A stretch of 64,000 bases of DNA from Paenibacillus sp. FSL K6-1330 (GTDB lineage: Bacteria > Bacillota > Bacilli > Paenibacillales > Paenibacillaceae): the NCBI RefSeq assembly GCF_037976825.1, contig NZ_CP150269.1, positions 1,221,501-1,285,500 of the forward strand, given 5' to 3'. The position numbers and the translations under genes were made by a program. Positions 1 to 64,000 of the stretch are shown here, piece after piece. Under the pieces are notes generated by a model. That model was not told the DNA's origin and did no database searches. It worked only from the letters and a program-made list of their open reading frames with translations. Every line of letters begins with the position of its first letter. The first letter of the stretch is position 1.

Positions 1-71
1 TACTTTGCAATACTCGGGGAGACAAATCGCTTCGCAACGAATGTCAAACAATAACCCTGGGGAGGAAAAAA

Positions 72-1429
72 ATGAACAAGAAATTATTAACGAGGCTGGC
101 ACTTACTACAATATGTAGTATAAGTTTGGCCGGTTGTTCCACAGAAGAAATCCCATCAACACCATCCAGTTCGGGCAATACGCGCCTGCATCTAAACTTG
201 AAACTGCCATGAAGGACAACCAGACTCCATTACAGTGGCTGGAGAAGAATGCAAGCAAATTAACAACAACAGAGCCTCGTGCTTCTTTGGAAGATTTACA
301 ACCACTTAAAGAGATGATAGGATCTGCTTCTATTGTTGGTTTAGGCGAAGCTTCTCATGGCATGCATGAAATATTCACGATGAAACACCGTATCGTACAG
401 TATATGGTTACGGAATTGGGGTTTACAAACCTTGTCTTAGAGGAGAACTGGGGGAAAGGATTGATGCTTGATCAATATGTTCTTACAGGTAAAGGGCATC
501 CAGACAAAATTCTTAGCCCCGTGTTTAACAATAAAGAAATGACGCAAATGTTGGAATGGATTCGTGACTACAATGCCAATCCCAAACATCCCAACAAAGT
601 ACGTGTAATCGGGATGGATCAAAAAAAATTAGATGAACATGTGTTTAACAAAATTTCGGACTATATCCAACAATATCATCCGGATTTGATTTCTCAATTA
701 AATGACAAAATGAAAGAGCTTATTTCCGCAACAAAAGATGAAGGAAGTTTTGAGAAACTGCCGAAAGATGAGAAAGAAAAGCATCTTTCCAATGCCCGGT
801 CTATTATTGAGCTGCTAGAAAAAAATAAAGCTAATGCCGGCAAGCAAAAAGAAGCTTACGCATGGGCATTGCATAGCGCCCGTATTATCGAGCAATTTAT
901 TCATATGCTTTCAGCTGAACAACAGCCGGAGTTCTTCTTAAGACATGATATTGCAATGTATGAAAATGCGAAGTGGACACAAGAACAATGGGGGAAAACC
1001 ATTGTATGGGGTCATAACGGACATATATCCAAAACCAATACTCTTCCATTCGTATATCCGGAGATGTCAGGACAACATTTGGCTAAACATTACGGCGACA
1101 AATACGTATCCATCGGGACTTCAATCCATTCAGGTTCATGTAACGTTGTTAATGAAAGCGGCAAATTCGGTCCTTACGGAACGGTTAGAATCGATGACCC
1201 CAATAGCATTAACTATACCGTCGGACAAGTCAAACATGATCAATTTTTTGTAGACTTGCGCAAAGCAAGCGGTTCGGTGAAAACTTGGTTAGATGTAACC
1301 CGTCCTCTATTTGCCGGAATAACAAAATTGAGACCTGAAGTACCTTTGTTTGTAGACGCTGCATTCGGCAAGACATTTGACATCTTTTTCTATATCAAAA
1401 AGGTCACTCCATCACAAATGAATGAATAA
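72..1429 (+). pseudogene. Erythromycin esterase family lipoprotein, frameshifted after the signal peptide
   Basis: The catalytic part, readable from about base 180 to the stop at 1429, is an erythromycin esterase/EreA-like domain. Visible are the GLGEASHGMHE segment with its histidine and glutamate, the VLEENWG segment and a later WGHNGHISK motif. Family members hydrolyse macrolide lactones, but many homologues have no known substrate. A GGAGG site at 60-64 precedes ATG 72, which opens a typical lipoprotein signal ending in LAGC-STEE. That frame reaches a stop near 213, while the esterase continues in another frame, so one base seems lost between about 165 and 210. Translation could restart at an internal ATG (134 or 209) and give a cytoplasmic protein without a lipid anchor. 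Family call is firm; whether the gene is functional is uncertain. Confidence 0.75.
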
Positions 1430-1459
1430 TACGATTCCTTAATCAAAAGGAGAAACGAA

Positions 1460-2608
1460 ATGAACAAAATTTCTATGCTCACTGTATCGACAATGATTAC
1501 CGCGACTCTATTACTGCCATTACTGCCATTACAAGGAACTGGTTTTGCAAAGCAGGCGGATCCCTACAGTCAAGATTCGCAGACCAAAGCCAAGCAACTT
1601 ATCGATGAAGCTGCTAACCATCAAAATATACCGGGCATAATTGTAGCTTCCTCAAACAAAGGATCAAAATGGGCATATGCTTCCGGTGAAGCAAGCATTT
1701 ACGGTACTGACCCGGTTAAGACGAACTTTACTTTCCGGATCGGTAGTCTAACAAAGACGTTTACTGCAATGGTCGTTCTTCAGCTTGTTGATGAACAAAA
1801 ACTGAACCTGGATGACACGATAGAAAAATGGCTGCCTGATGTTGTTAAGGGTACTGAATATGAAGGGGATCATATCACGATTCGGCAACTATTAAACCAA
1901 ACAAGCGGTATTCCTGACTATTCAGAACACAAGGATATTCTCGATAAATTACTCCCAAACCCGTTACATTCCTTTACTGCTGACGAATTAGTTCGTACTG
2001 GACTGAACATGAAGGCAACCTCTAAGCCTGGAGAGAAATGGGTTTATTCCAATACGAATACGGTACTGGCAGGGATGATTATTAAGAAGGCTACTGGAGA
2101 AACATACGGGGAACATATTAGGAAACGTTTCATAGCTCCCCTTAAGCTAACGAGCACTTATGTACCCGACGACTACTCGTTTATTCCAGGTGAACATGCA
2201 CGAGGATACTTCGTACTCGACGGTCAATTCATAGACAGAACCGAAATGAATCCCTCTTGGGCAGATGCTGCGGGATCTATGATCTCCACAGCGGATGATA
2301 TGAATACATTCTTCAGTGCTATACTTAGTGGCAAGCTATTAAAACCAGCTACTTTAGATCAGATGTTAACTGGGGTTGAAACTCCAGTAGGTGAATACGG
2401 CTTGGGGATCGTTGGAACAAAGCTGACGAATGGTATTACGATTTGGGGGCATGGCGGCAACTTTCCAGGATTCGCAACGTTCGCAGGTGGAACTCGCGGC
2501 GGGGATTATGTACAAACCCTTAATATCAATGCGATGCCTTCTGAAATTAATACGTTGCCTCTTTCCAAAAGCATTGCCGAGCAACTCATTGGCTCTTCAT
2601 CACATTAA
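1460..2608 (+). CDS. Secreted serine hydrolase, class C beta-lactamase / DD-peptidase family
   Basis: This 382-residue protein has an N-terminal signal peptide (about residues 1-31) and the full penicilloyl-serine transferase motif set: S96-L-T-K99, Y196-S-N198 and H331-G-G. These fit the class C beta-lactamase / D-alanyl-D-alanine carboxypeptidase / esterase superfamily, so it probably acts on peptidoglycan peptides, beta-lactams or esters outside the membrane. An AAAGGAG site precedes ATG 1460. It lies 30 bases after the esterase gene on the same strand and could be co-transcribed with it. Substrate cannot be told from sequence; true AmpC activity is not implied. Confidence 0.85.
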   Translation: MNKISMLTVSTMITATLLLPLLPLQGTGFAKQADPYSQDSQTKAKQLIDEAANHQNIPGIIVASSNKGSKWAYASGEASIYGTDPVKTNFTFRIGSLTKTFTAMVVLQLVDEQKLNLDDTIEKWLPDVVKGTEYEGDHITIRQLLNQTSGIPDYSEHKDILDKLLPNPLHSFTADELVRTGLNMKATSKPGEKWVYSNTNTVLAGMIIKKATGETYGEHIRKRFIAPLKLTSTYVPDDYSFIPGEHARGYFVLDGQFIDRTEMNPSWADAAGSMISTADDMNTFFSAILSGKLLKPATLDQMLTGVETPVGEYGLGIVGTKLTNGITIWGHGGNFPGFATFAGGTRGGDYVQTLNINAMPSEINTLPLSKSIAEQLIGSSSH

Positions 2609-2614
2609 GAACAC

Positions 2615-2660
2615 CAGCAAGCTGGCACCGGAAATTTCCTATTCCGGTGCCAGCTTGCTG
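2615..2660. repeat. Perfect 19-bp inverted repeat after the serine hydrolase
   Basis: Arms 2615-2633 and 2642-2660 are exact reverse complements around an 8-base loop. There is no T-run after the right arm, so it is not a classical intrinsic terminator. It sits just before the left break of the Tn3 remnant. Confidence 0.7.
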
Positions 2661-2662
2661 CC

Positions 2663-3892
2663 ATCTCGGCCCCGACCGTTTCCTCTGCCCGCGACGGAAT
2701 GTCCGAGATAAACAGTTTCAATTTACGTTATAACTCACACCTGCGCGAACGCATGGGACATTTTCCTGATCGGATTACCGATGGATACGGGTGCAATCTT
2801 GGGCCAGCCCAAACATCCAAACATATGCGAAGTTTAGTTACACCCCATATGCTCTCAATTGTAAACCGCCGACATGTAACTGCCCAGAAGATCGATGCAG
2901 CCATACGTGACATTCTGAATCAATACAATACACTAAGCCTGCCTAAACTATGGGGAGACGGGAAGACAGCTGCTGCAGACGGAACGAAGTTCGATTTGTA
3001 CGAAGAAAATTTGTTATCTGAATATCATATTTGTTATGGTGGGTATGGCGGAATTGCTTATCATCATATTTCAGATACCTACATTGCTTTATTTAGTCAC
3101 TTCATTCCCTGCGGAGTATGGGAAGCTGTCTACATAATAGATGGCCTACTAAAGAACAAATCAGACATCCAACCTGATACGTTGCACGCTGATACCCAAG
3201 GACAATCTACTCCTGTTTTCGCATTAGCGTACCTGTTAGGGATCAACCTAATGCCTAGAATTCGAAATTGGAAGGATCTCATATTTTTCAGGCCAAGTGA
3301 AGACACCGTATACGAACACATAGATCCACTATTCAGTGATACTGTGGATTGGGATTTACTTGAAACCCATAGGAAAGATCTCTTACAGGTAGTTCTGTCA
3401 ATCAAGGAGGGTAAAATTCTACCGTCAACCTTACTTCGGAAACTTAGTAACGAGAGTAAGAAAAATCGGCTCTATCAAGCATTTAGGGAATTAGGACGCG
3501 TTGTTCGGACCGTTTTCCTCCTGAAATACATTTCAGATATTACGTTACGTGAGCAAATAACGGCCAGTACAAATAAAGTGGAAGCATACAATGGATTTTC
3601 CAAGTGGCTCTTTTTTGGGGGAGATGGCGTGATCGCTGAGAATGATCCAGAAGAACAGGAAAAACGCATCAAGTACAACGATCTTGTAGCGAATGCAGTC
3701 ATCTTTCAGAATGTTATAGATATCACCCTGATTTTACGGGACTTGATTAAAGAAGGGCAGACACTATTTAGGAATGATGTTGAAGCTCTGAGTCCTTATT
3801 TAACCAAGCATGTCAAACGATTTGGGGACTATATACTTGATTTAGAAAACATTCCGCAGGCACTTGAAGGAGCAATGTCAGTACCTATTTAA
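2663..3892 (+). pseudogene. tnpA: Tn3-family transposase (TnpA), C-terminal 400 residues only
   Basis: The readable frame encodes the DDE catalytic half of a Tn3-type transposase, first ATG at 2699. Counted from that Met, the candidate catalytic residues are D94 in AAADGTKFD, D165 in HADTQGQS and E295 in NKVEAYNGFSKWL. Full Tn3 transposases are near 1000 residues, so about 600 N-terminal residues are gone. The frame stays open upstream to about 2654 but shows no family resemblance there, so the break is near 2663-2700. No resolvase or left terminal repeat is visible. The stump is probably inactive; its right-end repeat follows at 3927-3964. Confidence 0.85.
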
Positions 3893-3926
3893 TTGATGGG
3901 GTCATAGAAATGGTATTTTTTACCAT

Positions 3927-3964
3927 GCTATGGCCCATTTTTACACGCATCTCGGCTGTACCCC
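3927..3964 (+). repeat. Probable right terminal inverted repeat of the Tn3 remnant
   Basis: Shortly after the transposase stop the sequence ends in GGCTGTACCCC. Read inward this gives GGGGTACAGCC, resembling the GGGGTAC-type ends of Tn4430-like members of the Tn3 family (remembered, not searched). About 38 bases is the usual length. Coding similarity to a GNAT protein begins directly beyond it, as expected for a transposon boundary. Confidence 0.55.
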
Positions 3965-4342
3965 AGATGCGTTCCATGAGCAGAGCTATTCTGCCGCGGG
4001 GAAGAAAACGACACAGGGCTCAAGCGGTTAAAAGAGAACCAGAAACATTCTGCGTGGACTGCTTTTGTTGTAAGGGAGAATGCTACCTTAGTAGGAAGCG
4101 TTATGACATGGATAGATGGAGATGGAGATGGAATCATTGAAGATGTATTTATCAGAGCACCTTGGCGGAAACAAGGAATTGCAAAGCATTTACTCTCTCA
4201 GGCGCTCACCTATCTCAAAGATCATAGATGCGCGCTCGCAGAACTACAAGTTGAGACGGCCAATAAATCCGCGCTATCTTTATATCACTCGGTAGGCTTC
4301 AATGAAGTATCGGAAGAAGTGCGGTATCTTCGAGAGCAATAA
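3965..4342 (+). pseudogene. GNAT N-acetyltransferase fragment cut by the Tn3 end
   Basis: From about 3980 to the stop at 4342 one frame reads as the C-terminal two thirds of a GNAT acetyltransferase. It has a core strand with TAFVVRENATLVGSVMTW, then EDVFIRAPWRKQGIAKHLL, which carries an R-x-x-G-I-A type acetyl-CoA loop, and a closing NKSALSLYHSVGF segment. No proper start or N-terminal strands are present. The frame is blocked by TGA at 3977, while the bases right after the transposon end fit better in another frame, so a further one-base slip in the G-run near 3998 is possible. An internal ATG at 4103 would give only 79 residues. I read it as a gene split by the transposon. Confidence 0.6.
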
Positions 4343-4345
4343 ATC

Positions 4346-4442
4346 GTTCAACTAACGGGAAACGTTAGTTCAATAAAACTTAAGTTGAGCAGGCTGCAGG
4401 AGCCTGCTCATATTATTAAGCTAACGGGCAGTATAGTTCAAT
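4346..4442. repeat. Dispersed palindromic repeat, copy 1
   Basis: It opens with GTTCAACTAACGGGAAACG, has a central perfect 10-bp hairpin (4386-4395 / 4401-4410), and ends with a second CTAACGGGCAG box followed by TAGTTCAAT. The same head-hairpin-tail design recurs at 5668 and 8507 with a partial copy at 41748. The hairpin may double as a terminator for the GNAT fragment. Confidence 0.75.
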
Positions 4443-4660
4443 TATAATTGTTTTCTCAATCCTGTTGATACTTAGAAACAGTTAAACTGTATTTATACTT
4501 AACTAATTGGGGTTTAATAGTGAGCAAAGGTGATGAGAGAGGTTGACAAGAGAAAAAATATCGTTTTTTGAATATGACTTACAGTTCAGGGATAAGACAA
4601 TTGCAAATGAGTTGATACAACGGGTTGTTATTTCAATTTATTATGATGAGGATATAAATC

Positions 4661-5515
4661 ATGGAGAATAGCATAAACAGTAAAGTGTACCGATTAATTT
4701 CTTTGATATCTACGGACGCGGGGAACTATGTTAAAAATGCTCATATTAATCAAACGTTAACCCTTGTTTACTATGAAGAATCAGATCAAAATCATGGTGC
4801 ATTTTGTATCGTTGAGAACGAAAATTATATCATCGCATTTGCGGCTTTTACTGATTACAGCCATGATGAAACATTACTAAATCTTATGGAGAAGCAGATT
4901 AGTAAACATTTTCAGCCGAATGAGACAAGAGCAATCTGTTTTAACGTATACGGAAAAAATAAAGAGTTAGTTCATTTTGTTAAAGAACTTGGTTTTGCGA
5001 CCGATATGGAGGGTTTTCAGCTTCAATATGATTTCAGCAAAGAAATAAAAATGCCGGAGACGTTTCCGCTAGTAGAAAAGGGATTTACACCAGACATGCT
5101 TAGAAATTTTATTCAACTATTTGAGAAAGCTTATTATAACTTGAATGTTGAAAATGGCTGGAACACAAATACATACCAACAAAATCAAGATAATTTCTTG
5201 AATTTACTACAAAAAAACGAATTAGAAGAATGGGTAAGATCTTTTTGGATTGATGACAAATTGATTGGGGCCTATATTCTAGCAGGTGATTACATTCGAG
5301 ACTTTGTTATACATCCCGAATATCAGAACCGCGGGTATGGAAGCCTTATTCTGAAAAATTGTATTCATCGAATGTCGAATGTAATGGGGATTAAAAATAT
5401 ATTATTGCGTGTTGCGCAATCGAATAGCGGAGCCAAGAGGTTTTACGAAAGGAATAATTTTATTGAAATCTCCAATTTTGCTGAGCATACGCTTGTGTCA
5501 AATCGTCTTAACTGA
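4661..5515 (+). CDS. GNAT family N-acetyltransferase, two-domain
   Basis: This 284-residue protein has a C-terminal GNAT domain (about residues 150-280). The core strand GAYILAGDYIRDFVIHPEYQ leads into the acetyl-CoA loop NRGYGSLIL, a Q/R-x-x-G-x-G/A type motif, followed by SNSGAKRFYERNNF. The N-terminal half (1-140) looks like a degenerate second GNAT-like fold lacking the loop. It should transfer an acetyl group from acetyl-CoA to an unknown amine. Base composition is AT-rich, unlike the core genes at 9-18 kb. The gene stands alone between two copies of the dispersed palindromic repeat. Confidence 0.8.
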   Translation: MENSINSKVYRLISLISTDAGNYVKNAHINQTLTLVYYEESDQNHGAFCIVENENYIIAFAAFTDYSHDETLLNLMEKQISKHFQPNETRAICFNVYGKNKELVHFVKELGFATDMEGFQLQYDFSKEIKMPETFPLVEKGFTPDMLRNFIQLFEKAYYNLNVENGWNTNTYQQNQDNFLNLLQKNELEEWVRSFWIDDKLIGAYILAGDYIRDFVIHPEYQNRGYGSLILKNCIHRMSNVMGIKNILLRVAQSNSGAKRFYERNNFIEISNFAEHTLVSNRLN

Positions 5516-5667
5516 TCAATTTTCAATATTATTAAGAAGGAAACTGTCTATATATATGTAAATTGATCGTTCAGAGGCTGAAAAAATTATGCAGCTAACG
5601 CCTATGCAGTAGGAATAAAAGAATTGAAGCCAGGCAAGTGATGAATTTGAAACAAAATGAGGTTCTA

Positions 5668-5756
5668 TTCAGCTAACGGGAAACGATAGTTCAATAAGAA
5701 CAAGAAGGGAGCCGATCAACGGGATCGGCTGCTTTTGTTCAACTAACGGGCAGTTT
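5668..5756. repeat. Dispersed palindromic repeat, copy 2
   Basis: Same design as copy 1: head TTCAGCTAACGGGAAACG, central hairpin 5710-5717 / 5723-5730 followed by TGCTTTTG, tail TTCAACTAACGGGCAG. It lies between the GNAT gene and the T-box leader. The preceding 150 bases show no gene. Confidence 0.75.
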
Positions 5757-5769
5757 TCTTGAGCAAGTT

Positions 5770-6042
5770 GTTGACTAAGGTGACGGGAAAGAGTAATATT
5801 TAACCAATATCCGTAAATCAATGATGGAACAAAAGTAAATCATTAAACTCTTCACAGGAAAGGGTTTCATGACTGAGAAAACCCTAGAGTACTGATTGAA
5901 AATGCCAGTTCCAGAGTATGGCTAATACCCATCGGTTTGACCCGTTATAGTCAATTAAGGTGGCTGTGTGAAAATACAGCAACCTGGGTGGTACCGCGAT
6001 TAATATCGTCCCAGAGCATTTTGCTTTGGGGCGTTTTTTTTT
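5770..6042 (+). promoter_or_regulatory. T-box riboswitch leader, separated from its target gene
   Basis: The 3' half is diagnostic. The T-box sequence AACCTGGGTGGTACCGCG at 5981-5998 is followed by a terminator hairpin (about 6007-6033) and a long T-run. The upstream part begins with GACGGGAAAGAGTA near 5772, the usual start of Stem I. T-box leaders sense uncharged tRNA and control aminoacyl-tRNA synthetase or amino-acid genes. The TGGT of the T-box pairs with tRNAs carrying A before CCA. I could not assign the specifier codon safely. No synthetase or amino-acid gene follows; an IS110 element in the opposite orientation does. Confidence 0.8.
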
Positions 6043-6127
6043 ATGAAAATGAGTCTTTGCCCGAATGCTCTGCAGGCACGACGAAGCAGGGCTGCCGCGG
6101 GGCAGACCTTGGGCTGGAGGTGAGGGA

Positions 6128-7368
6128 TTAGGCTGGTCGAGAGACTGTAAAGCCTTTGGCTTCAAGCTGGCGAATGACTTCTGCTTCGCGTCGCTTCTCA
6201 CGTTCTTGCCGGAAATGTTCCAGATAGTCAGCACCAAGTTCTTTATAAGGGGTTTTGGTTGCGAGCATGTGGTAGACGATTCGCAGTAGGGTATGACCTA
6301 AAAAGCGACCAGCGCCTTTTTCTTGCCAAGACGCTTCACCCAGTTCCAGTACCTTGCGGAAAGTCTGGTATTGCGGGTCATGGAAGCAGCCCACGCACAT
6401 TCACTCAACACGGCCTTCAAGTGGTTGTTTCCGGATCTGGCCCTTGTCCTTTTTTTACCGGCGCTCTGGTGATTGCCTGGAGTGACGCCAGCCCATGCCG
6501 CAAGATGGTGATCGTCCTTGAACGCGGACATGTCCGTACCGATTTCCGCGACGATGATGGAGGCAGCCTGTTCGTTAATGCCGGGAATCGATGTGAGAAG
6601 ATCCATGGCTTCTTGCTTGTTGGCAAGACGGCCCCGGATATCCTGCTCTACCTGCTCGATTTGTTGTTCCAGATACATGAGGTGGTTCCAGGAAAAACGG
6701 ATCATGTCGCGGTGATGCTTGCGCAGGCGTCCATTGAGGGACTGCAACAGTTTGGGCGACTTGTGTTTGAGTGCACCTCTCATATGGGTTTCAAGAAACT
6801 CCATGGTGATGACCTCGCCGTCCACGATCTTCTGGAGCAACAGCCGTCCCGATGCGCCAAAAATGTCGGACATGTGCGTCGTAAGCTTTATGTTCGCATC
6901 CTGTAGCGATTTATGGATGCGGTTCTTCTCCGAGGTGGCATCATGCACCAGCTTCTTGCGGTAACGGGTCAGATCTCGAAGATCACGGATGTCTTCGGTG
7001 GGAACGAAGCTTCCTTCAATGAGCCCGCAGCGCAGCAGCTTGGCGATCCACTCGGCGTCTTTCATGTCGGTCTTGCGTCCGGGAAGGTTCTTGACGTGAT
7101 GCGCATTAGCCAGCAAAAGGTCCAGGTCGAATGCCTCGAGCACGTTCCACACGGATTTCCAGTAGATGCCGGTGCTCTCCATGGCAACGTGCGTGCAGCC
7201 TTCATTAACCAGCCACTCGCCAAGCTCCATGAGCTCGTGTGTCATGGTGCCGAACGTGCGCATCTCCAATTTCGGCGCGCGGTCAAGCGGTCCGGTGAGT
7301 ACGCAGGCCACAACGGTTTCCTGGTGAACGTCAAGTCCGGCGCAGCGTTCAAGAATGGCTTCCAACAT
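6128..7368 (-). pseudogene. IS110-family transposase, frameshifted near the C-terminus
   Basis: The first frame (from ATG 7368, behind a G-rich ribosome site) encodes 356 residues with the DEDD RuvC-like N-domain: GLDVHQ, AMESTGIYW and KTDMKDAEWIAKLL. The transposase_20 domain follows with SIPGINEQAASIIVAEIG and the conserved serine segment GNHQSAGKKR. It stops at about 6298 after ALVAF. The remaining conserved tail, GHTLLRIVYHMLATKTPYKE to the stop at 6128, continues in another frame. Adding one base to the T5 run at about 6299-6303 would join them as VAFLGHTLLRI. Either a slip mutation or a +/-1 recoding site could explain it; loss of function is the simpler view. Confidence 0.8.
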
Positions 7369-7615
7369 GGCAAATCCCCCCCGACATGAATAATGGAACC
7401 GGAAAGACAACCGAAACAAACGAAGATTTTTTTATCCGGACTCGCAGTCCGATAGCCTGTGCTTCAAGGTTGTTTGAGCAGTTTATTTTACGGGGTCGAA
7501 CCACCGCAAAAAACCACGAACTGGCCGGTTCATCTCAAGTATGAAGGAAATGAAAGATAGAAAAAAGACTATGATTACATTTTCATCATAGCCTGTGACC
7601 CGGCTGGGTCATGAA
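7369..7615 (-). ncRNA. Candidate IS110 bridge RNA region
   Basis: About 245 non-coding bases lie upstream of the transposase start, the place where IS110-subgroup elements encode the bridge RNA that pairs with donor and target DNA. The stretch has self-complementary pieces, for example GGACTCGCAGTCC near 7438-7450 and CCCGGCTGGG near 7598-7607. The call is by position and family knowledge; I have not folded it. Confidence 0.4.
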
Positions 7616-7638
7616 AGTTTATTTTGGGAGGAGTCTAT

Positions 7639-8409
7639 ATGATATTAGAAAAAGTTATAAATAGAATTGTAATACAAAGTGAATATAAGGATTTTGTTGA
7701 TAAGTATATAGATAATATACTTACCGAATTTAAAGGTAAGATTCATAGCATTTATATGTGTGGCTCGATTCCAAAAGGAACTGCTAAACCTTTTAAGTCA
7801 GATGCAGACTTTACTATTGTATGTGTAAATCCCAAAGATATTGATTACGAAAGATTGTCAAATATTAAAGACAGGCTTTTGGAAGAATATCCAGTAGTAA
7901 CTAAGATTGATACCACAATTTGCTCGATTGACGATGTATTAAGTAAACCAAATGATTGGGGTTTTTGGGTAAAGATAATTAGTGTTTGCATATATGGTCA
8001 TGACGTTGGTGAAAAAGTACCACCGATAATTATTTCTCCAGAGTTCATTTTAGACTTAAATGCAGAGACCAAGAAGGAAGTAGATCGTAGACATAGTTTA
8101 CTTTCTAATGCTAGTGATAACACAATGAAAACTAGATTAATTAAAGGTTACTCTAAGAGATTAATTCGTGCATTATACTCTTTGGTTTTAGAAGATACAG
8201 GTGTATGGCAAGATGACATTATTAAGATGAAGAATGCCATATTAAACTATTGTGAGATTGACTCCGCTTTAATTGATTATCTGTATGCTTGTTACTTGGA
8301 TAGTAATGTACTTGTTGAAGAGTTTCTGGGAATTGCAGATGAAGTATATAGCTATTTTGAGAACTCCTTAAATGCAATGGCTGTCCGGGTCACACTGAGA
8401 AGCGAGTGA
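7639..8409 (+). CDS. Nucleotidyltransferase, aminoglycoside-adenylyltransferase-like
   Basis: ATG 7639 follows a strong GGGAGGAG site. The 256-residue product carries the DNA-polymerase-beta-type nucleotidyltransferase signature near residue 45: CGSIPKGTAKPFKSDADFTI, that is G-S-x(n)-D-x-D with both metal-binding aspartates. The remainder is helical, as in antibiotic O-nucleotidyltransferases of the ANT/Lnu type. It could modify an aminoglycoside or lincosamide, but the C-terminal half gives no clear subclass and the substrate is open. Composition is very AT-rich, pointing to horizontal transfer. The last dozen codons, ending AVRVTLRSE, run into GC-richer DNA, so the native C-terminus may have been replaced at a junction. 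Confidence 0.75.
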   Translation: MILEKVINRIVIQSEYKDFVDKYIDNILTEFKGKIHSIYMCGSIPKGTAKPFKSDADFTIVCVNPKDIDYERLSNIKDRLLEEYPVVTKIDTTICSIDDVLSKPNDWGFWVKIISVCIYGHDVGEKVPPIIISPEFILDLNAETKKEVDRRHSLLSNASDNTMKTRLIKGYSKRLIRALYSLVLEDTGVWQDDIIKMKNAILNYCEIDSALIDYLYACYLDSNVLVEEFLGIADEVYSYFENSLNAMAVRVTLRSE

Positions 8410-8506
8410 CCACATCCAGCCCCCTAAGCCCGTCGGGACGTCACTGCATTAGGTGTTCGGCAAGCCTCACAACTATAAGCAGCGACTCTAATTAAAACAT
8501 AAGACT

Positions 8507-8580
8507 ATTGAGCTAACGGGACACGATAGCTCAATAAAACAATGGAGGCAGCCGACCAACGTGATCGGCTGCCTTTGTTC
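8507..8580. repeat. Dispersed palindromic repeat, copy 3
   Basis: Head ATTGAGCTAACGGGACACG and hairpin 8546-8555 / 8565-8574 followed by TTTG; the tail is diverged. It is the closest relative of copy 2, sharing the GCCGA-cc-AACG-TGATCGGC core. The region 8410-8506 before it shows no gene. Confidence 0.75.
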
Positions 8581-8789
8581 ATTTGCTTAATAATAGTATT
8601 GTCGAGAAATAAGAACATGGTACCATTCAGGGAAATACATTTACTAAATCTAAGAGGGAAAAGGGAGTACGGCAAAGGGTACAAGTTCTTGTCCTCCGAG
8701 AACAACTGATGATTAATCATGAACATTCCAGCCACCAGATACTTTGATCAATTACATATGTCCCAAATACAGCCTTTGACTAAGCAAAG

Positions 8790-8823
8790 AAGAAAAGGAC
8801 CTGCGGTGTCAGGTCTTTTTCTT
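8790..8823 (+). terminator. Intrinsic terminator hairpin
   Basis: Arms AAGAAAAGGACCTG and CAGGTCTTTTTCTT flank a 6-base loop, with a T-run inside the right arm. It lies in the 600-base gene-free stretch between the nucleotidyltransferase and the DUF3048 gene. Confidence 0.6.
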
Positions 8824-8895
8824 CAGTGAACATCGAAGACTTGCTTTAAGAAATCGGGTTACCTTTGATATTCATCTGGATGTATCCCCTTCTAT

Positions 8896-8927
8896 ATACA
8901 GACAAAGCACGATACAGACAAAGCACG
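8896..8927 (+). repeat. Perfect 16-bp tandem duplication
   Basis: The unit ATACAGACAAAGCACG occurs twice head to tail, about 110 bases before the DUF3048 lipoprotein start. It may be a local duplication in the promoter area. Confidence 0.8.
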
Positions 8928-9037
8928 GATTTTGTGATTAAATGTAAACTAAAGTTGATTGTTGGTTGGGAATTTTGGGCAAATAGGTTGGAAATTTAGG
9001 GTAATAAGTAATGGGAGCGTTCATAGGGGGAAACAAT

Positions 9038-10162
9038 ATGCATAGCAAAGGGTCTTTCAGGAAATTCGCATGGAGGACAAGCTTGCTGTCGATGGCGGCA
9101 GTATTGCTGCTGTCCGGATGTGGTGGTAAGCAGCAGGCAGAGTCTGTCCCGGCGCCGGTGGTGGAGGCTCCGATCGAGCAGCCAGTGGAAGTGCCTCAGG
9201 AGAATGCATCTTCTCCATATAAGGCACCTCTGACCGGATTGCCGTTAGAAGCGTCACTGACGCAGCGGCCGCTGGCCGTTATGATCAATAACGCCCCGGC
9301 GGCAAGGCCGCAGTCGGGTCTGGGACAAGCGGACATGGTGTATGAAGTGCTGGCGGAGGGAGGGATCACGCGTTTGATCGGCATTTTCCAAAGCCAGAGC
9401 GGCATTGAGAAGATCGGGCCGATTCGCAGCATTCGTCCTTATCTGATCAATCTAGGCGAGAGCTACGGCGGCGTTCTTGTGCATGCTGGTGGCAGCCCTG
9501 AAGCTTATAGCATCATCCAAAAGCAAGGCAAGCAGGATATGGACGAGATCGGAAATGCAGGCTCTTTCTTCTGGAGAGACAAGGAACGCAAAGCGCCGCA
9601 TAATCTGTATTCCAGCGACGAGAAGCTCCGTGAAGGAGCAGCCAAGCTTAATTATGGCAACGACGTGAAAGTGCCGCAATATTCGTTCTATATGGAGCCG
9701 GCGGCTGCAAGCGGCGATGGTGCAGAGGGAACGGCGCCTGTGGAGGTTGTTTCCGGTGAACCCGGGGAGAAGGTAGAAATCAAATTTTTACTGGATAGTT
9801 ATGTGGTGGCTTATGAGTATGACGGTTCGACCAATACGTACAAACGGTGGGTCAACGGATCGCCGCATGTGGATCTCAACGATAACGTTCAGTTGGAGGC
9901 CGCGAATGTAATTGTGCTGGGGGCGGATCATAAAGTGCTGGATGATGTGGGCCGGCTTGCCGTGAATGTGGAAACGGGCGGGAAAGCGATGCTGTTCCAG
10001 CGCGGAGAAGTCATCGAGGGGCAGTGGGTACGCGCAGCGGGCGATGCGATCCGTTTCGTGAAGGACGGCAAGGAAGTGCCGTTGGTGCCGGGAACGACGT
10101 ATTTCAACATTGTGCCGAATTCGCCTTCTTTTGAAAGCCATGTGACCATTACGAATCCTTGA
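9038..10162 (+). CDS. yerB: DUF3048 domain lipoprotein, YerB-like
   Basis: ATG 9038 (ribosome site GGGGG at 9026-9030) opens a lipoprotein signal with lipobox LLSGC near residue 28. The mature part has a low-complexity linker rich in P, E and V (30-60). Then come the DUF3048 N-terminal domain (LTGLPLEASLTQRPLAVMIN through GIEKIGPIRSIRPYLINL) and the C-terminal domain ending VPNSPSFESHVTI. At 374 residues it has the usual YerB length. It is an extracytoplasmic membrane-anchored protein of unknown biochemical role. An earlier in-frame ATG at 9011 is less likely. It stands alone before the phosphate genes. Confidence 0.85.
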   Translation: MHSKGSFRKFAWRTSLLSMAAVLLLSGCGGKQQAESVPAPVVEAPIEQPVEVPQENASSPYKAPLTGLPLEASLTQRPLAVMINNAPAARPQSGLGQADMVYEVLAEGGITRLIGIFQSQSGIEKIGPIRSIRPYLINLGESYGGVLVHAGGSPEAYSIIQKQGKQDMDEIGNAGSFFWRDKERKAPHNLYSSDEKLREGAAKLNYGNDVKVPQYSFYMEPAAASGDGAEGTAPVEVVSGEPGEKVEIKFLLDSYVVAYEYDGSTNTYKRWVNGSPHVDLNDNVQLEAANVIVLGADHKVLDDVGRLAVNVETGGKAMLFQRGEVIEGQWVRAAGDAIRFVKDGKEVPLVPGTTYFNIVPNSPSFESHVTITNP

Positions 10163-10393
10163 TGCATAAGATGTGGATGGAAGATGCTCTGTCGGGATAA
10201 TTTGCACTCATACGGAGATGTTAATAGGCAGGAGAATTGAAGCGATATCCATGCATCTTCTTTTTTGTTAGTTCCTTACATTTCTGAGTGTTACTTTTCT
10301 ATACACACCCTGCCATGGATGTGATAAGATAGTCAAGGTTGTCTATCTTTTGAGGGCGTTCGCGGCAATTTATCGAAAAAAGGGGTTAAGAGT

Positions 10394-11008
10394 ATGAAAT
10401 TGAAGAAGAAGGATATATTCTTCCAAACGCTGGAGAATATGGCCGATACGGTGGTACAAGCCGCAGATTATTTTTCGCAGCACGTTTCCAATCTTCAAGA
10501 TGTGCTTGAATTTGCCAATGAAATGAAAAAATACGAGTCCCAGTGTGATACCTATACACATACCATCATTACTGAACTCAACAAAACGTTTATCACGCCA
10601 ATCGAACGCGATGATATTATGGACCTGACAACCAGCATGGACGATGTGATGGACGGATTGGAAGCAACCGCATCCCGGTTCTATATGTACAATTTGGGGA
10701 AACCTGACGAGTACATGGTACAGTTTGCTGAAATTCTGCGTCAATCGGCTTACGAAATTCAGAAAGCCATTCATTTGCTCTCTCAAAAGAAACTTCTGGC
10801 TATTCGTGAGTACACGATCCGCTTGAACGATCTGGAGAACCAAGGCGACGAGCTGCTGCGCATCTGCATCAAGGATCTGTTCGCCACCGTCTCTGACCCG
10901 ATTCTGCTGATCAAGAAAAAAGAGATTTACGAACGTCTTGAAACGACCACGGACACCTGCGAAGACGTGGCTAATATGCTGGAATCCATCATTATGCGCA
11001 ACTCGTAA
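10394..11008 (+). CDS. DUF47 family phosphate-transport accessory protein (PhoU-like)
   Basis: The 204-residue protein is all helical, starting KLKKKDIFFQTLENMADTV, with the acidic/basic pattern of the DUF47/YkaA family (PhoU-like fold). Such proteins are encoded next to PiT transporters and are thought to modulate them. Here the transporter gene starts 14 bases after the stop, so the two form an operon. No signal or membrane segment is seen, so it should be cytoplasmic and membrane-associated through its partner. The 230 bases upstream hold a likely promoter but no gene. Confidence 0.9.
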   Translation: MKLKKKDIFFQTLENMADTVVQAADYFSQHVSNLQDVLEFANEMKKYESQCDTYTHTIITELNKTFITPIERDDIMDLTTSMDDVMDGLEATASRFYMYNLGKPDEYMVQFAEILRQSAYEIQKAIHLLSQKKLLAIREYTIRLNDLENQGDELLRICIKDLFATVSDPILLIKKKEIYERLETTTDTCEDVANMLESIIMRNS

Positions 11009-11022
11009 GGGAGTCCTGAACA

Positions 11023-12012
11023 ATGGATACAACGATGTTAGTATTAGTAATTGTTGTTTTTTTGGCGCTTGCATTTGACTTCATCAACGGGTTCCACGAT
11101 ACGGCGAATGCCATTGCAACGTCGGTATCAACCCGGGCCTTGAAGCCGCGGGTAGCCATATTGCTTGCAGCCAGCATGAACTTCATCGGTGCGATGATGT
11201 TCACGGGGGTTGCCAAAACCATCGGCGGCAGCGTCGCGGATCCGACCAAGCTGGATAACGGGATCGAGGTTGTTATTGCAACATTGCTTGCAGCCATCAT
11301 CTGGAACCTGGTTACCTGGTGGTTCGGATTGCCATCATCCTCTTCCCATGCTCTAATCGGGGCATTGGCCGGTGCGGTATTTGTCGGCGCGGGAAGCGAC
11401 ATGCTGAATTACGCCGGATTTAAGGATATCGTCTTGGCGTTGATCCTATCGCCAATCATTGCCTTTGTGATCGGTTATCTGGTTATGCAGCTGCTCAAGG
11501 TTATCTTTGCTAAACACAGCCCGCATACGGTGAATAAAGGCTTCCGTACGATGCAAATTTTTACGGCAGCACTTCAATCCTTCACGCACGGCACCAACGA
11601 TGCACAGAAGGCGATGGGGATTATCACCTTTGCTCTGGTCACCTCCGGTCAATTGACAGAGATGGAAGTTCCGCTCTGGGTTAAAATTTCTGCAGCGACA
11701 GCGATGGCGCTCGGGACCTCGATCGGTGGCTGGAAGATCATCAAGACCATGGGTACGAAAATTTTCAAAATCGAGCCGATCAACGGGTTCGCAGCTGACT
11801 TCTCGGCCGCATCCGTCATTTTCTCGGCTACGCTGCTTCATCTGCCGATCAGTACAACCCATGCGATCACCTCGGCAATTCTCGGTGTAGGCTCAGCGAA
11901 ACGCTTCTCCGCCGTGAAATGGTCTCTGGCAGGACGCATTATTGTGACTTGGTTTATTACGATTCCGATTACGGCTGTACTGGCAGGAATCATATTTAAA
12001 ATTCTTTTCTAA
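11023..12012 (+). CDS. pit: Inorganic phosphate transporter, PiT family
   Basis: This 329-residue membrane protein has about ten hydrophobic segments and both PiT signature repeats: FDFINGFHDTANAIATSVST near residue 18 and SFTHGTNDAQKAMGIITFAL near residue 190. The duplicated GxxD/N motifs bind phosphate and the coupling cation. PiT proteins import metal-phosphate with H+ or Na+ at low affinity. It follows the DUF47 gene closely and is closed by a terminator at 12047-12074. Confidence 0.93.
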   Translation: MDTTMLVLVIVVFLALAFDFINGFHDTANAIATSVSTRALKPRVAILLAASMNFIGAMMFTGVAKTIGGSVADPTKLDNGIEVVIATLLAAIIWNLVTWWFGLPSSSSHALIGALAGAVFVGAGSDMLNYAGFKDIVLALILSPIIAFVIGYLVMQLLKVIFAKHSPHTVNKGFRTMQIFTAALQSFTHGTNDAQKAMGIITFALVTSGQLTEMEVPLWVKISAATAMALGTSIGGWKIIKTMGTKIFKIEPINGFAADFSAASVIFSATLLHLPISTTHAITSAILGVGSAKRFSAVKWSLAGRIIVTWFITIPITAVLAGIIFKILF

Positions 12013-12046
12013 AACGTAATTACACATAGATAATGGATAGTAGTGG

Positions 12047-12074
12047 GCCAATCAGGAAGCGATTGGCTTTTTTT
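12047..12074 (+). terminator. Intrinsic terminator of the DUF47-pit operon
   Basis: Stem GCCAATC / GATTGGC (12047-12053 / 12061-12067) followed directly by seven T. Confidence 0.85.
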
Positions 12075-12114
12075 GTCTAACGAAACCGAAGGTGCAGGGA
12101 AAGGAGAGCTTATC

Positions 12115-13071
12115 ATGATTCGCACGTTCGCTATTACGCCAAGTTATGAAGCGGTAATCGGCCTTCCACTTGAAGAGATCCATATTGAGGATTACGCCTG
12201 GGTCTGGGTCGATTTCAGTGAGCCCACGCCGGAGGAGGCCCGGATGCTGGAGAGCTACTTTCACTTTCATCCGCTGGCGGTGGAGGACTGCCTGCACATC
12301 CTGCAGCGGCCGAAGCTGGATTATTACGAACAGATGCAGTTTTTTGTTCTGCATGCCCTTCAGCCGGATACTCTGGAAGCTGTCGAGGTGGATCTGTTTC
12401 TTGCACCTTCGTTTATTGTCTCCTTCCACGAAAAGGCGCTGCCCGAAATGAATGACGCTTGGGAACGCGTGACCTCGGTCGCCGGTAAGGGTCGGCTGGG
12501 TCAGGACGGTCCGAGCTTCACGGCCTATACGATCATGGATAAGCTGGTGGATCAGTACTTCCCCAGCTTGTTTGCCATCGAGGACGAGCTGGCCGAGCTG
12601 GAAAGCCGAGGCGAGAAGGATTCGGTCGAGGAGCTAATGAATCAGGTGTTTGCGCTGCGTTCGAGGCTGCTTCGCCTGCGGCGGACGGTTGTGCCGATGC
12701 GGGATTTGCTGTACCGGATCGTGAACTCGCAGCATTTGGAGCACCACGCGCACCATGCTTATTTTTCCGACATCTACGACCATCTGCTGAAGCTGGCGGA
12801 CATGATCGAGGCCGACCGCGAAATGACGGCGGATCTTCGGGACAGCTACATATCGGTGAATTCGAACCGGATGAATACCATCATGAAGACATTAACGGTG
12901 ATCACGACCATCTTCATGCCGCTCACCCTGATTGCCGGGATTTATGGGATGAATTTTCAGAATATGCCGGAGCTGGAGTGGCATTACGGTTACTTCTTCG
13001 TGCTGATTCTCATGTTTGTGCTTGGCGGGGGCATGGTGATGTGGTTTATGCGCAGAGGCTGGTTTAAATAA
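12115..13071 (+). CDS. corA: CorA-family magnesium/divalent cation transporter
   Basis: ATG 12115 sits behind AAAGGAGAG, so the frame opening at 12043, which crosses the upstream terminator, is rejected. The 318-residue protein has the long soluble N-terminal funnel domain and a helix rich in charged residues (MNQVFALRSRLLRLRRTVVP). It ends with two transmembrane helices whose first is followed by the diagnostic YGMNF (G-M-N) selectivity motif near residue 280. CorA channels admit Mg2+ and sometimes Co2+ or Ni2+ as pentamers. The gene is monocistronic. Confidence 0.93.
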   Translation: MIRTFAITPSYEAVIGLPLEEIHIEDYAWVWVDFSEPTPEEARMLESYFHFHPLAVEDCLHILQRPKLDYYEQMQFFVLHALQPDTLEAVEVDLFLAPSFIVSFHEKALPEMNDAWERVTSVAGKGRLGQDGPSFTAYTIMDKLVDQYFPSLFAIEDELAELESRGEKDSVEELMNQVFALRSRLLRLRRTVVPMRDLLYRIVNSQHLEHHAHHAYFSDIYDHLLKLADMIEADREMTADLRDSYISVNSNRMNTIMKTLTVITTIFMPLTLIAGIYGMNFQNMPELEWHYGYFFVLILMFVLGGGMVMWFMRRGWFK

Positions 13072-13271
13072 AAAGGTTTATTATGACGTGGACATCGTGA
13101 TGCCATTCGGAAATAGAGGCATGTTAGTCAGAGTATCGGTGGTCCAAGTCCTTGCTGGGGAAGTTATCGGATAGGCGGGAAAGGTTGTCCTGCATCATAA
13201 GGCGAATGCTAAATCGCTGGGGTTTCTTGTTTCTCCGTAAGGGGTAAAGGCTTGCAGAGGAGGGACTGCAT

Positions 13272-13637
13272 ATGAAACTCAGGCTCAAACCACATCCCAA
13301 GAAGCGTTCATCGCGTCAACCAGATGAGCCTTTGCGTTCCCGGCTGCTGCGCCGGATGCTTCGCTTGGCTTGGAAGCGAAAACGAAAGCTGGCCGTTACG
13401 AACCGCTATGAGGTGGGCATGGTCATCAGTGAGATTGCGACCGGCCTGTTGTTCATTGCAGGCAGCATCATGATGTTCTATCCCCATATGAAGCGAATCC
13501 CGACCGTACTGTACCTGCTGGGCAGTATTATGATGCTGCTGCGTTCCGGTTTGCGCGGCTCCTATTGGTTTCGGTTAAAATCACTCGAAAGCGTCGAGAA
13601 TAAAGAAGCCAGCCCCGAAGGGGACTGGACGCGCTGA
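13272..13637 (+). CDS. Small membrane protein, YrhK-like
   Basis: A 121-residue protein with a basic N-terminus (residues 1-45 rich in K/R) and the segment NRYEVGMVISEIATGLLFIA. A second hydrophobic helix follows (TVLYLLGSIMMLLRSGL). The NRYE start plus two closely spaced helices resembles the YrhK domain, a small membrane family of unknown function. A ribosome site AGAGGAGGG precedes ATG 13272. The 200 bases before it hold no other gene. Resemblance is by eye, so the family name is tentative. Confidence 0.65.
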   Translation: MKLRLKPHPKKRSSRQPDEPLRSRLLRRMLRLAWKRKRKLAVTNRYEVGMVISEIATGLLFIAGSIMMFYPHMKRIPTVLYLLGSIMMLLRSGLRGSYWFRLKSLESVENKEASPEGDWTR

Positions 13638-13666
13638 TGAGGATATATAGGTTGATAAAAGGATAT

Positions 13667-13696
13667 GGCTCCGGTCTAGAGTAACAGACTGGAGCC
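13667..13696 (+). terminator. Terminator-like hairpin after the YrhK-like gene
   Basis: Stem GGCTCCGGTCT / AGACTGGAGCC with one G-T pair; the following bases are not T-rich, so strength is uncertain. Confidence 0.5.
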
Positions 13697-13849
13697 TGCT
13701 GCATGATGTATGATGTTCGGATGATCCCGCCTATGGCGACCTTCAAACGTTTCTGCTAAACCAATTGTGTCAAATATCCTTCAATGATCAAGGATACGGT
13801 GTTTCTGTGACTGAGACGGTACGGTTTAAAGTCTACCGAGCTACATAGA

Positions 13850-14455
13850 TCAACGGCGACGTCTACTTTTGCCGGATGGTCTGCGCGAGCCGGAGCGGCG
13901 CCGGCTTCCCGAGGAACGGCGGCGTCTTCTCGGTCTGTATTCGTAGGCGTCCTCATTCTGGTCCGTAAATGTGTTTGGAGAGGATCCGCTTTTGCCTTTC
14001 TTCTTAAGTGCGCCTGCCAGCACGGAGAATATGGGGGCAAGCTGCTGGAAGCCCTGCATGAGCTTTTGTACCTTGCCAATGTTGTTGACGATGCCGTCGA
14101 TGCCGCCCATCCGGTCGATGAGTCCCTTAACGTCGCTCATATTGTTGACCCCGAGCCCGCCGAGGAGCTTGCTTAATCCGCCTCCACTGCCGCTGCCGCT
14201 GCTGCCTCCTCCGCCAAGGAGACCTGCCAGGCCACCGCCGCCGGAATTCGTGGATGGAGCCAGAGCCGAAGCCGAAGCCTCCATGTCCGTTACACCGTCA
14301 GTATATGGATATAACGCGGTTTCGCCCACTTCCGGATAATCGCTGTATGGAGAGATGCCAGGGTATGGCGATGGCGCCTGGGGCAGTGATTCATTTTCAA
14401 TGAGGGAGCGCTGGTTGGTCGGTCGACGGTGATAATAGTGAGAATGACGCGTCAT
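13850..14455 (-). CDS. Basic, glycine-rich protein, YqfQ/VrrA-like
   Basis: The 201-residue protein has an N-terminal tract rich in P, Y and S, then a Gly/Ser run at about 70-100. A conserved-looking helix pair follows (VNNMSDVKGLIDRMGGIDGI, then NIGKVQKLMQ), and the C-terminus of about 35 residues is nearly all R, S, G and K. The helix segment and composition resemble YqfQ (VrrA) of Bacillus, whose role is unclear. The Arg-rich tail suggests binding to nucleic acid or another polyanion. Start ATG 14455 follows AAGGAAAG. It is transcribed against its neighbours, and the 240 bases to yerC contain the divergent promoters. Confidence 0.6.
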   Translation of the reverse strand: MTRHSHYYHRRPTNQRSLIENESLPQAPSPYPGISPYSDYPEVGETALYPYTDGVTDMEASASALAPSTNSGGGGLAGLLGGGGSSGSGSGGGLSKLLGGLGVNNMSDVKGLIDRMGGIDGIVNNIGKVQKLMQGFQQLAPIFSVLAGALKKKGKSGSSPNTFTDQNEDAYEYRPRRRRRSSGSRRRSGSRRPSGKSRRRR

Positions 14456-14743
14456 GATATCACTTTCCTTTTTGAGTTAAGATACAATACTGTATGATGC
14501 GGGCGGGCGATGGGTTTAGGCGGATGTCCCGATTTTCGGGATAGGAGCGGAATCGGGCGATAGCCTAGGAAGATTTTGGCGAGCACTGGAGATGCGAAAT
14601 GTGAGCGTGTATAAGGGATGCTGCCTCTGGCTAATGGTTGTCCTGTAGTGCGTGAAATCGTTAATGCTTGAAAATACTATATCCGCTCGGGTACAATGGG
14701 AGTGCGAGTGTTATACACAGTAACAATAGGGGATGATCATCCA

Positions 14744-15034
14744 GTGCAATTAAAGAAGCTAAATGATAAAAGCATCGATCAATTATTCGAAGCGATATTA
14801 ACCCTGGGCAGTGTGGAAGAGTGCTATGTATTCTTCGATGATCTCTGCACCGTTAACGAAATTCAGTCCTTGTCGCAGCGGCTGGAAGTGGCGCGCATGC
14901 TGGGCAAGGGATGCACATACAACCAGATTGAAGCAGAAACGGGAGCCAGCACCGCAACGATTTCGCGTGTGAAGCGTTGCCTGAACTACGGCAATGACGG
15001 TTATAAAATGACGCTGGAGCGTTTAGGACGTTAA
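14744..15034 (+). CDS. yerC: YerC/YecD-type TrpR-like DNA-binding protein
   Basis: GTG 14744 behind TAGGGGATG gives a 96-residue protein. The alternative ATG 14696 would add an extension unusual for the family. The core runs from SVEECYVFFDDLCTVNEIQS through QRLEVARMLGKGCTYNQIEA to ETGASTATISRVKRCLNYG. That is the TrpR/YerC helix-turn-helix, which places its recognition helix at STATISRVKR. Regulated targets of YerC are poorly known; nothing here shows a tryptophan link. It is followed 4 bases later by the CbiX gene. Confidence 0.9.
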   Translation: MQLKKLNDKSIDQLFEAILTLGSVEECYVFFDDLCTVNEIQSLSQRLEVARMLGKGCTYNQIEAETGASTATISRVKRCLNYGNDGYKMTLERLGR

Positions 15035-15038
15035 ACTT

Positions 15039-15803
15039 ATGACGAAGCCGGGTGTGCTGGTTATTAGTCATGGTTCACGTGAACAGAAATGGGTGTCGCT
15101 GGTGGACGAAGCCGTCCAGAAGCTGGCCTCTCATATGGATATACCGGTCGTATCTTCGTACCTGGAATTGGTAGAGGGCCGTCTGATTCAGGACGGCATT
15201 ACGGACTTGGAAGACCAGGGTGTCACCGACATTGTGGTCATTCCTCTATTTGTCTCGTCCGGCAGCACACATGTCGACGAAATAGCTTATGCTATAGGAG
15301 CGAAGGCCGTTCCGGACATGGAGACGGACCTGGCGCCGTTTCGGGTCCAGTCCCGGGTTCATTTTGGCACACCGATGGACGACGACCCCGAGATGGCGGC
15401 CATGGTATGGGATAAGGTGAAAGAGCTGTCCGTTAACCCTGCGAAGGAGGTTATTCTTCTCGTCGGACACGGCAGCCGGCATGATCTGTTTCGCAGCCGC
15501 TGGGAAAAGGGTATTAACTCTTTGGCACAGCGAGTTAGCGAGGTAAGCGGAACAAGCGCGGATTATGCCTTACTCAGTCCCGGCGATGTTCGGGACAAGG
15601 TGACAGCATGGATGGAGCGCGGCTGCGATGTGATCGTAGCTCCGCTTTTTTTAAGTGAGGGGTATTTTACGGAGAAGGTGATACCTAATCGGCTCGAGGG
15701 GCTTGAATGCCGATATTCAGGCAGAACCTTGCTTCCGCATCCGCTGCTGCCGCAGTGGATGGAGTCGCAGGCTAAACTTCTTCTTCTATCCTTGAAATCA
15801 TAA
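15039..15803 (+). CDS. CbiX/SirB-type chelatase (sirohydrochlorin chelatase family)
   Basis: The 254 residues fold as two CbiX-like halves. Each has a metal-site histidine segment: VISHGSREQKW near residue 8 and LLVGHGSRHDLF near residue 140. Each half ends with a conserved pattern of the DIVVIPLFVSSGSTHVDEI / DVIVAPLFLSEGYFTEKVIP type. Such enzymes insert Fe2+ or Co2+ into sirohydrochlorin for siroheme or cobalamin. No other tetrapyrrole genes are nearby, so the metal is unknown. The start lies 4 bases after yerC and dgkB follows 18 bases later, which suggests an operon. Confidence 0.88.
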   Translation: MTKPGVLVISHGSREQKWVSLVDEAVQKLASHMDIPVVSSYLELVEGRLIQDGITDLEDQGVTDIVVIPLFVSSGSTHVDEIAYAIGAKAVPDMETDLAPFRVQSRVHFGTPMDDDPEMAAMVWDKVKELSVNPAKEVILLVGHGSRHDLFRSRWEKGINSLAQRVSEVSGTSADYALLSPGDVRDKVTAWMERGCDVIVAPLFLSEGYFTEKVIPNRLEGLECRYSGRTLLPHPLLPQWMESQAKLLLLSLKS

Positions 15804-15821
15804 GTAGGTGGCGTATCGTTA

Positions 15822-16703
15822 ATGAGAAATGCAAGGTTAATCTATAATCCAACCTCCGGCCGGGAGGAAATGAAGCGTCGGCTTGCTGATATATTGAACC
15901 GTCTGGACAGTGCTGGCATCGAAACCTCCTGTCATGCAACAACCGGAGAGGGGGATGCGACCCGTGAAGCGGCAGATGCCGTCGAACGCGGCTACGATCT
16001 TGTGATCGCAGCCGGCGGAGACGGTACGCTCAATGAGGTCATTAACGGGATGGCTGGCAGGGATAACCTTCCGCCGCTCGGTATTTTCCCGCTGGGCACC
16101 ACGAACGATTTTGCGCGGGCGCTCGGCATCTCGAAGAACTGGGAGGAGTATTGCGATCTAGTGATTCGGGGCGAGACGCGTCCGATTGACGTGGGCAAAG
16201 CGAATGATCGTTACTTTATCAATATCGCGGGCGGCGGTACGCTGACCGAGCTCACCTACGAGGTGCCAAGCAAGCTGAAGACGATGATCGGGCAGTTGGC
16301 GTATTATTTGAAGGGGATCGAGAAAATGGTCAGCCTCACGCCGCAGGAGCTCATCATCAACGCCAGCGGTCATCCGGCGATCCATGACGAATTCATGGTG
16401 TTCCTCATCGCCAACAGCAACTCGGTCGGCGGCTTCGACAAAATCGCGCCGGGCGCAAGCATTGACGACGGCTTGTTCGACGTCATTGCCCTGCGCAAGT
16501 GCAATCTGGCGGAGTTCGTGCGCGTAGCTACGCTCGCCCTGCGCGGCGAGCACATCAACGACAAGCGGGTCGTGCATTTCCGCACCGACTATATGGAGGT
16601 CGTCTCTCCGGGACCGGTTCAGCTGAACCTGGACGGCGAGTTCGGCGGCGTCCTGCCGGGGACGTTCCGCGTCCTGCCGCAGCATTTAAGGATTTTTGGC
16701 TGA
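15822..16703 (+). CDS. dgkB: Diacylglycerol kinase catalytic-domain protein (DgkB-like)
   Basis: A 293-residue soluble lipid kinase of the DAGK_cat / NAD-kinase-like superfamily. The N-terminal YNPTSGRE motif is followed by the nucleotide loop AAGGDGTLNEVINGM near residue 65 and GIFPLGTTNDFARAL near 90. A C-terminal beta-sandwich follows, with NSNSVGGFDKIAPGASIDDG and the LNLDGEFGG end. DgkB returns diacylglycerol to phosphatidic acid during lipoteichoic acid turnover; YegS-like lipid kinases are the alternative. It is the last gene of the yerC-cbiX-dgkB group. The 400 bases after it hold only a terminator hairpin. Confidence 0.88.
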   Translation: MRNARLIYNPTSGREEMKRRLADILNRLDSAGIETSCHATTGEGDATREAADAVERGYDLVIAAGGDGTLNEVINGMAGRDNLPPLGIFPLGTTNDFARALGISKNWEEYCDLVIRGETRPIDVGKANDRYFINIAGGGTLTELTYEVPSKLKTMIGQLAYYLKGIEKMVSLTPQELIINASGHPAIHDEFMVFLIANSNSVGGFDKIAPGASIDDGLFDVIALRKCNLAEFVRVATLALRGEHINDKRVVHFRTDYMEVVSPGPVQLNLDGEFGGVLPGTFRVLPQHLRIFG

Positions 16704-16956
16704 GATGGGGCAGGTACAGAGGCGGAGGGCATCTGGGCGCGTAAGATGTGATGGTTGCTGCCGATGGCTCAGCATGGACTGATAGCATTAGTGAAGGATT
16801 GGCGATTGGGGCGATGGGCCATTGAACGAGATGGATCGTGCCGATATCGCCGCTTAGGCTTCAGGCTCTTGTAAGTAAATGATTGGATTTGCAGGCTGAA
16901 TGGATTGAATAACATACGAGGCTCCCGTATAATGATGGACGTGAGCTTGTGCGCTA

Positions 16957-16978
16957 AGCTCCCTTGGGGGAGCTTTTT
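16957..16978 (+). terminator. Intrinsic terminator between dgkB and rlmCD
   Basis: Stem AGCTCCC / GGGGAGCT followed by TTTTTG. It lies 250 bases after dgkB; the rest of 16704-17099 shows no gene. Confidence 0.7.
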
Positions 16979-17099
16979 GTTGTTTAAGCGAATGAAGGAT
17001 AACGGAAGATCATCCGCTTTTATTATGGATAGGTCTCCGATAGGGAATATAGAGTAGTAGTAAGGGACAAGTTGAACGGAAAGAAGTGAACAGCACATC

Positions 17100-18677
17100 A
17101 TGAAGAAGAACCGCAAGGGAAGCGACACGCGACGCAGCGGCAAGCCGGCGGCTTCGGCGGCCCTCCTGGACCTGCCGGTGGCCAAGAATGACGAGGTCGT
17201 GATCGATATTATAGGAATGAACCATGACGGGGAAGGAGTTGGCCGTGCAGACGGCTACACCCTGTTCGTTCAGGGCGCCCTGCCGGGCGAGAAGGCCCGG
17301 GTGAAGGTGCTCAAGACCAAGAAGCAGTATGGCTACGCCAAGCTGCTGGAGCTGGTCCAGCAGAGCCCGAACCGCATCGCGGCCCCGTGCCCGATCTACG
17401 ACCAATGCGGCGGCTGCCAGCTGCAGCATATGAGTTATGCCGGTCAGCTGGAATGGAAGCGCCAGCTGGTGGTGGACAATCTGGAGCGGATCGGGAAGCT
17501 GCGGGTGGTGCGTGAGGCGGAAGGTGCCGGAGAGACGCGTGTGGGCAACGAGCGGAATGGCACAGATGGTGGAGGGGACATTGAGAATTCTGAAACCAAT
17601 GGGGCGTATCCTGCCGTGTCCGGCGATGATTCAGATCAAGAGGGGATCCTCGTGCGGCCGACACTCGGTATGAGCGAGCCTTGGCGCTATCGCAACAAGT
17701 CCCAGGTGCCGATCGGCGTAACGGAAGGCGGCCTGGTTGGCGGCTTCTACGCCCGGGGCAGCCACCGGATCGTGGACATGGAGACGTGCCTCATCCAGCA
17801 TGAGCAGAACGACGAGGTCGTCAGCCGCGTCAAAGCCATTGGACGGAAGTTAGGCATCACCGCTTACAATGAAGAGACAGGCCAAGGCCTGCTTCGCCAT
17901 GTCGTGGTCAAGATTGGTTTTGCTACCCGCGAGATGATGATTGTGCTCGTCACGAACGGCGAGCGGATACCGCGCGTGAACGAGTGGATCTCTGCGATCC
18001 GTGAAGAGCTCCCTGCCGTGGTAAGCGTTTGTCAGAACGTGAACACACGCAAAACGAACGTTATTTTCGGGGATGTGACCCGCGTCCTGTGGGGGCGCGA
18101 GGTCATCCATGATTATATCGGCGATGTGAAGTTCGCGATTTCAGCGCGGTCCTTCTACCAAGTGAACCCGGTTCAGACGGAAGTACTGTACGATAAAACG
18201 GTGGAGTATGCGGGATTAACCGGGGAAGAGACCGTGATCGATGCCTATTGTGGTATCGGTACGATATCTCTGTTCCTGGCCCAGCATGCCAAGAAGGTAT
18301 ATGGGGTCGAGATCGTGAAGGAAGCGATCGAGGATGCGCGTGCGAATGCGGAGCTCAATGGCATGAAGCATGTGGAGTTTGAAGTCGGCGCGTCTGAGGA
18401 TGTAATTCCACGCTGGAAAGAGCAGGGTATTGAGGCGGATGTCATCGTGGTCGATCCTCCGCGTAAAGGGTGCGATCCGCGTTTGCTAGAGACAATTCTT
18501 GAGATGAAGCCGGTGCGGGTGGTGTACGTGAGCTGTAACCCGTCTACGCTGGCGAGAGATTTGAGGGTGCTGGAGGATGGTGGGTATCGGACGGTGGAGG
18601 TAACGCCGGTGGATATGTTTCCGCATACGGTGCATGTGGAGAGTGTCTGTTCCTTGATTTATAAGGGTTTTGAGTGA
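17100..18677 (+). CDS. rlmCD: 23S rRNA (uracil-5-)-methyltransferase, RlmCD/TrmA family
   Basis: This 525-residue protein has an N-terminal TRAM domain (about 28-88: [20 protein letters not shown]). Next is a 4Fe-4S cluster region with C-x5-C-x2-C spacing ([16 protein letters not shown] near 100) and a C-terminal Rossmann methyltransferase. The latter shows [16 protein letters not shown], the SAM loop [26 protein letters not shown] and the catalytic-cysteine motif [14 protein letters not shown]. It methylates U747/U1939-type positions of 23S rRNA using SAM. A hydrophilic insert of about 45 residues (near 135-180, rich in E, G, N and T) separates the cluster domain from the rest and looks variable. 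The accessory island starts directly after this gene. Confidence 0.92.
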
Positions 18678-18698
18678 GTGAATAGGGGAGTTGGGGAC

Positions 18699-18740
18699 CA
18701 AATGGGGACGCTTAGTGATTTCGCGTCCCCATTTGTTTTT
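18699..18740 (+). terminator. Intrinsic terminator of rlmCD
   Basis: Perfect 13-bp stem CAAATGGGGACGC / GCGTCCCCATTTG (18699-18711 / 18723-18735), then TTTTT. Confidence 0.9.
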
Positions 18741-18800
18741 GCGGTGTTAGAATTGTCAGTAGTGTAGCACTTGACTAAGTGAGGCCGTTTAAGATTATTC

Positions 18801-18840
18801 GCGGGGAACCGTACCATAAGTGACGGCGTAAAATTTGTGG
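18801..18840. repeat. Cassette-boundary repeat, copy 1
   Basis: Contains CCGTACCATAAGTGACGGCG, an imperfect palindrome (CCGTACC / GTGACGG around ATAA). It separates rlmCD from the AIPR gene. Related copies are at 20765, 29593, 30607, 31770 and 32921. Confidence 0.75.
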
Positions 18841-18876
18841 AATGCAAGGCAGGTATTAATAGGATAAAAAAAAATA

Positions 18877-18906
18877 AGCTCCTTCCACAAAATTAGTGGA
18901 GGAGCT
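18877..18906 (-). terminator. Intrinsic terminator of the AIPR gene
   Basis: Stem AGCTCCTCCAC / GTGGAAGGAGCT on the minus strand, followed there by a run of T (A-run at 18865-18875 on the plus strand). Confidence 0.8.
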
Positions 18907-18931
18907 AGATAGTTCAGCTTAATGTGCTTGT

Positions 18932-20695
18932 TTAGTTCTTTGGAGAAACTAATTCAGGTCTATTTTTTAGCTCTTCAGTCAAATGATCACTAAAAGTGAT
19001 GTTTTTTGCAATGTTTATTAACTCTTGTTGTGAGCTCGTTTTTTGATAATCAGAGAGAATCTCTTTTAGAATAGAAAAAGCGATAGTAATATTTTCTTCG
19101 TTGACATTATCAGTATCAATTCCAGCAAACTCTCGATCATTATAATCTGCATTATTAAGTATTACTGACACCAAAATTCTTCCAACGTGGAAAGGATAGT
19201 TAGTCGCAATTGCATCCTCTTGAGCAGTAGTTGTAACCATGCTCCTTAATGTACGCTCAACCTGTTTCATAACTTCAATGCTTATTAAGTAAATTTCTGG
19301 TTGTCTGGTTACAGGAAAAAGACGTCTATAGTCTTTTTCGTTTTTTGTAAGAGTGGTGGGATTAGATCTTGCTTTCGATGGATTTTTTTGTACAAGTGCG
19401 GTTAAGCATTGGGATAAATATTTAATTGATATTATTTTATTTCTTGGCTTTCCTTGATTCTTGTAAAAATTTTTCCTTCTATCATAGTAGAAACCTTTAG
19501 ATAGTAAGTACTCCTCAATATTCCTCTGTACTGTGTCAGTTGCTCTTAAAGTAGAAGGAGGAACATAATTTTGTGAGTTAGTGGATTTAATTATTGCGTC
19601 TGAAGTTTCCTTTTTTCCTGTGATAACTATTTTAAGTAGTAGTGACCTTTTATCGTCCTCGAAGGAGCCGTTTGATAATGCATTAAATATAGTGTAAGAA
19701 GTTTGTAGACCATTAACGATCTGAATGTTGTCTAAGTGGAGTGTTTTTCCGGCCAAGGTGCCTTTTTCAGCAATAATTGTTACCCCATTATTAAGCCACC
19801 AGAAATCAAACTCAGGTTTTTCAGTAACTGTTTCTCCAATTTCTTGATTTACATCAGTATTGTTTTGATAATCCCTTACGTTTGATTCAAATAAATATTT
19901 ACGAAGTGTTCCGTCTGAGTCAGAGAGGAATTTATAATACTCAAAAAGTGTTGTCGATGCTATATATCCACCTTGTTCTTGCTGGTAATCGATTGTAATC
20001 GGTGTTTCATTTAATTTTAATGGTAAAGAGTATGTTGGATTTTTTCGAGATAATTCCATCAAAGACTCGGCATCTACAATATGGTATGAGTACTCAATAA
20101 TGTTTCCACCAGTGTTTTTAACTTTTTGCGATAGCAGAACCATTTTTCTTAGATATGCATCGTTCTGTGTGTCAGGACCTAATGTTTTGGTTTTATTGCC
20201 CTTACATACGTGATAATAGTTCACGAGAATCTTTGGATGTCGTCCAGCAATCTTCATCCATGTACTGTGAAATAGTTTTATTTTTTCAATTAGTGCAGGA
20301 TTGAAAATTTCACTAAGAGTATCAAAATCGGTACCGAGTTGAAAAATATGCTCTGCTGATGCGATAAAGCGGTCTACGACAAGTTCTTCCACGGAATTAG
20401 AATTTTTATATTGCATAAGGTGAAGTTCAAGCGTTGGTTGATTAGTAGCTTTAATTTCATCTGGATCATAGATGAATTCACCGTTCAAGAATACAAAAAA
20501 GCCATCAACTCCACCATCTCGTGAAGCCCCGATAAGACCAGACTCGATTTCCTCGGAACCAATATCTTTATCCTTTAGTATTTGCTCGGCAGAGAAAAAT
20601 TCAAATGCTATATCAATGCTTTTGAAGGCTCCAGTATTCTTATATTCTTCTATTATACTATTTAAAAGATACAACTGCGTACTCGTGGTAATCAC
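18932..20695 (-). CDS. AIPR family protein (abortive infection phage resistance)
   Basis: About 587 residues. The hallmark AIPR segment is near the middle: EFDFWWLNNGVTIIAEKG, then IQIVNGLQTSYTIFNAL, and further on NSQNYVPPSTLRATD. The N-terminal part has a nuclease-like look (ASRDGGVDGFFVFLN, then LHLMQYKNS), which may be a PD-(D/E)XK-type core. Members are linked to phage resistance by abortive infection. The initiator is probably GTG 20695 behind GGGAAG; TTG 20707 is an alternative. It is a single-gene unit transcribed toward rlmCD and flanked on both sides by the island's boundary repeat. AT-rich composition suggests transfer. Confidence 0.85.
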   Translation of the reverse strand: MITTSTQLYLLNSIIEEYKNTGAFKSIDIAFEFFSAEQILKDKDIGSEEIESGLIGASRDGGVDGFFVFLNGEFIYDPDEIKATNQPTLELHLMQYKNSNSVEELVVDRFIASAEHIFQLGTDFDTLSEIFNPALIEKIKLFHSTWMKIAGRHPKILVNYYHVCKGNKTKTLGPDTQNDAYLRKMVLLSQKVKNTGGNIIEYSYHIVDAESLMELSRKNPTYSLPLKLNETPITIDYQQEQGGYIASTTLFEYYKFLSDSDGTLRKYLFESNVRDYQNNTDVNQEIGETVTEKPEFDFWWLNNGVTIIAEKGTLAGKTLHLDNIQIVNGLQTSYTIFNALSNGSFEDDKRSLLLKIVITGKKETSDAIIKSTNSQNYVPPSTLRATDTVQRNIEEYLLSKGFYYDRRKNFYKNQGKPRNKIISIKYLSQCLTALVQKNPSKARSNPTTLTKNEKDYRRLFPVTRQPEIYLISIEVMKQVERTLRSMVTTTAQEDAIATNYPFHVGRILVSVILNNADYNDREFAGIDTDNVNEENITIAFSILKEILSDYQKTSSQQELINIAKNITFSDHLTEELKNRPELVSPKN

Positions 20696-20764
20696 GCTAC
20701 TTCCCAAATATGATAGTTATATATTAACAAAAATTAAATGGTTGGTGAATACTGGATTTAACCT

Positions 20765-20880
20765 TGCCGTTACAGACAACGCGGAGAATCTTACCATAGA
20801 CAACGAAAAATTGATACGTTACGGCTTATAGATAGATTATTTTGCCATACATTTACCCTGTTCCTTTCATAAGTGATCGA
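20765..20880. repeat. Cassette-boundary repeat, copy 2 (long form)
   Basis: CCGTTACAGACAACGCGGAG is followed by a diverged core (TTACCATAGACAACG) and GCCATACATTTACCCTGTTCC. The same order recurs at 31770-31870. It lies between the AIPR gene and the next gene. Confidence 0.6.
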
Positions 20881-20984
20881 AGATAATTAGATCATACAGC
20901 CACCTTTAAAGGTGGAAAGTTAGATACGAGTGAAATCAAGTAATGGGAGTACCTGTTAATTCCTTATAGATTGGAGTGCTGATT

Positions 20985-21698
20985 ATGGGGGAGACTCAAC
21001 TATTATTTTGGAAACCAACAATTAAAAGACATCAAGAAGAGCTAACGATAGTTTTAGATTACTATAATAAAACCAAAGATTACTTTAGCAATATAGAAGA
21101 GGAATCAAAGGAATATGGAAATAAACTATTCCGAGAGTATCCAGGAGGGGAAGATACTGATACTGCCTCAGTAGCAGAATGGGCACAAGAGGAAAGCGTT
21201 GAAATGTATCTATCGTTATTGACTATGAAGTCCAATCACTTACTGATGACAATTTCTCTTTTATATCATACTTGGGAACAGCAGCTTATTCGCTTTACAA
21301 TTAATGAGTTGAGCCATGACCTTACATTTATTAAAAAGGCATTGGAGTTCAAAGAAGTTCAAACAATATTCAGGTTGCACGGGATAAATATCCCGGATAC
21401 TATTTCATGGACAAAAATTCGAGAACTAAAGTTTCTTACAAATACAATTAAGCATGGCAATGGTGAGTCTGCGGATAAGTTGAGAAAGATAAGACCAGAT
21501 TTCTTTCGTAGTGATCTATCTGGTGATTCATTTGATACTCTGGAATTGCATGGCGCAGTTCTGCTAAATGGGCACACATTAAGAGTCACAGAAAAAGACC
21601 TTGAAGCCTATGTATCTGCTGTTACTTCATTTTGGGACGAGATGCCAGAAAGAGCATATTGTGATGTTGATACATTACTCAGAGAGGCAGAGAAATAG
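20985..21698 (+). CDS. Unknown all-helical protein in the defence island
   Basis: I do not recognise a family. The 237 residues are almost wholly helical and acidic, without signal or membrane segments. The segment LKFLTNTIKHGNGESADKLR, with a conserved-looking R/K-HGNG, resembles the end of HEPN-like or DUF-type abortive proteins that sit beside toxins. ATG 20985 is 9 bases behind GGAG. The stop is followed within 20 bases by a junction to foreign coding sequence at about 21712. Placement between AIPR and a type I methyltransferase argues for an anti-phage or accessory role, but this is inference. Confidence 0.6.
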   Translation: MGETQLLFWKPTIKRHQEELTIVLDYYNKTKDYFSNIEEESKEYGNKLFREYPGGEDTDTASVAEWAQEESVEMYLSLLTMKSNHLLMTISLLYHTWEQQLIRFTINELSHDLTFIKKALEFKEVQTIFRLHGINIPDTISWTKIRELKFLTNTIKHGNGESADKLRKIRPDFFRSDLSGDSFDTLELHGAVLLNGHTLRVTEKDLEAYVSAVTSFWDEMPERAYCDVDTLLREAEK

Positions 21699-21711
21699 TT
21701 TTTTTCAGTGT

Positions 21712-21745
21712 GGCTTTGGCCCGGGCGCGTTCTTCGGAACGGTTG
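21712..21745. repeat. Short duplicate of the phage-terminase remnant at 33541
   Basis: GTGGCTTTGGCC, then GCGCGTTCTTCGG, matches 33541-33575 with only a few differences over about 35 bases. It marks the recombination point where the truncated methyltransferase gene begins. Confidence 0.65.
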
Positions 21746-22428
21746 GAAATTGTCCAGTTAATATTGCTGATATAACTTCAGGGCTTGGTTTCACCCAAAG
21801 GGGACTCATTAATGAACTGGAAGTTAAAGAGGCTGTCTCCTATGAATTAAAAGAAAGTCTTGTTAGAATACAACAAAAGTTGGCTTTGTTATTGGATTTA
21901 AATGTTGTGGCGGAACAAAGGAACATTGTAACTGAAAACGTTGACGAGTCAGTTGTAGATCTTGTGGTTTATAACGCTCCTATTGCGGGGAAGGTCTCGG
22001 CGCTGGACATTAATCCAGAAGGAAGTATTCTATTGAGGGAAATAAAAACGACTGAGGTTGATCTGCTGTGCCTTGATAGAGCGATGAGAATAGTAAAGCC
22101 TGGGGGCTATGTGTTAACGCTGCTTTCAGCGGGATTTCTTTTCAAAGGGGGAAGTACGCAAAAAGTTAGAGAGTCTCTTCTAAAGGAAGCACATGTTAAA
22201 GCGATTATAACGATGCCATCCAATTCGCTTATGCCTTATGCAGGGGTATCAACATGTATGATATTACTGCAAAAAAAAGCAGCGGAATTAGTTAAGCCAA
22301 AGGAAGTTATAATGGCCGATTTCAGTCATGTCAAGCTAGACCGGAAACTGAAAACTAGCCCTGTGGATATCGATGAATTTAATGAACTATGCCAATTGAT
22401 CGCTGGAGGGATGAACAGTGGGAATTAA
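21718..22428 (+). pseudogene. Type I DNA methyltransferase subunit (HsdM-like), N-terminus missing
   Basis: The frame from the junction to 22428 matches the C-terminal half of an N6-adenine methyltransferase subunit: YELKESLVRIQQKLALLL, then VDESVVDLVVYNAPIAGKV, RAMRIVKPGGYVLTLL and PYAGVSTCMILLQKK. The N-terminal helical domain and the SAM motif I are gone, and the expected NPPY/F catalytic motif reads NAPI. No convincing start exists; the open frame before 21712 only crosses the previous gene out of phase. It overlaps the next specificity gene by 11 bases, as hsdM-hsdS pairs do. Probably inactive, unless NAPI is a true variant and the start is downstream. Confidence 0.7.
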
Positions 22429-23674
22429 ATTAGTCGAATACGATAAGTTGCAAGAAAGATGGGAGCCTATATTTTACCTTAAGCAACCATCTGAGAGGAT
22501 TTATGATGAAACAAGGCTGCTAGAAGAGGTGTGTGATATTTTACCGGACAGTCGCAGGGTGAAATTTGATCAGAGGGAGGAGTATTTGCAATACGTAGAT
22601 GGGAGTTGTATCGATAAAAGGACCGGAATGATAACGGAATGTAAAGAGGTAACTGAGGAAGTTTCCAAAAGGCTGCGTTATCGTATGACGGCAGGAGATA
22701 TGTTGATCCCGCTAGTAGAAGTTGGGGTAATGGTACCGACTATTGTTTCCTCACCTCAGGACCGGTTTATCCTGGTATCAGACATTTTTGCAGTTGTTAC
22801 TCCAAAGGTAGACCCGCTTTATCTTTATTGTGCTCTAACGACTGAATATGTTAGGGATCAATTCGAGGCAAGAAGCAAAGGTGCAGTTATCCGTAGAATC
22901 AGCTTGTCAGACCTGAAGGAAATAACTATACCTTGGCTAACTGAAGAAGAGAGGAAAGAAAAAATCCAAATGATTAAGCTGCAACTTAGCCATTTGGAAA
23001 ATGAAGACAAGGAAACTATCTTAGAAAAAATCGATAAAATTGTTAGTAGTCATTATAGCATAAAAGTTCCTAATGATGCTATTGGGGCAGTAGTTAAATT
23101 ACCGTATTCAGAACTGATTGAAAATCCACTATGGACATATGCGGCACTTAATCCCCAAATTTCTGAGTTTCAAGAGAAGATTCGGGGATGTGGGAATGTA
23201 TATACATTGGAAGAGGTCTGCTTAACTATTGATTCCGGGGTTAATCCAACAAAGGAAAAGAACGGAGAGATTGAAATTGGGATAGTGAAATCGAAGAACA
23301 TAGAAGTACTTACGCTTAAGGATGAGTTTGACACTATTTTGGTCGAACACCCCCGAGATAAGGAAACCCTCAACGTGGATGATGTATTATTTCGGCATAA
23401 AGGTACTATAGGCCCAGCTTCAATTGTAGAGCGGGAAAACCAAGGACTTCTTTTTCATGACCACTTATTGAGATTAAAGGTAGACCCAGAAATTATCGAC
23501 CCGAGCTATCTTGTGATTTTGCTAAATTCTTTTGTAATCAGGGAACAAGTTAAACAATATGTAACCAGTAGTACCATTAGCTTTATATCCAAACAAAACT
23601 TTGGCAAGTTATTAATTCCGATACCCACCATTAACGAGCAAAAATCGCTTGTTGATCAGATACATCAACACTAA
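22418..23674 (+). CDS. Type I restriction-modification specificity subunit (HsdS-like)
   Basis: GTG 22418 follows GGAGGGATGAACA. The 418 residues show two target-recognition halves. The first ends GAVIRRISLSDLKEITIPWL, a typical conserved region after a TRD, with a following coiled helix EKIQMIKLQLSHLENEDKE. The second ends SSTISFISKQNFGKLLIPIP and NEQKSLVDQIHQ. HsdS binds the split recognition sequence and positions HsdM. Its methyltransferase partner upstream is truncated, so this pair may be a relic or a donor of specificity domains. A hairpin at 23682-23720 closes the unit. Confidence 0.8.
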   Translation: MGIKLVEYDKLQERWEPIFYLKQPSERIYDETRLLEEVCDILPDSRRVKFDQREEYLQYVDGSCIDKRTGMITECKEVTEEVSKRLRYRMTAGDMLIPLVEVGVMVPTIVSSPQDRFILVSDIFAVVTPKVDPLYLYCALTTEYVRDQFEARSKGAVIRRISLSDLKEITIPWLTEEERKEKIQMIKLQLSHLENEDKETILEKIDKIVSSHYSIKVPNDAIGAVVKLPYSELIENPLWTYAALNPQISEFQEKIRGCGNVYTLEEVCLTIDSGVNPTKEKNGEIEIGIVKSKNIEVLTLKDEFDTILVEHPRDKETLNVDDVLFRHKGTIGPASIVERENQGLLFHDHLLRLKVDPEIIDPSYLVILLNSFVIREQVKQYVTSSTISFISKQNFGKLLIPIPTINEQKSLVDQIHQH

Positions 23675-23681
23675 AGGGAGC

Positions 23682-23720
23682 CCCCTGAGATATCCATATT
23701 CAATAAATCCATCTCAGGGG
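23682..23720 (+). terminator. Hairpin after the HsdS-like gene
   Basis: Perfect 10-bp stem CCCCTGAGAT / ATCTCAGGGG with a 19-base loop; weak T content after it. Confidence 0.5.
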
Positions 23721-23906
23721 ACTACCTTCTTAATAATAATCCAAAGGAACTACTTGTAAGTATGATATTATAGGAACTAGGAACATCATGTCGAATTGAT
23801 AATTATGAGTATTCTTGCGCTTTAACGAACATTCGTTTCCTGACAGCATAATAACATCATCACATGATTGAATGTTGTAAGTGCATATTCAGCCTGTTAA
23901 TGATGA

Positions 23907-24053
23907 GGTGGATATATAAACACAAGTAACGTTGCCTTTCTAGCAGGAAAGTGGCCAATCCTAGCATTACTTGGTCAATTAACTGAGGAATACCTTCATA
24001 AAGACCCCAATACAGCAATGGTCAAGATTCGTCAGTTTGGGGAGACGTTTTAA
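23907..24053 (+). pseudogene. Remnant of a type I restriction subunit N-terminal (DUF4145-like) domain
   Basis: One frame reads NTSNVAFLAGKWPILALLGQ followed by LTEEYLHKDPNTAMVKIRQF and GETF, then stop at 24053. This is the typical N-terminal helical domain of many HsdR proteins. A GAGGTGGA site is placed correctly, but the start codon position carries ATA. The downstream gene (24114) is a complete HsdR of a kind that lacks this domain, so this is the stump of a different, deleted restriction gene. The 230 bases before it show no other gene. Confidence 0.6.
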
Positions 24054-24113
24054 TGAATTTCGAAGAACTATAATTTAGTTAGAAATACCATATGAGAAAG
24101 GGAGTGATAATTC

Positions 24114-26456
24114 GTGATCAACAAAAAGCAGATGACTGAAGAAGACATCAAGCTCCGCTATATCACTCCGGCTATTACTACAAAATGGAGCGTTGATCAT
24201 ATTACGATGGAAACCAAGATCACAGACGGTAAAATCAACCTGAAAGGTAATCTTGTGTTCCGTGAAAAGCCGAAGAAGGCAGACTATGTTCTTTATATCC
24301 ATGCGAATAATCCCATTGCTATCGTTGAGGCAAAGGACAACAATCACTCTGTATCCTTCGGATTGCAGCAAGCGATGACCTATGCGCAGATGCTTGATGT
24401 GCCGTTTGCGTACAGCTCCAACGGTGACGCTTTTTATGAGCATGACTTTCTGACCGGACAAGAACGGCAGATTCCTATGTCTGAGTTTCCCTCTCCCGAT
24501 GAGCTGATGGCCCGTTATCAGGCTGCAAAGGGTCTGTCCGATAAAGAGAAGCACGTCATCTCTCAGCCTTACTACACGAGCCAGACCACACACGCACCGC
24601 GTTATTATCAGCGTAATGCAGTCAACCGCACTGTAGACGCTATTGCAAAGGGGCAGCAGCGACTTCTGCTTGTCATGGCTACTGGTACTGGTAAAACCTA
24701 CACGGCATTTCAAATCGTCTATCGCTTGTTGAAAAGCGGCACTAAGAAAAAAGTGCTATATCTTGCAGACCGCAATATTCTTGTTGACCAGTCCATACAG
24801 CAGGATTTCGCTCCGCTCGAAAAGACTATCCATAAAATCAATTTTGCAAAAGATGACCCCATCACCATCACTTCTCATGAAGTTTATTTCTCGTTGTACC
24901 AGCAGCTTGCTGGAAATGATGATAGTGATGACGGCACGTCGGATGACGATTCCGTCATGCGCTTTGCGTCTTTGTTCCAGAAAGATTTCTTCGACCTCAT
25001 CATCGTGGATGAGTGTCATAGGGGTTCAGCAAAGAAGGACAGCAACTGGCGTAAGATACTCGATTACTTCTCTTCGGCTACGCAGATCGGTATGACCGCC
25101 ACGCCGAAGGAATCAAAATACATTTCAAACATCGATTATTTTGGTGAGCCAATTTACAGCTATAGTTTGCGCGAAGGTATCGAGGATGGTTTCCTTGCAC
25201 CATTCAAGGTAATCAACATCCGTACCAATATAGGCGAAGGCTGGCGTCCGTATACAGGTCAGCTGGATAAGCACGGTCGGGAAATCGAAGATCGTATTTA
25301 CACCAACAGCGACTTTGACTACAACATCATCCTCGAAGACCGCACATACGAGGTCGCCAAGGAAATCACGGAATACTTAAAAAATACGGATAGAATGCAG
25401 AAAACGATTGTGTTCTGTGCAACCGAGGATCATGCCGAGCGGATGAGAATCGCGCTGGTCAACCTTAACTCGGATATGGTGAAGAACAACCCGGATTATG
25501 TGGTTCGCATAACAGGCAGTGATGTGTACGGCAAGAGCAAACTCGATTATTTTATTTCCGTGTCTGCTCCGTACCCTGTGATAGCAACGACGTCGAAACT
25601 TCTCTCCACCGGTGCGGACTGCAAGATGACGAAGTTGATTGTCCTCGACCAAATGATCGGCTCTATGACCGAATTTAAGCAGATTATCGGTCGCGGTACT
25701 CGGCTCCGTGAGAAGGAAGGGAAAACACACTTTATTGTCATGGATTTCCGCAATGTAACACGACTGTTTGCCGACCCTGAGTGGGATGGCCCCATTGAGC
25801 AGGATGATGATTACGGCCAAGGTGGCACTAAACCTGGTGGTTCTGGCCCTATAACACCTCCCGGCCCTGGCCCTAATCCAATAGAAAAACCTATTGTTGA
25901 TGAACAAGGTTGTACGGTCAAGGTAATTGGCAAGACTGTTTCTGTGTATGACGCCAACGGCAAGCTGCTCCGACAGGAAAGTATCATCGATTACACCAAA
26001 TCCAACATTCTAGGCACATACGCTTCACTTGATAACTTCATCCACCAGTGGTCTGCCGAGGAGAAGAAAGAACACATCCGTGATTTGCTCTTGGAGCGCG
26101 GTATTGATTTAGAAAGTATGAAAGCTGACCAGAGTTTGTCCGATGTGGATGACTTCGATTTCATCTGTCATGTTGCATTCGACCAGAAACCGTTGACGCG
26201 GCGGGAACGTGCTAACGGCGTAAAAAAACGTGATTTTCTCAGTAGATTCCAAGGGGCGGCTCGTGACATACTAGAGGCCCTCCTTGAAAAGTATATGAAT
26301 GCTGGCATTTATGAGATTGAGAAAACGGAAATATTGAAGCTTGACCCGTTCTTGAAATTCGGAAAGCCATCAAAGATTGCACAGTTTTTTGGCGGCAAGG
26401 ATGGATATCTGAAAGCCGTCAAGGAACTGGAAAAAGAACTATATGAGGTAGGTTAA
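24114..26456 (+). CDS. hsdR: Type I restriction enzyme subunit R (HsdR)
   Basis: This 780-residue protein begins at GTG 24114 behind AAAGGGAGTG. Its order is an N-terminal PD-(D/E)XK nuclease region (KADYVLYIHANNPIAIVEAK, near 60-85, with E-x-K), then a superfamily 2 helicase. Helicase motifs are ATGTGKT (motif I), DECHRGS (II), GMTATP (III), TIVFCATEDHAERM (IV) and QIIGRGTRLRE (VI). A proline/glycine linker near 585-600 (ITPPGPGPNP) precedes a C-terminal helical domain for complex assembly. It translocates DNA and cuts unmodified phage DNA with HsdM and HsdS. hsdM starts 4 bases after its stop. Composition is GC-richer than the surrounding island genes. Confidence 0.93.
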   Translation: MINKKQMTEEDIKLRYITPAITTKWSVDHITMETKITDGKINLKGNLVFREKPKKADYVLYIHANNPIAIVEAKDNNHSVSFGLQQAMTYAQMLDVPFAYSSNGDAFYEHDFLTGQERQIPMSEFPSPDELMARYQAAKGLSDKEKHVISQPYYTSQTTHAPRYYQRNAVNRTVDAIAKGQQRLLLVMATGTGKTYTAFQIVYRLLKSGTKKKVLYLADRNILVDQSIQQDFAPLEKTIHKINFAKDDPITITSHEVYFSLYQQLAGNDDSDDGTSDDDSVMRFASLFQKDFFDLIIVDECHRGSAKKDSNWRKILDYFSSATQIGMTATPKESKYISNIDYFGEPIYSYSLREGIEDGFLAPFKVINIRTNIGEGWRPYTGQLDKHGREIEDRIYTNSDFDYNIILEDRTYEVAKEITEYLKNTDRMQKTIVFCATEDHAERMRIALVNLNSDMVKNNPDYVVRITGSDVYGKSKLDYFISVSAPYPVIATTSKLLSTGADCKMTKLIVLDQMIGSMTEFKQIIGRGTRLREKEGKTHFIVMDFRNVTRLFADPEWDGPIEQDDDYGQGGTKPGGSGPITPPGPGPNPIEKPIVDEQGCTVKVIGKTVSVYDANGKLLRQESIIDYTKSNILGTYASLDNFIHQWSAEEKKEHIRDLLLERGIDLESMKADQSLSDVDDFDFICHVAFDQKPLTRRERANGVKKRDFLSRFQGAARDILEALLEKYMNAGIYEIEKTEILKLDPFLKFGKPSKIAQFFGGKDGYLKAVKELEKELYEVG

Positions 26457-26460
26457 TTCT

Positions 26461-27936
26461 ATGAGCATATCAAATTTCATTAAAAGAATTCGTGACATCA
26501 TGCGCAATGACTCAGGTATTAACGGTGACGCCCAGCGAATTGAGCAAATTGCATGGATGTTGTTTTTAAAGGTATATGACGCCAAGGAACAGGACTGGGA
26601 TATGGACGAAGATGATTATCAGTCTATTATCCCAGAAGACTGCCGTTGGAACTGTTGGGCTGTGGATGACAAGAGCGGTAACGCCATGACAGGTGATACT
26701 TTACTGAACTTTGTTAACAACACGCTATTTCCAACGCTCAAGGAGCTGAATGTCACACCTGACACGCCTATTAAAAAATCCATTGTCAAGACGACCTTTG
26801 AAGACGCCAATAACTATATGAAAGACGGTGTCCTTCTTCGTCAGGTCATCAACGTCATTGACGAACTGGATCTGAGTGATTATGAGGAAAGTCATGCTTT
26901 CGGTGAAATCTATGAATCCATCCTGCGTGAATTGCAGAGTGCAGGTTCTGCTGGTGAGTTTTACACGCCACGTGCGGTAACAGAATTCATGGCGAGAGCC
27001 ATACAACCGAAAATCGGTGATAGGATGGCGGACTTTGCCTGCGGCACCGGAGGCTTCATTACAAGCTGGCTGAAAGAACTCTCTCCGCGGATTCAGAACA
27101 CGGATGACCAGGCTGAATATGATAACTCGATCTATGGTGTTGAGAAAAAGCAGTTCCCGTATATGTTGTGTATTACCAACATGCTTCTTCATGGCCTTGA
27201 CATCCCCAAGATCTATCATGACAACTCTCTATTGCGGAATGTGCTGGACTATACGGAGGAAGAACAGTTCGATGTTATTTTGATGAATCCTCCGTACGGT
27301 GGGAGTGAAAAAGCAGACGTCAAGAAGCACTTCCCGGCCGACCTCGCTAGCAGTGAAACGGCAGACCTTTTCATGTCTGTCATCATGTATCGACTGAAGA
27401 AAAACGGTCGTGCAGCGGTCATCCTGCCGGACGGTTTCTTGTTCGGCACGGACAATGCGAAGGTTTCCATCAAGAAGAAACTCTTATCTGAATTCAATCT
27501 GCATACCATTATCCGTATGCCGGGAAGTGTGTTCTCGCCTTATACACCGATTACAACCAATATTCTGTTCTTCGACCGTACAAAACCGACCACAGAGACC
27601 TGGTTCTATCGTTTGGATAAGCCAGAGGGATATAAGAACTTCTCCAAAACAAAGCCTATGAAACTTGAGCATTTCGCACCGGTTGTCGATTGGTGGGTTA
27701 ATCGGCAGGAACTAAGTGTAGACGGTTTTAACAAGGCAAAAAAATACACAGTCCAGCAACTTTCCGAGGAGTTAGGGTATAACCTCGACCAGTGTGGCTA
27801 TCCAAATAAGGAAGAAGAGGTTCTAGACCCGATGGATTTAATTCTGCGGTACGAGGAGCAGCGGGCTTCGCTGAACGCCGAGATTGACCGGGTGTTGGCC
27901 GATATTACTTCTCTTCTTGGTGGTGCGAAGCAATGA
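26461..27936 (+). CDS. hsdM: Type I restriction-modification methyltransferase subunit (HsdM)
   Basis: The 491 residues contain the N-terminal helical HsdM domain (SISNFIKRIRDIMRNDSGIN, then QIAWMLFLKVYDAKEQDWD). The N6-Mtase domain follows with AGEFYTPRAVTEFM, SAM motif I MADFACGTGGFITSWL near residue 195, and catalytic motif IV ILMNPPYGGSEKADV near 275. It methylates adenine at the sequence chosen by HsdS and protects host DNA. It is intact, unlike the truncated homologue at 21718. The stop overlaps the hsdS start by 4 bases (ATGA), so translation is coupled. Confidence 0.95.
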   Translation: MSISNFIKRIRDIMRNDSGINGDAQRIEQIAWMLFLKVYDAKEQDWDMDEDDYQSIIPEDCRWNCWAVDDKSGNAMTGDTLLNFVNNTLFPTLKELNVTPDTPIKKSIVKTTFEDANNYMKDGVLLRQVINVIDELDLSDYEESHAFGEIYESILRELQSAGSAGEFYTPRAVTEFMARAIQPKIGDRMADFACGTGGFITSWLKELSPRIQNTDDQAEYDNSIYGVEKKQFPYMLCITNMLLHGLDIPKIYHDNSLLRNVLDYTEEEQFDVILMNPPYGGSEKADVKKHFPADLASSETADLFMSVIMYRLKKNGRAAVILPDGFLFGTDNAKVSIKKKLLSEFNLHTIIRMPGSVFSPYTPITTNILFFDRTKPTTETWFYRLDKPEGYKNFSKTKPMKLEHFAPVVDWWVNRQELSVDGFNKAKKYTVQQLSEELGYNLDQCGYPNKEEEVLDPMDLILRYEEQRASLNAEIDRVLADITSLLGGAKQ

Positions 27937-29372
27937 CCCCACAAGAACTGAAAAACAGTATTCTTCAATTAGCAATTCAAGGTAGACTGGTGGAACAGCG
28001 CCAGGAGGAAGGCACTGGAGAGGAACTGTTTCAGCAAATTCAAACTGAAAAGCAGAAACGCATCAAAGCTGGGACAATCAAGAAAGAAAAGCCTCTTCCA
28101 GAAATTACAGAGCATGAAAAACCATTTGACATTCCAGAGGGGTGGCTATGGACTCGATTTGGCTCCATCATGCAGCTTTTGTCAGGGCAGGATATGACTC
28201 CAACAGAATACAATGATATTGCGAAGGGTATTCCATACATTACAGGTGCAAGCAACATTGAAAACTCAGCCATTATTATCAATCGTTGGACAGAGTCTCC
28301 AAAGGCTATTGCCCACAAAGGTGATTTGCTGTTGACGTGTAAAGGGACTGTTGGTAAAACTGCGATTCTAACCGAAGACGAGGTTCACATTGCCCGACAG
28401 ATAATGGCTATTACTCCATACGGAGTTGAAACAAAGTATATAATGTACTTTATTGATACCCAAATTAAGGCACTTAAGTCACAGGCAAAAAGCATGATCC
28501 CCGGAATTGAACGAAACAATGTTTTGAAACTCACTTTTCCGCTCCCGCCCCTTGCCGAGCAGAAACGGATTGTTGCCAAAATCGAAGAACTGCTACTGTA
28601 CATCGACCGCTATGAACAGGCGTGGAGCAAGCTTGAAGATTTCAATAAGCGTTTCCCTGGCGATATGCAGAAATCAATCCTGCAGATGGCCATTCAAGGC
28701 AAGCTTGTCGAGCAAAACCCGGAGGAAGGCAACGGCGAGGAACTGTATCAGCAAATTCAAGCTGAAAAGCAGCGGCTTATTAAAGCCGGAACTATCAAAA
28801 AAGTAAAGCCTTTGCCGGAAATAACCGAGGATGAAAAACCGTTTGATATTCCTGAGAGTTGGAAGTGGGTAGCCCTTCAAAATATTGCTATATCAATTGT
28901 TGACTGTCCGCATTCTACGCCAAAGTATTACGAGTCTAAAACCGAATATCACACCATTGATACAACTTGTATAGATGCGAATGGAACAATCATAGGATGG
29001 CGTTATGTTGATGGTCCAACGTATACGTCTCGAATTTCCCGTTTAGAGCCAAAAGAAAGTGACATCATATACACTCGAGAAGGATCTATTTGCCGAGCTG
29101 CTATTCTTCCAGATTCAAAGAAAATATGTCTTGGGCAGCGGGTAATGCTTATCAGATGTTCAGAAGGAGTTTTGCCACAATACTTAAAGCAGTTCTTGAT
29201 GGCACCTCAGACGGTACTATCGCTTACAGCCAAGCAGCGCGGAATTGGTGCAAAGCACATAAACGTATCTGATGTGTGTAGGTTGATGATTCCCCTCCCG
29301 CCTCTTGCCGAGCAGAAGCGTATTGTTGCCAAACTGGAAGAAATCCTGCCTTTGTGCGAGAAATTGAAATAA
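27933..29372 (+). CDS. hsdS: Type I restriction specificity subunit (HsdS) with duplicated halves
   Basis: The 479 residues comprise two direct repeats. Each starts with a helical arm (SILQLAIQGRLVEQ at 9-22 and SILQMAIQGKLVEQ near 250). Each continues with a long EELxQQIQxEK coil, a KPLPEIT-DIPE-W entry to the target-recognition domain, and ends with PLPPLAEQKRIVAK and an EELL-type helix. The arms are very similar while the two TRDs differ, as expected for recognition of a bipartite asymmetric site. The repeat arms make half-swaps by recombination easy. It overlaps hsdM by 4 bases and is followed by a terminator at 29553. Confidence 0.93.
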   Translation: MTPQELKNSILQLAIQGRLVEQRQEEGTGEELFQQIQTEKQKRIKAGTIKKEKPLPEITEHEKPFDIPEGWLWTRFGSIMQLLSGQDMTPTEYNDIAKGIPYITGASNIENSAIIINRWTESPKAIAHKGDLLLTCKGTVGKTAILTEDEVHIARQIMAITPYGVETKYIMYFIDTQIKALKSQAKSMIPGIERNNVLKLTFPLPPLAEQKRIVAKIEELLLYIDRYEQAWSKLEDFNKRFPGDMQKSILQMAIQGKLVEQNPEEGNGEELYQQIQAEKQRLIKAGTIKKVKPLPEITEDEKPFDIPESWKWVALQNIAISIVDCPHSTPKYYESKTEYHTIDTTCIDANGTIIGWRYVDGPTYTSRISRLEPKESDIIYTREGSICRAAILPDSKKICLGQRVMLIRCSEGVLPQYLKQFLMAPQTVLSLTAKQRGIGAKHINVSDVCRLMIPLPPLAEQKRIVAKLEEILPLCEKLK

Positions 29373-29552
29373 GTTTGGACTGCCTGTTATATACGGTTGG
29401 AATAGAAGAACTAAGATCAATTGGGCATAACTAGATGATTTTATTGTGCGGTTTCTTAAACCACTCTTCCAAACAACCTTAACATAATACTCTGGGGGAT
29501 TGTGGTTTTGCTCAGCTACACTTCAGTGTTCCGAACTTCAGTCCCAACTACG

Positions 29553-29576
29553 AAGGGCACCCATGCGGGTGCCCTT
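29553..29576 (+). terminator. Terminator of the hsdRMS operon
   Basis: Perfect stem AAGGGCACCC / GGGTGCCCTT with a 4-base loop, followed by AAAATTTGC. The remaining 29373-29552 shows no gene. Confidence 0.7.
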
Positions 29577-29592
29577 AAAATTTGCTTTAAAG

Positions 29593-29640
29593 ATGATACG
29601 GTGAACCGTACCATAAGTAACGGCGAAATTTTTTGCGAAC
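29593..29640. repeat. Cassette-boundary repeat, copy 3
   Basis: CCGTACCATAAGTAACGGCG differs from copy 1 at one base (GTAACGG for GTGACGG). It separates the hsdRMS operon from the cyclase-like gene. Confidence 0.75.
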
Positions 29641-29674
29641 ATTGGATAGAAGATAATATTTAGGGGGGCTACAA

Positions 29675-30370
29675 ATGAAGCATGGCGCTATTTCATTGAT
29701 GGATGTATTAGGGTGGAAAGGAATATGGCAGCGAAAAACAGATGCAATATCAGTACTTAAGAGCCTAATACGTGCTTCACAAGTTTGGATTGATAGTTAT
29801 AAAGAAGATTCTTTAATGTCATCACATTTGAGTGATTTAACGGTAGAAATCAGGAGCATTTCTGACACTATCGCTTTGGTTACATATGGAGAGGATATCA
29901 ATAAAGCAATTGAATTTCATGGTATTATTAATCGATTTTTAGTTTGCAATTCAATTTCCAGAAAGATACCTCTTAGAGGAGCAACAGCTTATGGAGAGTT
30001 AGAATTAAGTGAGAATATAATGGTCGGTCCAGCGGTAGATGAAGTAGCTTCTTGGCATGAAGCATCAGACTGGATAGGTGTATTTCTAACTCCATCAGCA
30101 CTATTTCAATTAAATACAGCTAATTTTTTTGGCAGTCGATTTAATCTCGAAAGTGAGACTGGAATTTATACACGTTATAATGTTCAAATAAAAGGGATGG
30201 GAACTTACGACACCTACTGTGTCAATTGGCCTACGATGTGGGAATCTGGCCGTCAAGGCTTAACTCAAAACTTTTTAAAAATGGGTCCAATAACCCCGGC
30301 TATTGCAAGTAAGTACATCAATACATTAAAGTTTTTCGATGAACAAAAGCCTCAAAGTTCTGAAGCTTAA
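29675..30370 (+). CDS. Class III nucleotidyl-cyclase-like protein (Pycsar-cyclase-like candidate)
   Basis: The 231-residue soluble protein shows, in order, ISLMDVLGWKGIW at 6-18 (a metal-site D followed by a turn) and SISDTIALVTYG at about 61-72 (second acidic strand). Then come LRGATAYGEL near 100 and IMVGPAVDEVASWHE near 113-128. This order parallels the F-x-D-I-x-G-F, D-x-x-L, R-x-G-x-x-x-G-E and G-x-x-V-N-x-A-x-R blocks of class III cyclases and of the cCMP/cUMP cyclases of Pycsar defence. No sensor domain is attached. Typical Pycsar effectors (TIR or TM with a nucleotide-binding domain) are not evident next to it. ATG 29675 lies behind AGGGGGG. Assignment is by pattern only. Confidence 0.55.
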   Translation: MKHGAISLMDVLGWKGIWQRKTDAISVLKSLIRASQVWIDSYKEDSLMSSHLSDLTVEIRSISDTIALVTYGEDINKAIEFHGIINRFLVCNSISRKIPLRGATAYGELELSENIMVGPAVDEVASWHEASDWIGVFLTPSALFQLNTANFFGSRFNLESETGIYTRYNVQIKGMGTYDTYCVNWPTMWESGRQGLTQNFLKMGPITPAIASKYINTLKFFDEQKPQSSEA

Positions 30371-30427
30371 GTCTAAAAGTTATAATTCAAACGCAGAGGC
30401 TCTTGTGGGGCTTCTGGGCAAGGGAAA

Positions 30428-30458
30428 GCCCCTCCGCTATATCGCCAGCGGAAGGGGC
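30428..30458 (-). terminator. Hairpin between convergent genes
   Basis: Stem GCCCCTCCGCT / AGCGGAAGGGGC with an 8-base loop, between the cyclase-like gene (+) and a small minus-strand frame. Confidence 0.6.
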
Positions 30459-30463
30459 CATGC

Positions 30464-30622
30464 TTAAAGCTTCTCAGTCTCCTCGTTTAAGTCAAGCCCG
30501 ATGCTGCCGGCACGCTCTCTGTTGTAAAGGTAATTCTCATCATAATCAATTTGGGAGTCGTCCGCCGTTCTATTCCACGCCGACTCCTTAGCCGCGTGAC
30601 CTACCCGCACCATATGATGCAT
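30464..30622 (-). CDS. Small unknown reading frame, probably a gene end
   Basis: A 52-residue minus-strand frame (MHHMVRVGHAAKESAWNRTA, continuing to NEETEKL) has protein-like composition and ends 6 bases before a hairpin. It is not recognisable. The N-terminal part overlaps the boundary repeat at 30607-30699, and no good ribosome site precedes it. It may be the surviving C-terminus of a longer gene whose upstream part was replaced at the repeat. Confidence 0.35.
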   Translation of the reverse strand: MHHMVRVGHAAKESAWNRTADDSQIDYDENYLYNRERAGSIGLDLNEETEKL

Positions 30623-30699
30623 GTGCTTTTCTGGAGCAGGCGTATCGGGCGATTAGATTAATCGGAGGGACAGTGTCATAAGTGACGGCGAAAAATTGG
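30607..30699. repeat. Cassette-boundary repeat, copy 4 (extended form)
   Basis: The last 35 bases carry CATAAGTGACGGCGAAAAATT. The whole 93 bases align without net length change to 32921-33013, from GCACCATATGATGC through GATTAGATTAATCGG, with roughly three quarters identity by eye. Confidence 0.75.
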
Positions 30700-30907
30700 A
30701 TTGAAGGCGGGAAATCCATTTCCCGCATCGTCTGCTCCCAATAAGAAGAACGGCCTGTGCTGGTCAAGGCGAAACGTGTCTTCCTCGTCGTCGGTAAACT
30801 CGGCCTCCAACTGTCGAAAGTACTTCGCACTGTGCTCGGTTAATGCTGCGGACACTATTCCGTCCCGGCGAAGGTCTTCGACGTCCTGCGGGTTTGATGT
30901 TTAGCAT
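30676..30907 (-). pseudogene. Small unknown gene with an early frameshift
   Basis: A strong AGGAGGGACGATC site precedes ATG 30907, giving MLNIKP. Thereafter the protein-like frame is shifted by one base: QDVEDLRRDGIVSAALTEHS, then AKYFRQLEAEFTDDEEDTF and on to FNPIFRRHL, stop at 30676. About 76 residues if joined, highly acidic in the middle. The resemblance to winged-helix regulator tails is weak. Its C-terminal codons are made by the boundary repeat itself. Confidence 0.4.
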
Positions 30908-30930
30908 GATCGTCCCTCCTGAAAAAGTTG

Positions 30931-30954
30931 AAGACCCCTCGTGAAAGGGGTCTT
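30931..30954 (+). terminator. Terminator-like hairpin
   Basis: Stem AAGACCCCT / AGGGGTCTT followed by TCTTGAATT. It lies between two minus-strand units and may terminate the gene at 31003-31722. Confidence 0.55.
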
Positions 30955-31002
30955 TCTTGAATTGAAATGGAAATGCATAATTGAATTCACAATAGTTTCA
31001 TT

Positions 31003-31722
31003 TTATAACTCGGTATTTAACTTTGTTTCTCCGAAACTGGTCAACTGGGCTAAGTTCTTGTCGTAGGCAAGCAGAAACAAATGAAGTGATTGCTCTACTT
31101 GGGAAAACCAGCTTTTATGATCTCTGTATCGATCAATCGAGATATTGTTTATCTTCTCTAATGCTTTCAACAACGATTCAATCATGGTGCAGATACAAAC
31201 GATAATTTCAAAGAATATTTGGTAGGTGTAAAACTCAACAAACAGCAATCCCATGAACGTTCCTTGAACTTGAGAATTTGGATGAACAAATTTACTTAGT
31301 CGTTGATAAACTTCGCGCTCCTTCTTTATATTTACAGGATATGTATCTGTCTTATTAAACCTGTCTGTTGCTAACCAACTCTTTATAGTTGTGGGTGTTT
31401 TCGTGAATGATTCAAGCAACCATATTGTTTCATATCCCTTGCGTATTAATAAATAGCATTCTTTTTCAAAAGCATTGCCCAATAATCTATATGATCCCAC
31501 AACTAGGTTTACAAAATCCGACGACAAAATCGTTTGGGCAAATTGTAAATGCCTTAAATCTTCACGTGTAGTTTTGGACTTCTCGCATTGCTCTTTGACT
31601 GAAAGCAAAAGATTAATATTTTTCCAGAAGAAATCGTCACATTCTGTTTCAAGAAAAACCCTAGCTTTATTAGCATTTAGTTCATAATGATCTTTTAGAT
31701 TGATCTTGATCACACCTAACAT
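31003..31722 (-). CDS. Unknown helical protein in the defence island
   Basis: Not recognised. The 239 residues are helical and soluble, with two moderately hydrophobic stretches (SSDFVNLVVGSYRLLGNAF near 70 and FMGLLFVEFYTYQIFFEIIV near 165) that could be buried helices. The phrase RLSKFVHPNSQVQG resembles the HP-containing helix of DUF5677/HEPN-like proteins found near nucleases. It is a single-gene unit between boundary repeats 4 and 5 and runs opposite to the cyclase-like gene. The ribosome site is weak, so the start is tentative. Confidence 0.6.
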   Translation of the reverse strand: MLGVIKINLKDHYELNANKARVFLETECDDFFWKNINLLLSVKEQCEKSKTTREDLRHLQFAQTILSSDFVNLVVGSYRLLGNAFEKECYLLIRKGYETIWLLESFTKTPTTIKSWLATDRFNKTDTYPVNIKKEREVYQRLSKFVHPNSQVQGTFMGLLFVEFYTYQIFFEIIVCICTMIESLLKALEKINNISIDRYRDHKSWFSQVEQSLHLFLLAYDKNLAQLTSFGETKLNTEL

Positions 31723-31769
31723 TGAGTACTGTAACTTAAATATAACAGAAAAAGCTGTCCCCCAAAAAA

Positions 31770-31870
31770 CTTACCGTTACAGACAGCGGGGAGAACCGTA
31801 ACCATCGGTGACGGCGAAAAAATATTCGCCTCGCCATATATTCGCCCTGTTCCCAGTCTTCTTAATCAGT
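31770..31870. repeat. Cassette-boundary repeat, copy 5 (long form)
   Basis: CCGTTACAGACAGCGGGGAG is followed by CCGTAACCATCGGTGACGGCG-like sequence and GCCATATATTCGCCCTGTTCC. It is collinear with copy 2 at 20765-20880. Confidence 0.7.
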
Positions 31871-31940
31871 GATAATTACTCTAAAAGTAGATGAGCATTA
31901 TAGACAGTAATACTTTTAGGAAACAGGAGGCGGGGACGTA

Positions 31941-32821
31941 ATGCCTTTTACATACCAAGTCAAGATTGACTTTCATAGAGATTGGGCCAGATTACTAAAA
32001 CATAATATTGAGTTACAAGGATATAAAGTTAGGCAAGGGACATTGACGAAAATATAAGCTTACAATACTTCAATTTACAACGTCGTTTGGTTACACCTGT
32101 CCTGAGAGAGGTGTTATTCTCTAATAACTTTACTTGTCCGGTTCAGCTTCAAGCTGGTCTGGATTCTGTCGTAGAGAAAATAGCTAAAGGCGAGTCTATA
32201 AAATCTAATTTAAGTAAAAAAATCGTGAATCTAAAATATAACGATGATTTATTGAATGATTGGGGAGTTTACCACCTACATTTGGGGACTTCTTTAGACA
32301 ATGAAGGATTTGTCGAGCGTACAGGCCCTCTGCTCTTGGCAAGGTTCGACAACGTTAAAGCATATTTAATTAATATCATGCCACACGGAAGTTGGACTAA
32401 AAAAGAAATAATTACTACAGTTCATAAGAATTGGCCAGAATCAATAGCTCATTTTAAGATGAAGCTGCAAAGACTAGAGAAAGAGATTACAGACGAGGAT
32501 CGAAAAAGCTTGAGAAGGTTACATGCTAATACGGTGGTAGAGATGGGGGGTGGAGTCATCTATGGCCCTTTAGGGGGAGGCTATACAACTTCAGGATTGA
32601 ATGCGGAAGTTCTTCGAGTAAGCGATTTTTGTTTTAATCAACTTAGTCTTTATGAGATCTGGATAAAGGAAAATATATCAATTTTGAGAAAAAAGTTAAA
32701 AAATCTGAATGCAAATTTTGGGGCAATATTAATCTTTTCACTTGAAGTTATAGATAATATAGCCTACGCGCTTGAAACTGTCTCAAAAGTTCGTTTTAAA
32801 TTAGGGCCAGTGCTACCGTAA
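31941..32821 (+). pseudogene. Unknown defence-island protein with a one-base frameshift
   Basis: An AGGAGGCGGGGACGTA site precedes ATG 31941. The first frame reads MPFTYQVKIDFHRDWARLLK and on to YKVRQG, then stops at 32056. From about 32040 the other frame continues DIDENISLQYFNLQRRLVTP to the stop at 32821. Joined, the product would be about 293 residues. It contains VYHLHLGTS near 110 and AYLINIMPHGSWTKKEIITT near 145, a pattern I associate with uncharacterised proteins near restriction genes. Dropping one G in the GGG at 32037-32039 restores the frame. Function unknown. Confidence 0.6.
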
Positions 32822-32920
32822 TAAAAATGATTTGCGATTTCATATCTGTACCGACTAACCAACTGCATCGCGGCTGCTCACGCGTCGACAGGGAGCTCTC
32901 TTTTGGCCGCTGATCTATTC

Positions 32921-33013
32921 GCACCATATGATGCGGCGGACGCTGTTGGAGCAGATGTATTGGGCAATTAGATTAATCGGGGGAACGGTGCCACAAGTAA
33001 CGGCGAGAAATGG
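32921..33013. repeat. Cassette-boundary repeat, copy 6 (extended form)
   Basis: Collinear with copy 4: GCACCATATGATGC at one end, GATTAGATTAATCGG in the middle, CCACAAGTAACGGCG near the other end. It lies directly before the gene fragment at 33058. Confidence 0.75.
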
Positions 33014-33057
33014 TGGTTTGGATTTAAGTAAGAGATTATAAGTAGGGAGTGAGGCCT

Positions 33058-33222
33058 ATGGCGAAGAGAAGACCAAAAAAGCAGGGCAAAAAGCGTCTTC
33101 ATGAGATTGCAAGTATGAAAGAGCTATCTTCGAATGCAACAAGTTTGGTAAATTTGAAGCAGGCTATGCCGGTTTTAAGTCCATTTCTTAAGGAGTTTGG
33201 GGCTGAAGTTGATAAGATAATA
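33058..33222 (+). pseudogene. 5' fragment of an unknown gene
   Basis: AGTAGGGAGTGAGG precedes ATG 33058, which opens MAKRRPKKQGKKRLHEIASM and a helical stretch to about residue 55. Beyond 33222 the plus-strand frame only reads the antisense of a phage gene, so the true C-terminus has been replaced. Not recognised. Confidence 0.5.
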
Positions 33223-33905
33223 AGTCCTCGTCACATCCTCCATGTACTGAATCACAGCATCCTGTTGCTCCACCGGGACAAATTTCAGAATCGCCGCTGT
33301 GATTGCCTGTTCACGCGCTGCTTCTCGGATCTTAATCTCTTCAAGCCCATAGTGCGTATAGCCGCCATTGCTTCCATTGGTGAGCTTGTGCTTCATCTCG
33401 ATAGCCTTGATGGCGGTGACCGGACTGACTACTTCCATCTTGCTCAAGTGTCGAATCCCTTCTGAATGACTTCATCCAGTAGTTCCAGATCGTGTCGGAT
33501 GCGCTTCGCACTGTCTTTATCGGCCAGTTCTTTCTCCAGCGTGGCTTTGGCCTTGGCACGTTCTTCGGCGCGGTTCTCCTTATACTGTGTATTGCCCTTT
33601 TCTCTTACCTTATCCCGCGCTGAATCTTCCAACGCCTTTTTAACGGGTCTACCTTCGCGTGTAGAAGTTCAATCGTAAGTCCATTTACAATCGCTTCCCG
33701 GCGCTGCTTGATTTAAGAGTATATGGTAGGAACGCTGATCGGGAAGCCGTTATCATTACACCACGCCACCAATTCCTTCACAGGTGTACTGTCATCAATT
33801 ATCTTGTCCAGGAATGGCTTGTTATTCCCTTTGACCAGCGCCGCTATCTTGCCGGGCATGAATTGTGTTCGTGTTTTTTAGTCGCTCTTGCTTTTTCCTC
33901 ATCAT
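33222..33905 (-). pseudogene. Degraded phage small-terminase-like gene
   Basis: Starting at ATG 33905 behind GGGGTGAG, pieces in different frames read MPGKIAALVKGNNKPFLDKI, then VAWCNDNGFPISVPTIYS with TAA in place of a sense codon. After that come KQRREAIVNGL, KENRAEERAKAKATLEKELA, RHDLELLDEVIQKGFDT and, in a further frame, KLTNGSNGGYTHYGLEEIKI to KFVPVEQQDAVIQYM. The HTH-plus-coil layout fits a small terminase or similar phage DNA-packaging protein. There is at least one stop and two frameshifts, so it is dead. A copy of the 44-52 kb operator stands just upstream. A 35-base piece of it recurs at 21712. Confidence 0.5.
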
Positions 33906-33912
33906 GCTCACC

Positions 33913-33942
33913 CCGTATCGTTAAGCTATATTAACGTAATAT
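33913..33942. promoter_or_regulatory. Palindromic operator-like site, outlying copy
   Basis: CCGTATCGTTAAGCTATATT followed by AACGTAATATAACG matches the CGTATCGTTACG-AT-rich motif of 44-52 kb at most positions. It is immediately upstream of the minus-strand terminase-like remnant. Confidence 0.5.
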
Positions 33943-34056
33943 AACGATTTGGCTACGAATTAAAGGTGACTGAACCGTCTGTTAAGGTCGGGCCGGTTAT
34001 CAGAATCCCACAGGAGGCACTAAGAAAGTTCACCCTTGAAGACAACAGGAGGTAAT

Positions 34057-34146
34057 TTGAATGATTATCAATGTAAGGCAGTCTCACTCACTGAAGCCGC
34101 CAAGATGCTAGGCATGACTGAACAGGAGGTATTACGACTAAGCTAA
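34057..34146 (+). pseudogene. N-terminal fragment of a small HTH protein
   Basis: A strong ACAGGAGG site precedes TTG 34057, encoding 29 residues that include LTEAAKMLGMTEQEVLRLS, a helix-turn-helix of the excisionase/MerR type. The frame stops after LRLS where such proteins normally continue. It is a remnant; the following 200 bases contain the tail of another helical protein (about 34259-34363, frame ending AYEAALHRLIQAGGG). Confidence 0.4.
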
Positions 34147-34367
34147 CATGGGTACTTGGAACTAAGTAAGCCTGAAAGCGGTAGACACGAGTTAGTCTCC
34201 ACAGTATTGAGAGATACGCCCACCGCAACAGTATAGCCTTTCAAGAAGTCCTTAAGCCCTCGTAGAGCGTTCAGGAACTCTGACTTTAAAGGAGACAATG
34301 ACAAGGCTAGGTCTGCATATGAAGCCGCATTACATCGGCTCATTCAGGCAGGAGGCGGCTAAATTAG

Positions 34368-34643
34368 AGATTGGCTAGGGATAACAGTGTTCATATTGTC
34401 ACGCTAGACAATGCAATTAACACGCTCGCAGAGAGAAGATCAAATGTTTGGATTGTATGCTTGGATATGAGGAGGAATTACAGCGTACATCCACCAAGAA
34501 TAATAGCTGCTCTTAGCAGTAAGGCAAAGAGGGGGCAGTTCAAAAGCTCTGTGCCACCATATGGTTACAGACTAGATATTGGGAAACGTGTTTTTGCAGA
34601 TGGTCGAGTGCTGTGTGTCGCTGATGAGAACGTAATGAATTAG
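34368..34643 (+). pseudogene. Large serine recombinase remnant
   Basis: The frame reads RLARDNSVHIVTLDNAINTL, then after a degenerate stretch AALSSKAKRGQFKSSVPPYG and YRLD. The first block matches the end of the resolvase catalytic domain (SR-L-R...V...D-INT), the second the KAKRGLFKGSxPPYGY junction to the recombinase domain of large serine integrases. The catalytic serine N-terminus and the whole DNA-binding C-terminus are missing. It lies at the right flank of the repeat-punctuated island. Confidence 0.6.
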
Positions 34644-35222
34644 AGCCACATTTACCTGCTTGTAGGAAGTCCGAACGTATTCAGCGCTCCGGTTTCTGTG
34701 TTTGTGGAAGCCAGTTGGATTGAGAAGAATGAACTAGGAGACCTTAAAGCAGTACATCTTAATCTTGCGCATTGTTTTCAATTAGGTTTCCATAATAGAA
34801 AAGAAAATTCATTGAAGGGATCGACACTCGAAGAGACGGAATCAAAAAATCCACTTCAAACTGGCGGATCAGTCAAGTTCATTGGGACGATGAGTGTCAT
34901 TGCATGCATTCCAAAAGTAGGGTATGTCGGCGTGGGCATCGTTGAAGACGAAGTCGTGCCTATCAAGGATTTTCAAGTGGTGGTCGATGAGGAGAATATA
35001 CCGCTTCTCGAGGCCGACTTACAAGTTAGCATGGATACGGATGTCGATGATCCCGATCTGTGCGAGTACGTGGTACGCGTGAATTGGCTTAAGACGGTTC
35101 CGAAGCATGAAGCGATTTGGGAAAAAGGGATGTTTGCGAACCAGAACTCAGCATGTAAATTGAGAAACCAGTTCACGATCGAAACTCTGACGGAGCATTT
35201 TCAGTTAGATGAGGAATCGTAA
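34644..35222 (+). CDS. Unknown protein, probably a C-terminal fragment with a PUA/EVE-like domain
   Basis: The open frame runs from just after the recombinase stop (SHIYLLVGSPNVFSAPVSVF) to 35222; GTG 34698 is the first plausible initiator but lacks a ribosome site. The region VGYVGVGIVEDEVVPIKDFQ is a beta hairpin of the kind seen in PUA/EVE-type modified-base readers. VNWLKTVPKHEAIWEKGMFA, then NQNSACKLRNQFT, looks like a conserved closing motif of nuclease-associated proteins. I take it as the 3' part of a longer nuclease-like gene. The next gene starts 24 bases later. Confidence 0.45.
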   Translation, partial: SHIYLLVGSPNVFSAPVSVFVEASWIEKNELGDLKAVHLNLAHCFQLGFHNRKENSLKGSTLEETESKNPLQTGGSVKFIGTMSVIACIPKVGYVGVGIVEDEVVPIKDFQVVVDEENIPLLEADLQVSMDTDVDDPDLCEYVVRVNWLKTVPKHEAIWEKGMFANQNSACKLRNQFTIETLTEHFQLDEES

Positions 35223-35246
35223 ATTATTAGAATTAAGGAAATTCCA

Positions 35247-35930
35247 ATGATAAATATAAATAGCCAACTTGATGATCTATTTGAGCAGTGGAAAATGCAT
35301 AGTGCGTGCGGTGAGGGAATTTTTATCCCAGATGGGCATGTGAACGAGGAAGCGTGGTCAGGCGCAGAGCTTAAAGTGATGGTACTTTTGAAAGAAGTGA
35401 ATTCATCCGATAGTGGGTGGAATCTGCAGCAGTTTGTACGAGAGAAGGGATATTTCAAGGAAAGCAGTACCTGGCCTACACTTATTCGGTGGACATATGG
35501 AATCCTGCATGGATTCCCGGAATATCAAGAGGTTGAACGGCGATATGCCGAGATCAAGGAAGAGGCTAACGCATTTTTTCGAAAGGTCTATTTTGCCAAT
35601 GTGAAGAAGATCGCTGGTGGCTCGCAGGCAAACCATACCAGTATCGAGCGCCACATGCAGGAGACCGGCGAACTTCTTCTTAAACAAATTAGGATCGTCA
35701 ATCCCGATCTGGTTCTTTGCTGCGGCGATGTCATATTCCAAGGTGTTCATGACCTATTAAAGAGAGAAGGGCCTTGGTCTTTTGAGCTTAGGCAGACTTC
35801 TGGTGGCCTGGAGTACATAAGGTGGGCAGACACCCAAACAGTCATTATTCGTTACCATCACCCGAACGCATATTATCCAAGAGCAATGTCCTACACCTAT
35901 CTCATGAGGGAAATTCAGAAAATCCTCTAG
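35247..35930 (+). CDS. Uracil-DNA-glycosylase-fold protein
   Basis: The 227 residues follow the UDG superfamily layout. There is an early acidic strand (ELKVMVLLKEVNSSDSGW, near 41-58, in the place of the GxxPG motif), a middle FFRKVYFANVKKIAGG (near 110-125), and a strand NPDLVLCCGDVIFQGV near 155. The final histidine motif is VIIRYHHPNAYYPRAMSY near 200. Residues that cleave uracil are not clearly present, so it may be a divergent glycosylase or a binding protein. Start ATG 35247 has only a weak ribosome site. It may be co-transcribed with the fragment before it. Confidence 0.55.
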   Translation: MININSQLDDLFEQWKMHSACGEGIFIPDGHVNEEAWSGAELKVMVLLKEVNSSDSGWNLQQFVREKGYFKESSTWPTLIRWTYGILHGFPEYQEVERRYAEIKEEANAFFRKVYFANVKKIAGGSQANHTSIERHMQETGELLLKQIRIVNPDLVLCCGDVIFQGVHDLLKREGPWSFELRQTSGGLEYIRWADTQTVIIRYHHPNAYYPRAMSYTYLMREIQKIL

Positions 35931-35968
35931 TCTAAAGTTGAAAAATTCACCAGCTTGAGAGGATCACT

Positions 35969-36217
35969 CTAATTCTCTAATTCCCTCTCATATCCCTCAA
36001 TCAAAACCGAAGCCTTAACATGAAGCGCCCTTGCTAATGCAGTAATCGTTAGTAAAGTAGGCGCTTTTTCTCCGTTCTCAAGTTCACTAATATAAGACCG
36101 ATCGACACGGGAATACAGGCTCAGCTCATCTTGGGTGAGCTTCTTTTCTTTACGAATATTTCGGAGAGCTCTGCCGAAGGCTAGTAACTCTATGGATTTA
36201 TCATTATGATTAGCCAC
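35969..36217 (-). CDS. XRE-family helix-turn-helix regulator
   Basis: The 82 residues are nearly all HTH_3: ALRNIRKEKKLTQDELSLYS, then RVDRSYISELENGEKAPTLL and TITALARALHVKASVL. It is a small Cro/CI-type repressor with no effector domain. Upstream on the minus strand (36218-36367) lies a divergent promoter region shared with the gene at 36386, which it may control. A decayed partial copy of this gene lies at 37099-37190. Confidence 0.88.
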   Translation of the reverse strand: MANHNDKSIELLAFGRALRNIRKEKKLTQDELSLYSRVDRSYISELENGEKAPTLLTITALARALHVKASVLIEGYERELEN

Positions 36218-36385
36218 GTTATAACCCCTTAATAGATAGTTAAATTCATCTTATGTGTTTCTATAAGGGAATTTCCGTAGGCTATTGCCTACAAAATGGT
36301 TGGAATGTTATAATACAGATACTGGAAAATACTAAATTGGATAACTAGAGTATGTTCTTAGTGAAAAATGGGAGTGACGCTAATT

Positions 36386-36865
36386 ATGAAATCGACGGTA
36401 ACAAGAGATACCGACCTGAATGTGAATACATCCTCCCAACATGAGGAAACAGGCGGCTTTTACCAGGATATGATTGTTCTTCATGCCAGCTGCTCTCAAG
36501 AATATATGAATTTATCTATGCATTTCTTTGACAAAAACATGCATCACGTCAGTATATTACTATGCAACAGGGCATTAGAATCCATGCTAACCGCTTTATA
36601 TATAAAGAAGGAGAGAAGGCAGCCTATTTCAAATATATTGTTAGAAGAAATACTGCGGATGTTCCCCAAAGACTCGGAGATGAATATAGAGCCGTTGATA
36701 TTTATACAATCCTTATCCTTTTTATCACAGGAGAGCTCCCTAATTAGCAAAATGCAGCCCACACATCTAATGAACCTGATTAAGAAAGGGGATGAGTTCC
36801 TTCTTCAGATATCTAGCCAACTAGAGTTACCCTATGAAACATACCATTCTGTTTTTGAGAAATAA
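36386..36865 (+). CDS. HEPN-like small helical protein
   Basis: About 159 residues. The centre has the HEPN-like pattern of a long helix with evenly spaced alanine, leucine and arginine (MHHVSILLCNRALESMLTAL, then YIKKERRQPIS) followed by two more helices. The catalytic R-x4-6-H of toxin HEPN proteins is not clear. ATG 36386 is favoured by a GGGAG site 12 bases before; ATG 36368 is the alternative. It is divergent from the XRE regulator at 36217, which could form a toxin-antitoxin-like or simple autoregulated pair. Confidence 0.5.
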   Translation: MKSTVTRDTDLNVNTSSQHEETGGFYQDMIVLHASCSQEYMNLSMHFFDKNMHHVSILLCNRALESMLTALYIKKERRQPISNILLEEILRMFPKDSEMNIEPLIFIQSLSFLSQESSLISKMQPTHLMNLIKKGDEFLLQISSQLELPYETYHSVFEK

Positions 36866-36867
36866 AG

Positions 36868-37098
36868 CTAGCCGTCATCTTCATTGATCATCCAACTTAG
36901 CAATTCTGAAGTGATTTCCGGATATATGTTGTCGTGTAAATAAACATATGAAGGGATATCGAGGGATGTTAGTGAGTCATTGATTCCAATCGCCTTATTT
37001 CCTTTACTATGTTTTATGCTGTTGAGAACTCTAATGATCACTGGGCTTTCATATGTGAGGAAGGAAGCCCTAATATCGAGTACAATAAAGAACCAAGG
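36868..37098 (-). pseudogene. C-terminal fragment of an unknown protein
   Basis: An open minus-strand frame without a start codon reads FFIVLDIRASFLTYESPVII, then RVLNSIKHSKGNKAIGINDS, ending SELLSWMINEDDG. The strand-helix pattern would suit a STAS-like or receiver-like half domain. It is bounded upstream by a stop at 37099 inside a partial XRE copy. Confidence 0.4.
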
Positions 37099-37190
37099 CT
37101 AATGCAGCGATCAGCCTTGGCTTTTTTCTCCGTTCTCTAATTCACTGATATCTGATCAGTCAACTCGCGATTAGATGTGTTAAGGTCATC
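37091..37190 (-). pseudogene. Decayed partial copy of the XRE gene, with a terminator-like hairpin
   Basis: Bases 37099-37190 match 36040-36135 in order (AATGCAG, TTTTTCTCCGTTCTC, TTCACTGATAT, CATC-TGGG), including the codons for ELENGEK, but with stops and gaps. Within it CCAAGGCT-12-AGCCTTGG followed by TTTTTT (37093-37127) forms a plausible terminator on the plus strand. Confidence 0.55.
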
Positions 37191-37243
37191 ATGGGAGTCT
37201 GCTGTTGCAGTTAAGCTACCATAACACAAGAGCTCCTGCGAAG

Positions 37244-38617
37244 CTAAGGATGAATAAGAGTACCGCTAACTTTTAACTTATCTCGTATTTCAGCATACCT
37301 TTCTAGATCGTCATGATTTAGCTTAGACTGTATATGCTCAATGGTTGTGCAGCATCTTACGATGTTAATTTCAAAATTGATGGTGTATGAGAATTCTAAA
37401 CTATCCAGTATATATTTTGATCCTTTTTTAATGTTACCCTTCCGTATATAATACATACCGACATCGGTAAGGAATTTAGCAAATCGGTCATCAATTATAT
37501 GTTCGGTGTAACTGCCAACTGATTCTCGTCGTTTGAGATGATCCTTGATCAGATTCTCAAATCTTTCGAGATATTCTTCAAATTCAAAATGATACATGTT
37601 AGCTGCTTGGATGATTTTAAATAAAGCTCTTAGTATTTCGTTCTCCCTGGAAGAGATATACTCGATGTATGGTTCAAGTACTTCTATGTTGCCTTTCATT
37701 AGTTCATAAAGATAACGGTTGCCTCTGGCCCATTCCCTGAATTGTTCCTTGGTATGTTCGGCAGTTTCATCTGATTCTATAATCCAGCTTTGATCCTCAT
37801 AACAGGATAAATAACAAATTGCTTGATCATAATCATCGTTATCTGCAGCTATGGAGCCTAACAGCAGATCGGAGTATAAAATATACCCAAACAACGGTTT
37901 GGCTGGCTCTATAGGCTTCCTATGTGGCCTGTTTGTATTATGTTTCTGCGCATACAGCATTCTGGAGATGCGTCCCATTTCCTGAGCATAGTACTTTGCT
38001 TTATTCCATTTATTTAAGGACAACAACGTGTTAGTTAAGTCTTTTAAAGCATCTAATTGTACTCCCTCAGGAAGTCGCTTGATATAAGCTTCAAATTGTA
38101 TGGTGCAGTTCAAATTATGCTCCTGATCCGAGTTTAGGGAGCAAGTAAATATCCTGTATTGACACAAACCTAATCTTTCGGCATGCTGGTGTTTTTCACT
38201 TTCGGCAACTTTTTTGTATATGATCAGAGCCGCTTCCCGATTTCCCTTGTGAAATAGTGCTTCAGCGCTATCAAAGAGTAGGGATGAATAAGCAGGGTTA
38301 TCGATGATCAAATCAACAGCCTGATCGATGCAGTAGAGTTTCCCTAGCTCGGCACATCGCATGATAAAGGGGCCAAGTCGCCTCCAGTTCGGAGTTAACT
38401 CATTTACATATAAAGAATAAAAATATCCTTCTTCCAGTTTCATGGCTTTCGTAATTAAATCTAGACTTGAAACAGAAAGGGGTTGGTTCCCATTGATAAA
38501 GCGGCTGAGGGTTCCCGAATTGATTCCCGATTTAATTGCAAAAGAGGAAATGCTGAGTTTTTCCTTCTCCAAGTAACGTAATAGCTCCGTACTGATCGTT
38601 CTGTCTGTAGGTACCAA
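37244..38617 (-). CDS. XRE-type regulator with C-terminal TPR-like repeats
   Basis: TTG 38617 lies 8 bases after GGAGG, giving 457 residues. An N-terminal HTH (ISSFAIKSGINSGTLSRFIN, about 20-45) is followed by about 380 residues of helical pairs with TPR spacing. Examples are LFDSAEALFHKGNREAALII near 130 and DVGMYYIRKGNIKKGSKYIL near 395. The layout resembles RNPP-type and other peptide- or partner-sensing regulators that are abundant in Paenibacillus. No cognate signal-peptide gene is visible beside it. Neighbouring promoter at 38620-38850. Confidence 0.75.
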   Translation of the reverse strand: MVPTDRTISTELLRYLEKEKLSISSFAIKSGINSGTLSRFINGNQPLSVSSLDLITKAMKLEEGYFYSLYVNELTPNWRRLGPFIMRCAELGKLYCIDQAVDLIIDNPAYSSLLFDSAEALFHKGNREAALIIYKKVAESEKHQHAERLGLCQYRIFTCSLNSDQEHNLNCTIQFEAYIKRLPEGVQLDALKDLTNTLLSLNKWNKAKYYAQEMGRISRMLYAQKHNTNRPHRKPIEPAKPLFGYILYSDLLLGSIAADNDDYDQAICYLSCYEDQSWIIESDETAEHTKEQFREWARGNRYLYELMKGNIEVLEPYIEYISSRENEILRALFKIIQAANMYHFEFEEYLERFENLIKDHLKRRESVGSYTEHIIDDRFAKFLTDVGMYYIRKGNIKKGSKYILDSLEFSYTINFEINIVRCCTTIEHIQSKLNHDDLERYAEIRDKLKVSGTLIHP

Positions 38618-38852
38618 AGATATTCGCCTCCAGATCCGCATGCCATATTTAGGAAAATAACTTATATAAGTAAGTTAATGTATAAATATACGATGGGTCA
38701 ATAACTTTGTAGTATGATTGGGGAAGCATTCTAAAAAAAGGGGAGAACGTAGCTAGTAATTAATTCTACTGAATGGAGTATACAGAGGAGTACGTCGCCT
38801 CTTAAGAGATGTATCGGTTGAATCATCATTACATATAGAACGGAGCTCTCTT

Positions 38853-39551
38853 ATGTTTGAAAAATTAAAGTCCTTATTCAAATCCTCTGATAACCCAAAG
38901 AAAAAGCCGGCTCAACATACGAATAAAACTAAAACTTCAGGAAACAACGCCAAGCCCAAGGTCCAGCCTACTCGTATTGGTGAACTGGGCGAGCATAAGA
39001 TTAACATTCAACTAGATCAACTCTCCAAAGGATGTAGATATGTAAATGATTTAATGGTGACGAATTCGAAGTCCCGAACGGGCTATTCGCAGATCGACCA
39101 TGTAGTGATCACGCCACAAGGATTGTTTGTCATCGAGACGAAAAACTACACGGGAGAGATTAAGGGAACAAGAGAGATTAAGTCATGGACGGTAAGTAAC
39201 CGGTTTAAAATGTATAATCCCTTTATGCAAAATTACGGCCATATTCAAGCGATTAAAAGTTTGCTCCCTGACTACCAAAAGAGCCGGTTCATTTCACTGG
39301 TTTCTTTTACGATGCGCTGTAGATTCAGCGTAGATCCGGAGCTAAGAAAAATTCAGTCGGACGAACTGATTGTGTACGATGTTGAGCTGTCCGAATATAT
39401 TCAGCGCAAAATGAATCGGATTCAAGCGGAGAAGGTGGATACCGTTTTGACAGAATCAGATATTCAGAAGATCTATCAATCCTTGATTGAGGCGAACATT
39501 ACTGATCCGAGGATACGGGCTGAGCATGTGGATAAAGCAAAATTACGTTAA
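38853..39551 (+). CDS. NERD (nuclease-related) domain protein
   Basis: The 232-residue protein has a lysine-rich start (1-40) and then the NERD domain. It shows RIGELGEHKINIQLDQL near 42, SQIDHVVITPQGLFVIETKN near 78 and YTGEIKG, with the D...E-x-K pattern of the restriction-endonuclease fold. A final helical region follows. NERD proteins are presumed nucleases or DNA-processing factors without a firm role. ATG 38853 is behind a weak GGAG. The next gene, encoding a secreted protein, follows 42 bases later. Confidence 0.82.
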   Translation: MFEKLKSLFKSSDNPKKKPAQHTNKTKTSGNNAKPKVQPTRIGELGEHKINIQLDQLSKGCRYVNDLMVTNSKSRTGYSQIDHVVITPQGLFVIETKNYTGEIKGTREIKSWTVSNRFKMYNPFMQNYGHIQAIKSLLPDYQKSRFISLVSFTMRCRFSVDPELRKIQSDELIVYDVELSEYIQRKMNRIQAEKVDTVLTESDIQKIYQSLIEANITDPRIRAEHVDKAKLR

Positions 39552-39593
39552 TATCAAAGAAGATATGATAACACTAGAAATGAGGGCTTATAT

Positions 39594-40172
39594 ATGAAAG
39601 GCAAATTCACTACAATGGCATTATTGCTTAGTTTGGCAGTTTTCTTTTCGTTTACGGGTGATGTCTCTGCTGCAGCAAAGAAACCGAAGGACATCTTTGC
39701 TGAAAAGTACCCTAATGAAGTGGTTAAGATCGTCAAAACCGATGACATTAACAATGACAAGAAAAAAGAATCGTTTATTCTCACTGAATCGGGTAATTTT
39801 TATCTGATTAACTCAAAGGGACGAGTTGTTTTAATTGACACAGGTATTATAAGTGATGAAGACTTTAAACAATCGACGATCCAAGTGTTTACAGTATCGA
39901 AGAACGAGAAACATGTGGCTGTTACGTTCTCTTATTTCCCCTCGAATACCCAGTTATATGTATATCGACTTCAACATGGGACATTGAGTAAAGTTCTTCA
40001 ATTGATGGGCGATCAGGGAGTTATGATTGATTCAAAGGGTAAAGTACATCAGTACTGGAAGAACTTCAGAGACGAAGGCGGCTGGGATCTGGCAGAGGGA
40101 ATATTCACCTGGAGTACAAAGACCAATAAATACAAAGGTTTAGGAAAATATATGCAACGGGATAATTCCTAG
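39594..40172 (+). CDS. Secreted protein of unknown function
   Basis: The 192 residues start with a clear signal peptide (MKGKFTTMALLLSLAVFFSF, cleavage after VSAAA near 29). The mature part is beta-rich with an acidic D-x-N-x-D-x-K loop (TDDINNDKKKESFIL near 52), similar to the VCBS/FG-GAP-like or dockerin-type calcium loop. No enzymatic motif is seen. It lies directly after the NERD gene. Confidence 0.65.
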   Translation: MKGKFTTMALLLSLAVFFSFTGDVSAAAKKPKDIFAEKYPNEVVKIVKTDDINNDKKKESFILTESGNFYLINSKGRVVLIDTGIISDEDFKQSTIQVFTVSKNEKHVAVTFSYFPSNTQLYVYRLQHGTLSKVLQLMGDQGVMIDSKGKVHQYWKNFRDEGGWDLAEGIFTWSTKTNKYKGLGKYMQRDNS

Positions 40173-40182
40173 TGTAGATACT

Positions 40183-40338
40183 TTTCAAAAAAAACGATTT
40201 TCTGAACTTGATATGTCGGTCGCCGTAAGAATTATACAGGAGCATCCTCCATCCATGTATATCAAAAAGATTAAGTCCGTATATGTTTTTCATATTTTTA
40301 TTGTAGATAGCCACATGCTAGCATATACAAATGCAGAT
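40183..40338. repeat. 150-bp dispersed repeat, copy A
   Basis: TTCAAAAAAAACGATTTTCTG through ATTGTAGATAGCCACATGCT to CAAATGCAGAT matches 55011-55160 almost throughout, with a few substitutions and a short indel. Copies stand 15 kb apart in the same orientation. It contains the short reading frame KRFSELDMSVAVRIIQ, out of which copy B keeps KRFSELDMSIAVRIIQ. Confidence 0.8.
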
Positions 40339-40352
40339 AGATTAGTTGAGCT

Positions 40353-40838
40353 TTATTCTCCACCTATCACAAATTCGCCAATAATGTTCTTTCCAGTTTT
40401 ATCATAAAGCGGTACGGTCCAAGATCCTGGGTTGTTTTTGCGATACTCAGCAGCCTCACGAGGGTTACTTACATGAGATTCAAGCTCAGATACGTATATA
40501 TACCCTTCAGTGCCATCTGTACCAGTTGCAGCGATTAAGTCCGGTTCTACGCCATATAACTCATATATATCAGCTCCGTAAGTAAGTCCATATTCATTTA
40601 CTGGATAAACATCTTTTGCTGATACAGATGATGGATTAGGAATAACTGCCTTTACTACTGAAGAGTTATTAGGGTTAACAGACTGTTGTGTTACTCTTGA
40701 AGAGTTAATAGGGTTACCATTTTGTTGCGTTGTCGGCAAGATGGTTTTATCAGAAGACAAACCTTTAGCAATTAGGATAATTACAATGCTGCTTAATGCA
40801 ATGACGGAAACTAATATTATTCTGATTTTCTTGTTCAT
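40353..40838 (-). CDS. Membrane-anchored or secreted protein of unknown function
   Basis: ATG 40838 lies behind AGGAGGCTC, giving 161 residues. The N-terminal hydrophobic helix (IRIILVSVIALSSIVIILIA, about 4-23) is followed by a low-complexity spacer of N, S, Q, V and P (35-75). A compact C-terminal domain follows with YGADIYELYGVEPDLIAATG, GYIYVSELE and VPLYDKTGKNIIGEFVI. The domain looks like an extracytoplasmic sensor or inhibitor module and is not recognised. The longer frame to 40892 lacks a ribosome site. Confidence 0.65.
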   Translation of the reverse strand: MNKKIRIILVSVIALSSIVIILIAKGLSSDKTILPTTQQNGNPINSSRVTQQSVNPNNSSVVKAVIPNPSSVSAKDVYPVNEYGLTYGADIYELYGVEPDLIAATGTDGTEGYIYVSELESHVSNPREAAEYRKNNPGSWTVPLYDKTGKNIIGEFVIGGE

Positions 40839-40964
40839 TCTATTTGAGCCTCCTAAGTGTGTTTGTAGAATCTTCAAATTAAGCTCAAGCATAAGAACTT
40901 TGGTTATGATTTTCTGATCATTTTATCACCAAGGCACCTTAAAATTGGCTCGTGCAGATATGAT

Positions 40965-41497
40965 ATGCTTAGGGAAGTTGTATATACAATAACCGCGCAA
41001 CTGCTAGTTGAACTTTTTAAAAAAAATACCGAGAAACCCAAATGGGGATTTTCGGTATTTTGTGGAAGTATTTTGTTGGCATTGGAACGGTATCTAATAA
41101 CGAAACACGGCCTGAACCTGGTCGCGCGCTATCAAACAAAAGACGTGCCGAAGCTCGAGAAAATGATTGTCGTCGGTGCCGATGCCGAGTCTGAAGCTGC
41201 CGAGGATATCAAGCAGTGGAATAACAGCGGCAATAGTGCGAAGCTGATGTTCTTGCATCGTGATATGTCGGGCCGGTTTGCAATGACCCTACATTCGAGG
41301 ATTTGGCAAAACAGGAGGATATCCAGACAGCGAAATTTGCCGCTAAGCGGCTTGAATATCGTGCCACCGACCACCTGAAGCTGGAGGGCCACCCTTTCTC
41401 CTTTGAAGCGTTTGGCATACCGATTTTGCTCGGTATCCTGTCTTTGCTTGTCGCTCGGTTCATCGATAGGCGTCTTATCGGCAGAAAAAATGGATAG
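40965..41497 (+). pseudogene. Frameshifted unknown gene, membrane anchor at the end
   Basis: The first frame reads LLALERYLITKHGLNLVARY, then KLEKMIVVGADAESEAAEDI to GRFAM. The coherent continuation EDLAKQEDIQTAKFAAKRLE and a final hydrophobic helix (GIPILLGILSLLVARFIDRR) are in another frame, ending at 41497. The switch is near 41285-41300. A hairpin (41023-41061) overlaps the start, so the 5' end is unclear. GC content is higher than its surroundings, suggesting a decayed resident gene. Confidence 0.45.
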
Positions 41498-42224
41498 CTC
41501 GCGCATCGAGTGAAACGGTTCATCCGACAAAGGGCAGCCGGGGCAGGAGGTGGTTGAAAGTCAGCGTTTCGTACATCTCAGCCAGATGGTTCGGTCTAAG
41601 CTATATGGGGTCAGTTAGAGCAACTGGGTTTCTTATGAGGGGAATCCGATTTCGGCGGGTGGGGAGTAAGTGAAAAAAGAAAATAAAGTTTTAGACTGAA
41701 AGTGCTGATCGAATGCGGATTTTGGAATAGAGAGAATATAAGTGGCTGATTCAACTACTGGGAAACAATAGTTCAATACAACAGCGGTTAGTCTAGGACT
41801 TTATTTTGTCGTCCATGACTGCCGTTGCTTCAATTATTGGGGTCAACCAACCGCTTAGGGTGGCTCGATTGGTTGCGCAGGAAATTTGATTATTAAGACT
41901 GTTTTTCTGTGCGTCTCTTTTGGTACTGACACGGGCATATATTGTAACTCTCATTTGAATACTATCCCTTCTGTTTCCGTTTTAGAAGGAATAGCATCTG
42001 CTCTAGTCTCATCGTATGGAAATACGAGTTTTTGTTCAATTTGACTACGGATTACTGGTAGTAGGAAGTCTTCGAGGTTGGATGTACCTGTAAATTCCTT
42101 TTGAATATTCAACGCCATCAACTCCTTGCTATCGTGGTCGCTCTGATTGTAAAGAGGATATTGGAAAGTCTTGTCGAATAGTTCTAAATGACTACATACA
42201 CATATCAGAAGGGGGTCAAAAGAA
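41498..42224. other. Gene-poor stretch with a partial palindromic repeat
   Basis: 41748-41790 carries a partial copy of the dispersed repeat (TTCAACTACTGGGAAACAAT, then AGTTCAATA). On the minus strand 41951-42175 a protein-like stretch (DHDSKELMALNIQKEFTGTS, then FLLPVIRSQIEQKL) may be the end of a lost gene. I see nothing else. Confidence 0.4.
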
Positions 42225-42731
42225 GTGAAACAAGACACTAGAACTACTACATTTAATCAGCCCAATAGGACAACGCCCACCCAAGCTAACAGGACCGTTA
42301 GCAGTAGATCTAGGCCGGCTAGTCCACAAGTAAACAGGGCAGCAACCAATAAAGTGGGGGGAGCGGATAGTCCTTCCGGTAACACGAGTAAAACAACAAA
42401 AGCCGCCATGAAGAATCAGCCAAAGGATAGACTAGGACAAGCTGTAGTATCATTAATATTCGGTATATTCGGAATATTGTTTTTCATAGTAGGGATGTTA
42501 AAGTTGGGCTTTGATTCCCAGTACAGCTACATGACTTCGCCAGGTACCATGGCCACAATTTTCTTTGCTTTTATACTTAGTGTTGTTGGTTTTATCTTAG
42601 GTATTATTGCAAGAAAATCTTCTAAAGGAAGAGGTATGGCGATAGCGGGGATTACCCTAACAACATTACCCGTTGTCGTCATGATCTTAATTATTGGTGG
42701 GGGACTGGTAGTAAACTACATGCGGTGGTAA
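42225..42731 (+). CDS. DUF4190-like membrane protein
   Basis: GTG 42225 follows AGAAGGGGG. The 168 residues have a 65-residue polar N-terminus rich in N, T, R and S. Three hydrophobic helices follow: AVVSLIFGIFGILFFIVGML near 75, TIFFAFILSVVGFILGIIAR near 110 and GITLTTLPVVVMILIIGGGL near 140. The loop ARKSSKGRGMAIAGI is typical of DUF4190, a membrane family of unknown role. It stands alone. Confidence 0.7.
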   Translation: MKQDTRTTTFNQPNRTTPTQANRTVSSRSRPASPQVNRAATNKVGGADSPSGNTSKTTKAAMKNQPKDRLGQAVVSLIFGIFGILFFIVGMLKLGFDSQYSYMTSPGTMATIFFAFILSVVGFILGIIARKSSKGRGMAIAGITLTTLPVVVMILIIGGGLVVNYMRW

Positions 42732-43736
42732 GGTGGGTCAAATTTTGATACACCCCCGTCAATTATTGAACGGACTATCTATCTACATATGACTACAGGG
42801 CTTGATAGAACGGAGAAATTTTGATATGCAGGGGCGAATAACTCCTGTAATTGTGCTTGCATTTCTGTATAATAAAAGGCGGCTGTAGTTAGCCGCTCCA
42901 ACATTGAGCAAATGCTATTCCTGTAATTTGTTATCACTGTCTACTCGTCATATGTGGAGTGTTGCGCATTGGTGCGTTAGGTGTAGAACGCAATTAAGAT
43001 CATCTCAAAGCCTAAAGTTGTGTTACAAGCCGGGCGAAATTCAGGTATCCACTCCTGTTTTTCCTCGGTTTTTTTATTGAATCAGGGAGGAGCTTCAACT
43101 CGTCAAATCCCTTCATTTTTCCATAGTCTTTCTTCTGTTTTTAGCACGAATTTAATTGCCTTTTTGGTCCCGATCTTCATATCCTCCTACCGTATCATTA
43201 AAAAATTGTGGAAAGGGGCGAAAAATGGCATGGCCGTGAAATTAGTGCGTAACATGATAACCAGTTAGCACCGTGAAAATACTCGGATCTGGATTGAGCC
43301 AATCATTGGAAGCAGCCAGTTTTACAGTTGGGGACAAGGTGTGAAGAAACGATTACACGTATGCGATTTTGACTCGCAGCGATTCCATGGAGCGCACGAT
43401 TTCCAAACGTAAACGTCCTAGCTGGGCTCATCCTCGGCCATTGTACGAAGCATGTAAGAGGTGACGGCTGTTATCCATGCTCGGGAACGAATTGATCTGT
43501 TGATTAGTGACGGAATGATTGTCATTCGGCGGGAACGTATCTAGTGCTACAAGAGACTTTCTGTGCGACAATAAGCAAATCACAATAAAAATAACTGCGA
43601 AGGCCCCTCCCTAAAGAGAGGCTTTTCACAGTTTCATTTTAGAAATATATAACAATATATGTTAAAAAAATTTAAAACAACCGGATTTATTTAGCAACAT
43701 CCTGAATTTGATAACGTTATTACTTATATGAAGAGA
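42732..43736. other. 1-kb region without a convincing gene
   Basis: It holds small hairpins (GGCGGCT-GTA-TTAGCCGC near 42878; one at 43592-43633 that may terminate the minus-strand gene at 43737). Short protein-like pieces on the plus strand include SQSLEAASFTVGDKV near 43300 and ARERIDLLISDGMIVIRRER near 43475-43545. The latter look like worn AbrB/SymE-type regulator or toxin remnants, but too short to name. Confidence 0.4.
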
Positions 43737-44459
43737 TTAAACCCAAGTTGCGTTGACAGTCACAATGCTATAAATATTGCGACCTCCACCATTCTTAACA
43801 ACAGTCTGATCAGCCTTTTTAGCTCGAAGTTGTGTTGCCGAACTACCGTCAAGCATAACGGCACTTGAACAATTCAAGGATTTCATTACTACTCTCACAT
43901 CCCACGGAGTAGCATTTAGAATATTTGCTAAAATAACTTTTTTAGTAGAACTATTGTAACCAATTGCTGCACGATCTGAATTAGCTGCTGGAGAAACGGC
44001 ATTCACAGACTGACCATGTTCATTATCTACCAGCCTTTTTGTCAACGTTTTGCTATCAGTAATACTAGAATCATTGAGGTACAAGCCCAGTCCACTAATG
44101 GCCCATTTAATGTAGTTAGGACTGATACCATGTTTATTTGGTAGATCTGCGATCTGGAGCAGTTGGTATACTCCTAACTCATGAGCAGCACTTGCATTTT
44201 GCTGTAAGCAAACCATGGTTCCTCGTTGGTAAACAGCGCTACTCCCTGCTTCTCGGACGCTGTGACCAAATCGAGTACAAGCAATACCAAATACTTTTTT
44301 TAACTTATCATCAAAGAATGTCCCGTTGATTCCGAATTTGGAGCTACTACTCAATACTGCGCCACCCAAATCTTCAACATTAATCGCTTCTGGATCTGCA
44401 GCAATATAGTGAACTGTCTTTCCGCCGATTGTACTGTTGTAATATTTAGCTTGTGCCAT
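43737..44459 (-). CDS. Phosphodiester glycosidase (NAGPA) domain protein
   Basis: ATG 44459 follows AGGAGTG, giving 240 residues with no signal peptide. The NAGPA-type core is visible: KFGINGTFFDD near 42, RAAIGYNSSTKKVILANIL near 175 and SSAVMLDGSSATQLRA near 208, with the D-G-G/S-x-S motif replaced by DGSSA. A closing GGGRNIYSIV follows. The domain hydrolyses phosphodiester-linked sugars or related exopolysaccharide/peptide bonds. Lack of a secretion signal is odd for this family and fits a phage- or bacteriocin-like export route. The divergent promoter toward 44602 contains the palindromic operator. Confidence 0.75.
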   Translation of the reverse strand: MAQAKYYNSTIGGKTVHYIAADPEAINVEDLGGAVLSSSSKFGINGTFFDDKLKKVFGIACTRFGHSVREAGSSAVYQRGTMVCLQQNASAAHELGVYQLLQIADLPNKHGISPNYIKWAISGLGLYLNDSSITDSKTLTKRLVDNEHGQSVNAVSPAANSDRAAIGYNSSTKKVILANILNATPWDVRVVMKSLNCSSAVMLDGSSATQLRAKKADQTVVKNGGGRNIYSIVTVNATWV

Positions 44460-44555
44460 TACTATCACTCCTTCTTTTGTTTAACTTAGAGGGTATCTGA
44501 TTCGAAAATGTACCCTTCATCTTCGAATCAAACGTAAGCTATGAACATAGTATAT

Positions 44556-44585
44556 AATATAACGTAACGTTACGCAATATAATTA
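44556..44585. promoter_or_regulatory. Palindromic operator, copy 1 of the 44-52 kb set
   Basis: The perfect 12-bp palindrome CGTAACGTTACG (44563-44574) is flanked by AT-rich arms ATATAA / CAATATA. It lies between the divergent glycosidase-like gene (44459) and lipoprotein gene (44602), overlapping the likely promoter region of both. Confidence 0.75.
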
Positions 44586-44601
44586 TTGGAGGGATTTCCT
44601 T

Positions 44602-45150
44602 ATGCGTATTTTTTTTATTGCAATCCTGTGTGTTTGTTTTATCTTAACAGCATGTACGAGTAACTCTGAAAAAACGAATAGTGGCTCCAATCATGATCCA
44701 ACATCACAGACTCAAGTACAAGAAAACTCGGAGGACACGAACCCAAGCAATAGTGGGCTGGTTGAGGATCCAAAAGAAGTGGATATCAATGAACTCGGCC
44801 CCTTCAAAAAAGGACTCTCACTAGATGAAATGAAATATGATGAGAAATATCAAGATATCGTTACCATATTCAAAGAGAATTTAACTGCATGGGCAGCGAA
44901 AGATATAACTGCATTTAAAAATAGTTTTGTTTCGGAGGATGTAGCGAATAGTCAACTGTTTTTACTTGAAAACGATGAAGACTTTGAATTTGTCGGTACA
45001 CCTTATATAATCGACCAGTTCTCCGAAAACGGAAGAATTAACATTGTGTTCTATTACAGAACAAGCGGAGATGAAAAAGAACTTAAGATGCACACCACAA
45101 CATTTGCAAAAAATATAGATGATTCATGGAGAGTTGCGCTAATTGATTAG
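44602..45150 (+). CDS. Lipoprotein of unknown function, paralogue of the one at 52.1 kb
   Basis: The 182 residues open with a lipoprotein signal (MRIFFIAILCVCFILTAC, lipobox LTAC). A spacer rich in S, N, T, Q and E follows to about 55, then a helical domain (FKKGLSLDEMKYDEKYQDIV through FKENLTAWAAKDITAFKNSF) and a beta end (INIVFYYRTSGDEKEL to WRVALID). The second half is similar in layout to the protein ending at 52718 (FKKGVSIDFDKY... EWGIENID). It should be anchored outside the membrane. A GGAGGG site precedes ATG 44602 and an operator copy lies 17 bases further upstream. Confidence 0.75.
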   Translation: MRIFFIAILCVCFILTACTSNSEKTNSGSNHDPTSQTQVQENSEDTNPSNSGLVEDPKEVDINELGPFKKGLSLDEMKYDEKYQDIVTIFKENLTAWAAKDITAFKNSFVSEDVANSQLFLLENDEDFEFVGTPYIIDQFSENGRINIVFYYRTSGDEKELKMHTTTFAKNIDDSWRVALID

Positions 45151-45275
45151 GGATTAGATGAAGTCTTATTGACTTAATGGGTTGAAGTGTTATTAATGGG
45201 GAAAGTTAAAAGACTGTGAATATATCATATGAATTTCTAAATGATCACTATAATCACGGTGTTAACGGGTAGATC

Positions 45276-45306
45276 AAAGGCCACTTGCAAAATGCAGGTG
45301 GCCTTT
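45276..45306. terminator. Terminator hairpin after the lipoprotein gene
   Basis: Arms AAAGGCCACTTGCA / TGCAGGTGGCCTTT with a 3-base loop, followed by CGTCTTC. The rest of 45151-46010 shows no convincing gene. Confidence 0.7.
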
Positions 45307-45900
45307 CGTCTTCTATATGAGTTAATGTGTAGCATTTCTCGTTTTCGTCCGTCGTGATGTTATAAGCCAAATATGGATCGGAATTGATACTAATGAGTAA
45401 ACGATAAATGCTAAGTATCAGATGCAGAAAGCACCAGGACAAAATTCGTACATATCAAACCTAAAAAAGTGAAGAAAACAGGTGTTTAATCCCCCGGTTC
45501 ACCGGCCCTAAATCCCAAGCGATCCCGGAAAGACCACCCGGGTTCCATTGGGATTCTTAACGGGTCTAGCAGGTAAGCAAAAGACTCTGGGGTAATGCTC
45601 ATACATCATGGGGAATGCTCCGCTCCGTTTCACTCCACTCCACAAACCCATCATGTACTACGAAGCAAAGGGAACGATGAATCCATTACGCTACGCTCCA
45701 TGCCTTCATCGTTCCAAACCAGCCACTTTTGAAAGTGGATGTTTAGTAAGCGCTGAGATGATTCAACCACTTGAGATTCGGACTTTTTCCTTGCCTTCAG
45801 GTACCTTTCCAAGCATGAAGCTTTGGGATCACGGTGATTTTATGATGATTTTTGTGTGGAGCTCCCCGTTAACTTAGGGTTTTGTATGATTTAAGGATAG

Positions 45901-45924
45901 AAGAATAGAAGAATAGAAGAATAG
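45901..45924 (+). repeat. Short tandem repeat, 3 x 8 bp
   Basis: AAGAATAG repeated three times head to tail, preceded by GGATAG. It lies in the gene-free stretch before the holin-like gene. Confidence 0.85.
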
Positions 45925-46010
45925 AGCAAGGCTGGCCCTTAGATTAGGCCAGCCTATTAATGATCATTAAGTCTTCCCAGTTAAGATTACCATCTTCCTT
46001 ATCCACTTGT

Positions 46011-46038
46011 TGCAATACGTAACATTACGAAGTATAAT
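46011..46038. promoter_or_regulatory. Palindromic operator, copy 2
   Basis: TGCAATACGTAACATTACGA followed by AGTATAAT keeps the CGTAACaTTACG core with one mismatch. It is 30 bases downstream of the holin-like gene's stop. Confidence 0.6.
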
Positions 46039-46067
46039 GTTTCAGTGAAATTTTCTAAATCATTACT

Positions 46068-46292
46068 TTATTGATCTTGGTTTTGTTCTTCGCCCGAAGG
46101 AGTTTTTGGTGTACTGCTCTGATAAACTGTTCGGACTAATAAATTCATGGTCTTATCCAGTTGCCCTAGTCGTTTTTCCAACGTATCCATCTGTTTATTA
46201 AATTTGACCAGTATCGTCTGGAGTAAGATGAGGGATAATGCGATGGGAAACCCAACATTTCCAATGAGTTGTACAAAGGCTTCGAATTCCAT
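46068..46292 (-). CDS. BhlA/UviB-type holin-like protein
   Basis: The 74 residues have one N-terminal transmembrane helix (LIGNVGFPIALSLILLQTIL, about 9-28). A charged coiled segment (KFNKQMDTLEKRLGQLDKTM) and a polar tail follow. This one-helix-plus-coil plan is that of BhlA/UviB proteins, which are bacteriocin-associated holin-like factors found on phages and plasmids. It suggests export or lysis linked to the surrounding operator-controlled genes. Start ATG 46292 follows GGAGGTAC. An operator copy lies about 40 bases upstream, shared with the divergent gene at 46431. Confidence 0.75.
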   Translation of the reverse strand: MEFEAFVQLIGNVGFPIALSLILLQTILVKFNKQMDTLEKRLGQLDKTMNLLVRTVYQSSTPKTPSGEEQNQDQ

Positions 46293-46330
46293 AAAAGTAC
46301 CTCCTTTCTATATTTGATACTTTATATTCT

Positions 46331-46360
46331 AATATATTACGTATCGTTACGCTATATATT
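46331..46360. promoter_or_regulatory. Palindromic operator, copy 3
   Basis: AATATATTACGTATCGTTAC followed by GCTATATATT. It is placed between the divergent holin-like (46292) and ribbon-helix-helix (46431) genes. Confidence 0.75.
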
Positions 46361-46430
46361 TGAGGACATAACATAAAAAATATGTTATAATAACATGAAA
46401 GATGTGTTATATAATAAGGAGGATGCACGA

Positions 46431-46646
46431 ATGAGTAGTAAAGAAAAGCCCCCTAGGCTAACGGTTTATCTTCCTGATCTTGCGAAGAGTGAATTGGAAC
46501 AGATGGCCAATCAGACCGGCCTATCCCAATCGCAATTAGTCGTTATGGCTACGCTAGGTCTGTTAGCAAATTATAAGGCTAGGGGTAATGGTATATTTAC
46601 AGAATTATTGAAAATGGAGTCCAAGAAAGAAGAAGGTATATTGTAG
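46431..46646 (+). CDS. Small ribbon-helix-helix-like DNA-binding protein 1
   Basis: AAGGAGG precedes ATG 46431, giving 71 residues. PRLTVYLPDLAKSELEQMAN, then QTGLSQSQLVVMATLGLLAN, is a strand-helix-helix of the CopG/Arc type. It is a candidate repressor for the palindromic operators. An upstream in-frame ATG (46395) lacks a ribosome site. Operator copies lie before it and directly after its stop. Confidence 0.7.
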   Translation: MSSKEKPPRLTVYLPDLAKSELEQMANQTGLSQSQLVVMATLGLLANYKARGNGIFTELLKMESKKEEGIL

Positions 46647-46668
46647 TACGTAACGTTTCACTATATAA
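46641..46668. promoter_or_regulatory. Palindromic operator, copy 4
   Basis: TTGTAGTACGTAACGTTTCA followed by CTATATAA (CGTAACGTTtCa core). It begins within the stop region of gene 46431 and precedes gene 46695. Confidence 0.65.
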
Positions 46669-46694
46669 TAACAACAGCGATAAGGAGGGTTTGT

Positions 46695-47063
46695 ATGAAA
46701 TACATGATTAACCTTTTTGGTTATAATGTGGATTGTGAAATCAGGGTCAACAATGATGCCTTAAGTATTGAAATTCCGGAAGAAAATCAACTTGCCCTTA
46801 AACAATACTTGATTCGAGTACTTCCAAAGTATGGGAGAGAGGCTTCAGTGGATTCACCGTTACAGTTGTTAGTGGATCTTGCAATAGAAGCTGAACGAAC
46901 ATTAGATGGTCGTATGGTTGAGCCTAAACTTAAGTTACCATATGAATTCCAACCGGAGATCAAAGAAAAGCTGATTGAAGCGGCTGCTTTACAGGACATG
47001 TCCGCGACGCAACTGTTAATACGCATAATCGAGAAAAAGTATCAAGAAGTCATGGGTCAATAG
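46695..47063 (+). CDS. Small protein with a C-terminal ribbon-helix-helix-like domain, 2
   Basis: The 122 residues start behind AAGGAGGG. The N-terminal half is a beta-rich domain (MINLFGYNVDCEIRVNNDAL). The C-terminal half, KLKLPYEFQPEIKEKLIEAA followed by ALQDMSATQLLIRIIEKKYQ, is a strand-helix-helix similar to the proteins on either side. The N-terminal part may sense or dimerise. It is separated from the third protein by 12 bases, so they form an operon. Confidence 0.6.
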   Translation: MKYMINLFGYNVDCEIRVNNDALSIEIPEENQLALKQYLIRVLPKYGREASVDSPLQLLVDLAIEAERTLDGRMVEPKLKLPYEFQPEIKEKLIEAAALQDMSATQLLIRIIEKKYQEVMGQ

Positions 47064-47075
47064 GAGGAGAAGGCA

Positions 47076-47252
47076 TTGGCTTACGGTAATAAAGTAAAGT
47101 TTCATTATGATGTTCCGGCTTATATAAAAAAGCAATTGGCTGAAGCTGCCAAGAAGCTTAACATGACAGCCACAGACCTGCTCTCAAAAACGATTGAAGA
47201 AGAATATGAACGTGTAATGCAAGAACAAAAAGGGTCCACTAAACAAGATTAA
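47076..47252 (+). CDS. Small ribbon-helix-helix-like protein 3
   Basis: TTG 47076 lies behind AGGAGGAGAAGG. The 58-residue product, MAYGNKVKFHYDVPAYIKKQ followed by LAEAAKKLNMTATDLLSKTI and EEEYERVM, repeats the RHH pattern of the two preceding genes and is closest to the C-terminus of the second. The three probably arose by duplication. Its 3' end overlaps that of the convergent gene at 47239 by 14 bases. Confidence 0.6.
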   Translation: MAYGNKVKFHYDVPAYIKKQLAEAAKKLNMTATDLLSKTIEEEYERVMQEQKGSTKQD

Positions 47253-47550
47253 GCTCATTCAGATAGCTTTCTATGAAAGCTATCTGTTCTTTTGTAACGG
47301 TCTGATAAGAATATTCTTTTCCAATATGATCAAATGAAAAAATGTGGCACATTGTATACGATTCCAATTGATTTTGTTCTACTAAACAAATTAGCATATT
47401 AGGATAGTTCTCACTGATCCTGCTGAAAAAATTAGAGGTGGGACTTGATCCTATTATATCCATGATATGTAGGTACAGTTCTGTTGATAGTCGTGGCGGT
47501 TTCAACAAATCAGATTGATTGGTAGAGAATTTGCCTTTGAAAGTTACCAT
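47239..47550 (-). CDS. Unknown small protein
   Basis: The 103 residues start at ATG 47550 behind GGGGGCG. The sequence is soluble with mixed strands and helices (LSTELYLHIMDIIGSSPTSN near 22, ISENYPNMLICLVEQNQLES near 45). It is not recognised. It runs convergent to the RHH operon and overlaps its last gene at the 3' end. Confidence 0.55.
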   Translation of the reverse strand: MVTFKGKFSTNQSDLLKPPRLSTELYLHIMDIIGSSPTSNFFSRISENYPNMLICLVEQNQLESYTMCHIFSFDHIGKEYSYQTVTKEQIAFIESYLNELNLV

Positions 47551-47730
47551 ATGTCACGCCCCCTTTTGTTTAATCTGTACTAGGCTTGTTAATTATACCG
47601 AACATACATTCCCGTGTTAAGGATATAATTTCCTCCATTGTATATTCTTTACGACTCTAATTGCTAAATTGTTTCAGATTATTCGGTTACATTTTTGCAA
47701 TTATATTACTTTTTTGTATGTAAAACGATT

Positions 47731-47762
47731 ATATCATATTGCGTATCGTTACGAAATACCGT
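47731..47762. promoter_or_regulatory. Palindromic operator, copy 5
   Basis: ATATCATATTGCGTATCGTT followed by ACGAAATACC. It lies in the intergenic region between the divergent genes at 47550 and 47998. The remaining 47551-47997 is AT-rich and shows no gene. Confidence 0.75.
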
Positions 47763-47997
47763 ATAAGGATATAATTTCCATAAAGATAACTACGTTAATA
47801 AGTGCGCTATATTTTTTTCGTTTATTCTAAGTAAGTGTGAATGCCTGGAGGGAAAAGAGGACGAGATATTTTTTTATTGGTGTATAGGGATGTTTGGAAA
47901 TGGGTAATTGAATATAAATAGTTTTTTACTTTTTTGGCAACAAATTGAACATAGATTGCGTTTATATTAATGCAGATCATTTGAGGAGGTATTGTTA

Positions 47998-48708
47998 GTG
48001 AACAAAAAAAAGTTATTCTCGGTCTCAGCAGTAGTCCTAAGTATTTCGTTGGTAATGGGCGGGGTTTACGCTTTCGGGTCTGGGAAAATTAAAATCGTTG
48101 TGAATGGGGAGAGTATCGCGACTGATGTTGCTCCTAAGAATGTAAATGGCCGAGTGATGGTACCAATCAGTACCATTTCTAAGGCACTTGGGGCCAACGT
48201 TTCATGGGATCCCAAGTCACAGACAGTATCCATCAAACAAGGAACTTCTAATGCTCCAGTAACAAACGATGTTTGGAACCAGTCCCTTAATGATACGTAT
48301 GGCGAGGAGTGGGCTGCGGTCAAGAGAGTGATTGATCAGTTTATTCTAGGGTACGATGGCCAGGATGAAGAGTTGGTTAAGAGCCTTGTCGTTGAAGGAT
48401 TCGATAAGACATTCATTGCCCCAGGAGTTTATGTTCCTGTAGGCGGAAATTATCCTTCATTATTAGATCATGACATCATCGATGCGAAAAAGACGGGCAC
48501 AGTAGACGGTAGAGGCGAGTATAAAGTACGCGTTAAATTTGTATCTTATGTTGGTCTCTCGTCACCTGTTGAAAACACATGGGATATTGATGTAACCCCG
48601 AAACCATCGAAAGTGGATGAATATCTAATTAAGAAAATTGATAGATCAGCAAAGAGTCTTGCATCGTACACGGTTTTCCCTGGTCTGACATTCAAAGATG
48701 AAGGCTAA
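47998..48708 (+). CDS. Secreted protein with copper-amine-oxidase-like N-terminal (stalk) domain
   Basis: GTG 47998 follows GAGGAGG, giving 236 residues with a signal peptide (KKLFSVSAVVLSISLVMGGV, cleavage near 27). The Cu_amine_oxidN1-type module covers about 30-80: IKIVVNGESIATDVAPKNVN, then GRVMVPISTISKALGANVSW and DPKSQTVSI. The C-terminal 150 residues (NQSLNDTYGEEWAAVKRVID onward) are unknown, perhaps an NTF2-like ligand domain. Stalk domains occur in cell-wall and secreted proteins of Paenibacillus. A strong bidirectional terminator follows. Confidence 0.8.
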   Translation: MNKKKLFSVSAVVLSISLVMGGVYAFGSGKIKIVVNGESIATDVAPKNVNGRVMVPISTISKALGANVSWDPKSQTVSIKQGTSNAPVTNDVWNQSLNDTYGEEWAAVKRVIDQFILGYDGQDEELVKSLVVEGFDKTFIAPGVYVPVGGNYPSLLDHDIIDAKKTGTVDGRGEYKVRVKFVSYVGLSSPVENTWDIDVTPKPSKVDEYLIKKIDRSAKSLASYTVFPGLTFKDEG

Positions 48709-48714
48709 AAAGTG

Positions 48715-48758
48715 AAGAAGGTTTCCAAGAAGCGTATACGCTTCTTGGAAACCTTCTT
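48715..48758. terminator. Perfect 44-bp palindromic bidirectional terminator
   Basis: Arms of 22 bases (48715-48736 / 48737-48758) are exact reverse complements with no loop. They lie between two convergent genes (48708 and 48761), with AAAA before and TTTG after. Confidence 0.85.
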
Positions 48759-48760
48759 TG

Positions 48761-49828
48761 TTACGAGATACATACAATGGCAGCAGGAGTGCTTAGGGAT
48801 CCGGCAGTGGATGTATAGATTTCATGGTTCACACTCGTTCCCTTCGGCACCTTTACAGTTGCCACCAGAACTCCTTCTGTGCTCGACGCAAGTTTCGGTA
48901 CTTTATATGTCGTGCCATTATTCCACCTTACAGCTCCACCGTAACTTCCCCCTCGACCTGTAAGATAAATCTTAACTGTTCGATCCGTGGTGGTTGGGTT
49001 TCTAAGTGTAATAGGAGTCTTATAGACAACTCCATAGTGCCCCTTGTTCGTTGCTATTGCATTGGCTTCGTCATAACTGTCCTTTTTAACCATGATATTA
49101 TCATTTACATTGTTGTTGATCGCATACGCTTTATTACCACTTCCTAGATCGTAAATAATGTTTTGGGAGAAAGTAGAATTAGCAAATCCAGTAATATTAG
49201 AGAACGGCCAGGATCCTCGAGGGTGATCACTATTTGCATCTGCAACCTTATTATTAATGGTCCTCAAATTTGTGCTTGTATTGGTCGAAGCAACGGTACG
49301 CACTTTGTAAGACATTGCTGCGGAAGAGGAGATTTGAAACTCGAGTGTGCCGCCAACAATCTGACCATTTGGAACGGTCCATTCTTGGATTAATCCGACT
49401 TTACCAGCGGCAACCGATGTGTCAATGATGGTGTCACTCGTCAAAGAAGAACCGACAAGTGAGGCTGCTGTACACTGCCCTTGTCCAATATAGTTGGTTG
49501 TTAATGCAACACAGTGTTGAAGATTAGAAACGGTAATTGGACTCGCGCCAGCATTTCCAATCGTTACACCGAATTTCATGGGTGCTCCGGTTTTATTCAC
49601 ATGCCAAACGTATACGCGGTAGTAAACTGTTGTTTGACCAGAGACGGAATCGTGCCAAAGTACAGCAGTTCCGTTTGTAAAGTTGTTTGTATATACAGAT
49701 TCCGGATTGTCAGACATTAAGAACCGACGTGTGTTGTTTCTTTGGCCGTATAGATTTAACGTAGGTGCTACATTCGGGATAGTTACGGCGTCCAATTCAT
49801 TTGTTGTACAAGTTGGTATTTTTGGCAT
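48761..49828 (-). CDS. Unknown beta-rich, Thr/Asn/Ser-rich 355-residue protein
   Basis: No family is recognised. The protein has no signal peptide yet its composition (T, N, S, V, G; two cysteines in ELDAV-flanking CTT and QCT positions) is that of an extracellular beta-sandwich protein. Notable segments are PTLNLYGQRNNTRRFLMSDN near 22, AVLWHDSVSGQTTVYYRVYV near 54, DHPRGSWPFSNITG near 205 and IYLTGRGGSYGGAVRWN near 300. Start ATG 49828 lies behind GGAGGAATT. Two operator copies (49859, 49966) stand upstream. Export may depend on the holin-like protein of the same regulon. Confidence 0.65.
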   Translation of the reverse strand: MPKIPTCTTNELDAVTIPNVAPTLNLYGQRNNTRRFLMSDNPESVYTNNFTNGTAVLWHDSVSGQTTVYYRVYVWHVNKTGAPMKFGVTIGNAGASPITVSNLQHCVALTTNYIGQGQCTAASLVGSSLTSDTIIDTSVAAGKVGLIQEWTVPNGQIVGGTLEFQISSSAAMSYKVRTVASTNTSTNLRTINNKVADANSDHPRGSWPFSNITGFANSTFSQNIIYDLGSGNKAYAINNNVNDNIMVKKDSYDEANAIATNKGHYGVVYKTPITLRNPTTTDRTVKIYLTGRGGSYGGAVRWNNGTTYKVPKLASSTEGVLVATVKVPKGTSVNHEIYTSTAGSLSTPAAIVCIS

Positions 49829-49852
49829 AATTAAATTCCTCCAATAATATGT

Positions 49853-49881
49853 TATAATTCGTTTCGTTACGCATTATATAA
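49853..49881. promoter_or_regulatory. Palindromic operator, copy 6
   Basis: TAATTCGTTTCGTTACGCAT followed by TATATAAGG. It starts 25 bases upstream of the 355-residue gene. Confidence 0.7.
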
Positions 49882-49964
49882 GGAAGGAGATTTTCTGGGA
49901 TAAGTATAACTCAAGCGTATCCCTCACTGAATTATACAAGAAAATCTCTAACCTAAATCGATTA

Positions 49965-49995
49965 TATTATATAGCGTATCGTTACGCAATATATT
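49965..49995. promoter_or_regulatory. Palindromic operator, copy 7
   Basis: TATTATATAGCGTATCGTTA followed by CGCAATATATT; the best AT-flanked copy. Together with copy 6 it forms a doublet about 105 bases apart before the 355-residue gene. Confidence 0.75.
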
Positions 49996-50132
49996 TTTTC
50001 GTTGTTAGATGAATTTATATCGCAAAAAAGGGGGGGATTACCTCTTTGTATAGTAAAAGAGCTTGGAGAGAAACAATAATTTCTTCTAAGACACACTTAG
50101 TAGCCAATAAGTATTTTTCACACAAAAAATAA

Positions 50133-50228
50133 GCTGCCGATAGTTGATAAACTGGCAGCAAATTTATTCTAGACAATCAAACTCGAAATAAGAGCTCTCT
50201 CCATCTTTTAGGGCGCGGAGAGAGCTCT
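50133..50228. terminator. Two hairpins in an otherwise empty stretch
   Basis: GCTGCC / GGCAGC (50133-50159) and AGAGCTCTCTCC / GGAGAGAGCTCT (50191-50228). They lie between minus-strand genes at 50333 and 49828, so the second could end the gene at 50333. No gene is visible in 49996-50332. Confidence 0.55.
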
Positions 50229-50332
50229 TCATATTTTATTGTGCTAGGGAAACTAATTTTTTGTTAGGACAGGTCAATTAAACCTGATGGTTCGAAAGAA
50301 CTGAGAATTTTCAATGTAGTTTTACGATACTA

Positions 50333-50794
50333 TCACTGCTTATTTAATAAATCCTCAATCAAACTGAAATTATATTGTTGGTCAAGCTTATACCAACTTT
50401 GGTATTTCTTGTTTTTGTGAATGGTACTATGAATACGCATATTATTCTTATTTGTCAAAAGTATAGTGAAATTGTTGCCGAGGTCAGCATCAACCCTGAT
50501 TTCGTATGTTGTATCTGGTTTTTGGGAATTCCTTGTACTTTTTAAATTCAGATCAGAAAAACTATTTATTATATCTTCTATCGTTGATTCATCGGTTATT
50601 CGTATTTCTTTTTCATCGGGCTCACTATAGTTTTTAACTATAATAATATAATTGATCTCTTGAGTGTCCTTTATATGATCGAGAACAAGTTCTTTAAATG
50701 AAGATTTGGATTGGACTATGGATACAGTGATTCCAGCAACAACTATCAACAGGATGAAAATTAGAGCGATGTACCAAAACTTTTTTTTCTTCAT
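50333..50794 (-). CDS. Membrane-anchored unknown protein
   Basis: The 153 residues begin with a basic start and one hydrophobic helix (FWYIALIFILLIVVAGITVS, about 6-25). A domain follows with EKEIRITDESTIEDIINSFS near 62 and YEIRVDADLGNNFTILLTNK near 95. This resembles small DUF5301-like extracytoplasmic domains of Firmicutes. Very AT-rich. The ribosome site is poor. Function unknown. Confidence 0.6.
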   Translation of the reverse strand: MKKKKFWYIALIFILLIVVAGITVSIVQSKSSFKELVLDHIKDTQEINYIIIVKNYSEPDEKEIRITDESTIEDIINSFSDLNLKSTRNSQKPDTTYEIRVDADLGNNFTILLTNKNNMRIHSTIHKNKKYQSWYKLDQQYNFSLIEDLLNKQ

Positions 50795-51075
50795 AATGAT
50801 AGGAAACTTTCATAGTTTTTGTCGTTCTTTACCATTTTCATTTTCGTCATTTTTTACCTCCATTTAAATGCCTATTACTGTAAATTTAAATTGATTTTAA
50901 CACATATATAAGAAACTAAGAACCAAAATATTCATTTTTATTAAATTATGACAAACATTATAAAATTATTTATCCCTACATATAAGTAATGTGGTTGTTC
51001 TGGACGTGACATGATTATTCAGGTAAGGTGAGCATCCGGAATATCTTGATTGTTATTTTATCTAAAAAAATTTAA

Positions 51076-51108
51076 AAACCTGGCCCCGATGTACTGGGGG
51101 CCAGGTTT
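51076..51108 (-). terminator. Terminator of the 51131 gene
   Basis: Perfect stem AAACCTGGCCCC / GGGGCCAGGTTT with T-rich sequence after it on the minus strand. Confidence 0.85.
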
Positions 51109-51130
51109 ACAATTGTTATATTTACATTTT

Positions 51131-51589
51131 TTAGGACTGACTAATCCAAACACCATTTCTGCGAGCCCGCAGACATTTTCCAACACGTTGAGGGTAGCGA
51201 ACTATTTGGCGGCCATAAGAAGTGGTAACAGTATACTCAAGCCATGCAATTTCGTAATCAACAGCATCGTACGTTGGGTGATCTCTCATCCAGTATTCAA
51301 TATCACCCAAACCAACGTACCCTTCCTCAGCAGTTACCTTAACGTATTCATTAGTCCAACCCCCTGCGATAATTCCTAAAACCCCTGCTGCAAGGAGCGC
51401 AACAGAAGATGTACCAAAAAGGCCATATACAGCACTAGCAGCGCCAACTTTATCAAGATTAGCCTTGAATTGGTCCTGAGATAGCCTGTCCCGAGCTGCT
51501 TTAAAGATTTCATGTTGTACTTTTCGCATAGTATAAGCTTCATTAAGCGTAAGAATTGTATTATCCCAATATTCACGGACTTCTGACAT
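51131..51589 (-). CDS. Small protein with a glycine-zipper hydrophobic core, bacteriocin/toxin-like
   Basis: ATG 51589 lies behind GGAGGTTG, giving 152 residues; the longer frame to 51676 lacks a ribosome site. A helical N-terminal part (about 1-45) is followed by one long glycine/alanine-rich hydrophobic stretch (VGAASAVYGLFGTSSVALLA, continuing AGVLGIIAGGW, about 48-78). A soluble C-terminal domain with several W/Y and basic residues ends WISQS. The G-x3-G-rich single helix resembles pore-forming toxins or bacteriocin precursors, but no family is recognised. The operator at 51713 stands in its promoter region. Confidence 0.55.
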   Translation of the reverse strand: MSEVREYWDNTILTLNEAYTMRKVQHEIFKAARDRLSQDQFKANLDKVGAASAVYGLFGTSSVALLAAGVLGIIAGGWTNEYVKVTAEEGYVGLGDIEYWMRDHPTYDAVDYEIAWLEYTVTTSYGRQIVRYPQRVGKCLRARRNGVWISQS

Positions 51590-51712
51590 TATAATCAACC
51601 TCCAAGAAAATAATAGTTTTTTAGTTAGATTGAGAACTAAAGGGATAATAATCAGAGAATAAGTTGTATCCCGCAACTTAATTGATTATTTAGTTCTTCT
51701 AACTTGTTTACA

Positions 51713-51748
51713 TTATATTATATTACGTTACGGTACGCAATATAATAT
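51713..51748. promoter_or_regulatory. Palindromic operator, copy 8
   Basis: TATATTATATTACGTTACGG followed by TACGCAATATAATATT. The core differs in centre (CGTTACGGTACGC) but keeps the arms and the AT flanks. The rest of 51590-52035 shows only a small hairpin. Confidence 0.65.
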
Positions 51749-52110
51749 TCAAAAAAATTTGGCTTTTTTACAGATAAACGATTTCATAAATGACAGTGAA
51801 GCTAATAGAACCGATAAGCGAAGGTTGAAATTGACTAACAACTTTTGTTGGACGAATGCCGGTCATATTAGTTTGTTGGTTACGATGAAACTTTGAATAT
51901 CTTAGATACTCAGTAGTCGGATCTATATAGATAGGTCAGACGCATCTTTAGGTCGAATCACGTCTTGATAAAAAAAGACGTTCAATGAGGGACAGACCCA
52001 GTTTGTGGGACAGGGATTAAGACAAGTTATAAAGAATGCGATTACATGCGGAGGCTCTTTTTTGTATTTCGAAGATGCAGAGATTGAAGGTTAGCGAAAA
52101 GATCCTAGTT

Positions 52111-52718
52111 GTGCGCTGGCGGCTGTTTCTCTCGTTATTTTCCGCAATGATCCGTGGGTGTGTCGTATCCGTCATGATAGCCAATCAATTCTCTCTGCAT
52201 GCGGGAAATCAGATGACACCGACACTCTTTCCAATAGCGAAGAACCTACCAACACAACAAGCCCAGCACCTTCAACCAACAATACACCAACAAACACAGA
52301 AAGTCTGATCGAACCAGCCGAGAAAGAAGCAATTAAGGACATCACAGCGGCTGATTTTAAGAAAGGCGTCTCTATTGACTTTGACAAATATAAAGGTGAC
52401 TTCTTTGACGAAAACATTATCTCCAAGTTAAGGAACAATCTTAAATCGGTTGTGGAGAACAACAAAGAAAAGTTTAAAGAGAATCTGAATAAGGAGTCTT
52501 TGGAATCTATAAGAGAAGGCTTCTATTACACAAACGAAAGCGATCAATTTATGTTCTATGATTTGGATCTTATAGAAAAAGTCGATCAGCCAGAACAAAT
52601 TAGAGTAGGCGTGCGCTTTGCAAAAAAATCCTCAGACGGGAGTATTGAAGATCAAGGAATTACCTACTTCTTTACTAAAAACGAAGCAGGAGAATGGGGG
52701 ATTGAAAATATAGATTAA
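52111..52718 (+). pseudogene. Lipoprotein paralogue with a disrupted signal region
   Basis: The mature part (lipobox ILSACGKSDDTDT, then a T/N/S/P spacer and FKKGVSIDFDKYKGDFFDEN to EWGIENID) reads cleanly to 52718. It parallels the lipoprotein at 44602. The hydrophobic signal core (RWRLFLSLFSAMI, from about 52111) is in a different frame, and the junction lies between about 52150 and 52170. As written, only a GTG at 52158 would start the mature frame, without a working signal. So the gene is probably inactive or was rearranged at its 5' end. A terminator follows at 52736. Confidence 0.55.
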
Positions 52719-52735
52719 AACCCATACAAAAATAG

Positions 52736-52761
52736 AGGCGGCTCCTCGTAAGGAGCCGCCT
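52736..52761 (+). terminator. Intrinsic terminator of the lipoprotein paralogue
   Basis: Perfect 11-bp stem AGGCGGCTCCT / AGGAGCCGCCT, loop CGTA, then TGTTGTT. Confidence 0.85.
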
Positions 52762-52770
52762 TGTTGTTGC

Positions 52771-52877
52771 TTAAGTAAGTCCGTTATCGTCAGGATCGGC
52801 AGTAATGCGGACTTCCGGATATTGCTCCTTATAAGTTTGGACGTATTGGTAAACGTCCGCTGCCGTTTCTAATGATC
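52771..52877 (-). pseudogene. Short C-terminal gene fragment
   Basis: A minus-strand frame without a start reads SLETAADVYQYVQTYKEQYP, then EVRITADPDDNGLT and stop. Composition is protein-like and GC-richer than its surroundings. Not recognised. Confidence 0.35.
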
Positions 52878-53056
52878 AGGTGCAGTCTGCCGGTCGCATT
52901 TCATGCCGTTGTATTGTTTGAATTGTAATAATCTGATTAAAAAAATTGTGGAATTAATTTGAAAAATGGAAATAAAGTAAGATAATAGTACAGTGAAAAC
53001 CTGTGGCATGTCTCATGGGAGCGCTACAGATAAATAAAGAACAAGGAGGTTTGAAA

Positions 53057-54061
53057 ATGACTAATAAAAGGTTTTCTTTTAAGCGCTTATCACTTTTGGT
53101 AGTTTTAGTAGTATTTCTATCCACATTTTGCGCAGCCTTACCGTCAGTAAACGCAGCCGCTAGAGGAGCATGGGCTCCAAATACCGCATATGCAGTAAAT
53201 GACACAGTAACCTATAGTGGAAGCACTTATACCTGTCTTCAGGCACATACTTCTCTCGTAGGTTGGGAACCGTCCAATGTCCCTGCATTATGGCAGAAAG
53301 GCGGTAGCGGCGGAACTACGCCACCGACTTCGAACGGAGTAACATTTTATGCAGATATAAACTATGGAGGAAAAGCAGTGACACTCGGGATAGGCAATTA
53401 TACACTGTCTCAGTTGAACGCAAACGGAATTCCGAATGACTGGATGTCGTCTCTTAAGGTTCCAAGCGGTTGGACGGTTGAAGTATATGAGAATGATAAT
53501 TTTGGAGGAACCAAGTGGACCTTTACTTCGGATTCTTCCTGGGTTGGCAACACGATCAATGACAAAATGTCATCGGTCAAGATTTATACGGGTTCACCAC
53601 CTCCTACAGTAACAAAGCCTGCCGAGGTTCCAAGCCATATCTGGACATATGTCATGAATGCGGACAATGCCTATGGGAAAGGCGGGGATTTTGCTTTATT
53701 GTTAAGTGCTGTTATCAAAAAGGAAAGCAGCTTTGGAGCAGGTTTACCAGGTAGTCCATCGGCCGGCGACGGATTGATGCAGGTAGAACCAAACACACGC
53801 AATGCGTATTTATCTCAATTCAGCACAAAATTTGGCCGTGCGTATAATCATAGCAGTGAACAAGATCAGGTATATCTGGGCGCGTTGATTTTAAATGAGA
53901 AGATTACGAAGTTTGGAAATATCTACAAGGGATTATTACACTACAACGGTGGAGATAACTGGTATCCGGGAGCCACGGATTCTTATGGCCGTCCTATTCT
54001 GGCAGATCAATATGCAGATGCAGTTTACGCTACTTATAAGGGCTATGGCGGTAAGAATTAA
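53057..54061 (+). CDS. Secreted lytic enzyme: CBM5/12 - beta/gamma-crystallin - lysozyme-like domain
   Basis: ATG 53057 follows AAGGAGG. The 334 residues comprise a signal peptide (about 1-34, ending VNAAA) and a chitin-binding CBM5/12 module (AWAPNTAYAVNDTVTYSGST and AHTSLVGWEPSNVPALWQK, about 38-80). A Gly/Thr/Pro linker leads to a beta/gamma-crystallin domain (VTFYADINYGGKAV near 96 and VEVYENDNFGGTKWTF near 140). The C-terminal lytic-transglycosylase-like domain spans about 195-330 (SAVIKKESSFGAG with the catalytic-type glutamate, then GDGLMQVEPNTRN and LLHYNGGDNWYPG). It probably binds and cuts peptidoglycan or chitin outside the cell. This domain order is unusual. Confidence 0.82.
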   Translation: MTNKRFSFKRLSLLVVLVVFLSTFCAALPSVNAAARGAWAPNTAYAVNDTVTYSGSTYTCLQAHTSLVGWEPSNVPALWQKGGSGGTTPPTSNGVTFYADINYGGKAVTLGIGNYTLSQLNANGIPNDWMSSLKVPSGWTVEVYENDNFGGTKWTFTSDSSWVGNTINDKMSSVKIYTGSPPPTVTKPAEVPSHIWTYVMNADNAYGKGGDFALLLSAVIKKESSFGAGLPGSPSAGDGLMQVEPNTRNAYLSQFSTKFGRAYNHSSEQDQVYLGALILNEKITKFGNIYKGLLHYNGGDNWYPGATDSYGRPILADQYADAVYATYKGYGGKN

Positions 54062-54176
54062 GGTGTTACATTGATATGTAAATAACGCACATTTGGGTGG
54101 TACAGCATACTTCGGACTTACTCCTGTAGCTAAAACTGTTCCTAATACGATTACTTGGAGAATTAATCTTTAATAT

Positions 54177-54206
54177 AAATGGCCTCCTGTAAATTGGGGG
54201 CCATTT
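54177..54206. terminator. Terminator hairpin between convergent genes
   Basis: Stem AAATGGCC / GGCCATTT with an inner CC/GG pair and flanking A/T runs, between the lytic enzyme (+) and the gene at 54209 (-). Confidence 0.7.
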
Positions 54207-54208
54207 AA

Positions 54209-54640
54209 TTAGCGTAACGAGGTTCTTTTAAACAGGTAGTGAAGAAATATTGATGTAGTTGCAATGCGGTAGCGATTTTCAAATGAAATTTGGCCGTAAT
54301 TACCGTTTAACATTTGCTCCACATCGTTTTCATCTACTCTAGAATACAAGGCAATAGTTTGGCTAGTAATATTAAAAACCTGATTTAGGACCTCAATTAT
54401 TCCCCGTACTCGTTCATCCTCCCCGACTTGTTCCATTCCGGTAGATAACATGACCAATAACTGTTTTAATGTAGCTAAGTCATGCCCGTACTCCTGCTTA
54501 TTAATTAGCTCTTCATCAATTCCGGTTATCAAACTTAACGACTGCGTTGATATATGATACTTTTTGGTAACTATTTCAAACAACCGACCGATCTCATCTT
54601 CGTCATTGTTTGGTATAACTATTTTTTTAATAGAGTCCAC
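54209..54640 (-). CDS. Small regulator-like helical protein with HTH-type segments
   Basis: The frame could start at 54697, but GTG 54640 behind AAGGGG is favoured, giving 143 residues. Two similar segments, HISTQSLSLITGIDEELINK near 30 and NITSQTIALYSRVDENDVEQ near 90, each look like the helix-turn-helix of XRE proteins. This suggests a duplicated or degenerate DNA-binding unit. No other domain is visible. It is a single gene. Confidence 0.55.
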   Translation of the reverse strand: MDSIKKIVIPNNDEDEIGRLFEIVTKKYHISTQSLSLITGIDEELINKQEYGHDLATLKQLLVMLSTGMEQVGEDERVRGIIEVLNQVFNITSQTIALYSRVDENDVEQMLNGNYGQISFENRYRIATTSIFLHYLFKRTSLR

Positions 54641-55224
54641 AGATTCACAATCCCCTTTCGGATAGTAGTAACTCCAGCCACTTCTAATATATCCCAATTT
54701 ATGGAATTAATATAAATTTTCATTAAAGGTAGTGGAATCCTCCGCTTCGCACGGTCTTCCCATAGGCTTCACAAAGTTCGCCTTCCGTAAAGTTGGGAGA
54801 TGGGATCGTGATGAAGGTACATCAAAAATTGACGCACCCCCTCAATATTTTACTTCCTCTTAGCAGGCGTCCACTTTTCGGGAATAATTGAATCAAAAGG
54901 CTCCGAGCCTTGTGATATGCTCCCCTTTTAGCAGACAGGTAAAAAAACGACTGCTTGAAGGGGAGTTTTCTTTAGTCAAAATCGAACCCATTTAGTGCCG
55001 GAGCATCACATTTCAAAAAAACGATTTTCTGAACTTGATATGTCGATTGCCGTAAGAATTATTCAAGGCATCTTGCATGTATATCAAAAAGATTAAGACC
55101 TTATATGTTTTTCATATTTTTATTGTAGATAGCCACATGCTAACATATACAAATGCAGATTGAGGGGGAGTGTTATTCAGTTTCCGATTCATGGTTTTTA
55201 TTCATTCGATATAGGTGGTCCTAA
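54641..55224. other. Intergenic stretch with repeat copy and possible IS end
   Basis: It contains a direct-repeat copy (55011-55160). Around 54910-54980, GATATGCTCCCCTTTTAGCA and CTTGAAGGGGAGTTTTC form an AAGGGGAGC-type inverted pair resembling an IS3-type end remnant or a weak terminator. No gene is visible. Confidence 0.4.
55011..55160. repeat. 150-bp dispersed repeat, copy B
   Basis: Collinear with 40183-40338 in the same orientation. Here it lies directly upstream of the MFS transporter gene and ends 64 bases before its start. Confidence 0.8.
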
Positions 55225-56412
55225 ATGTTAAAAAAGTCAGCGTTTCCATTACTACTGCTCAACATGTTTCTCGCTAATCTAAGTATGGGTCTTGTCATTC
55301 CAATCATACCGGAACTTCTTGAGCAGTTTACGGCAAGCGGACAGGCCGCGGGCTATTTGGTCTCCTGCTTCGGCTTGACCCAGTTTCTGTTCTCACCCCT
55401 TGCAGGTAATCTGTCAGATCGATATGGCCGTAAACCCATGATTATCATAGGTTTGATCTTGTTCGCCATCTCCAACTTGCTCGCAGCGTTCGCGGGCGAT
55501 CTAACTTTATTATTCGTATCGCGGTTGATTGGCGGAATAGGCTCAGCAGCCTTAATCCCGTCCATTATTGCGTATATTGCGGACATTACGGCAGATGAAC
55601 AGCGCAGCAAGGCCATGTCATGGTTAGGTGCGTCGATGACATCCGGGTTTATTATTGGACCGGGTGTCGGCGGATTGCTTGCGGAATGGGGCATTAAGAT
55701 GCCCTTCTATGTATCCGCATGTGTAGGGCTGCTGGCAATGGTTTGCAGTCTATGGGGATTGCCTGAATCGCTGTCGGCGGATATTCGCCAGATGCGTCGT
55801 CAAGTGAAGGAGAAGAGCGAGAATGTATTCCGGCAAATCGTGCTTTCGGTTCGGTCTCGTTATTTTGTCCTGTTGCTCATTGTTTTCGCCATGACCTTTG
55901 GTTTAACGCATTTTGAAGCGATTTTCCCGCTTTTTGTCGTACAAGTCTACGGATTCACGACGCGTCAAATTGCTATACTCCTTACCGTATGTTCGCTCAT
56001 CGGCACGTTGAATCAATTGTTGTTCACTGACCGGATCACACGACGATTCGGAGAAAAACGGATCATCGTTGCCATGTTGCTGTTATCGGCAGTATCCCTT
56101 GTATTCTTATTATTCTCCGGCCATTTCTACTATGTCATGGTAGTCACGATGTTGTTCTTTACGTTCAATAATATATTGCGCCCCACGATCAATACGCTGT
56201 TGTCCAGAGTGGCCGGGGATGAACAGGGATTTGTTGCAGGGATGAATAACACTTATACAAGTCTCGGTACGATATTTGGACCGATGCTGGCAGGTATTTT
56301 ATTTGAAGTCCATTTTGACTTGCCCTATCTGTTTGGCGGATTCGTACTGCTAGTGAGCAGCATTTTCACGGGAAGTCGATTGAGAAATATACTATCTGTT
56401 CAACGCGGCTGA
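55225..56412 (+). CDS. MFS drug-efflux-type transporter, 12 TM
   Basis: The 395 residues form twelve hydrophobic helices. Motif A is GNLSDRYGRKPMII near residue 60, and motif C-like GFIIGPGVGGLLAEWG near 137 is typical of drug:H+ antiporters of the DHA1 group (NorA/TetA-like). A central basic loop near 185-200 (RQMRRQVKEKSE) splits the two six-helix halves. Expected function is proton-driven export of small molecules or drugs; substrate unknown. A GTGGTCC stretch precedes ATG 55225, so the ribosome site is weak. GC content marks the return to core-like DNA. Confidence 0.88.
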   Translation: MLKKSAFPLLLLNMFLANLSMGLVIPIIPELLEQFTASGQAAGYLVSCFGLTQFLFSPLAGNLSDRYGRKPMIIIGLILFAISNLLAAFAGDLTLLFVSRLIGGIGSAALIPSIIAYIADITADEQRSKAMSWLGASMTSGFIIGPGVGGLLAEWGIKMPFYVSACVGLLAMVCSLWGLPESLSADIRQMRRQVKEKSENVFRQIVLSVRSRYFVLLLIVFAMTFGLTHFEAIFPLFVVQVYGFTTRQIAILLTVCSLIGTLNQLLFTDRITRRFGEKRIIVAMLLLSAVSLVFLLFSGHFYYVMVVTMLFFTFNNILRPTINTLLSRVAGDEQGFVAGMNNTYTSLGTIFGPMLAGILFEVHFDLPYLFGGFVLLVSSIFTGSRLRNILSVQRG

Positions 56413-56580
56413 TGTGCTCTAATCTTACACAAAAACAAGAACAGTTGTCTTATGTGGACAGACGTGTTGGCAAAAAGCGAATTTTAAACATGGCCGAGAA
56501 AATGAAGTTAAAGCATCCCATTTTGCAGTTTTTTTATGAACTACGGCTCAGTACGCTATGAAAATTACTGAATTTTAAGA

Positions 56581-56610
56581 AAAAGAATGCCCCGGTGAGG
56601 GCATTCTTTT
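56581..56610. terminator. Bidirectional terminator between the MFS gene and hcp
   Basis: Perfect 12-bp stem AAAAGAATGCCC / GGGCATTCTTTT followed by TT. It ends one base before the hcp stop codon, so it acts mainly for hcp on the minus strand. Confidence 0.8.
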
Positions 56611-58296
56611 TTAGGCACCAAGGAACATGTTCATGTCATCTTCCACATTGGTAATGCCGCCGATACCGAAGTTTTCCACGAGGACTTTGGCGACGTTAGG
56701 CGACAGGAATGCAGGGAGCGTAGGGCCCAGATGAATATTTTTAACGCCAAGATAGAGTAGGGCAAGCAGCACGATAACCGCTTTTTGCTCATACCAGGCA
56801 ATGTTATAGGAAATCGGCAAATCATTAATATCCTCAAGGCCGAATACTTCCTTCAGCTTCAATGCAATGACAACTAGAGAGTAAGAGTCATTACATTGAC
56901 CAGCGTCCAGGACCCGGGGAATACCGCCGATGTCGCCTAGATCCAGTTTATTGTATTTGTATTTGGCACAGCCTGCAGTTAAAATGACCGTGTCTTTTGG
57001 AAGTTCAGCCGCAAAATCGGTGTAATAGTTGCGGGATTTCATCCGTCCATCGCAGCCGGCCATGACGAAGAAGCGGCGGATCGCCCCGGATTTCACGGCA
57101 TCGACGACTTGATCGGCTACGTTCATCACAGCGGCATGAGCGAAGCCACCGATGATCTCACCCGTTTCAAGTTCCGTTGGAACTGGGCATCCTTTCGCTT
57201 GCTCGATTAGTAGGGAGAAGTCTTTGGGAGCACCGTCTTTTCCTTCTGGAATATGGCGGACACCCGGAAACCCAGTGTTGCCTGTTGTATAGATACGGTC
57301 CTTATAACTGTCTTTCGGTGGAACGATACAGTTGGTCGTCATTAATATCGGTCCGTTAAAGGCTGCGAATTCGCTATTCTGCTTCCACCAGGCATTCCCG
57401 TAATTGCCTACAAAATGCTCATATTTCTTGAATGCCGGATAATAGTGGGCAGGCAGCATTTCACTGTGCGTGTACACGTCCACGCCGGTTCCTTCCGTCT
57501 GCTTCAGCAGCTCCTCCAAATCCTTCAGATCATGACCGCTGATGAGAATGCCGGGTCGGTTTCTTACCCCGATATTAACCTTCGTAATTTCCGGATTTCC
57601 GTAAACAGAGGTGTTCGCTTCATCAAGCATCGCCATGGCGTTTACGCCGTATTTCCCGGTTTCCATCGTCAAAGCTACCAGATCCTGCACTTCAAGGCTG
57701 TCGTCAAGCGTGGCGGCAAGTGCACGGCGCATAAAACGGTTTAATTCGTTATCATCCTTCTCCAGATGCAGCGCGTGGTACGTATAAGCAGCCATCCCCT
57801 TCAAGCCGTAAGTTATCAATTCACGCAGCGAGCGGATGTCTTCATTCTTGGTCGAGAGGACACCAACCGTACGTGCCTTTTCATCAAAAGCAGCTTCGTT
57901 ATCCGCTTGCCAGACGGCAGCATCAGGGAGATTGGCGGTTCCCTCCGGATATTGTTCGTTATAATAGGTGCGCACCTCGCCGCGGAGCTCTATCGCTTCC
58001 CGGATTTTTTCCACAAAAACCTCGCGGTCAAAGTTGGCGTTCGTAATTGTTGCAAACAAGGAGTCCATCATAAACAGCGATACGCGCTGTTCAAGCACCT
58101 CCGGCAGCTGGGCATCCAGACTGAGAAAAGAGATACCTTTCAGCAAATAAATCAGTAAATCTTGCAGGTTTGCCACATCATGCGGTTTGCCGCATACTCC
58201 GACAATGGTGCAGCCTGTTCCTTTGGATGCTTCCTGACATTGAAAGCAGAACATGGACGGCTGATGATTTAAGGTCTCTTGGGCGTTGTTATTCAT
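56611..58296 (-). CDS. hcp: Hybrid cluster protein (Hcp, hydroxylamine/NO reductase)
   Basis: ATG 58296 follows GGAGGAGAAATA, giving 561 residues. The N-terminal cluster motif is C-x2-C-x8-C-x5-C ([20 protein letters not shown]). The later Cys/Glu/His ligands of the hybrid Fe-S-O cluster lie in [20 protein letters not shown] near 315, [15 protein letters not shown] near 395, [15 protein letters not shown] near 420 and [20 protein letters not shown] near 450. Hcp detoxifies nitric oxide or hydroxylamine under anaerobic conditions. It is divergent from a ferredoxin-oxidoreductase operon, with two CRP/FNR-like palindromes between. The longer frame to 58413 crosses one of them and is rejected. 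Confidence 0.93.
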
Positions 58297-58399
58297 TATT
58301 TCTCCTCCAATTTTGTGATTTTTTGTCGTAAGGTCAGTATAAGATTGCCTCGCAATTGGACTGTTGAAGACAGTATACTTCGCTCCCACAACCGACATA

Positions 58400-58440
58400 G
58401 TGATTGGAATCACAATTTTCTAAGTAGTGAGTTTAATCAC
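58400..58440. promoter_or_regulatory. Paired CRP/FNR-type operator sites between hcp and porG
   Basis: GTGATTGGAATCAC (58400-58413) is a perfect GTGAT-N4-ATCAC palindrome. GTGAGTTTAATCAC (58427-58440) is the same with one mismatch. Starts are 27 bases apart. The pattern is that of CRP/FNR-family regulators (FNR, HcpR, NsrR-type circuits often govern hcp). They likely give joint oxygen/NO control to both divergent units. Confidence 0.7.
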
Positions 58441-58503
58441 AAGCTCGGTCCGTTTCTTCTTTTAAACTGGAATTAATGACCTTAGAAGAAATGAGGAGAG
58501 AAC

Positions 58504-59526
58504 ATGTCGATTTTACCTCAAGTGAATGAACTGGGATTTTTCGAGATCCGTCTCGAATCCATCGGCGGGTTTGGCGCCAATCTGGCCGGAAAAATGCTGG
58601 CCGAAGCCGGGGTTACCGGCTCCGGACTTAACGGTTCGAATTTTTCCAGCTATGGTTCGGAGAAAAAAGGGTCGCCAGTGAAGAGTTTCGTAAGGTTCTG
58701 CGATTCCGAGGTGGAAATCCGCGATCACAGTCCCATTGAGCAGCCGCATGTCGTCGGCGTATTTCATGAAGCATTGTATAAGACGATCGATGTCATAAGC
58801 GGATTACAGCCTGATGGAACGGTGCTGGTGAATACGGCGCGAGACCTGTCCGAAGTGGCTGTTGATCTTAAAATGACGCAGGGAACGCTGGCCGTAGTTG
58901 ATGCGCTGAAAATTTCCGTTGAGGAAAAAACCAAAGTGAATACGGCCATGCTGGGGGCTTTGTTCCGGATTTGCAGCTTCCTAAACCCGGACGATATGCG
59001 GCAAGTGATCCGCACAACATTTGAGAAAAAGCTGCCCCACCTCGTGGAAGCGAATTTGCGGACCTTTGACAGAGGATATAACGAAGTCCAGTTCCTTTCC
59101 TTGGGAGATGGCTCAGAGCTTATAGACCCAATCGCTTTTGCAAGACCGCAGCCGATTCTTGGATATGAAACGCAGGAGCTGGGCGGGATTCTGAACGTTA
59201 CGGCGAACAGTGTCCTGAAGGATCTTAGCGGCTCCCGGCAGGGATATTTGCCAGAGTACAAGATAGAGGACTGCATTCACTGTGCCGCCTGCGATACGGT
59301 ATGTCCGGATTTCTGCATCGTGTGGGAGAAGAAACCGGATAAGCGCGGGAATATGCAGATGTTTATGAAAGGCATCGATTATCAGTATTGCAAAGGCTGC
59401 TTGAAGTGTATCGAAGCTTGCCCGACCACCGCTTTGGCTGCCATGTTAGAAGAGCCGCATTATGCGGAGCAGCACCGTGTGCCGCAATCATTTCCCTATT
59501 TAACTGCGGAGGGAGTCAGATCATGA
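58504..59526 (+). CDS. 2-oxoacid:ferredoxin oxidoreductase gamma subunit fused to a 2x[4Fe-4S] ferredoxin domain
   Basis: The 340 residues begin with the POR gamma domain (FEIRLESIGGFGANLAGKML, about 12-31, to ARPQPILGYETQELGGI near 215). A ferredoxin-like delta domain follows with two C-x2-C-x2-C-x3-C clusters: CIHCAACDTVCPDFC near 257 and CKGCLKCIEACP near 297. It would supply thiamine-ferredoxin electron transfer to the alpha/beta protein encoded next. ATG 58504 follows GAGGAGAG. Its stop overlaps the next start by 4 bases. Likely substrate is pyruvate, but other 2-oxoacids are possible. Confidence 0.9.
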   Translation: MSILPQVNELGFFEIRLESIGGFGANLAGKMLAEAGVTGSGLNGSNFSSYGSEKKGSPVKSFVRFCDSEVEIRDHSPIEQPHVVGVFHEALYKTIDVISGLQPDGTVLVNTARDLSEVAVDLKMTQGTLAVVDALKISVEEKTKVNTAMLGALFRICSFLNPDDMRQVIRTTFEKKLPHLVEANLRTFDRGYNEVQFLSLGDGSELIDPIAFARPQPILGYETQELGGILNVTANSVLKDLSGSRQGYLPEYKIEDCIHCAACDTVCPDFCIVWEKKPDKRGNMQMFMKGIDYQYCKGCLKCIEACPTTALAAMLEEPHYAEQHRVPQSFPYLTAEGVRS

Positions 59527-61820
59527 ATATGCAAATTCAAGAAACTACGGAGAACAAGCTGGCGGCCGCTCAAACGGCAGTCTTCGAATCGGGCAACGAA
59601 ATGGCTGCCATGGCGGCTGCCCAGATTAACTATCACATTATGGGTTATTTTCCGATTACACCATCTACGGAAATCGCCCAATATCTTGACATGATGCGTA
59701 CACGCGGCGAACATGACATCAAGCTGATTCCAGCTGACGGCGAACATGGATCGGCGGGGATTTGCTACGGTGCAGCCGCAGCCGGAGCACGGGTATTCAA
59801 TGCTACCAGCGCGAATGGTTTCCTGTATATGATCGAACAGCTTCCTGTGCAGGCGGGCACACGTTTCCCGATGGTCATGAATCTGGTGACGCGTGCAGTC
59901 AGCGGACCGCTGGATATTCGTGGTGACCATTCGGATCTTTACTACGGTCTGAATACCGGCTGGGTGATTTTGACCGCCCGTTCACCGCAGGCAGTTTATG
60001 ACATGAATATCATGGCGCTGCGAATCGCTGAACATGAAGACGTACGCCTGCCGGTCATTGTAGCTTATGACGGATTTTTCACATCGCACCAGAAACGCCG
60101 GGTACAAATATTTACGAACCGCGAAACCGTTCAGGAGTTTGTAGGGGAAAAGGCGCCTGAATATCCACATGTGCTGGACGAGAACAACCCGATCGTTGTT
60201 GGGGCTTATATGAACGGCGACGATTTGATGAATAACCACTTCCAACAGTCAAACGCCATGTACCGTGCGGGCGAGGTGTTCGAGGAAGTGGCAGAGGAAT
60301 ACGCAGCTTTATCCGGAAGATCCTATTCGCCGCTTGATCTGTATCGCATGGAAGACGCGGAGGTGGCTTTATTCCTGCTCAATTCGGCGGCCGAATCCTC
60401 CAAAGACGTCGTGGATCGGCTGCGGGCGAGAGGAATTAAAGCGGGCGTAATCAGTCCGAATATTCTCCGGCCGTTCCCGGCAAGAGAAATCCGCGAGGCG
60501 TTGACAGGTGTCAAAGCACTGCTGGTTGGCGAACGTGCTGATTCTTACGGTGCACACGGAGCTAATCTGACCCATGAGGTCAAAGCGGCCCTGCAGGAAA
60601 TCCGTGGTCCGCAGCCTATTGTGCTGTCCCGCATATTTGGACTTGGCGGGAAAGACTATTACGCGGATGACGCGGAAGCTTTTTTTGCCTTGACGATCGA
60701 GGCCATGGACCTCGGTTATGCCAAAGTGCCGTTTGATTATTACGGCCAAACACCGGGAGATGAGGAGCAAAGGTTGCAGCCGGTCATTGCCCCGATGAAT
60801 GGAGACACCTTTAAATCTGGCCTGATCACCGTAAAGGTGGATGAAGAGACAAGTAAACTATCCGTTAAAGTGCCGCCGATGCGGGCGCTTGCCGCGAAAC
60901 CGAAACGGTTTGCTTCCGGCCACGGAGCTTGCCCGGGCTGCGGTATTTTCCCGGCGCTGGAGCTCTTTTTCAAAGGGATTGAAGGCAATGTCGTTACTTT
61001 ATTCCATACCGGCTGCGCTTATATCACCACAACGGGTTATCCGTATAACTCGCATAAGCAGAGCTTCATTCATAATTTGTTCCAGAACGGACCGGCTACT
61101 TTATCCGGCACGGTAGAAGCGTTCCTTGAGAAGAAACGCCGCGGGGAAATCGAAGTTCCTGAGGATTTCACTTTTGTGATGGTGACTGGCGACGGCGGCA
61201 TGGACATCGGGATGGGTTCGGCCATCGGGACGGCGCTGCGGGGCCATAACCTGATCATTCTGGAATATGATAATGAAGGCTATATGAACACCGGTGCACA
61301 GCTTTCGTACTCTACGCCATTAGGGCATATGACCAGTACGTCGGGTGTCGGCAAACAGCAGCAGGGCAAAGCGTTCCATCACAAAGATACGGTACAAATG
61401 ATGGCGGCGGCACATATTCCGTATGTATTCACAGGGACGGAAGCATTTCCGCAGGATCTTGTGAAAAAGGCGGCAAAAGCGCAGTGGTACGCCCAGAATG
61501 TAGGTACCGTCTACGGCAAGCTGCTGATCACATGCCCGCTGAACTGGAAATCGAGCGACAAGGATGGGGAGAACATCGTCCGCGCGGCCGTGAATTCAAA
61601 CTTCTTCCCACTGTATGAAGTAGAGCAGGGAGAAACGAATATTACGTACGATCCTGAAGCGAAGAAAAAACAGGTGCCGCTCAGCGACTGGCTGAAATAT
61701 ATGGGCAAATCAAGACATCTGCTCAAGGAAGAAAACAAAGAAATGCTTGGCCAATTTGAAAAAGAAGTGGAGCGGCGCTGGTCGATTCTGAAAGCGAAAC
61801 ACGAGAACCCGCTGCTATAA
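59523..61820 (+). CDS. 2-oxoacid:ferredoxin oxidoreductase alpha-beta fusion subunit
   Basis: ATG 59523 lies behind GGAGGGAG and overlaps the previous stop (ATGA), giving 765 residues. The alpha part (about 15-455) has GNEMAAMAAAQINYHIMGYF, PITPSTEIAQY and TRAVSGPLDIRGDHSDLYYG. The beta part (about 465-760) has the iron-sulfur motif CPGCGIFPALELFF and the thiamine-diphosphate site GDGGMDIGMGSAIG, continuing to EYDNEGYMNTG. Together with the gamma/delta protein it forms a POR-type complex that oxidises a 2-oxoacid to acyl-CoA and reduces ferredoxin. It is divergent from hcp, which may draw electrons from the same ferredoxin pool. Confidence 0.92.
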   Translation: MNMQIQETTENKLAAAQTAVFESGNEMAAMAAAQINYHIMGYFPITPSTEIAQYLDMMRTRGEHDIKLIPADGEHGSAGICYGAAAAGARVFNATSANGFLYMIEQLPVQAGTRFPMVMNLVTRAVSGPLDIRGDHSDLYYGLNTGWVILTARSPQAVYDMNIMALRIAEHEDVRLPVIVAYDGFFTSHQKRRVQIFTNRETVQEFVGEKAPEYPHVLDENNPIVVGAYMNGDDLMNNHFQQSNAMYRAGEVFEEVAEEYAALSGRSYSPLDLYRMEDAEVALFLLNSAAESSKDVVDRLRARGIKAGVISPNILRPFPAREIREALTGVKALLVGERADSYGAHGANLTHEVKAALQEIRGPQPIVLSRIFGLGGKDYYADDAEAFFALTIEAMDLGYAKVPFDYYGQTPGDEEQRLQPVIAPMNGDTFKSGLITVKVDEETSKLSVKVPPMRALAAKPKRFASGHGACPGCGIFPALELFFKGIEGNVVTLFHTGCAYITTTGYPYNSHKQSFIHNLFQNGPATLSGTVEAFLEKKRRGEIEVPEDFTFVMVTGDGGMDIGMGSAIGTALRGHNLIILEYDNEGYMNTGAQLSYSTPLGHMTSTSGVGKQQQGKAFHHKDTVQMMAAAHIPYVFTGTEAFPQDLVKKAAKAQWYAQNVGTVYGKLLITCPLNWKSSDKDGENIVRAAVNSNFFPLYEVEQGETNITYDPEAKKKQVPLSDWLKYMGKSRHLLKEENKEMLGQFEKEVERRWSILKAKHENPLL

Positions 61821-61856
61821 AATATTCAATTCAGCATACTAGGATTTACAGCAACG

Positions 61857-61885
61857 GAGCGGGCATTGTCCCGCTTCTTTTTTTG
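61857..61885 (+). terminator. Intrinsic terminator of the ferredoxin-oxidoreductase operon
   Basis: Stem GAGCGGG / CCCGCTTC (with the loop CATTGT) followed by a T-run at 61877-61885. Confidence 0.85.
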
Positions 61886-61902
61886 TTTATAAGTTATGAT
61901 TA

Positions 61903-62102
61903 GGGGCCTTGACCTTGGTTGCACAAGATGTGGCTGATATGGGGATCAAAGTTATCTGGGCAGGGTGCAAACGGATATGGGAGGAGCAGATGTATCCCAA
62001 ACAATCGAGGAAGGGGCAGATACGGCTGTTTGGTTGGCGCTACTTGGCGAAGATGGTCCTAATGGAGGCTACTTTCGTGAACGCCAGCTAATCGCTTGGT
62101 AG
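61903..62102 (+). pseudogene. C-terminal remnant of a short-chain dehydrogenase (SDR)
   Basis: Two frames join into the end of an SDR: ALTLVAQDVADMGIKVI in the first, then GRVQTDMGGADVSQTIEEGA and DTAVWLALLGEDGPNGGYFR in the second, ending QLIAW and stop. The slip is near 61955. The cofactor fold and catalytic Tyr/Lys are missing. The remaining 62103-62307 is the promoter region of the next gene. Confidence 0.7.
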
Positions 62103-62307
62103 ATTTTTCGAATTATAAACAGAAGTTAGTCAGTGGGCCAAGGGATTTGTATCCCTTGGTTTTAATATTTTCATTCGTTGTCTATGGTTGTACGGAGTTT
62201 GCGGTCTAGCCTCATTGAGCAAATGGCTATGGAGAACTATAACCTAAGAGGTGCTTTTTAAGTTATAATAATTAAAAATTCATGAAAAAACGGTGGGAGG
62301 GTTGATC

Positions 62308-64000
62308 ATGCAGAGATCCTGGTACAAGCGTCTATTGCTCTCCTATATGCCCATTTTTGTTATTGTGATTACCTTTATATTTTTTGTTTTCTTTCAGCTG
62401 TTCAGCGAACAGAGTCGCCGGGAGGCCCTTAACGCCAATAAATCGCTTTCCTTGCAAGCGATGCGTATGGTGGACACCTCTCTGAAGGTGATCGACAATA
62501 TGATCGTTCTTGAGAGCATCAATAGCAAGGCTTTGAACGATTTTTTTGAATCTTCTGCCGTGAGCGATCCATATATCAATATCCAAGCTGTTAAGAAGCT
62601 CAAGGAGATTATTAATTATTATCCCTTGATTGATTCGATTTATCTGGTGAGGAATTCGGACGGCTATGTGCTCAGCGATGCCACGAATGGATACATAAGT
62701 ACATATCCGGACCATGAATTTATCGAGCAATATCAAGTATCGAAAACGCCGAAATGGACAGGCGCTAGAAATTTTGAACAATTTACAATGAAAGGCGGCA
62801 AACAGGTGGTCAGCCTGGTCAGAGGATCGCCTTATATGAAAAACGATTTTGGCATGATCGTCGTCAATGTGAGCGCGGAATCTTTGAACAAGCTTACCCA
62901 AGAGATGCTGGATTCCAAGATGAGCTTCATTCAGGTTGAGGATGCTTCCGGAAATCATCTGTTCGGCACCTCGATGGATCGTCCGCCATCCCAAGTCAAT
63001 TCCCAGTATGTATCAAGCTATACGAATTGGAAATATGGCAGCGGTTTGTTGAACAACAGTTTTGTAAGCGCTATCTCTTATTTGTATAACCTTTGGTTTA
63101 TCATCGGTCTTGGCATGATTGCCATCGGCTTCCTATGGATGATTTATGTTTCCAGGCGCAACTCCAAGCCCATTGAGGCAATCGCCGCCCGATTCAGCAG
63201 CTATTCGCTTCCGGTGGTGAGCGGAGGTCGGGGGAAGGGGAAGCTGGATGAATTTGCTTTTATCGAATCCGCCTTTGACAACATACTGGAACAATCCAAG
63301 GAATATCAGGAGAAATACCGTGAGGATCTCCATGTCAGGACCCGGTATATGTTCCGTCAGCTGATCGAGGGGGACTCTCGTCTGTCTATTTCCGAATGGA
63401 AATCTGAAGCGGTTCGGCTGAATTTGCCGCTGCCGCTGGATCGATATCGTATCCTCATCCTTGAAATCGATAAGTATGGCGATTTCTGCCGGGACTATTC
63501 CAAAGCCGATCAAGATCTGCTTAAATTCACCCTGCGGACGGTCGTGGACGAGATCGCTTCGAAAAAGGACTGCCGGCTGTGGTCGGAATGGACGTCACCT
63601 TCCAATCTGTCCATTATGCTGTTTGAAGAACGGGATCAGGACAAGTTCGAGGAGGCCGTACTGGTCCCGGTTGCAGAACAAATCCTTGCATGGACGCACC
63701 AAAACTTGAAATTTACGATTACGATTGGCATAGGCAGATGCACAGATCAAATTGGAGATATTCCGCACTCTTATAAAGATGCGATGCAAGCCTTAAAGTA
63801 TAAAATCGTGCTCGGTGAAAACCGGCTGATTCGCAGCGAGGATATTTCGAGCCATGGCATCGTCGAGGTTTATACGCATTTGGGAGAAATCCGCTCGATC
63901 ATCCAGTCCTTCAGAATGCTGAAAGAGCATTGGAGCGACGATTACGATCAATGGTTTGAACAGCTGAAGAACAGCTTCCTGACCAATGATGAAATATTCA
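62308..64000 (+). CDS. AraC-type membrane sensor regulator (incomplete at window edge)
   Basis: ATG 62308 lies behind GGGAGGG; the frame stays open to the end of the window (564 codons). Two transmembrane helices (PIFVIVITFIFFVFFQLFSE, about 15-34, and LWFIIGLGMIAIGFLWMIYV, about 262-281) bracket an extracellular sensor domain of about 225 residues. A cytoplasmic region follows with a coil (EYQEKYREDLHVRTRYMFRQ) and a GGDEF-like fold used as a linker (RILILEIDKYGDFC near 382, FTITIGIGRCTDQIGDIPHS near 471). Paenibacillus has many such proteins ending in an AraC HTH, which would lie beyond 64000. They usually control a neighbouring sugar ABC transporter. Confidence 0.75.
   Translation, partial: MQRSWYKRLLLSYMPIFVIVITFIFFVFFQLFSEQSRREALNANKSLSLQAMRMVDTSLKVIDNMIVLESINSKALNDFFESSAVSDPYINIQAVKKLKEIINYYPLIDSIYLVRNSDGYVLSDATNGYISTYPDHEFIEQYQVSKTPKWTGARNFEQFTMKGGKQVVSLVRGSPYMKNDFGMIVVNVSAESLNKLTQEMLDSKMSFIQVEDASGNHLFGTSMDRPPSQVNSQYVSSYTNWKYGSGLLNNSFVSAISYLYNLWFIIGLGMIAIGFLWMIYVSRRNSKPIEAIAARFSSYSLPVVSGGRGKGKLDEFAFIESAFDNILEQSKEYQEKYREDLHVRTRYMFRQLIEGDSRLSISEWKSEAVRLNLPLPLDRYRILILEIDKYGDFCRDYSKADQDLLKFTLRTVVDEIASKKDCRLWSEWTSPSNLSIMLFEERDQDKFEEAVLVPVAEQILAWTHQNLKFTITIGIGRCTDQIGDIPHSYKDAMQALKYKIVLGENRLIRSEDISSHGIVEVYTHLGEIRSIIQSFRMLKEHWSDDYDQWFEQLKNSFLTNDEIF

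Follow-up and report, generated by a model that had tools for sequence, protein, structure and literature searches.

Staphylococcal cassette chromosome (SCC) elements insert at the 3′ end of rlmH, and integrons form direct arrays of short cassettes that are served by a recombinase acting in trans. One SCC described in PMC10581047 is about 18.2 kb in length, and the staphylococcal SCC repeat is printed there as GAAGC(A/G)TATCATAA(G/A)TGA; the central C of the site is essential according to PMC6222049, which itself cites earlier work on this point. SCC-like islands at rlmH are known from several genera (PMC10581047; PMC6222049), and PMC10061031 presents Paenibacillus pinistramenti as a composite in which islands stand in tandem and the rlmH-end repeat occurs more than once.

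The locus considered here lies in a 64,000-nucleotide stretch (the window) of the 7.43-Mb genome of Paenibacillus sp. FSL K6-1330, where six copies of a short repeat separate genes that include an AIPR/AbiU gene, a type I restriction-modification system, a PD-T4-7-like gene, and three unknowns. A sequence-only reading had proposed that anti-phage genes are gained and lost unit by unit at these repeats, perhaps through a recombinase that is now broken. Taken as a whole, with its mechanism included, the best explanation of the repeats, and in our judgment a highly likely one, is that they are SCC-type cassette attachment sites.

The repeat array in the window

The six copies are present where the sequence-only reading had placed them, all on the plus strand, and the start of each 27-bp core is given in Table 1. 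A pattern search allowing at most three mismatches returned three matches in the 64 kb versus none in 100 shuffles, and a profile HMM trained on 116 sites, all from other genomes, recovered all six copies at E<1e-4 (1.1e-12, 7.1e-6, 1.1e-16, 1.6e-5, 8e-5, and 7.1e-5 for copies 1 to 6). After these, the best matches of this HMM in the window were copy 3 read on its reverse strand, a palindromic self-match (E 0.0037), and another piece of copy 5 (E 0.57). An HMM built from type-A sites only additionally matched 33506-33529 on the minus strand (E 0.098), and in the reversed window, which served as a control, the best match reached only E 1.5.

Five of the six copies constitute one ungapped repeat family (D2), and the classes into which the copies had been sorted were recovered by the repeat search, which groups copy 4 with copy 6 (D4) and copy 2 with copy 5 (D8), each pair having longer flanks in common. 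What had been described as a 93-bp form in copies 4 and 6 is really the core together with about 70 bp of coding sequence from rlmH. The palindrome noted earlier exists and extends beyond the version first given: its left half (CTTGCCGTTAC... or TTCGCCGTTA...) is the inverse of its right half (GTAACGGCAAG or TAACGGCGAA). The window sites thus possess the inverted-repeat half-sites found at the ends of SCC elements, as is also seen from the match of the reverse strand of copy 3 to the HMM.

Table 1. Sites, genes, and island in the window (positions within the 64,000 nucleotides)
Feature	Position	Strand	Basis or description
Island at rlmCD 3′ end, holds the array	18647..36972	.	limits by comparison with same-species G070
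Site 1, SCC-type att	18787..18837	+	core 18805-18831, element-type left half; HMM; 16/18 staphylococcal repeat
Unit 1 gene, AIPR / AbiU-like protein	18932..20707	-	Pfam AIPR 2.2e-38; PADLOC AbiU 2.6e-169
Site 2	20760..20813	+	type-A left half, decayed right half, core from 20785; type-A HMM 3.9e-10
Unit 2 first gene, helical protein	20976..21698	+	within 20804-21700 segment common to G043 behind rlmH
Rest of unit 2: hsdM fragment, hsdS, hsdR, hsdM, hsdS	21601..29372	+	Pfam/PADLOC/NCBIfam
Site 3, att	29581..29635	+	core 29602-29628, TTTGCTTTAAAGATGATACGG left half, stem-loop immediately upstream
Unit 3 gene	29675..30370	+	no Pfam or PADLOC match at E 0.01
CcrB-like large serine recombinase gene scrap, 3′ end, frame-shifted	30429..30523	-	
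Site 4	30605..30699	+	decayed rlmH 3′ end plus core 30667-30693; 84% to G043 rlmH end
Unit 4 gene	31003..31722	-	no Pfam or PADLOC match at E 0.01
Site 5	31766..31823	+	type-A left half, one-base insertion in core (from 31791); type-A HMM 3.9e-11
Unit 5 gene, PD-T4-7-like	32087..32821	+	PADLOC PD-T4-7 8.9e-29, profile positions 51-275 of 337
Site 6	32920..33012	+	decayed rlmH 3′ end plus core 32982-33008; 80% to rlmH end in L129, 76% to G070 rlmH

The genes between the sites are sparsely distributed. Counting the window's own genome each time, relatives of the AIPR gene occur in 3 of 100 genomes at 1e-30 and in 3 of 394 at 1e-60, relatives of the helical gene in 6 of 394, and relatives of the unit 3 gene in 1 of 100. 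A structure model of the helical protein (pLDDT 73.5) gave no PDB match at E 0.001. A cyclase reading of the unit 3 gene was left unconfirmed, with no Pfam or PADLOC match and a single-sequence model too poor to be of use (pLDDT 38), and the PD-T4-7-like gene of unit 5 apparently lacks its N-terminus.

The array resides behind rlmCD, with rlmH at 7.357 Mb, and of ccr recombinase genes it carries only the scrap in unit 3. In the only same-species genome compared, G070, a different island occupies the corresponding place, and this comparison sets the ends of the window's island at 18646/18647 and about 36973, away from the repeats.

Identity of the repeat

In related genomes the motif is often preceded on its left by coding sequence that reads ...RAVKINRGEPYHK-stop, and the protein that ends in the motif is RlmH (NCBIfam 1.7e-72), the stretch GAA CCG TAC CAT AAG TGA specifying its C-terminus, EPYHK-stop. 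Since the coding sequence to the left is that of RlmH, the motif is the end of this gene followed by about ten further bases. By their sequence, copies 4 and 6 represent decayed rlmH ends. The left half is CTTGCCGTTACAGACAGCGCGG in copies 2 and 5 and of other kinds in copies 1 and 3, and these four look like element-element junctions because their left halves are inverse partners of the right halves. The earlier comparison of the motif to a recombinase core site was apt, in that the core has the makeup expected of a recombinase-type site.

The window thus holds rlmH-end direct repeats with a TATCATAA-type core, copies 2, 5, and 6 being degenerate. Compared with the staphylococcal repeat as printed in PMC10581047, copies 1, 3, 4, and 6 agree at 16, 15, 14, and 12 of 18 positions, respectively; agreement at 14 of 18 is attained by four unrelated window places as well, and this measure therefore supports copies 1 and 3 only. 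The central C is present in 115 of the 116 sites of other genomes. As a separate observation, a 45-bp piece occurs at both 21700 and 33531; Tn554-type transposon ends, a candidate prompted by this recurrence, were abandoned once the core proved to be rlmH.

Distribution and orientation of sites

The absence of the repeat outside its island holds within the window, and not in the genome, where further matches occur at 7,351,156 and 7,307,817, both on the minus strand downstream of rlmH (7,356,858-7,357,334), with a weaker match at about 7,311,384; a stricter pattern yields six matches genome-wide, of which four fall in the window and the other two close to the far end of the chromosome. Nor is the repeat confined to one genome. 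Of 100 genomes from the genus, 47 contain the site pattern, with 72 sites in all, against a single match for a backward-read control pattern in the same 100 genomes, and a site scan gave 107 sites in 914,569 fetched bases versus none in the same bases reversed. In named genomes, the type-A junction pattern occurs in 88 stretches; among the 80 listed are 63 from Paenibacillus, 10 from Cohnella, two from Brevibacillus, two from unnamed Paenibacillaceae, and one each from Gordonibacillus, Fontibacillus, and Pseudalkalibacillus. The P. pinistramenti record NZ_VAWG01000004 contains such a junction. A phage or plasmid origin was rejected, as the type-A junction pattern had no matches in viral contigs, the junction query matched no phage, copy 6 with its flanks had no match in phages and plasmids, and two partial matches on Paenibacillus plasmids scored 10.8 and below 5 as full sites.

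The sites follow rlmH both in place and in direction. Among the 19 site-bearing genomes in which rlmH was located, 26 of 44 sites are found no more than 80 kb downstream of the gene and share its orientation, the other 18 including the four window sites; the 80-kb limit was picked after the data had been seen, and three sites of G007 count only if the contig is circular. By an eye count, sites and rlmH share a strand in all 20 fetched loci that hold both. Neighbouring sites are co-directional in 56 of 56 pairs (stretches up to about 20 kb around sites, score at least 14), at a median spacing of 3.4 kb from which long spacings are lost at stretch edges, and likewise in 43 of 43 pairs from the 88 named-genome stretches (score at least 12), the two sets overlapping in some genomes.

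Gain and loss of units at sites

Among 126 sites compared, 80 pairs have only the right flank in common, 118 only the left, many of these being simply rlmH, and two have both. Of 1,556 ends of between-genome alignments, 290 fall no more than 40 bp from a site, versus 21 on average and 32 at most under random placement, in a count that takes each alignment from both sides and in which alignments are not independent; for alignments of at least 93% identity the corresponding figure is 30 of 242.

Two comparisons resolve this to individual units. Window positions 20804-21700, to the right of copy 2, match the sequence directly behind rlmH in G043 at 94% over 898 bp, and the match starts inside the core, the left neighbours being unlike (AIPR in the window, rlmH in G043). 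In G057, two sites enclose 3,053 bp where G069 has a single site, with outer flanks identical at 98.7% (1,643 bp) and 98.9% (4,293 bp), and the single site of G069 is a hybrid of these two, with the switch inside the core. On the strength of these two cases, unit-wise gain and loss with breakpoints at the sites is supported, at the level of DNA comparison, for related genomes; together with the alignment ends, they bear out the expectation that breakpoints in relatives would fall inside the repeat.

The G057/G069 pair is the only filled/empty pair among 63 loci, or among 129 once named-genome loci are added, and a search for replaced-unit pairs found none. Of the five window units, one has, for its first 0.9 kb, a counterpart elsewhere that directly adjoins a site. 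For the AIPR gene, a relative in G078 (52% identity) is accompanied by a site (score 20.3) on the 5′ side alone. The locus of a nearer relative, in G159 (89% protein identity), contains no site, and its DNA similarity ends at window position 20757, just before copy 2. IS110-like genes, recognized by eye, are present in the flanks of the G057/G069 pair.

Recombinases

The large serine recombinase family PF07508 has no match in the window's genome. Of 18 further genomes with sites, 6 likewise gave no match, among them G003, which has fragments by tblastn. In 5 of 27 genomes (G001, G017, G065, G069, and G072), rlmH is followed on its 3′ side, at a distance of no more than 25 kb, by a PF07508 recombinase, and in G017, G069, and G072 there are two in tandem. 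Seven of the eight rlmH-proximal recombinases were scanned with NCBIfam models: CcrB was the best model for all seven, at 252-437 bits, which fall below the CcrB equivalog cut-off of 900 bits, so that these enzymes are CcrB-like rather than CcrB, and no CcrA, CcrB, or CcrC cut-off was reached. Control recombinases from other loci (10 of 14 extracted) scored 70-192 bits with the CcrB model, which was also the best for five of the ten.

In the window, a CcrB-like scrap of about 30 codons adjoins copy 4. Its signal is weak alone, comprising two pieces at E 0.008 each in a small search and one at 0.20 in the whole window; its DNA is 76% identical to locus L117 of G007, whose own scrap matches at E 2.3e-16. 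The surmise of a now-broken recombinase accords with this scrap and with the lack of PF07508 in the genome.

Cargo of units across genomes

The cargo set comprises 56 between-site units, two of them from the window's own genome near rlmH, with 150 ORFs of at least 120 aa. At most two ORFs are held by 30 of the units, and 99 of the ORFs are on the strand of the site. Pfam assigns 173 families, those leading among the families listed being short-chain dehydrogenases (8) and AraC-type regulators (6), with ABC transporters and TetR regulators at four each; PADLOC at 1e-10 assigns 27, including AbiU (2), AbiD (2), Thoeris ThsA and ThsB, and bSEFIR. The counts are without a matched control and carry no claim of enrichment. 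Because the units of other loci hold, beside some defence genes, many genes of metabolism and regulation, the system is, judging by annotation, not specific to defence genes: of the proposed gain and loss of anti-phage genes, unit-wise change at sites survives and the anti-phage specificity does not.

Alternative explanations and proposed mechanism

The features that carry the SCC-type explanation can be read from the DNA itself: a core that matches the rlmH end, neighbouring sites in direct orientation, and the presence or absence of a unit, or a change of its neighbour, at a site. We consider it unlikely that the sites are passive scars, left where other elements dispersed rlmH ends and element ends, and that ordinary homologous recombination between short direct repeats removes or exchanges the units. 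The genome without a PF07508 recombinase, the decayed window copies, and an island that moves as a whole by other boundaries are all in keeping with scars, but 27-bp cores are short for homologous recombination, the half-sites are inverse partners like SCC att sites, a single strand is kept in every neighbouring pair, and the sites are concentrated behind rlmH, where CcrB-like pairs lie.

That an IS110-like element targeting the sites, rather than a Ccr recombinase, drives the unit changes appears very improbable. IS110-like genes, again by eye, abut sites in G042 and G057, and 8 of 116 sites have a special left half (ACGGGCA...GAAGATCAA), yet this half is missing from most sites and from all window sites, and the 3,053-bp unit of G057 contains one long gene and, by the ORF list, no transposase. 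Scarcely credible, finally, is a terminator or other RNA element at gene ends: although folding at -15 kcal/mol or lower is found left of 50 of 116 sites versus right of 21, no Rfam match at gathering threshold exists in 18000-37500, the identical core is rlmH coding sequence elsewhere, breakpoints fall at the core, and both the G043 copy-2 unit and the G057/G069 pair disfavour it.

Under the SCC-type explanation, a CcrA/B-like large serine recombinase pair would excise the unit between two direct sites as a circle, which would then insert at an existing site; each insertion would recreate the site, and a direct array could lengthen unit by unit. The recombinase would not need to travel with the unit, as it could act in trans and may often be lost. 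The window would then be an old, decaying array away from rlmH, inside the larger island located at the 3′ end of rlmCD. The rlmH ends that it carries itself (sites 4 and 6) and the recombinase scrap suggest derivation from an array at rlmH, and since it has no intact recombinase it is probably immobile now.

Relation to known systems

An unexplained repeat thereby becomes a boundary mark by which accessory regions of soil bacteria may be divided into units, so that one can ask which genes travel, and the accessory genome of Paenibacillus is tied to SCC machinery. Recombinase pairs beside rlmH, as in G069 and G072, make the SCC-type reading directly testable.

Our search, mostly outside subscription journals and preprints, found no literature on short recombinase-free units or non-rlmH arrays in Paenibacillaceae. 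SCC-like tandem islands in one Paenibacillus are already published; the short recombinase-free units and the arrays away from rlmH seem to be new.

With SCC, including its composite and recombinase-less forms, the sites described here have in common the rlmH 3′ end, direct repeats, inverted-repeat half-sites, tandem arrays, and, in the window's relatives, CcrB-like recombinases near rlmH, whereas the window array lies away from rlmH, has no intact ccr, and holds one or few genes per unit. The P. pinistramenti islands, as set out in the available text of PMC10061031, are likewise tandem with more than one rlmH-end repeat, but carry a helicase and polymerase pair and are located at rlmH; small units free of a recombinase, and locations other than rlmH, do not appear in that text. 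The Enterococcus cassette chromosome also uses the rlmH site, with ccrAB, att sequences of about 50 bp with inverted repeats, and variable cargo; it is, in contrast, a 32-kb element, and tandem elements with several ccrAB were not directly observed in that work (PMC6222049).

In their working, the Paenibacillus arrays resemble integron arrays, both being direct arrays of short cassettes with a recombinase in trans, as proposed here for Paenibacillus; they differ in that the site is the rlmH end and the recombinase class is that of large serine recombinases. It is possible, though we advance this tentatively, that Paenibacillaceae run a serine-recombinase counterpart of the integron, in which mostly recombinase-free cassettes of one to few genes form a shared pool, are held in rlmH-end direct arrays, are mobilized by CcrAB-like pairs acting in trans, and can start further arrays elsewhere by way of portable rlmH 3′ ends, the window being a decaying secondary array inside the rlmCD island. 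This would suggest a range of systems with the large SCC elements of staphylococci and enterococci at one end and integron-like arrays at the other.

Mobile elements and structures associated with the sites

Directly behind rlmCD, at whose 3′ end the site array of the window lies, two related genomes carry recombinase genes (Table), consistent with rlmCD being a hotspot for integration in its own right. Within the window, two stretches looked by eye like serine recombinase scraps: 34371-34640, for which a Pfam search gave no match, and 41847-41954, with a match at E 0.15-0.38.

The att sites themselves are perhaps targeted by an insertion sequence, as suggested by the putative IS110-like genes, recognized by eye, and by a left half (the palindrome arm left of the core) of the form ACGGGCA...GAAGATCAA, present at 8 of the 116 sites from other genomes.

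Table. Transposase and recombinase genes at att sites or rlmCD
Gene	Genome	Coordinates	Position
IS110-like transposase (putative)	G057	L152 3718-4763	adjoins att site
IS110-like transposase (putative)	G057	L152 11138-12108	adjoins att site
IS110-like transposase (putative)	G042	L146 11131-12093	adjoins att site
Large serine recombinase	G005	G005:C20:38122-40196	directly behind rlmCD
Large serine recombinase	G017	G017:C1:7858562-7860658	directly behind rlmCD

A terminator-like stem-loop often lies upstream of the site in its left flank (for example, window 29562-29585). Folding at -15 kcal/mol or lower was found for 50/116 left versus 21/116 right flanks, and for 34/96 versus 16/96 (p 0.027) once sites bordered on the left by the rlmH end were excluded. 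Elsewhere in the window, a 45-bp piece recurs at 21700-21744 and 33531-33575 (82%); on the minus strand it resembles what we take to be the end of a Tn554-type TnpC/DUF6262 gene.
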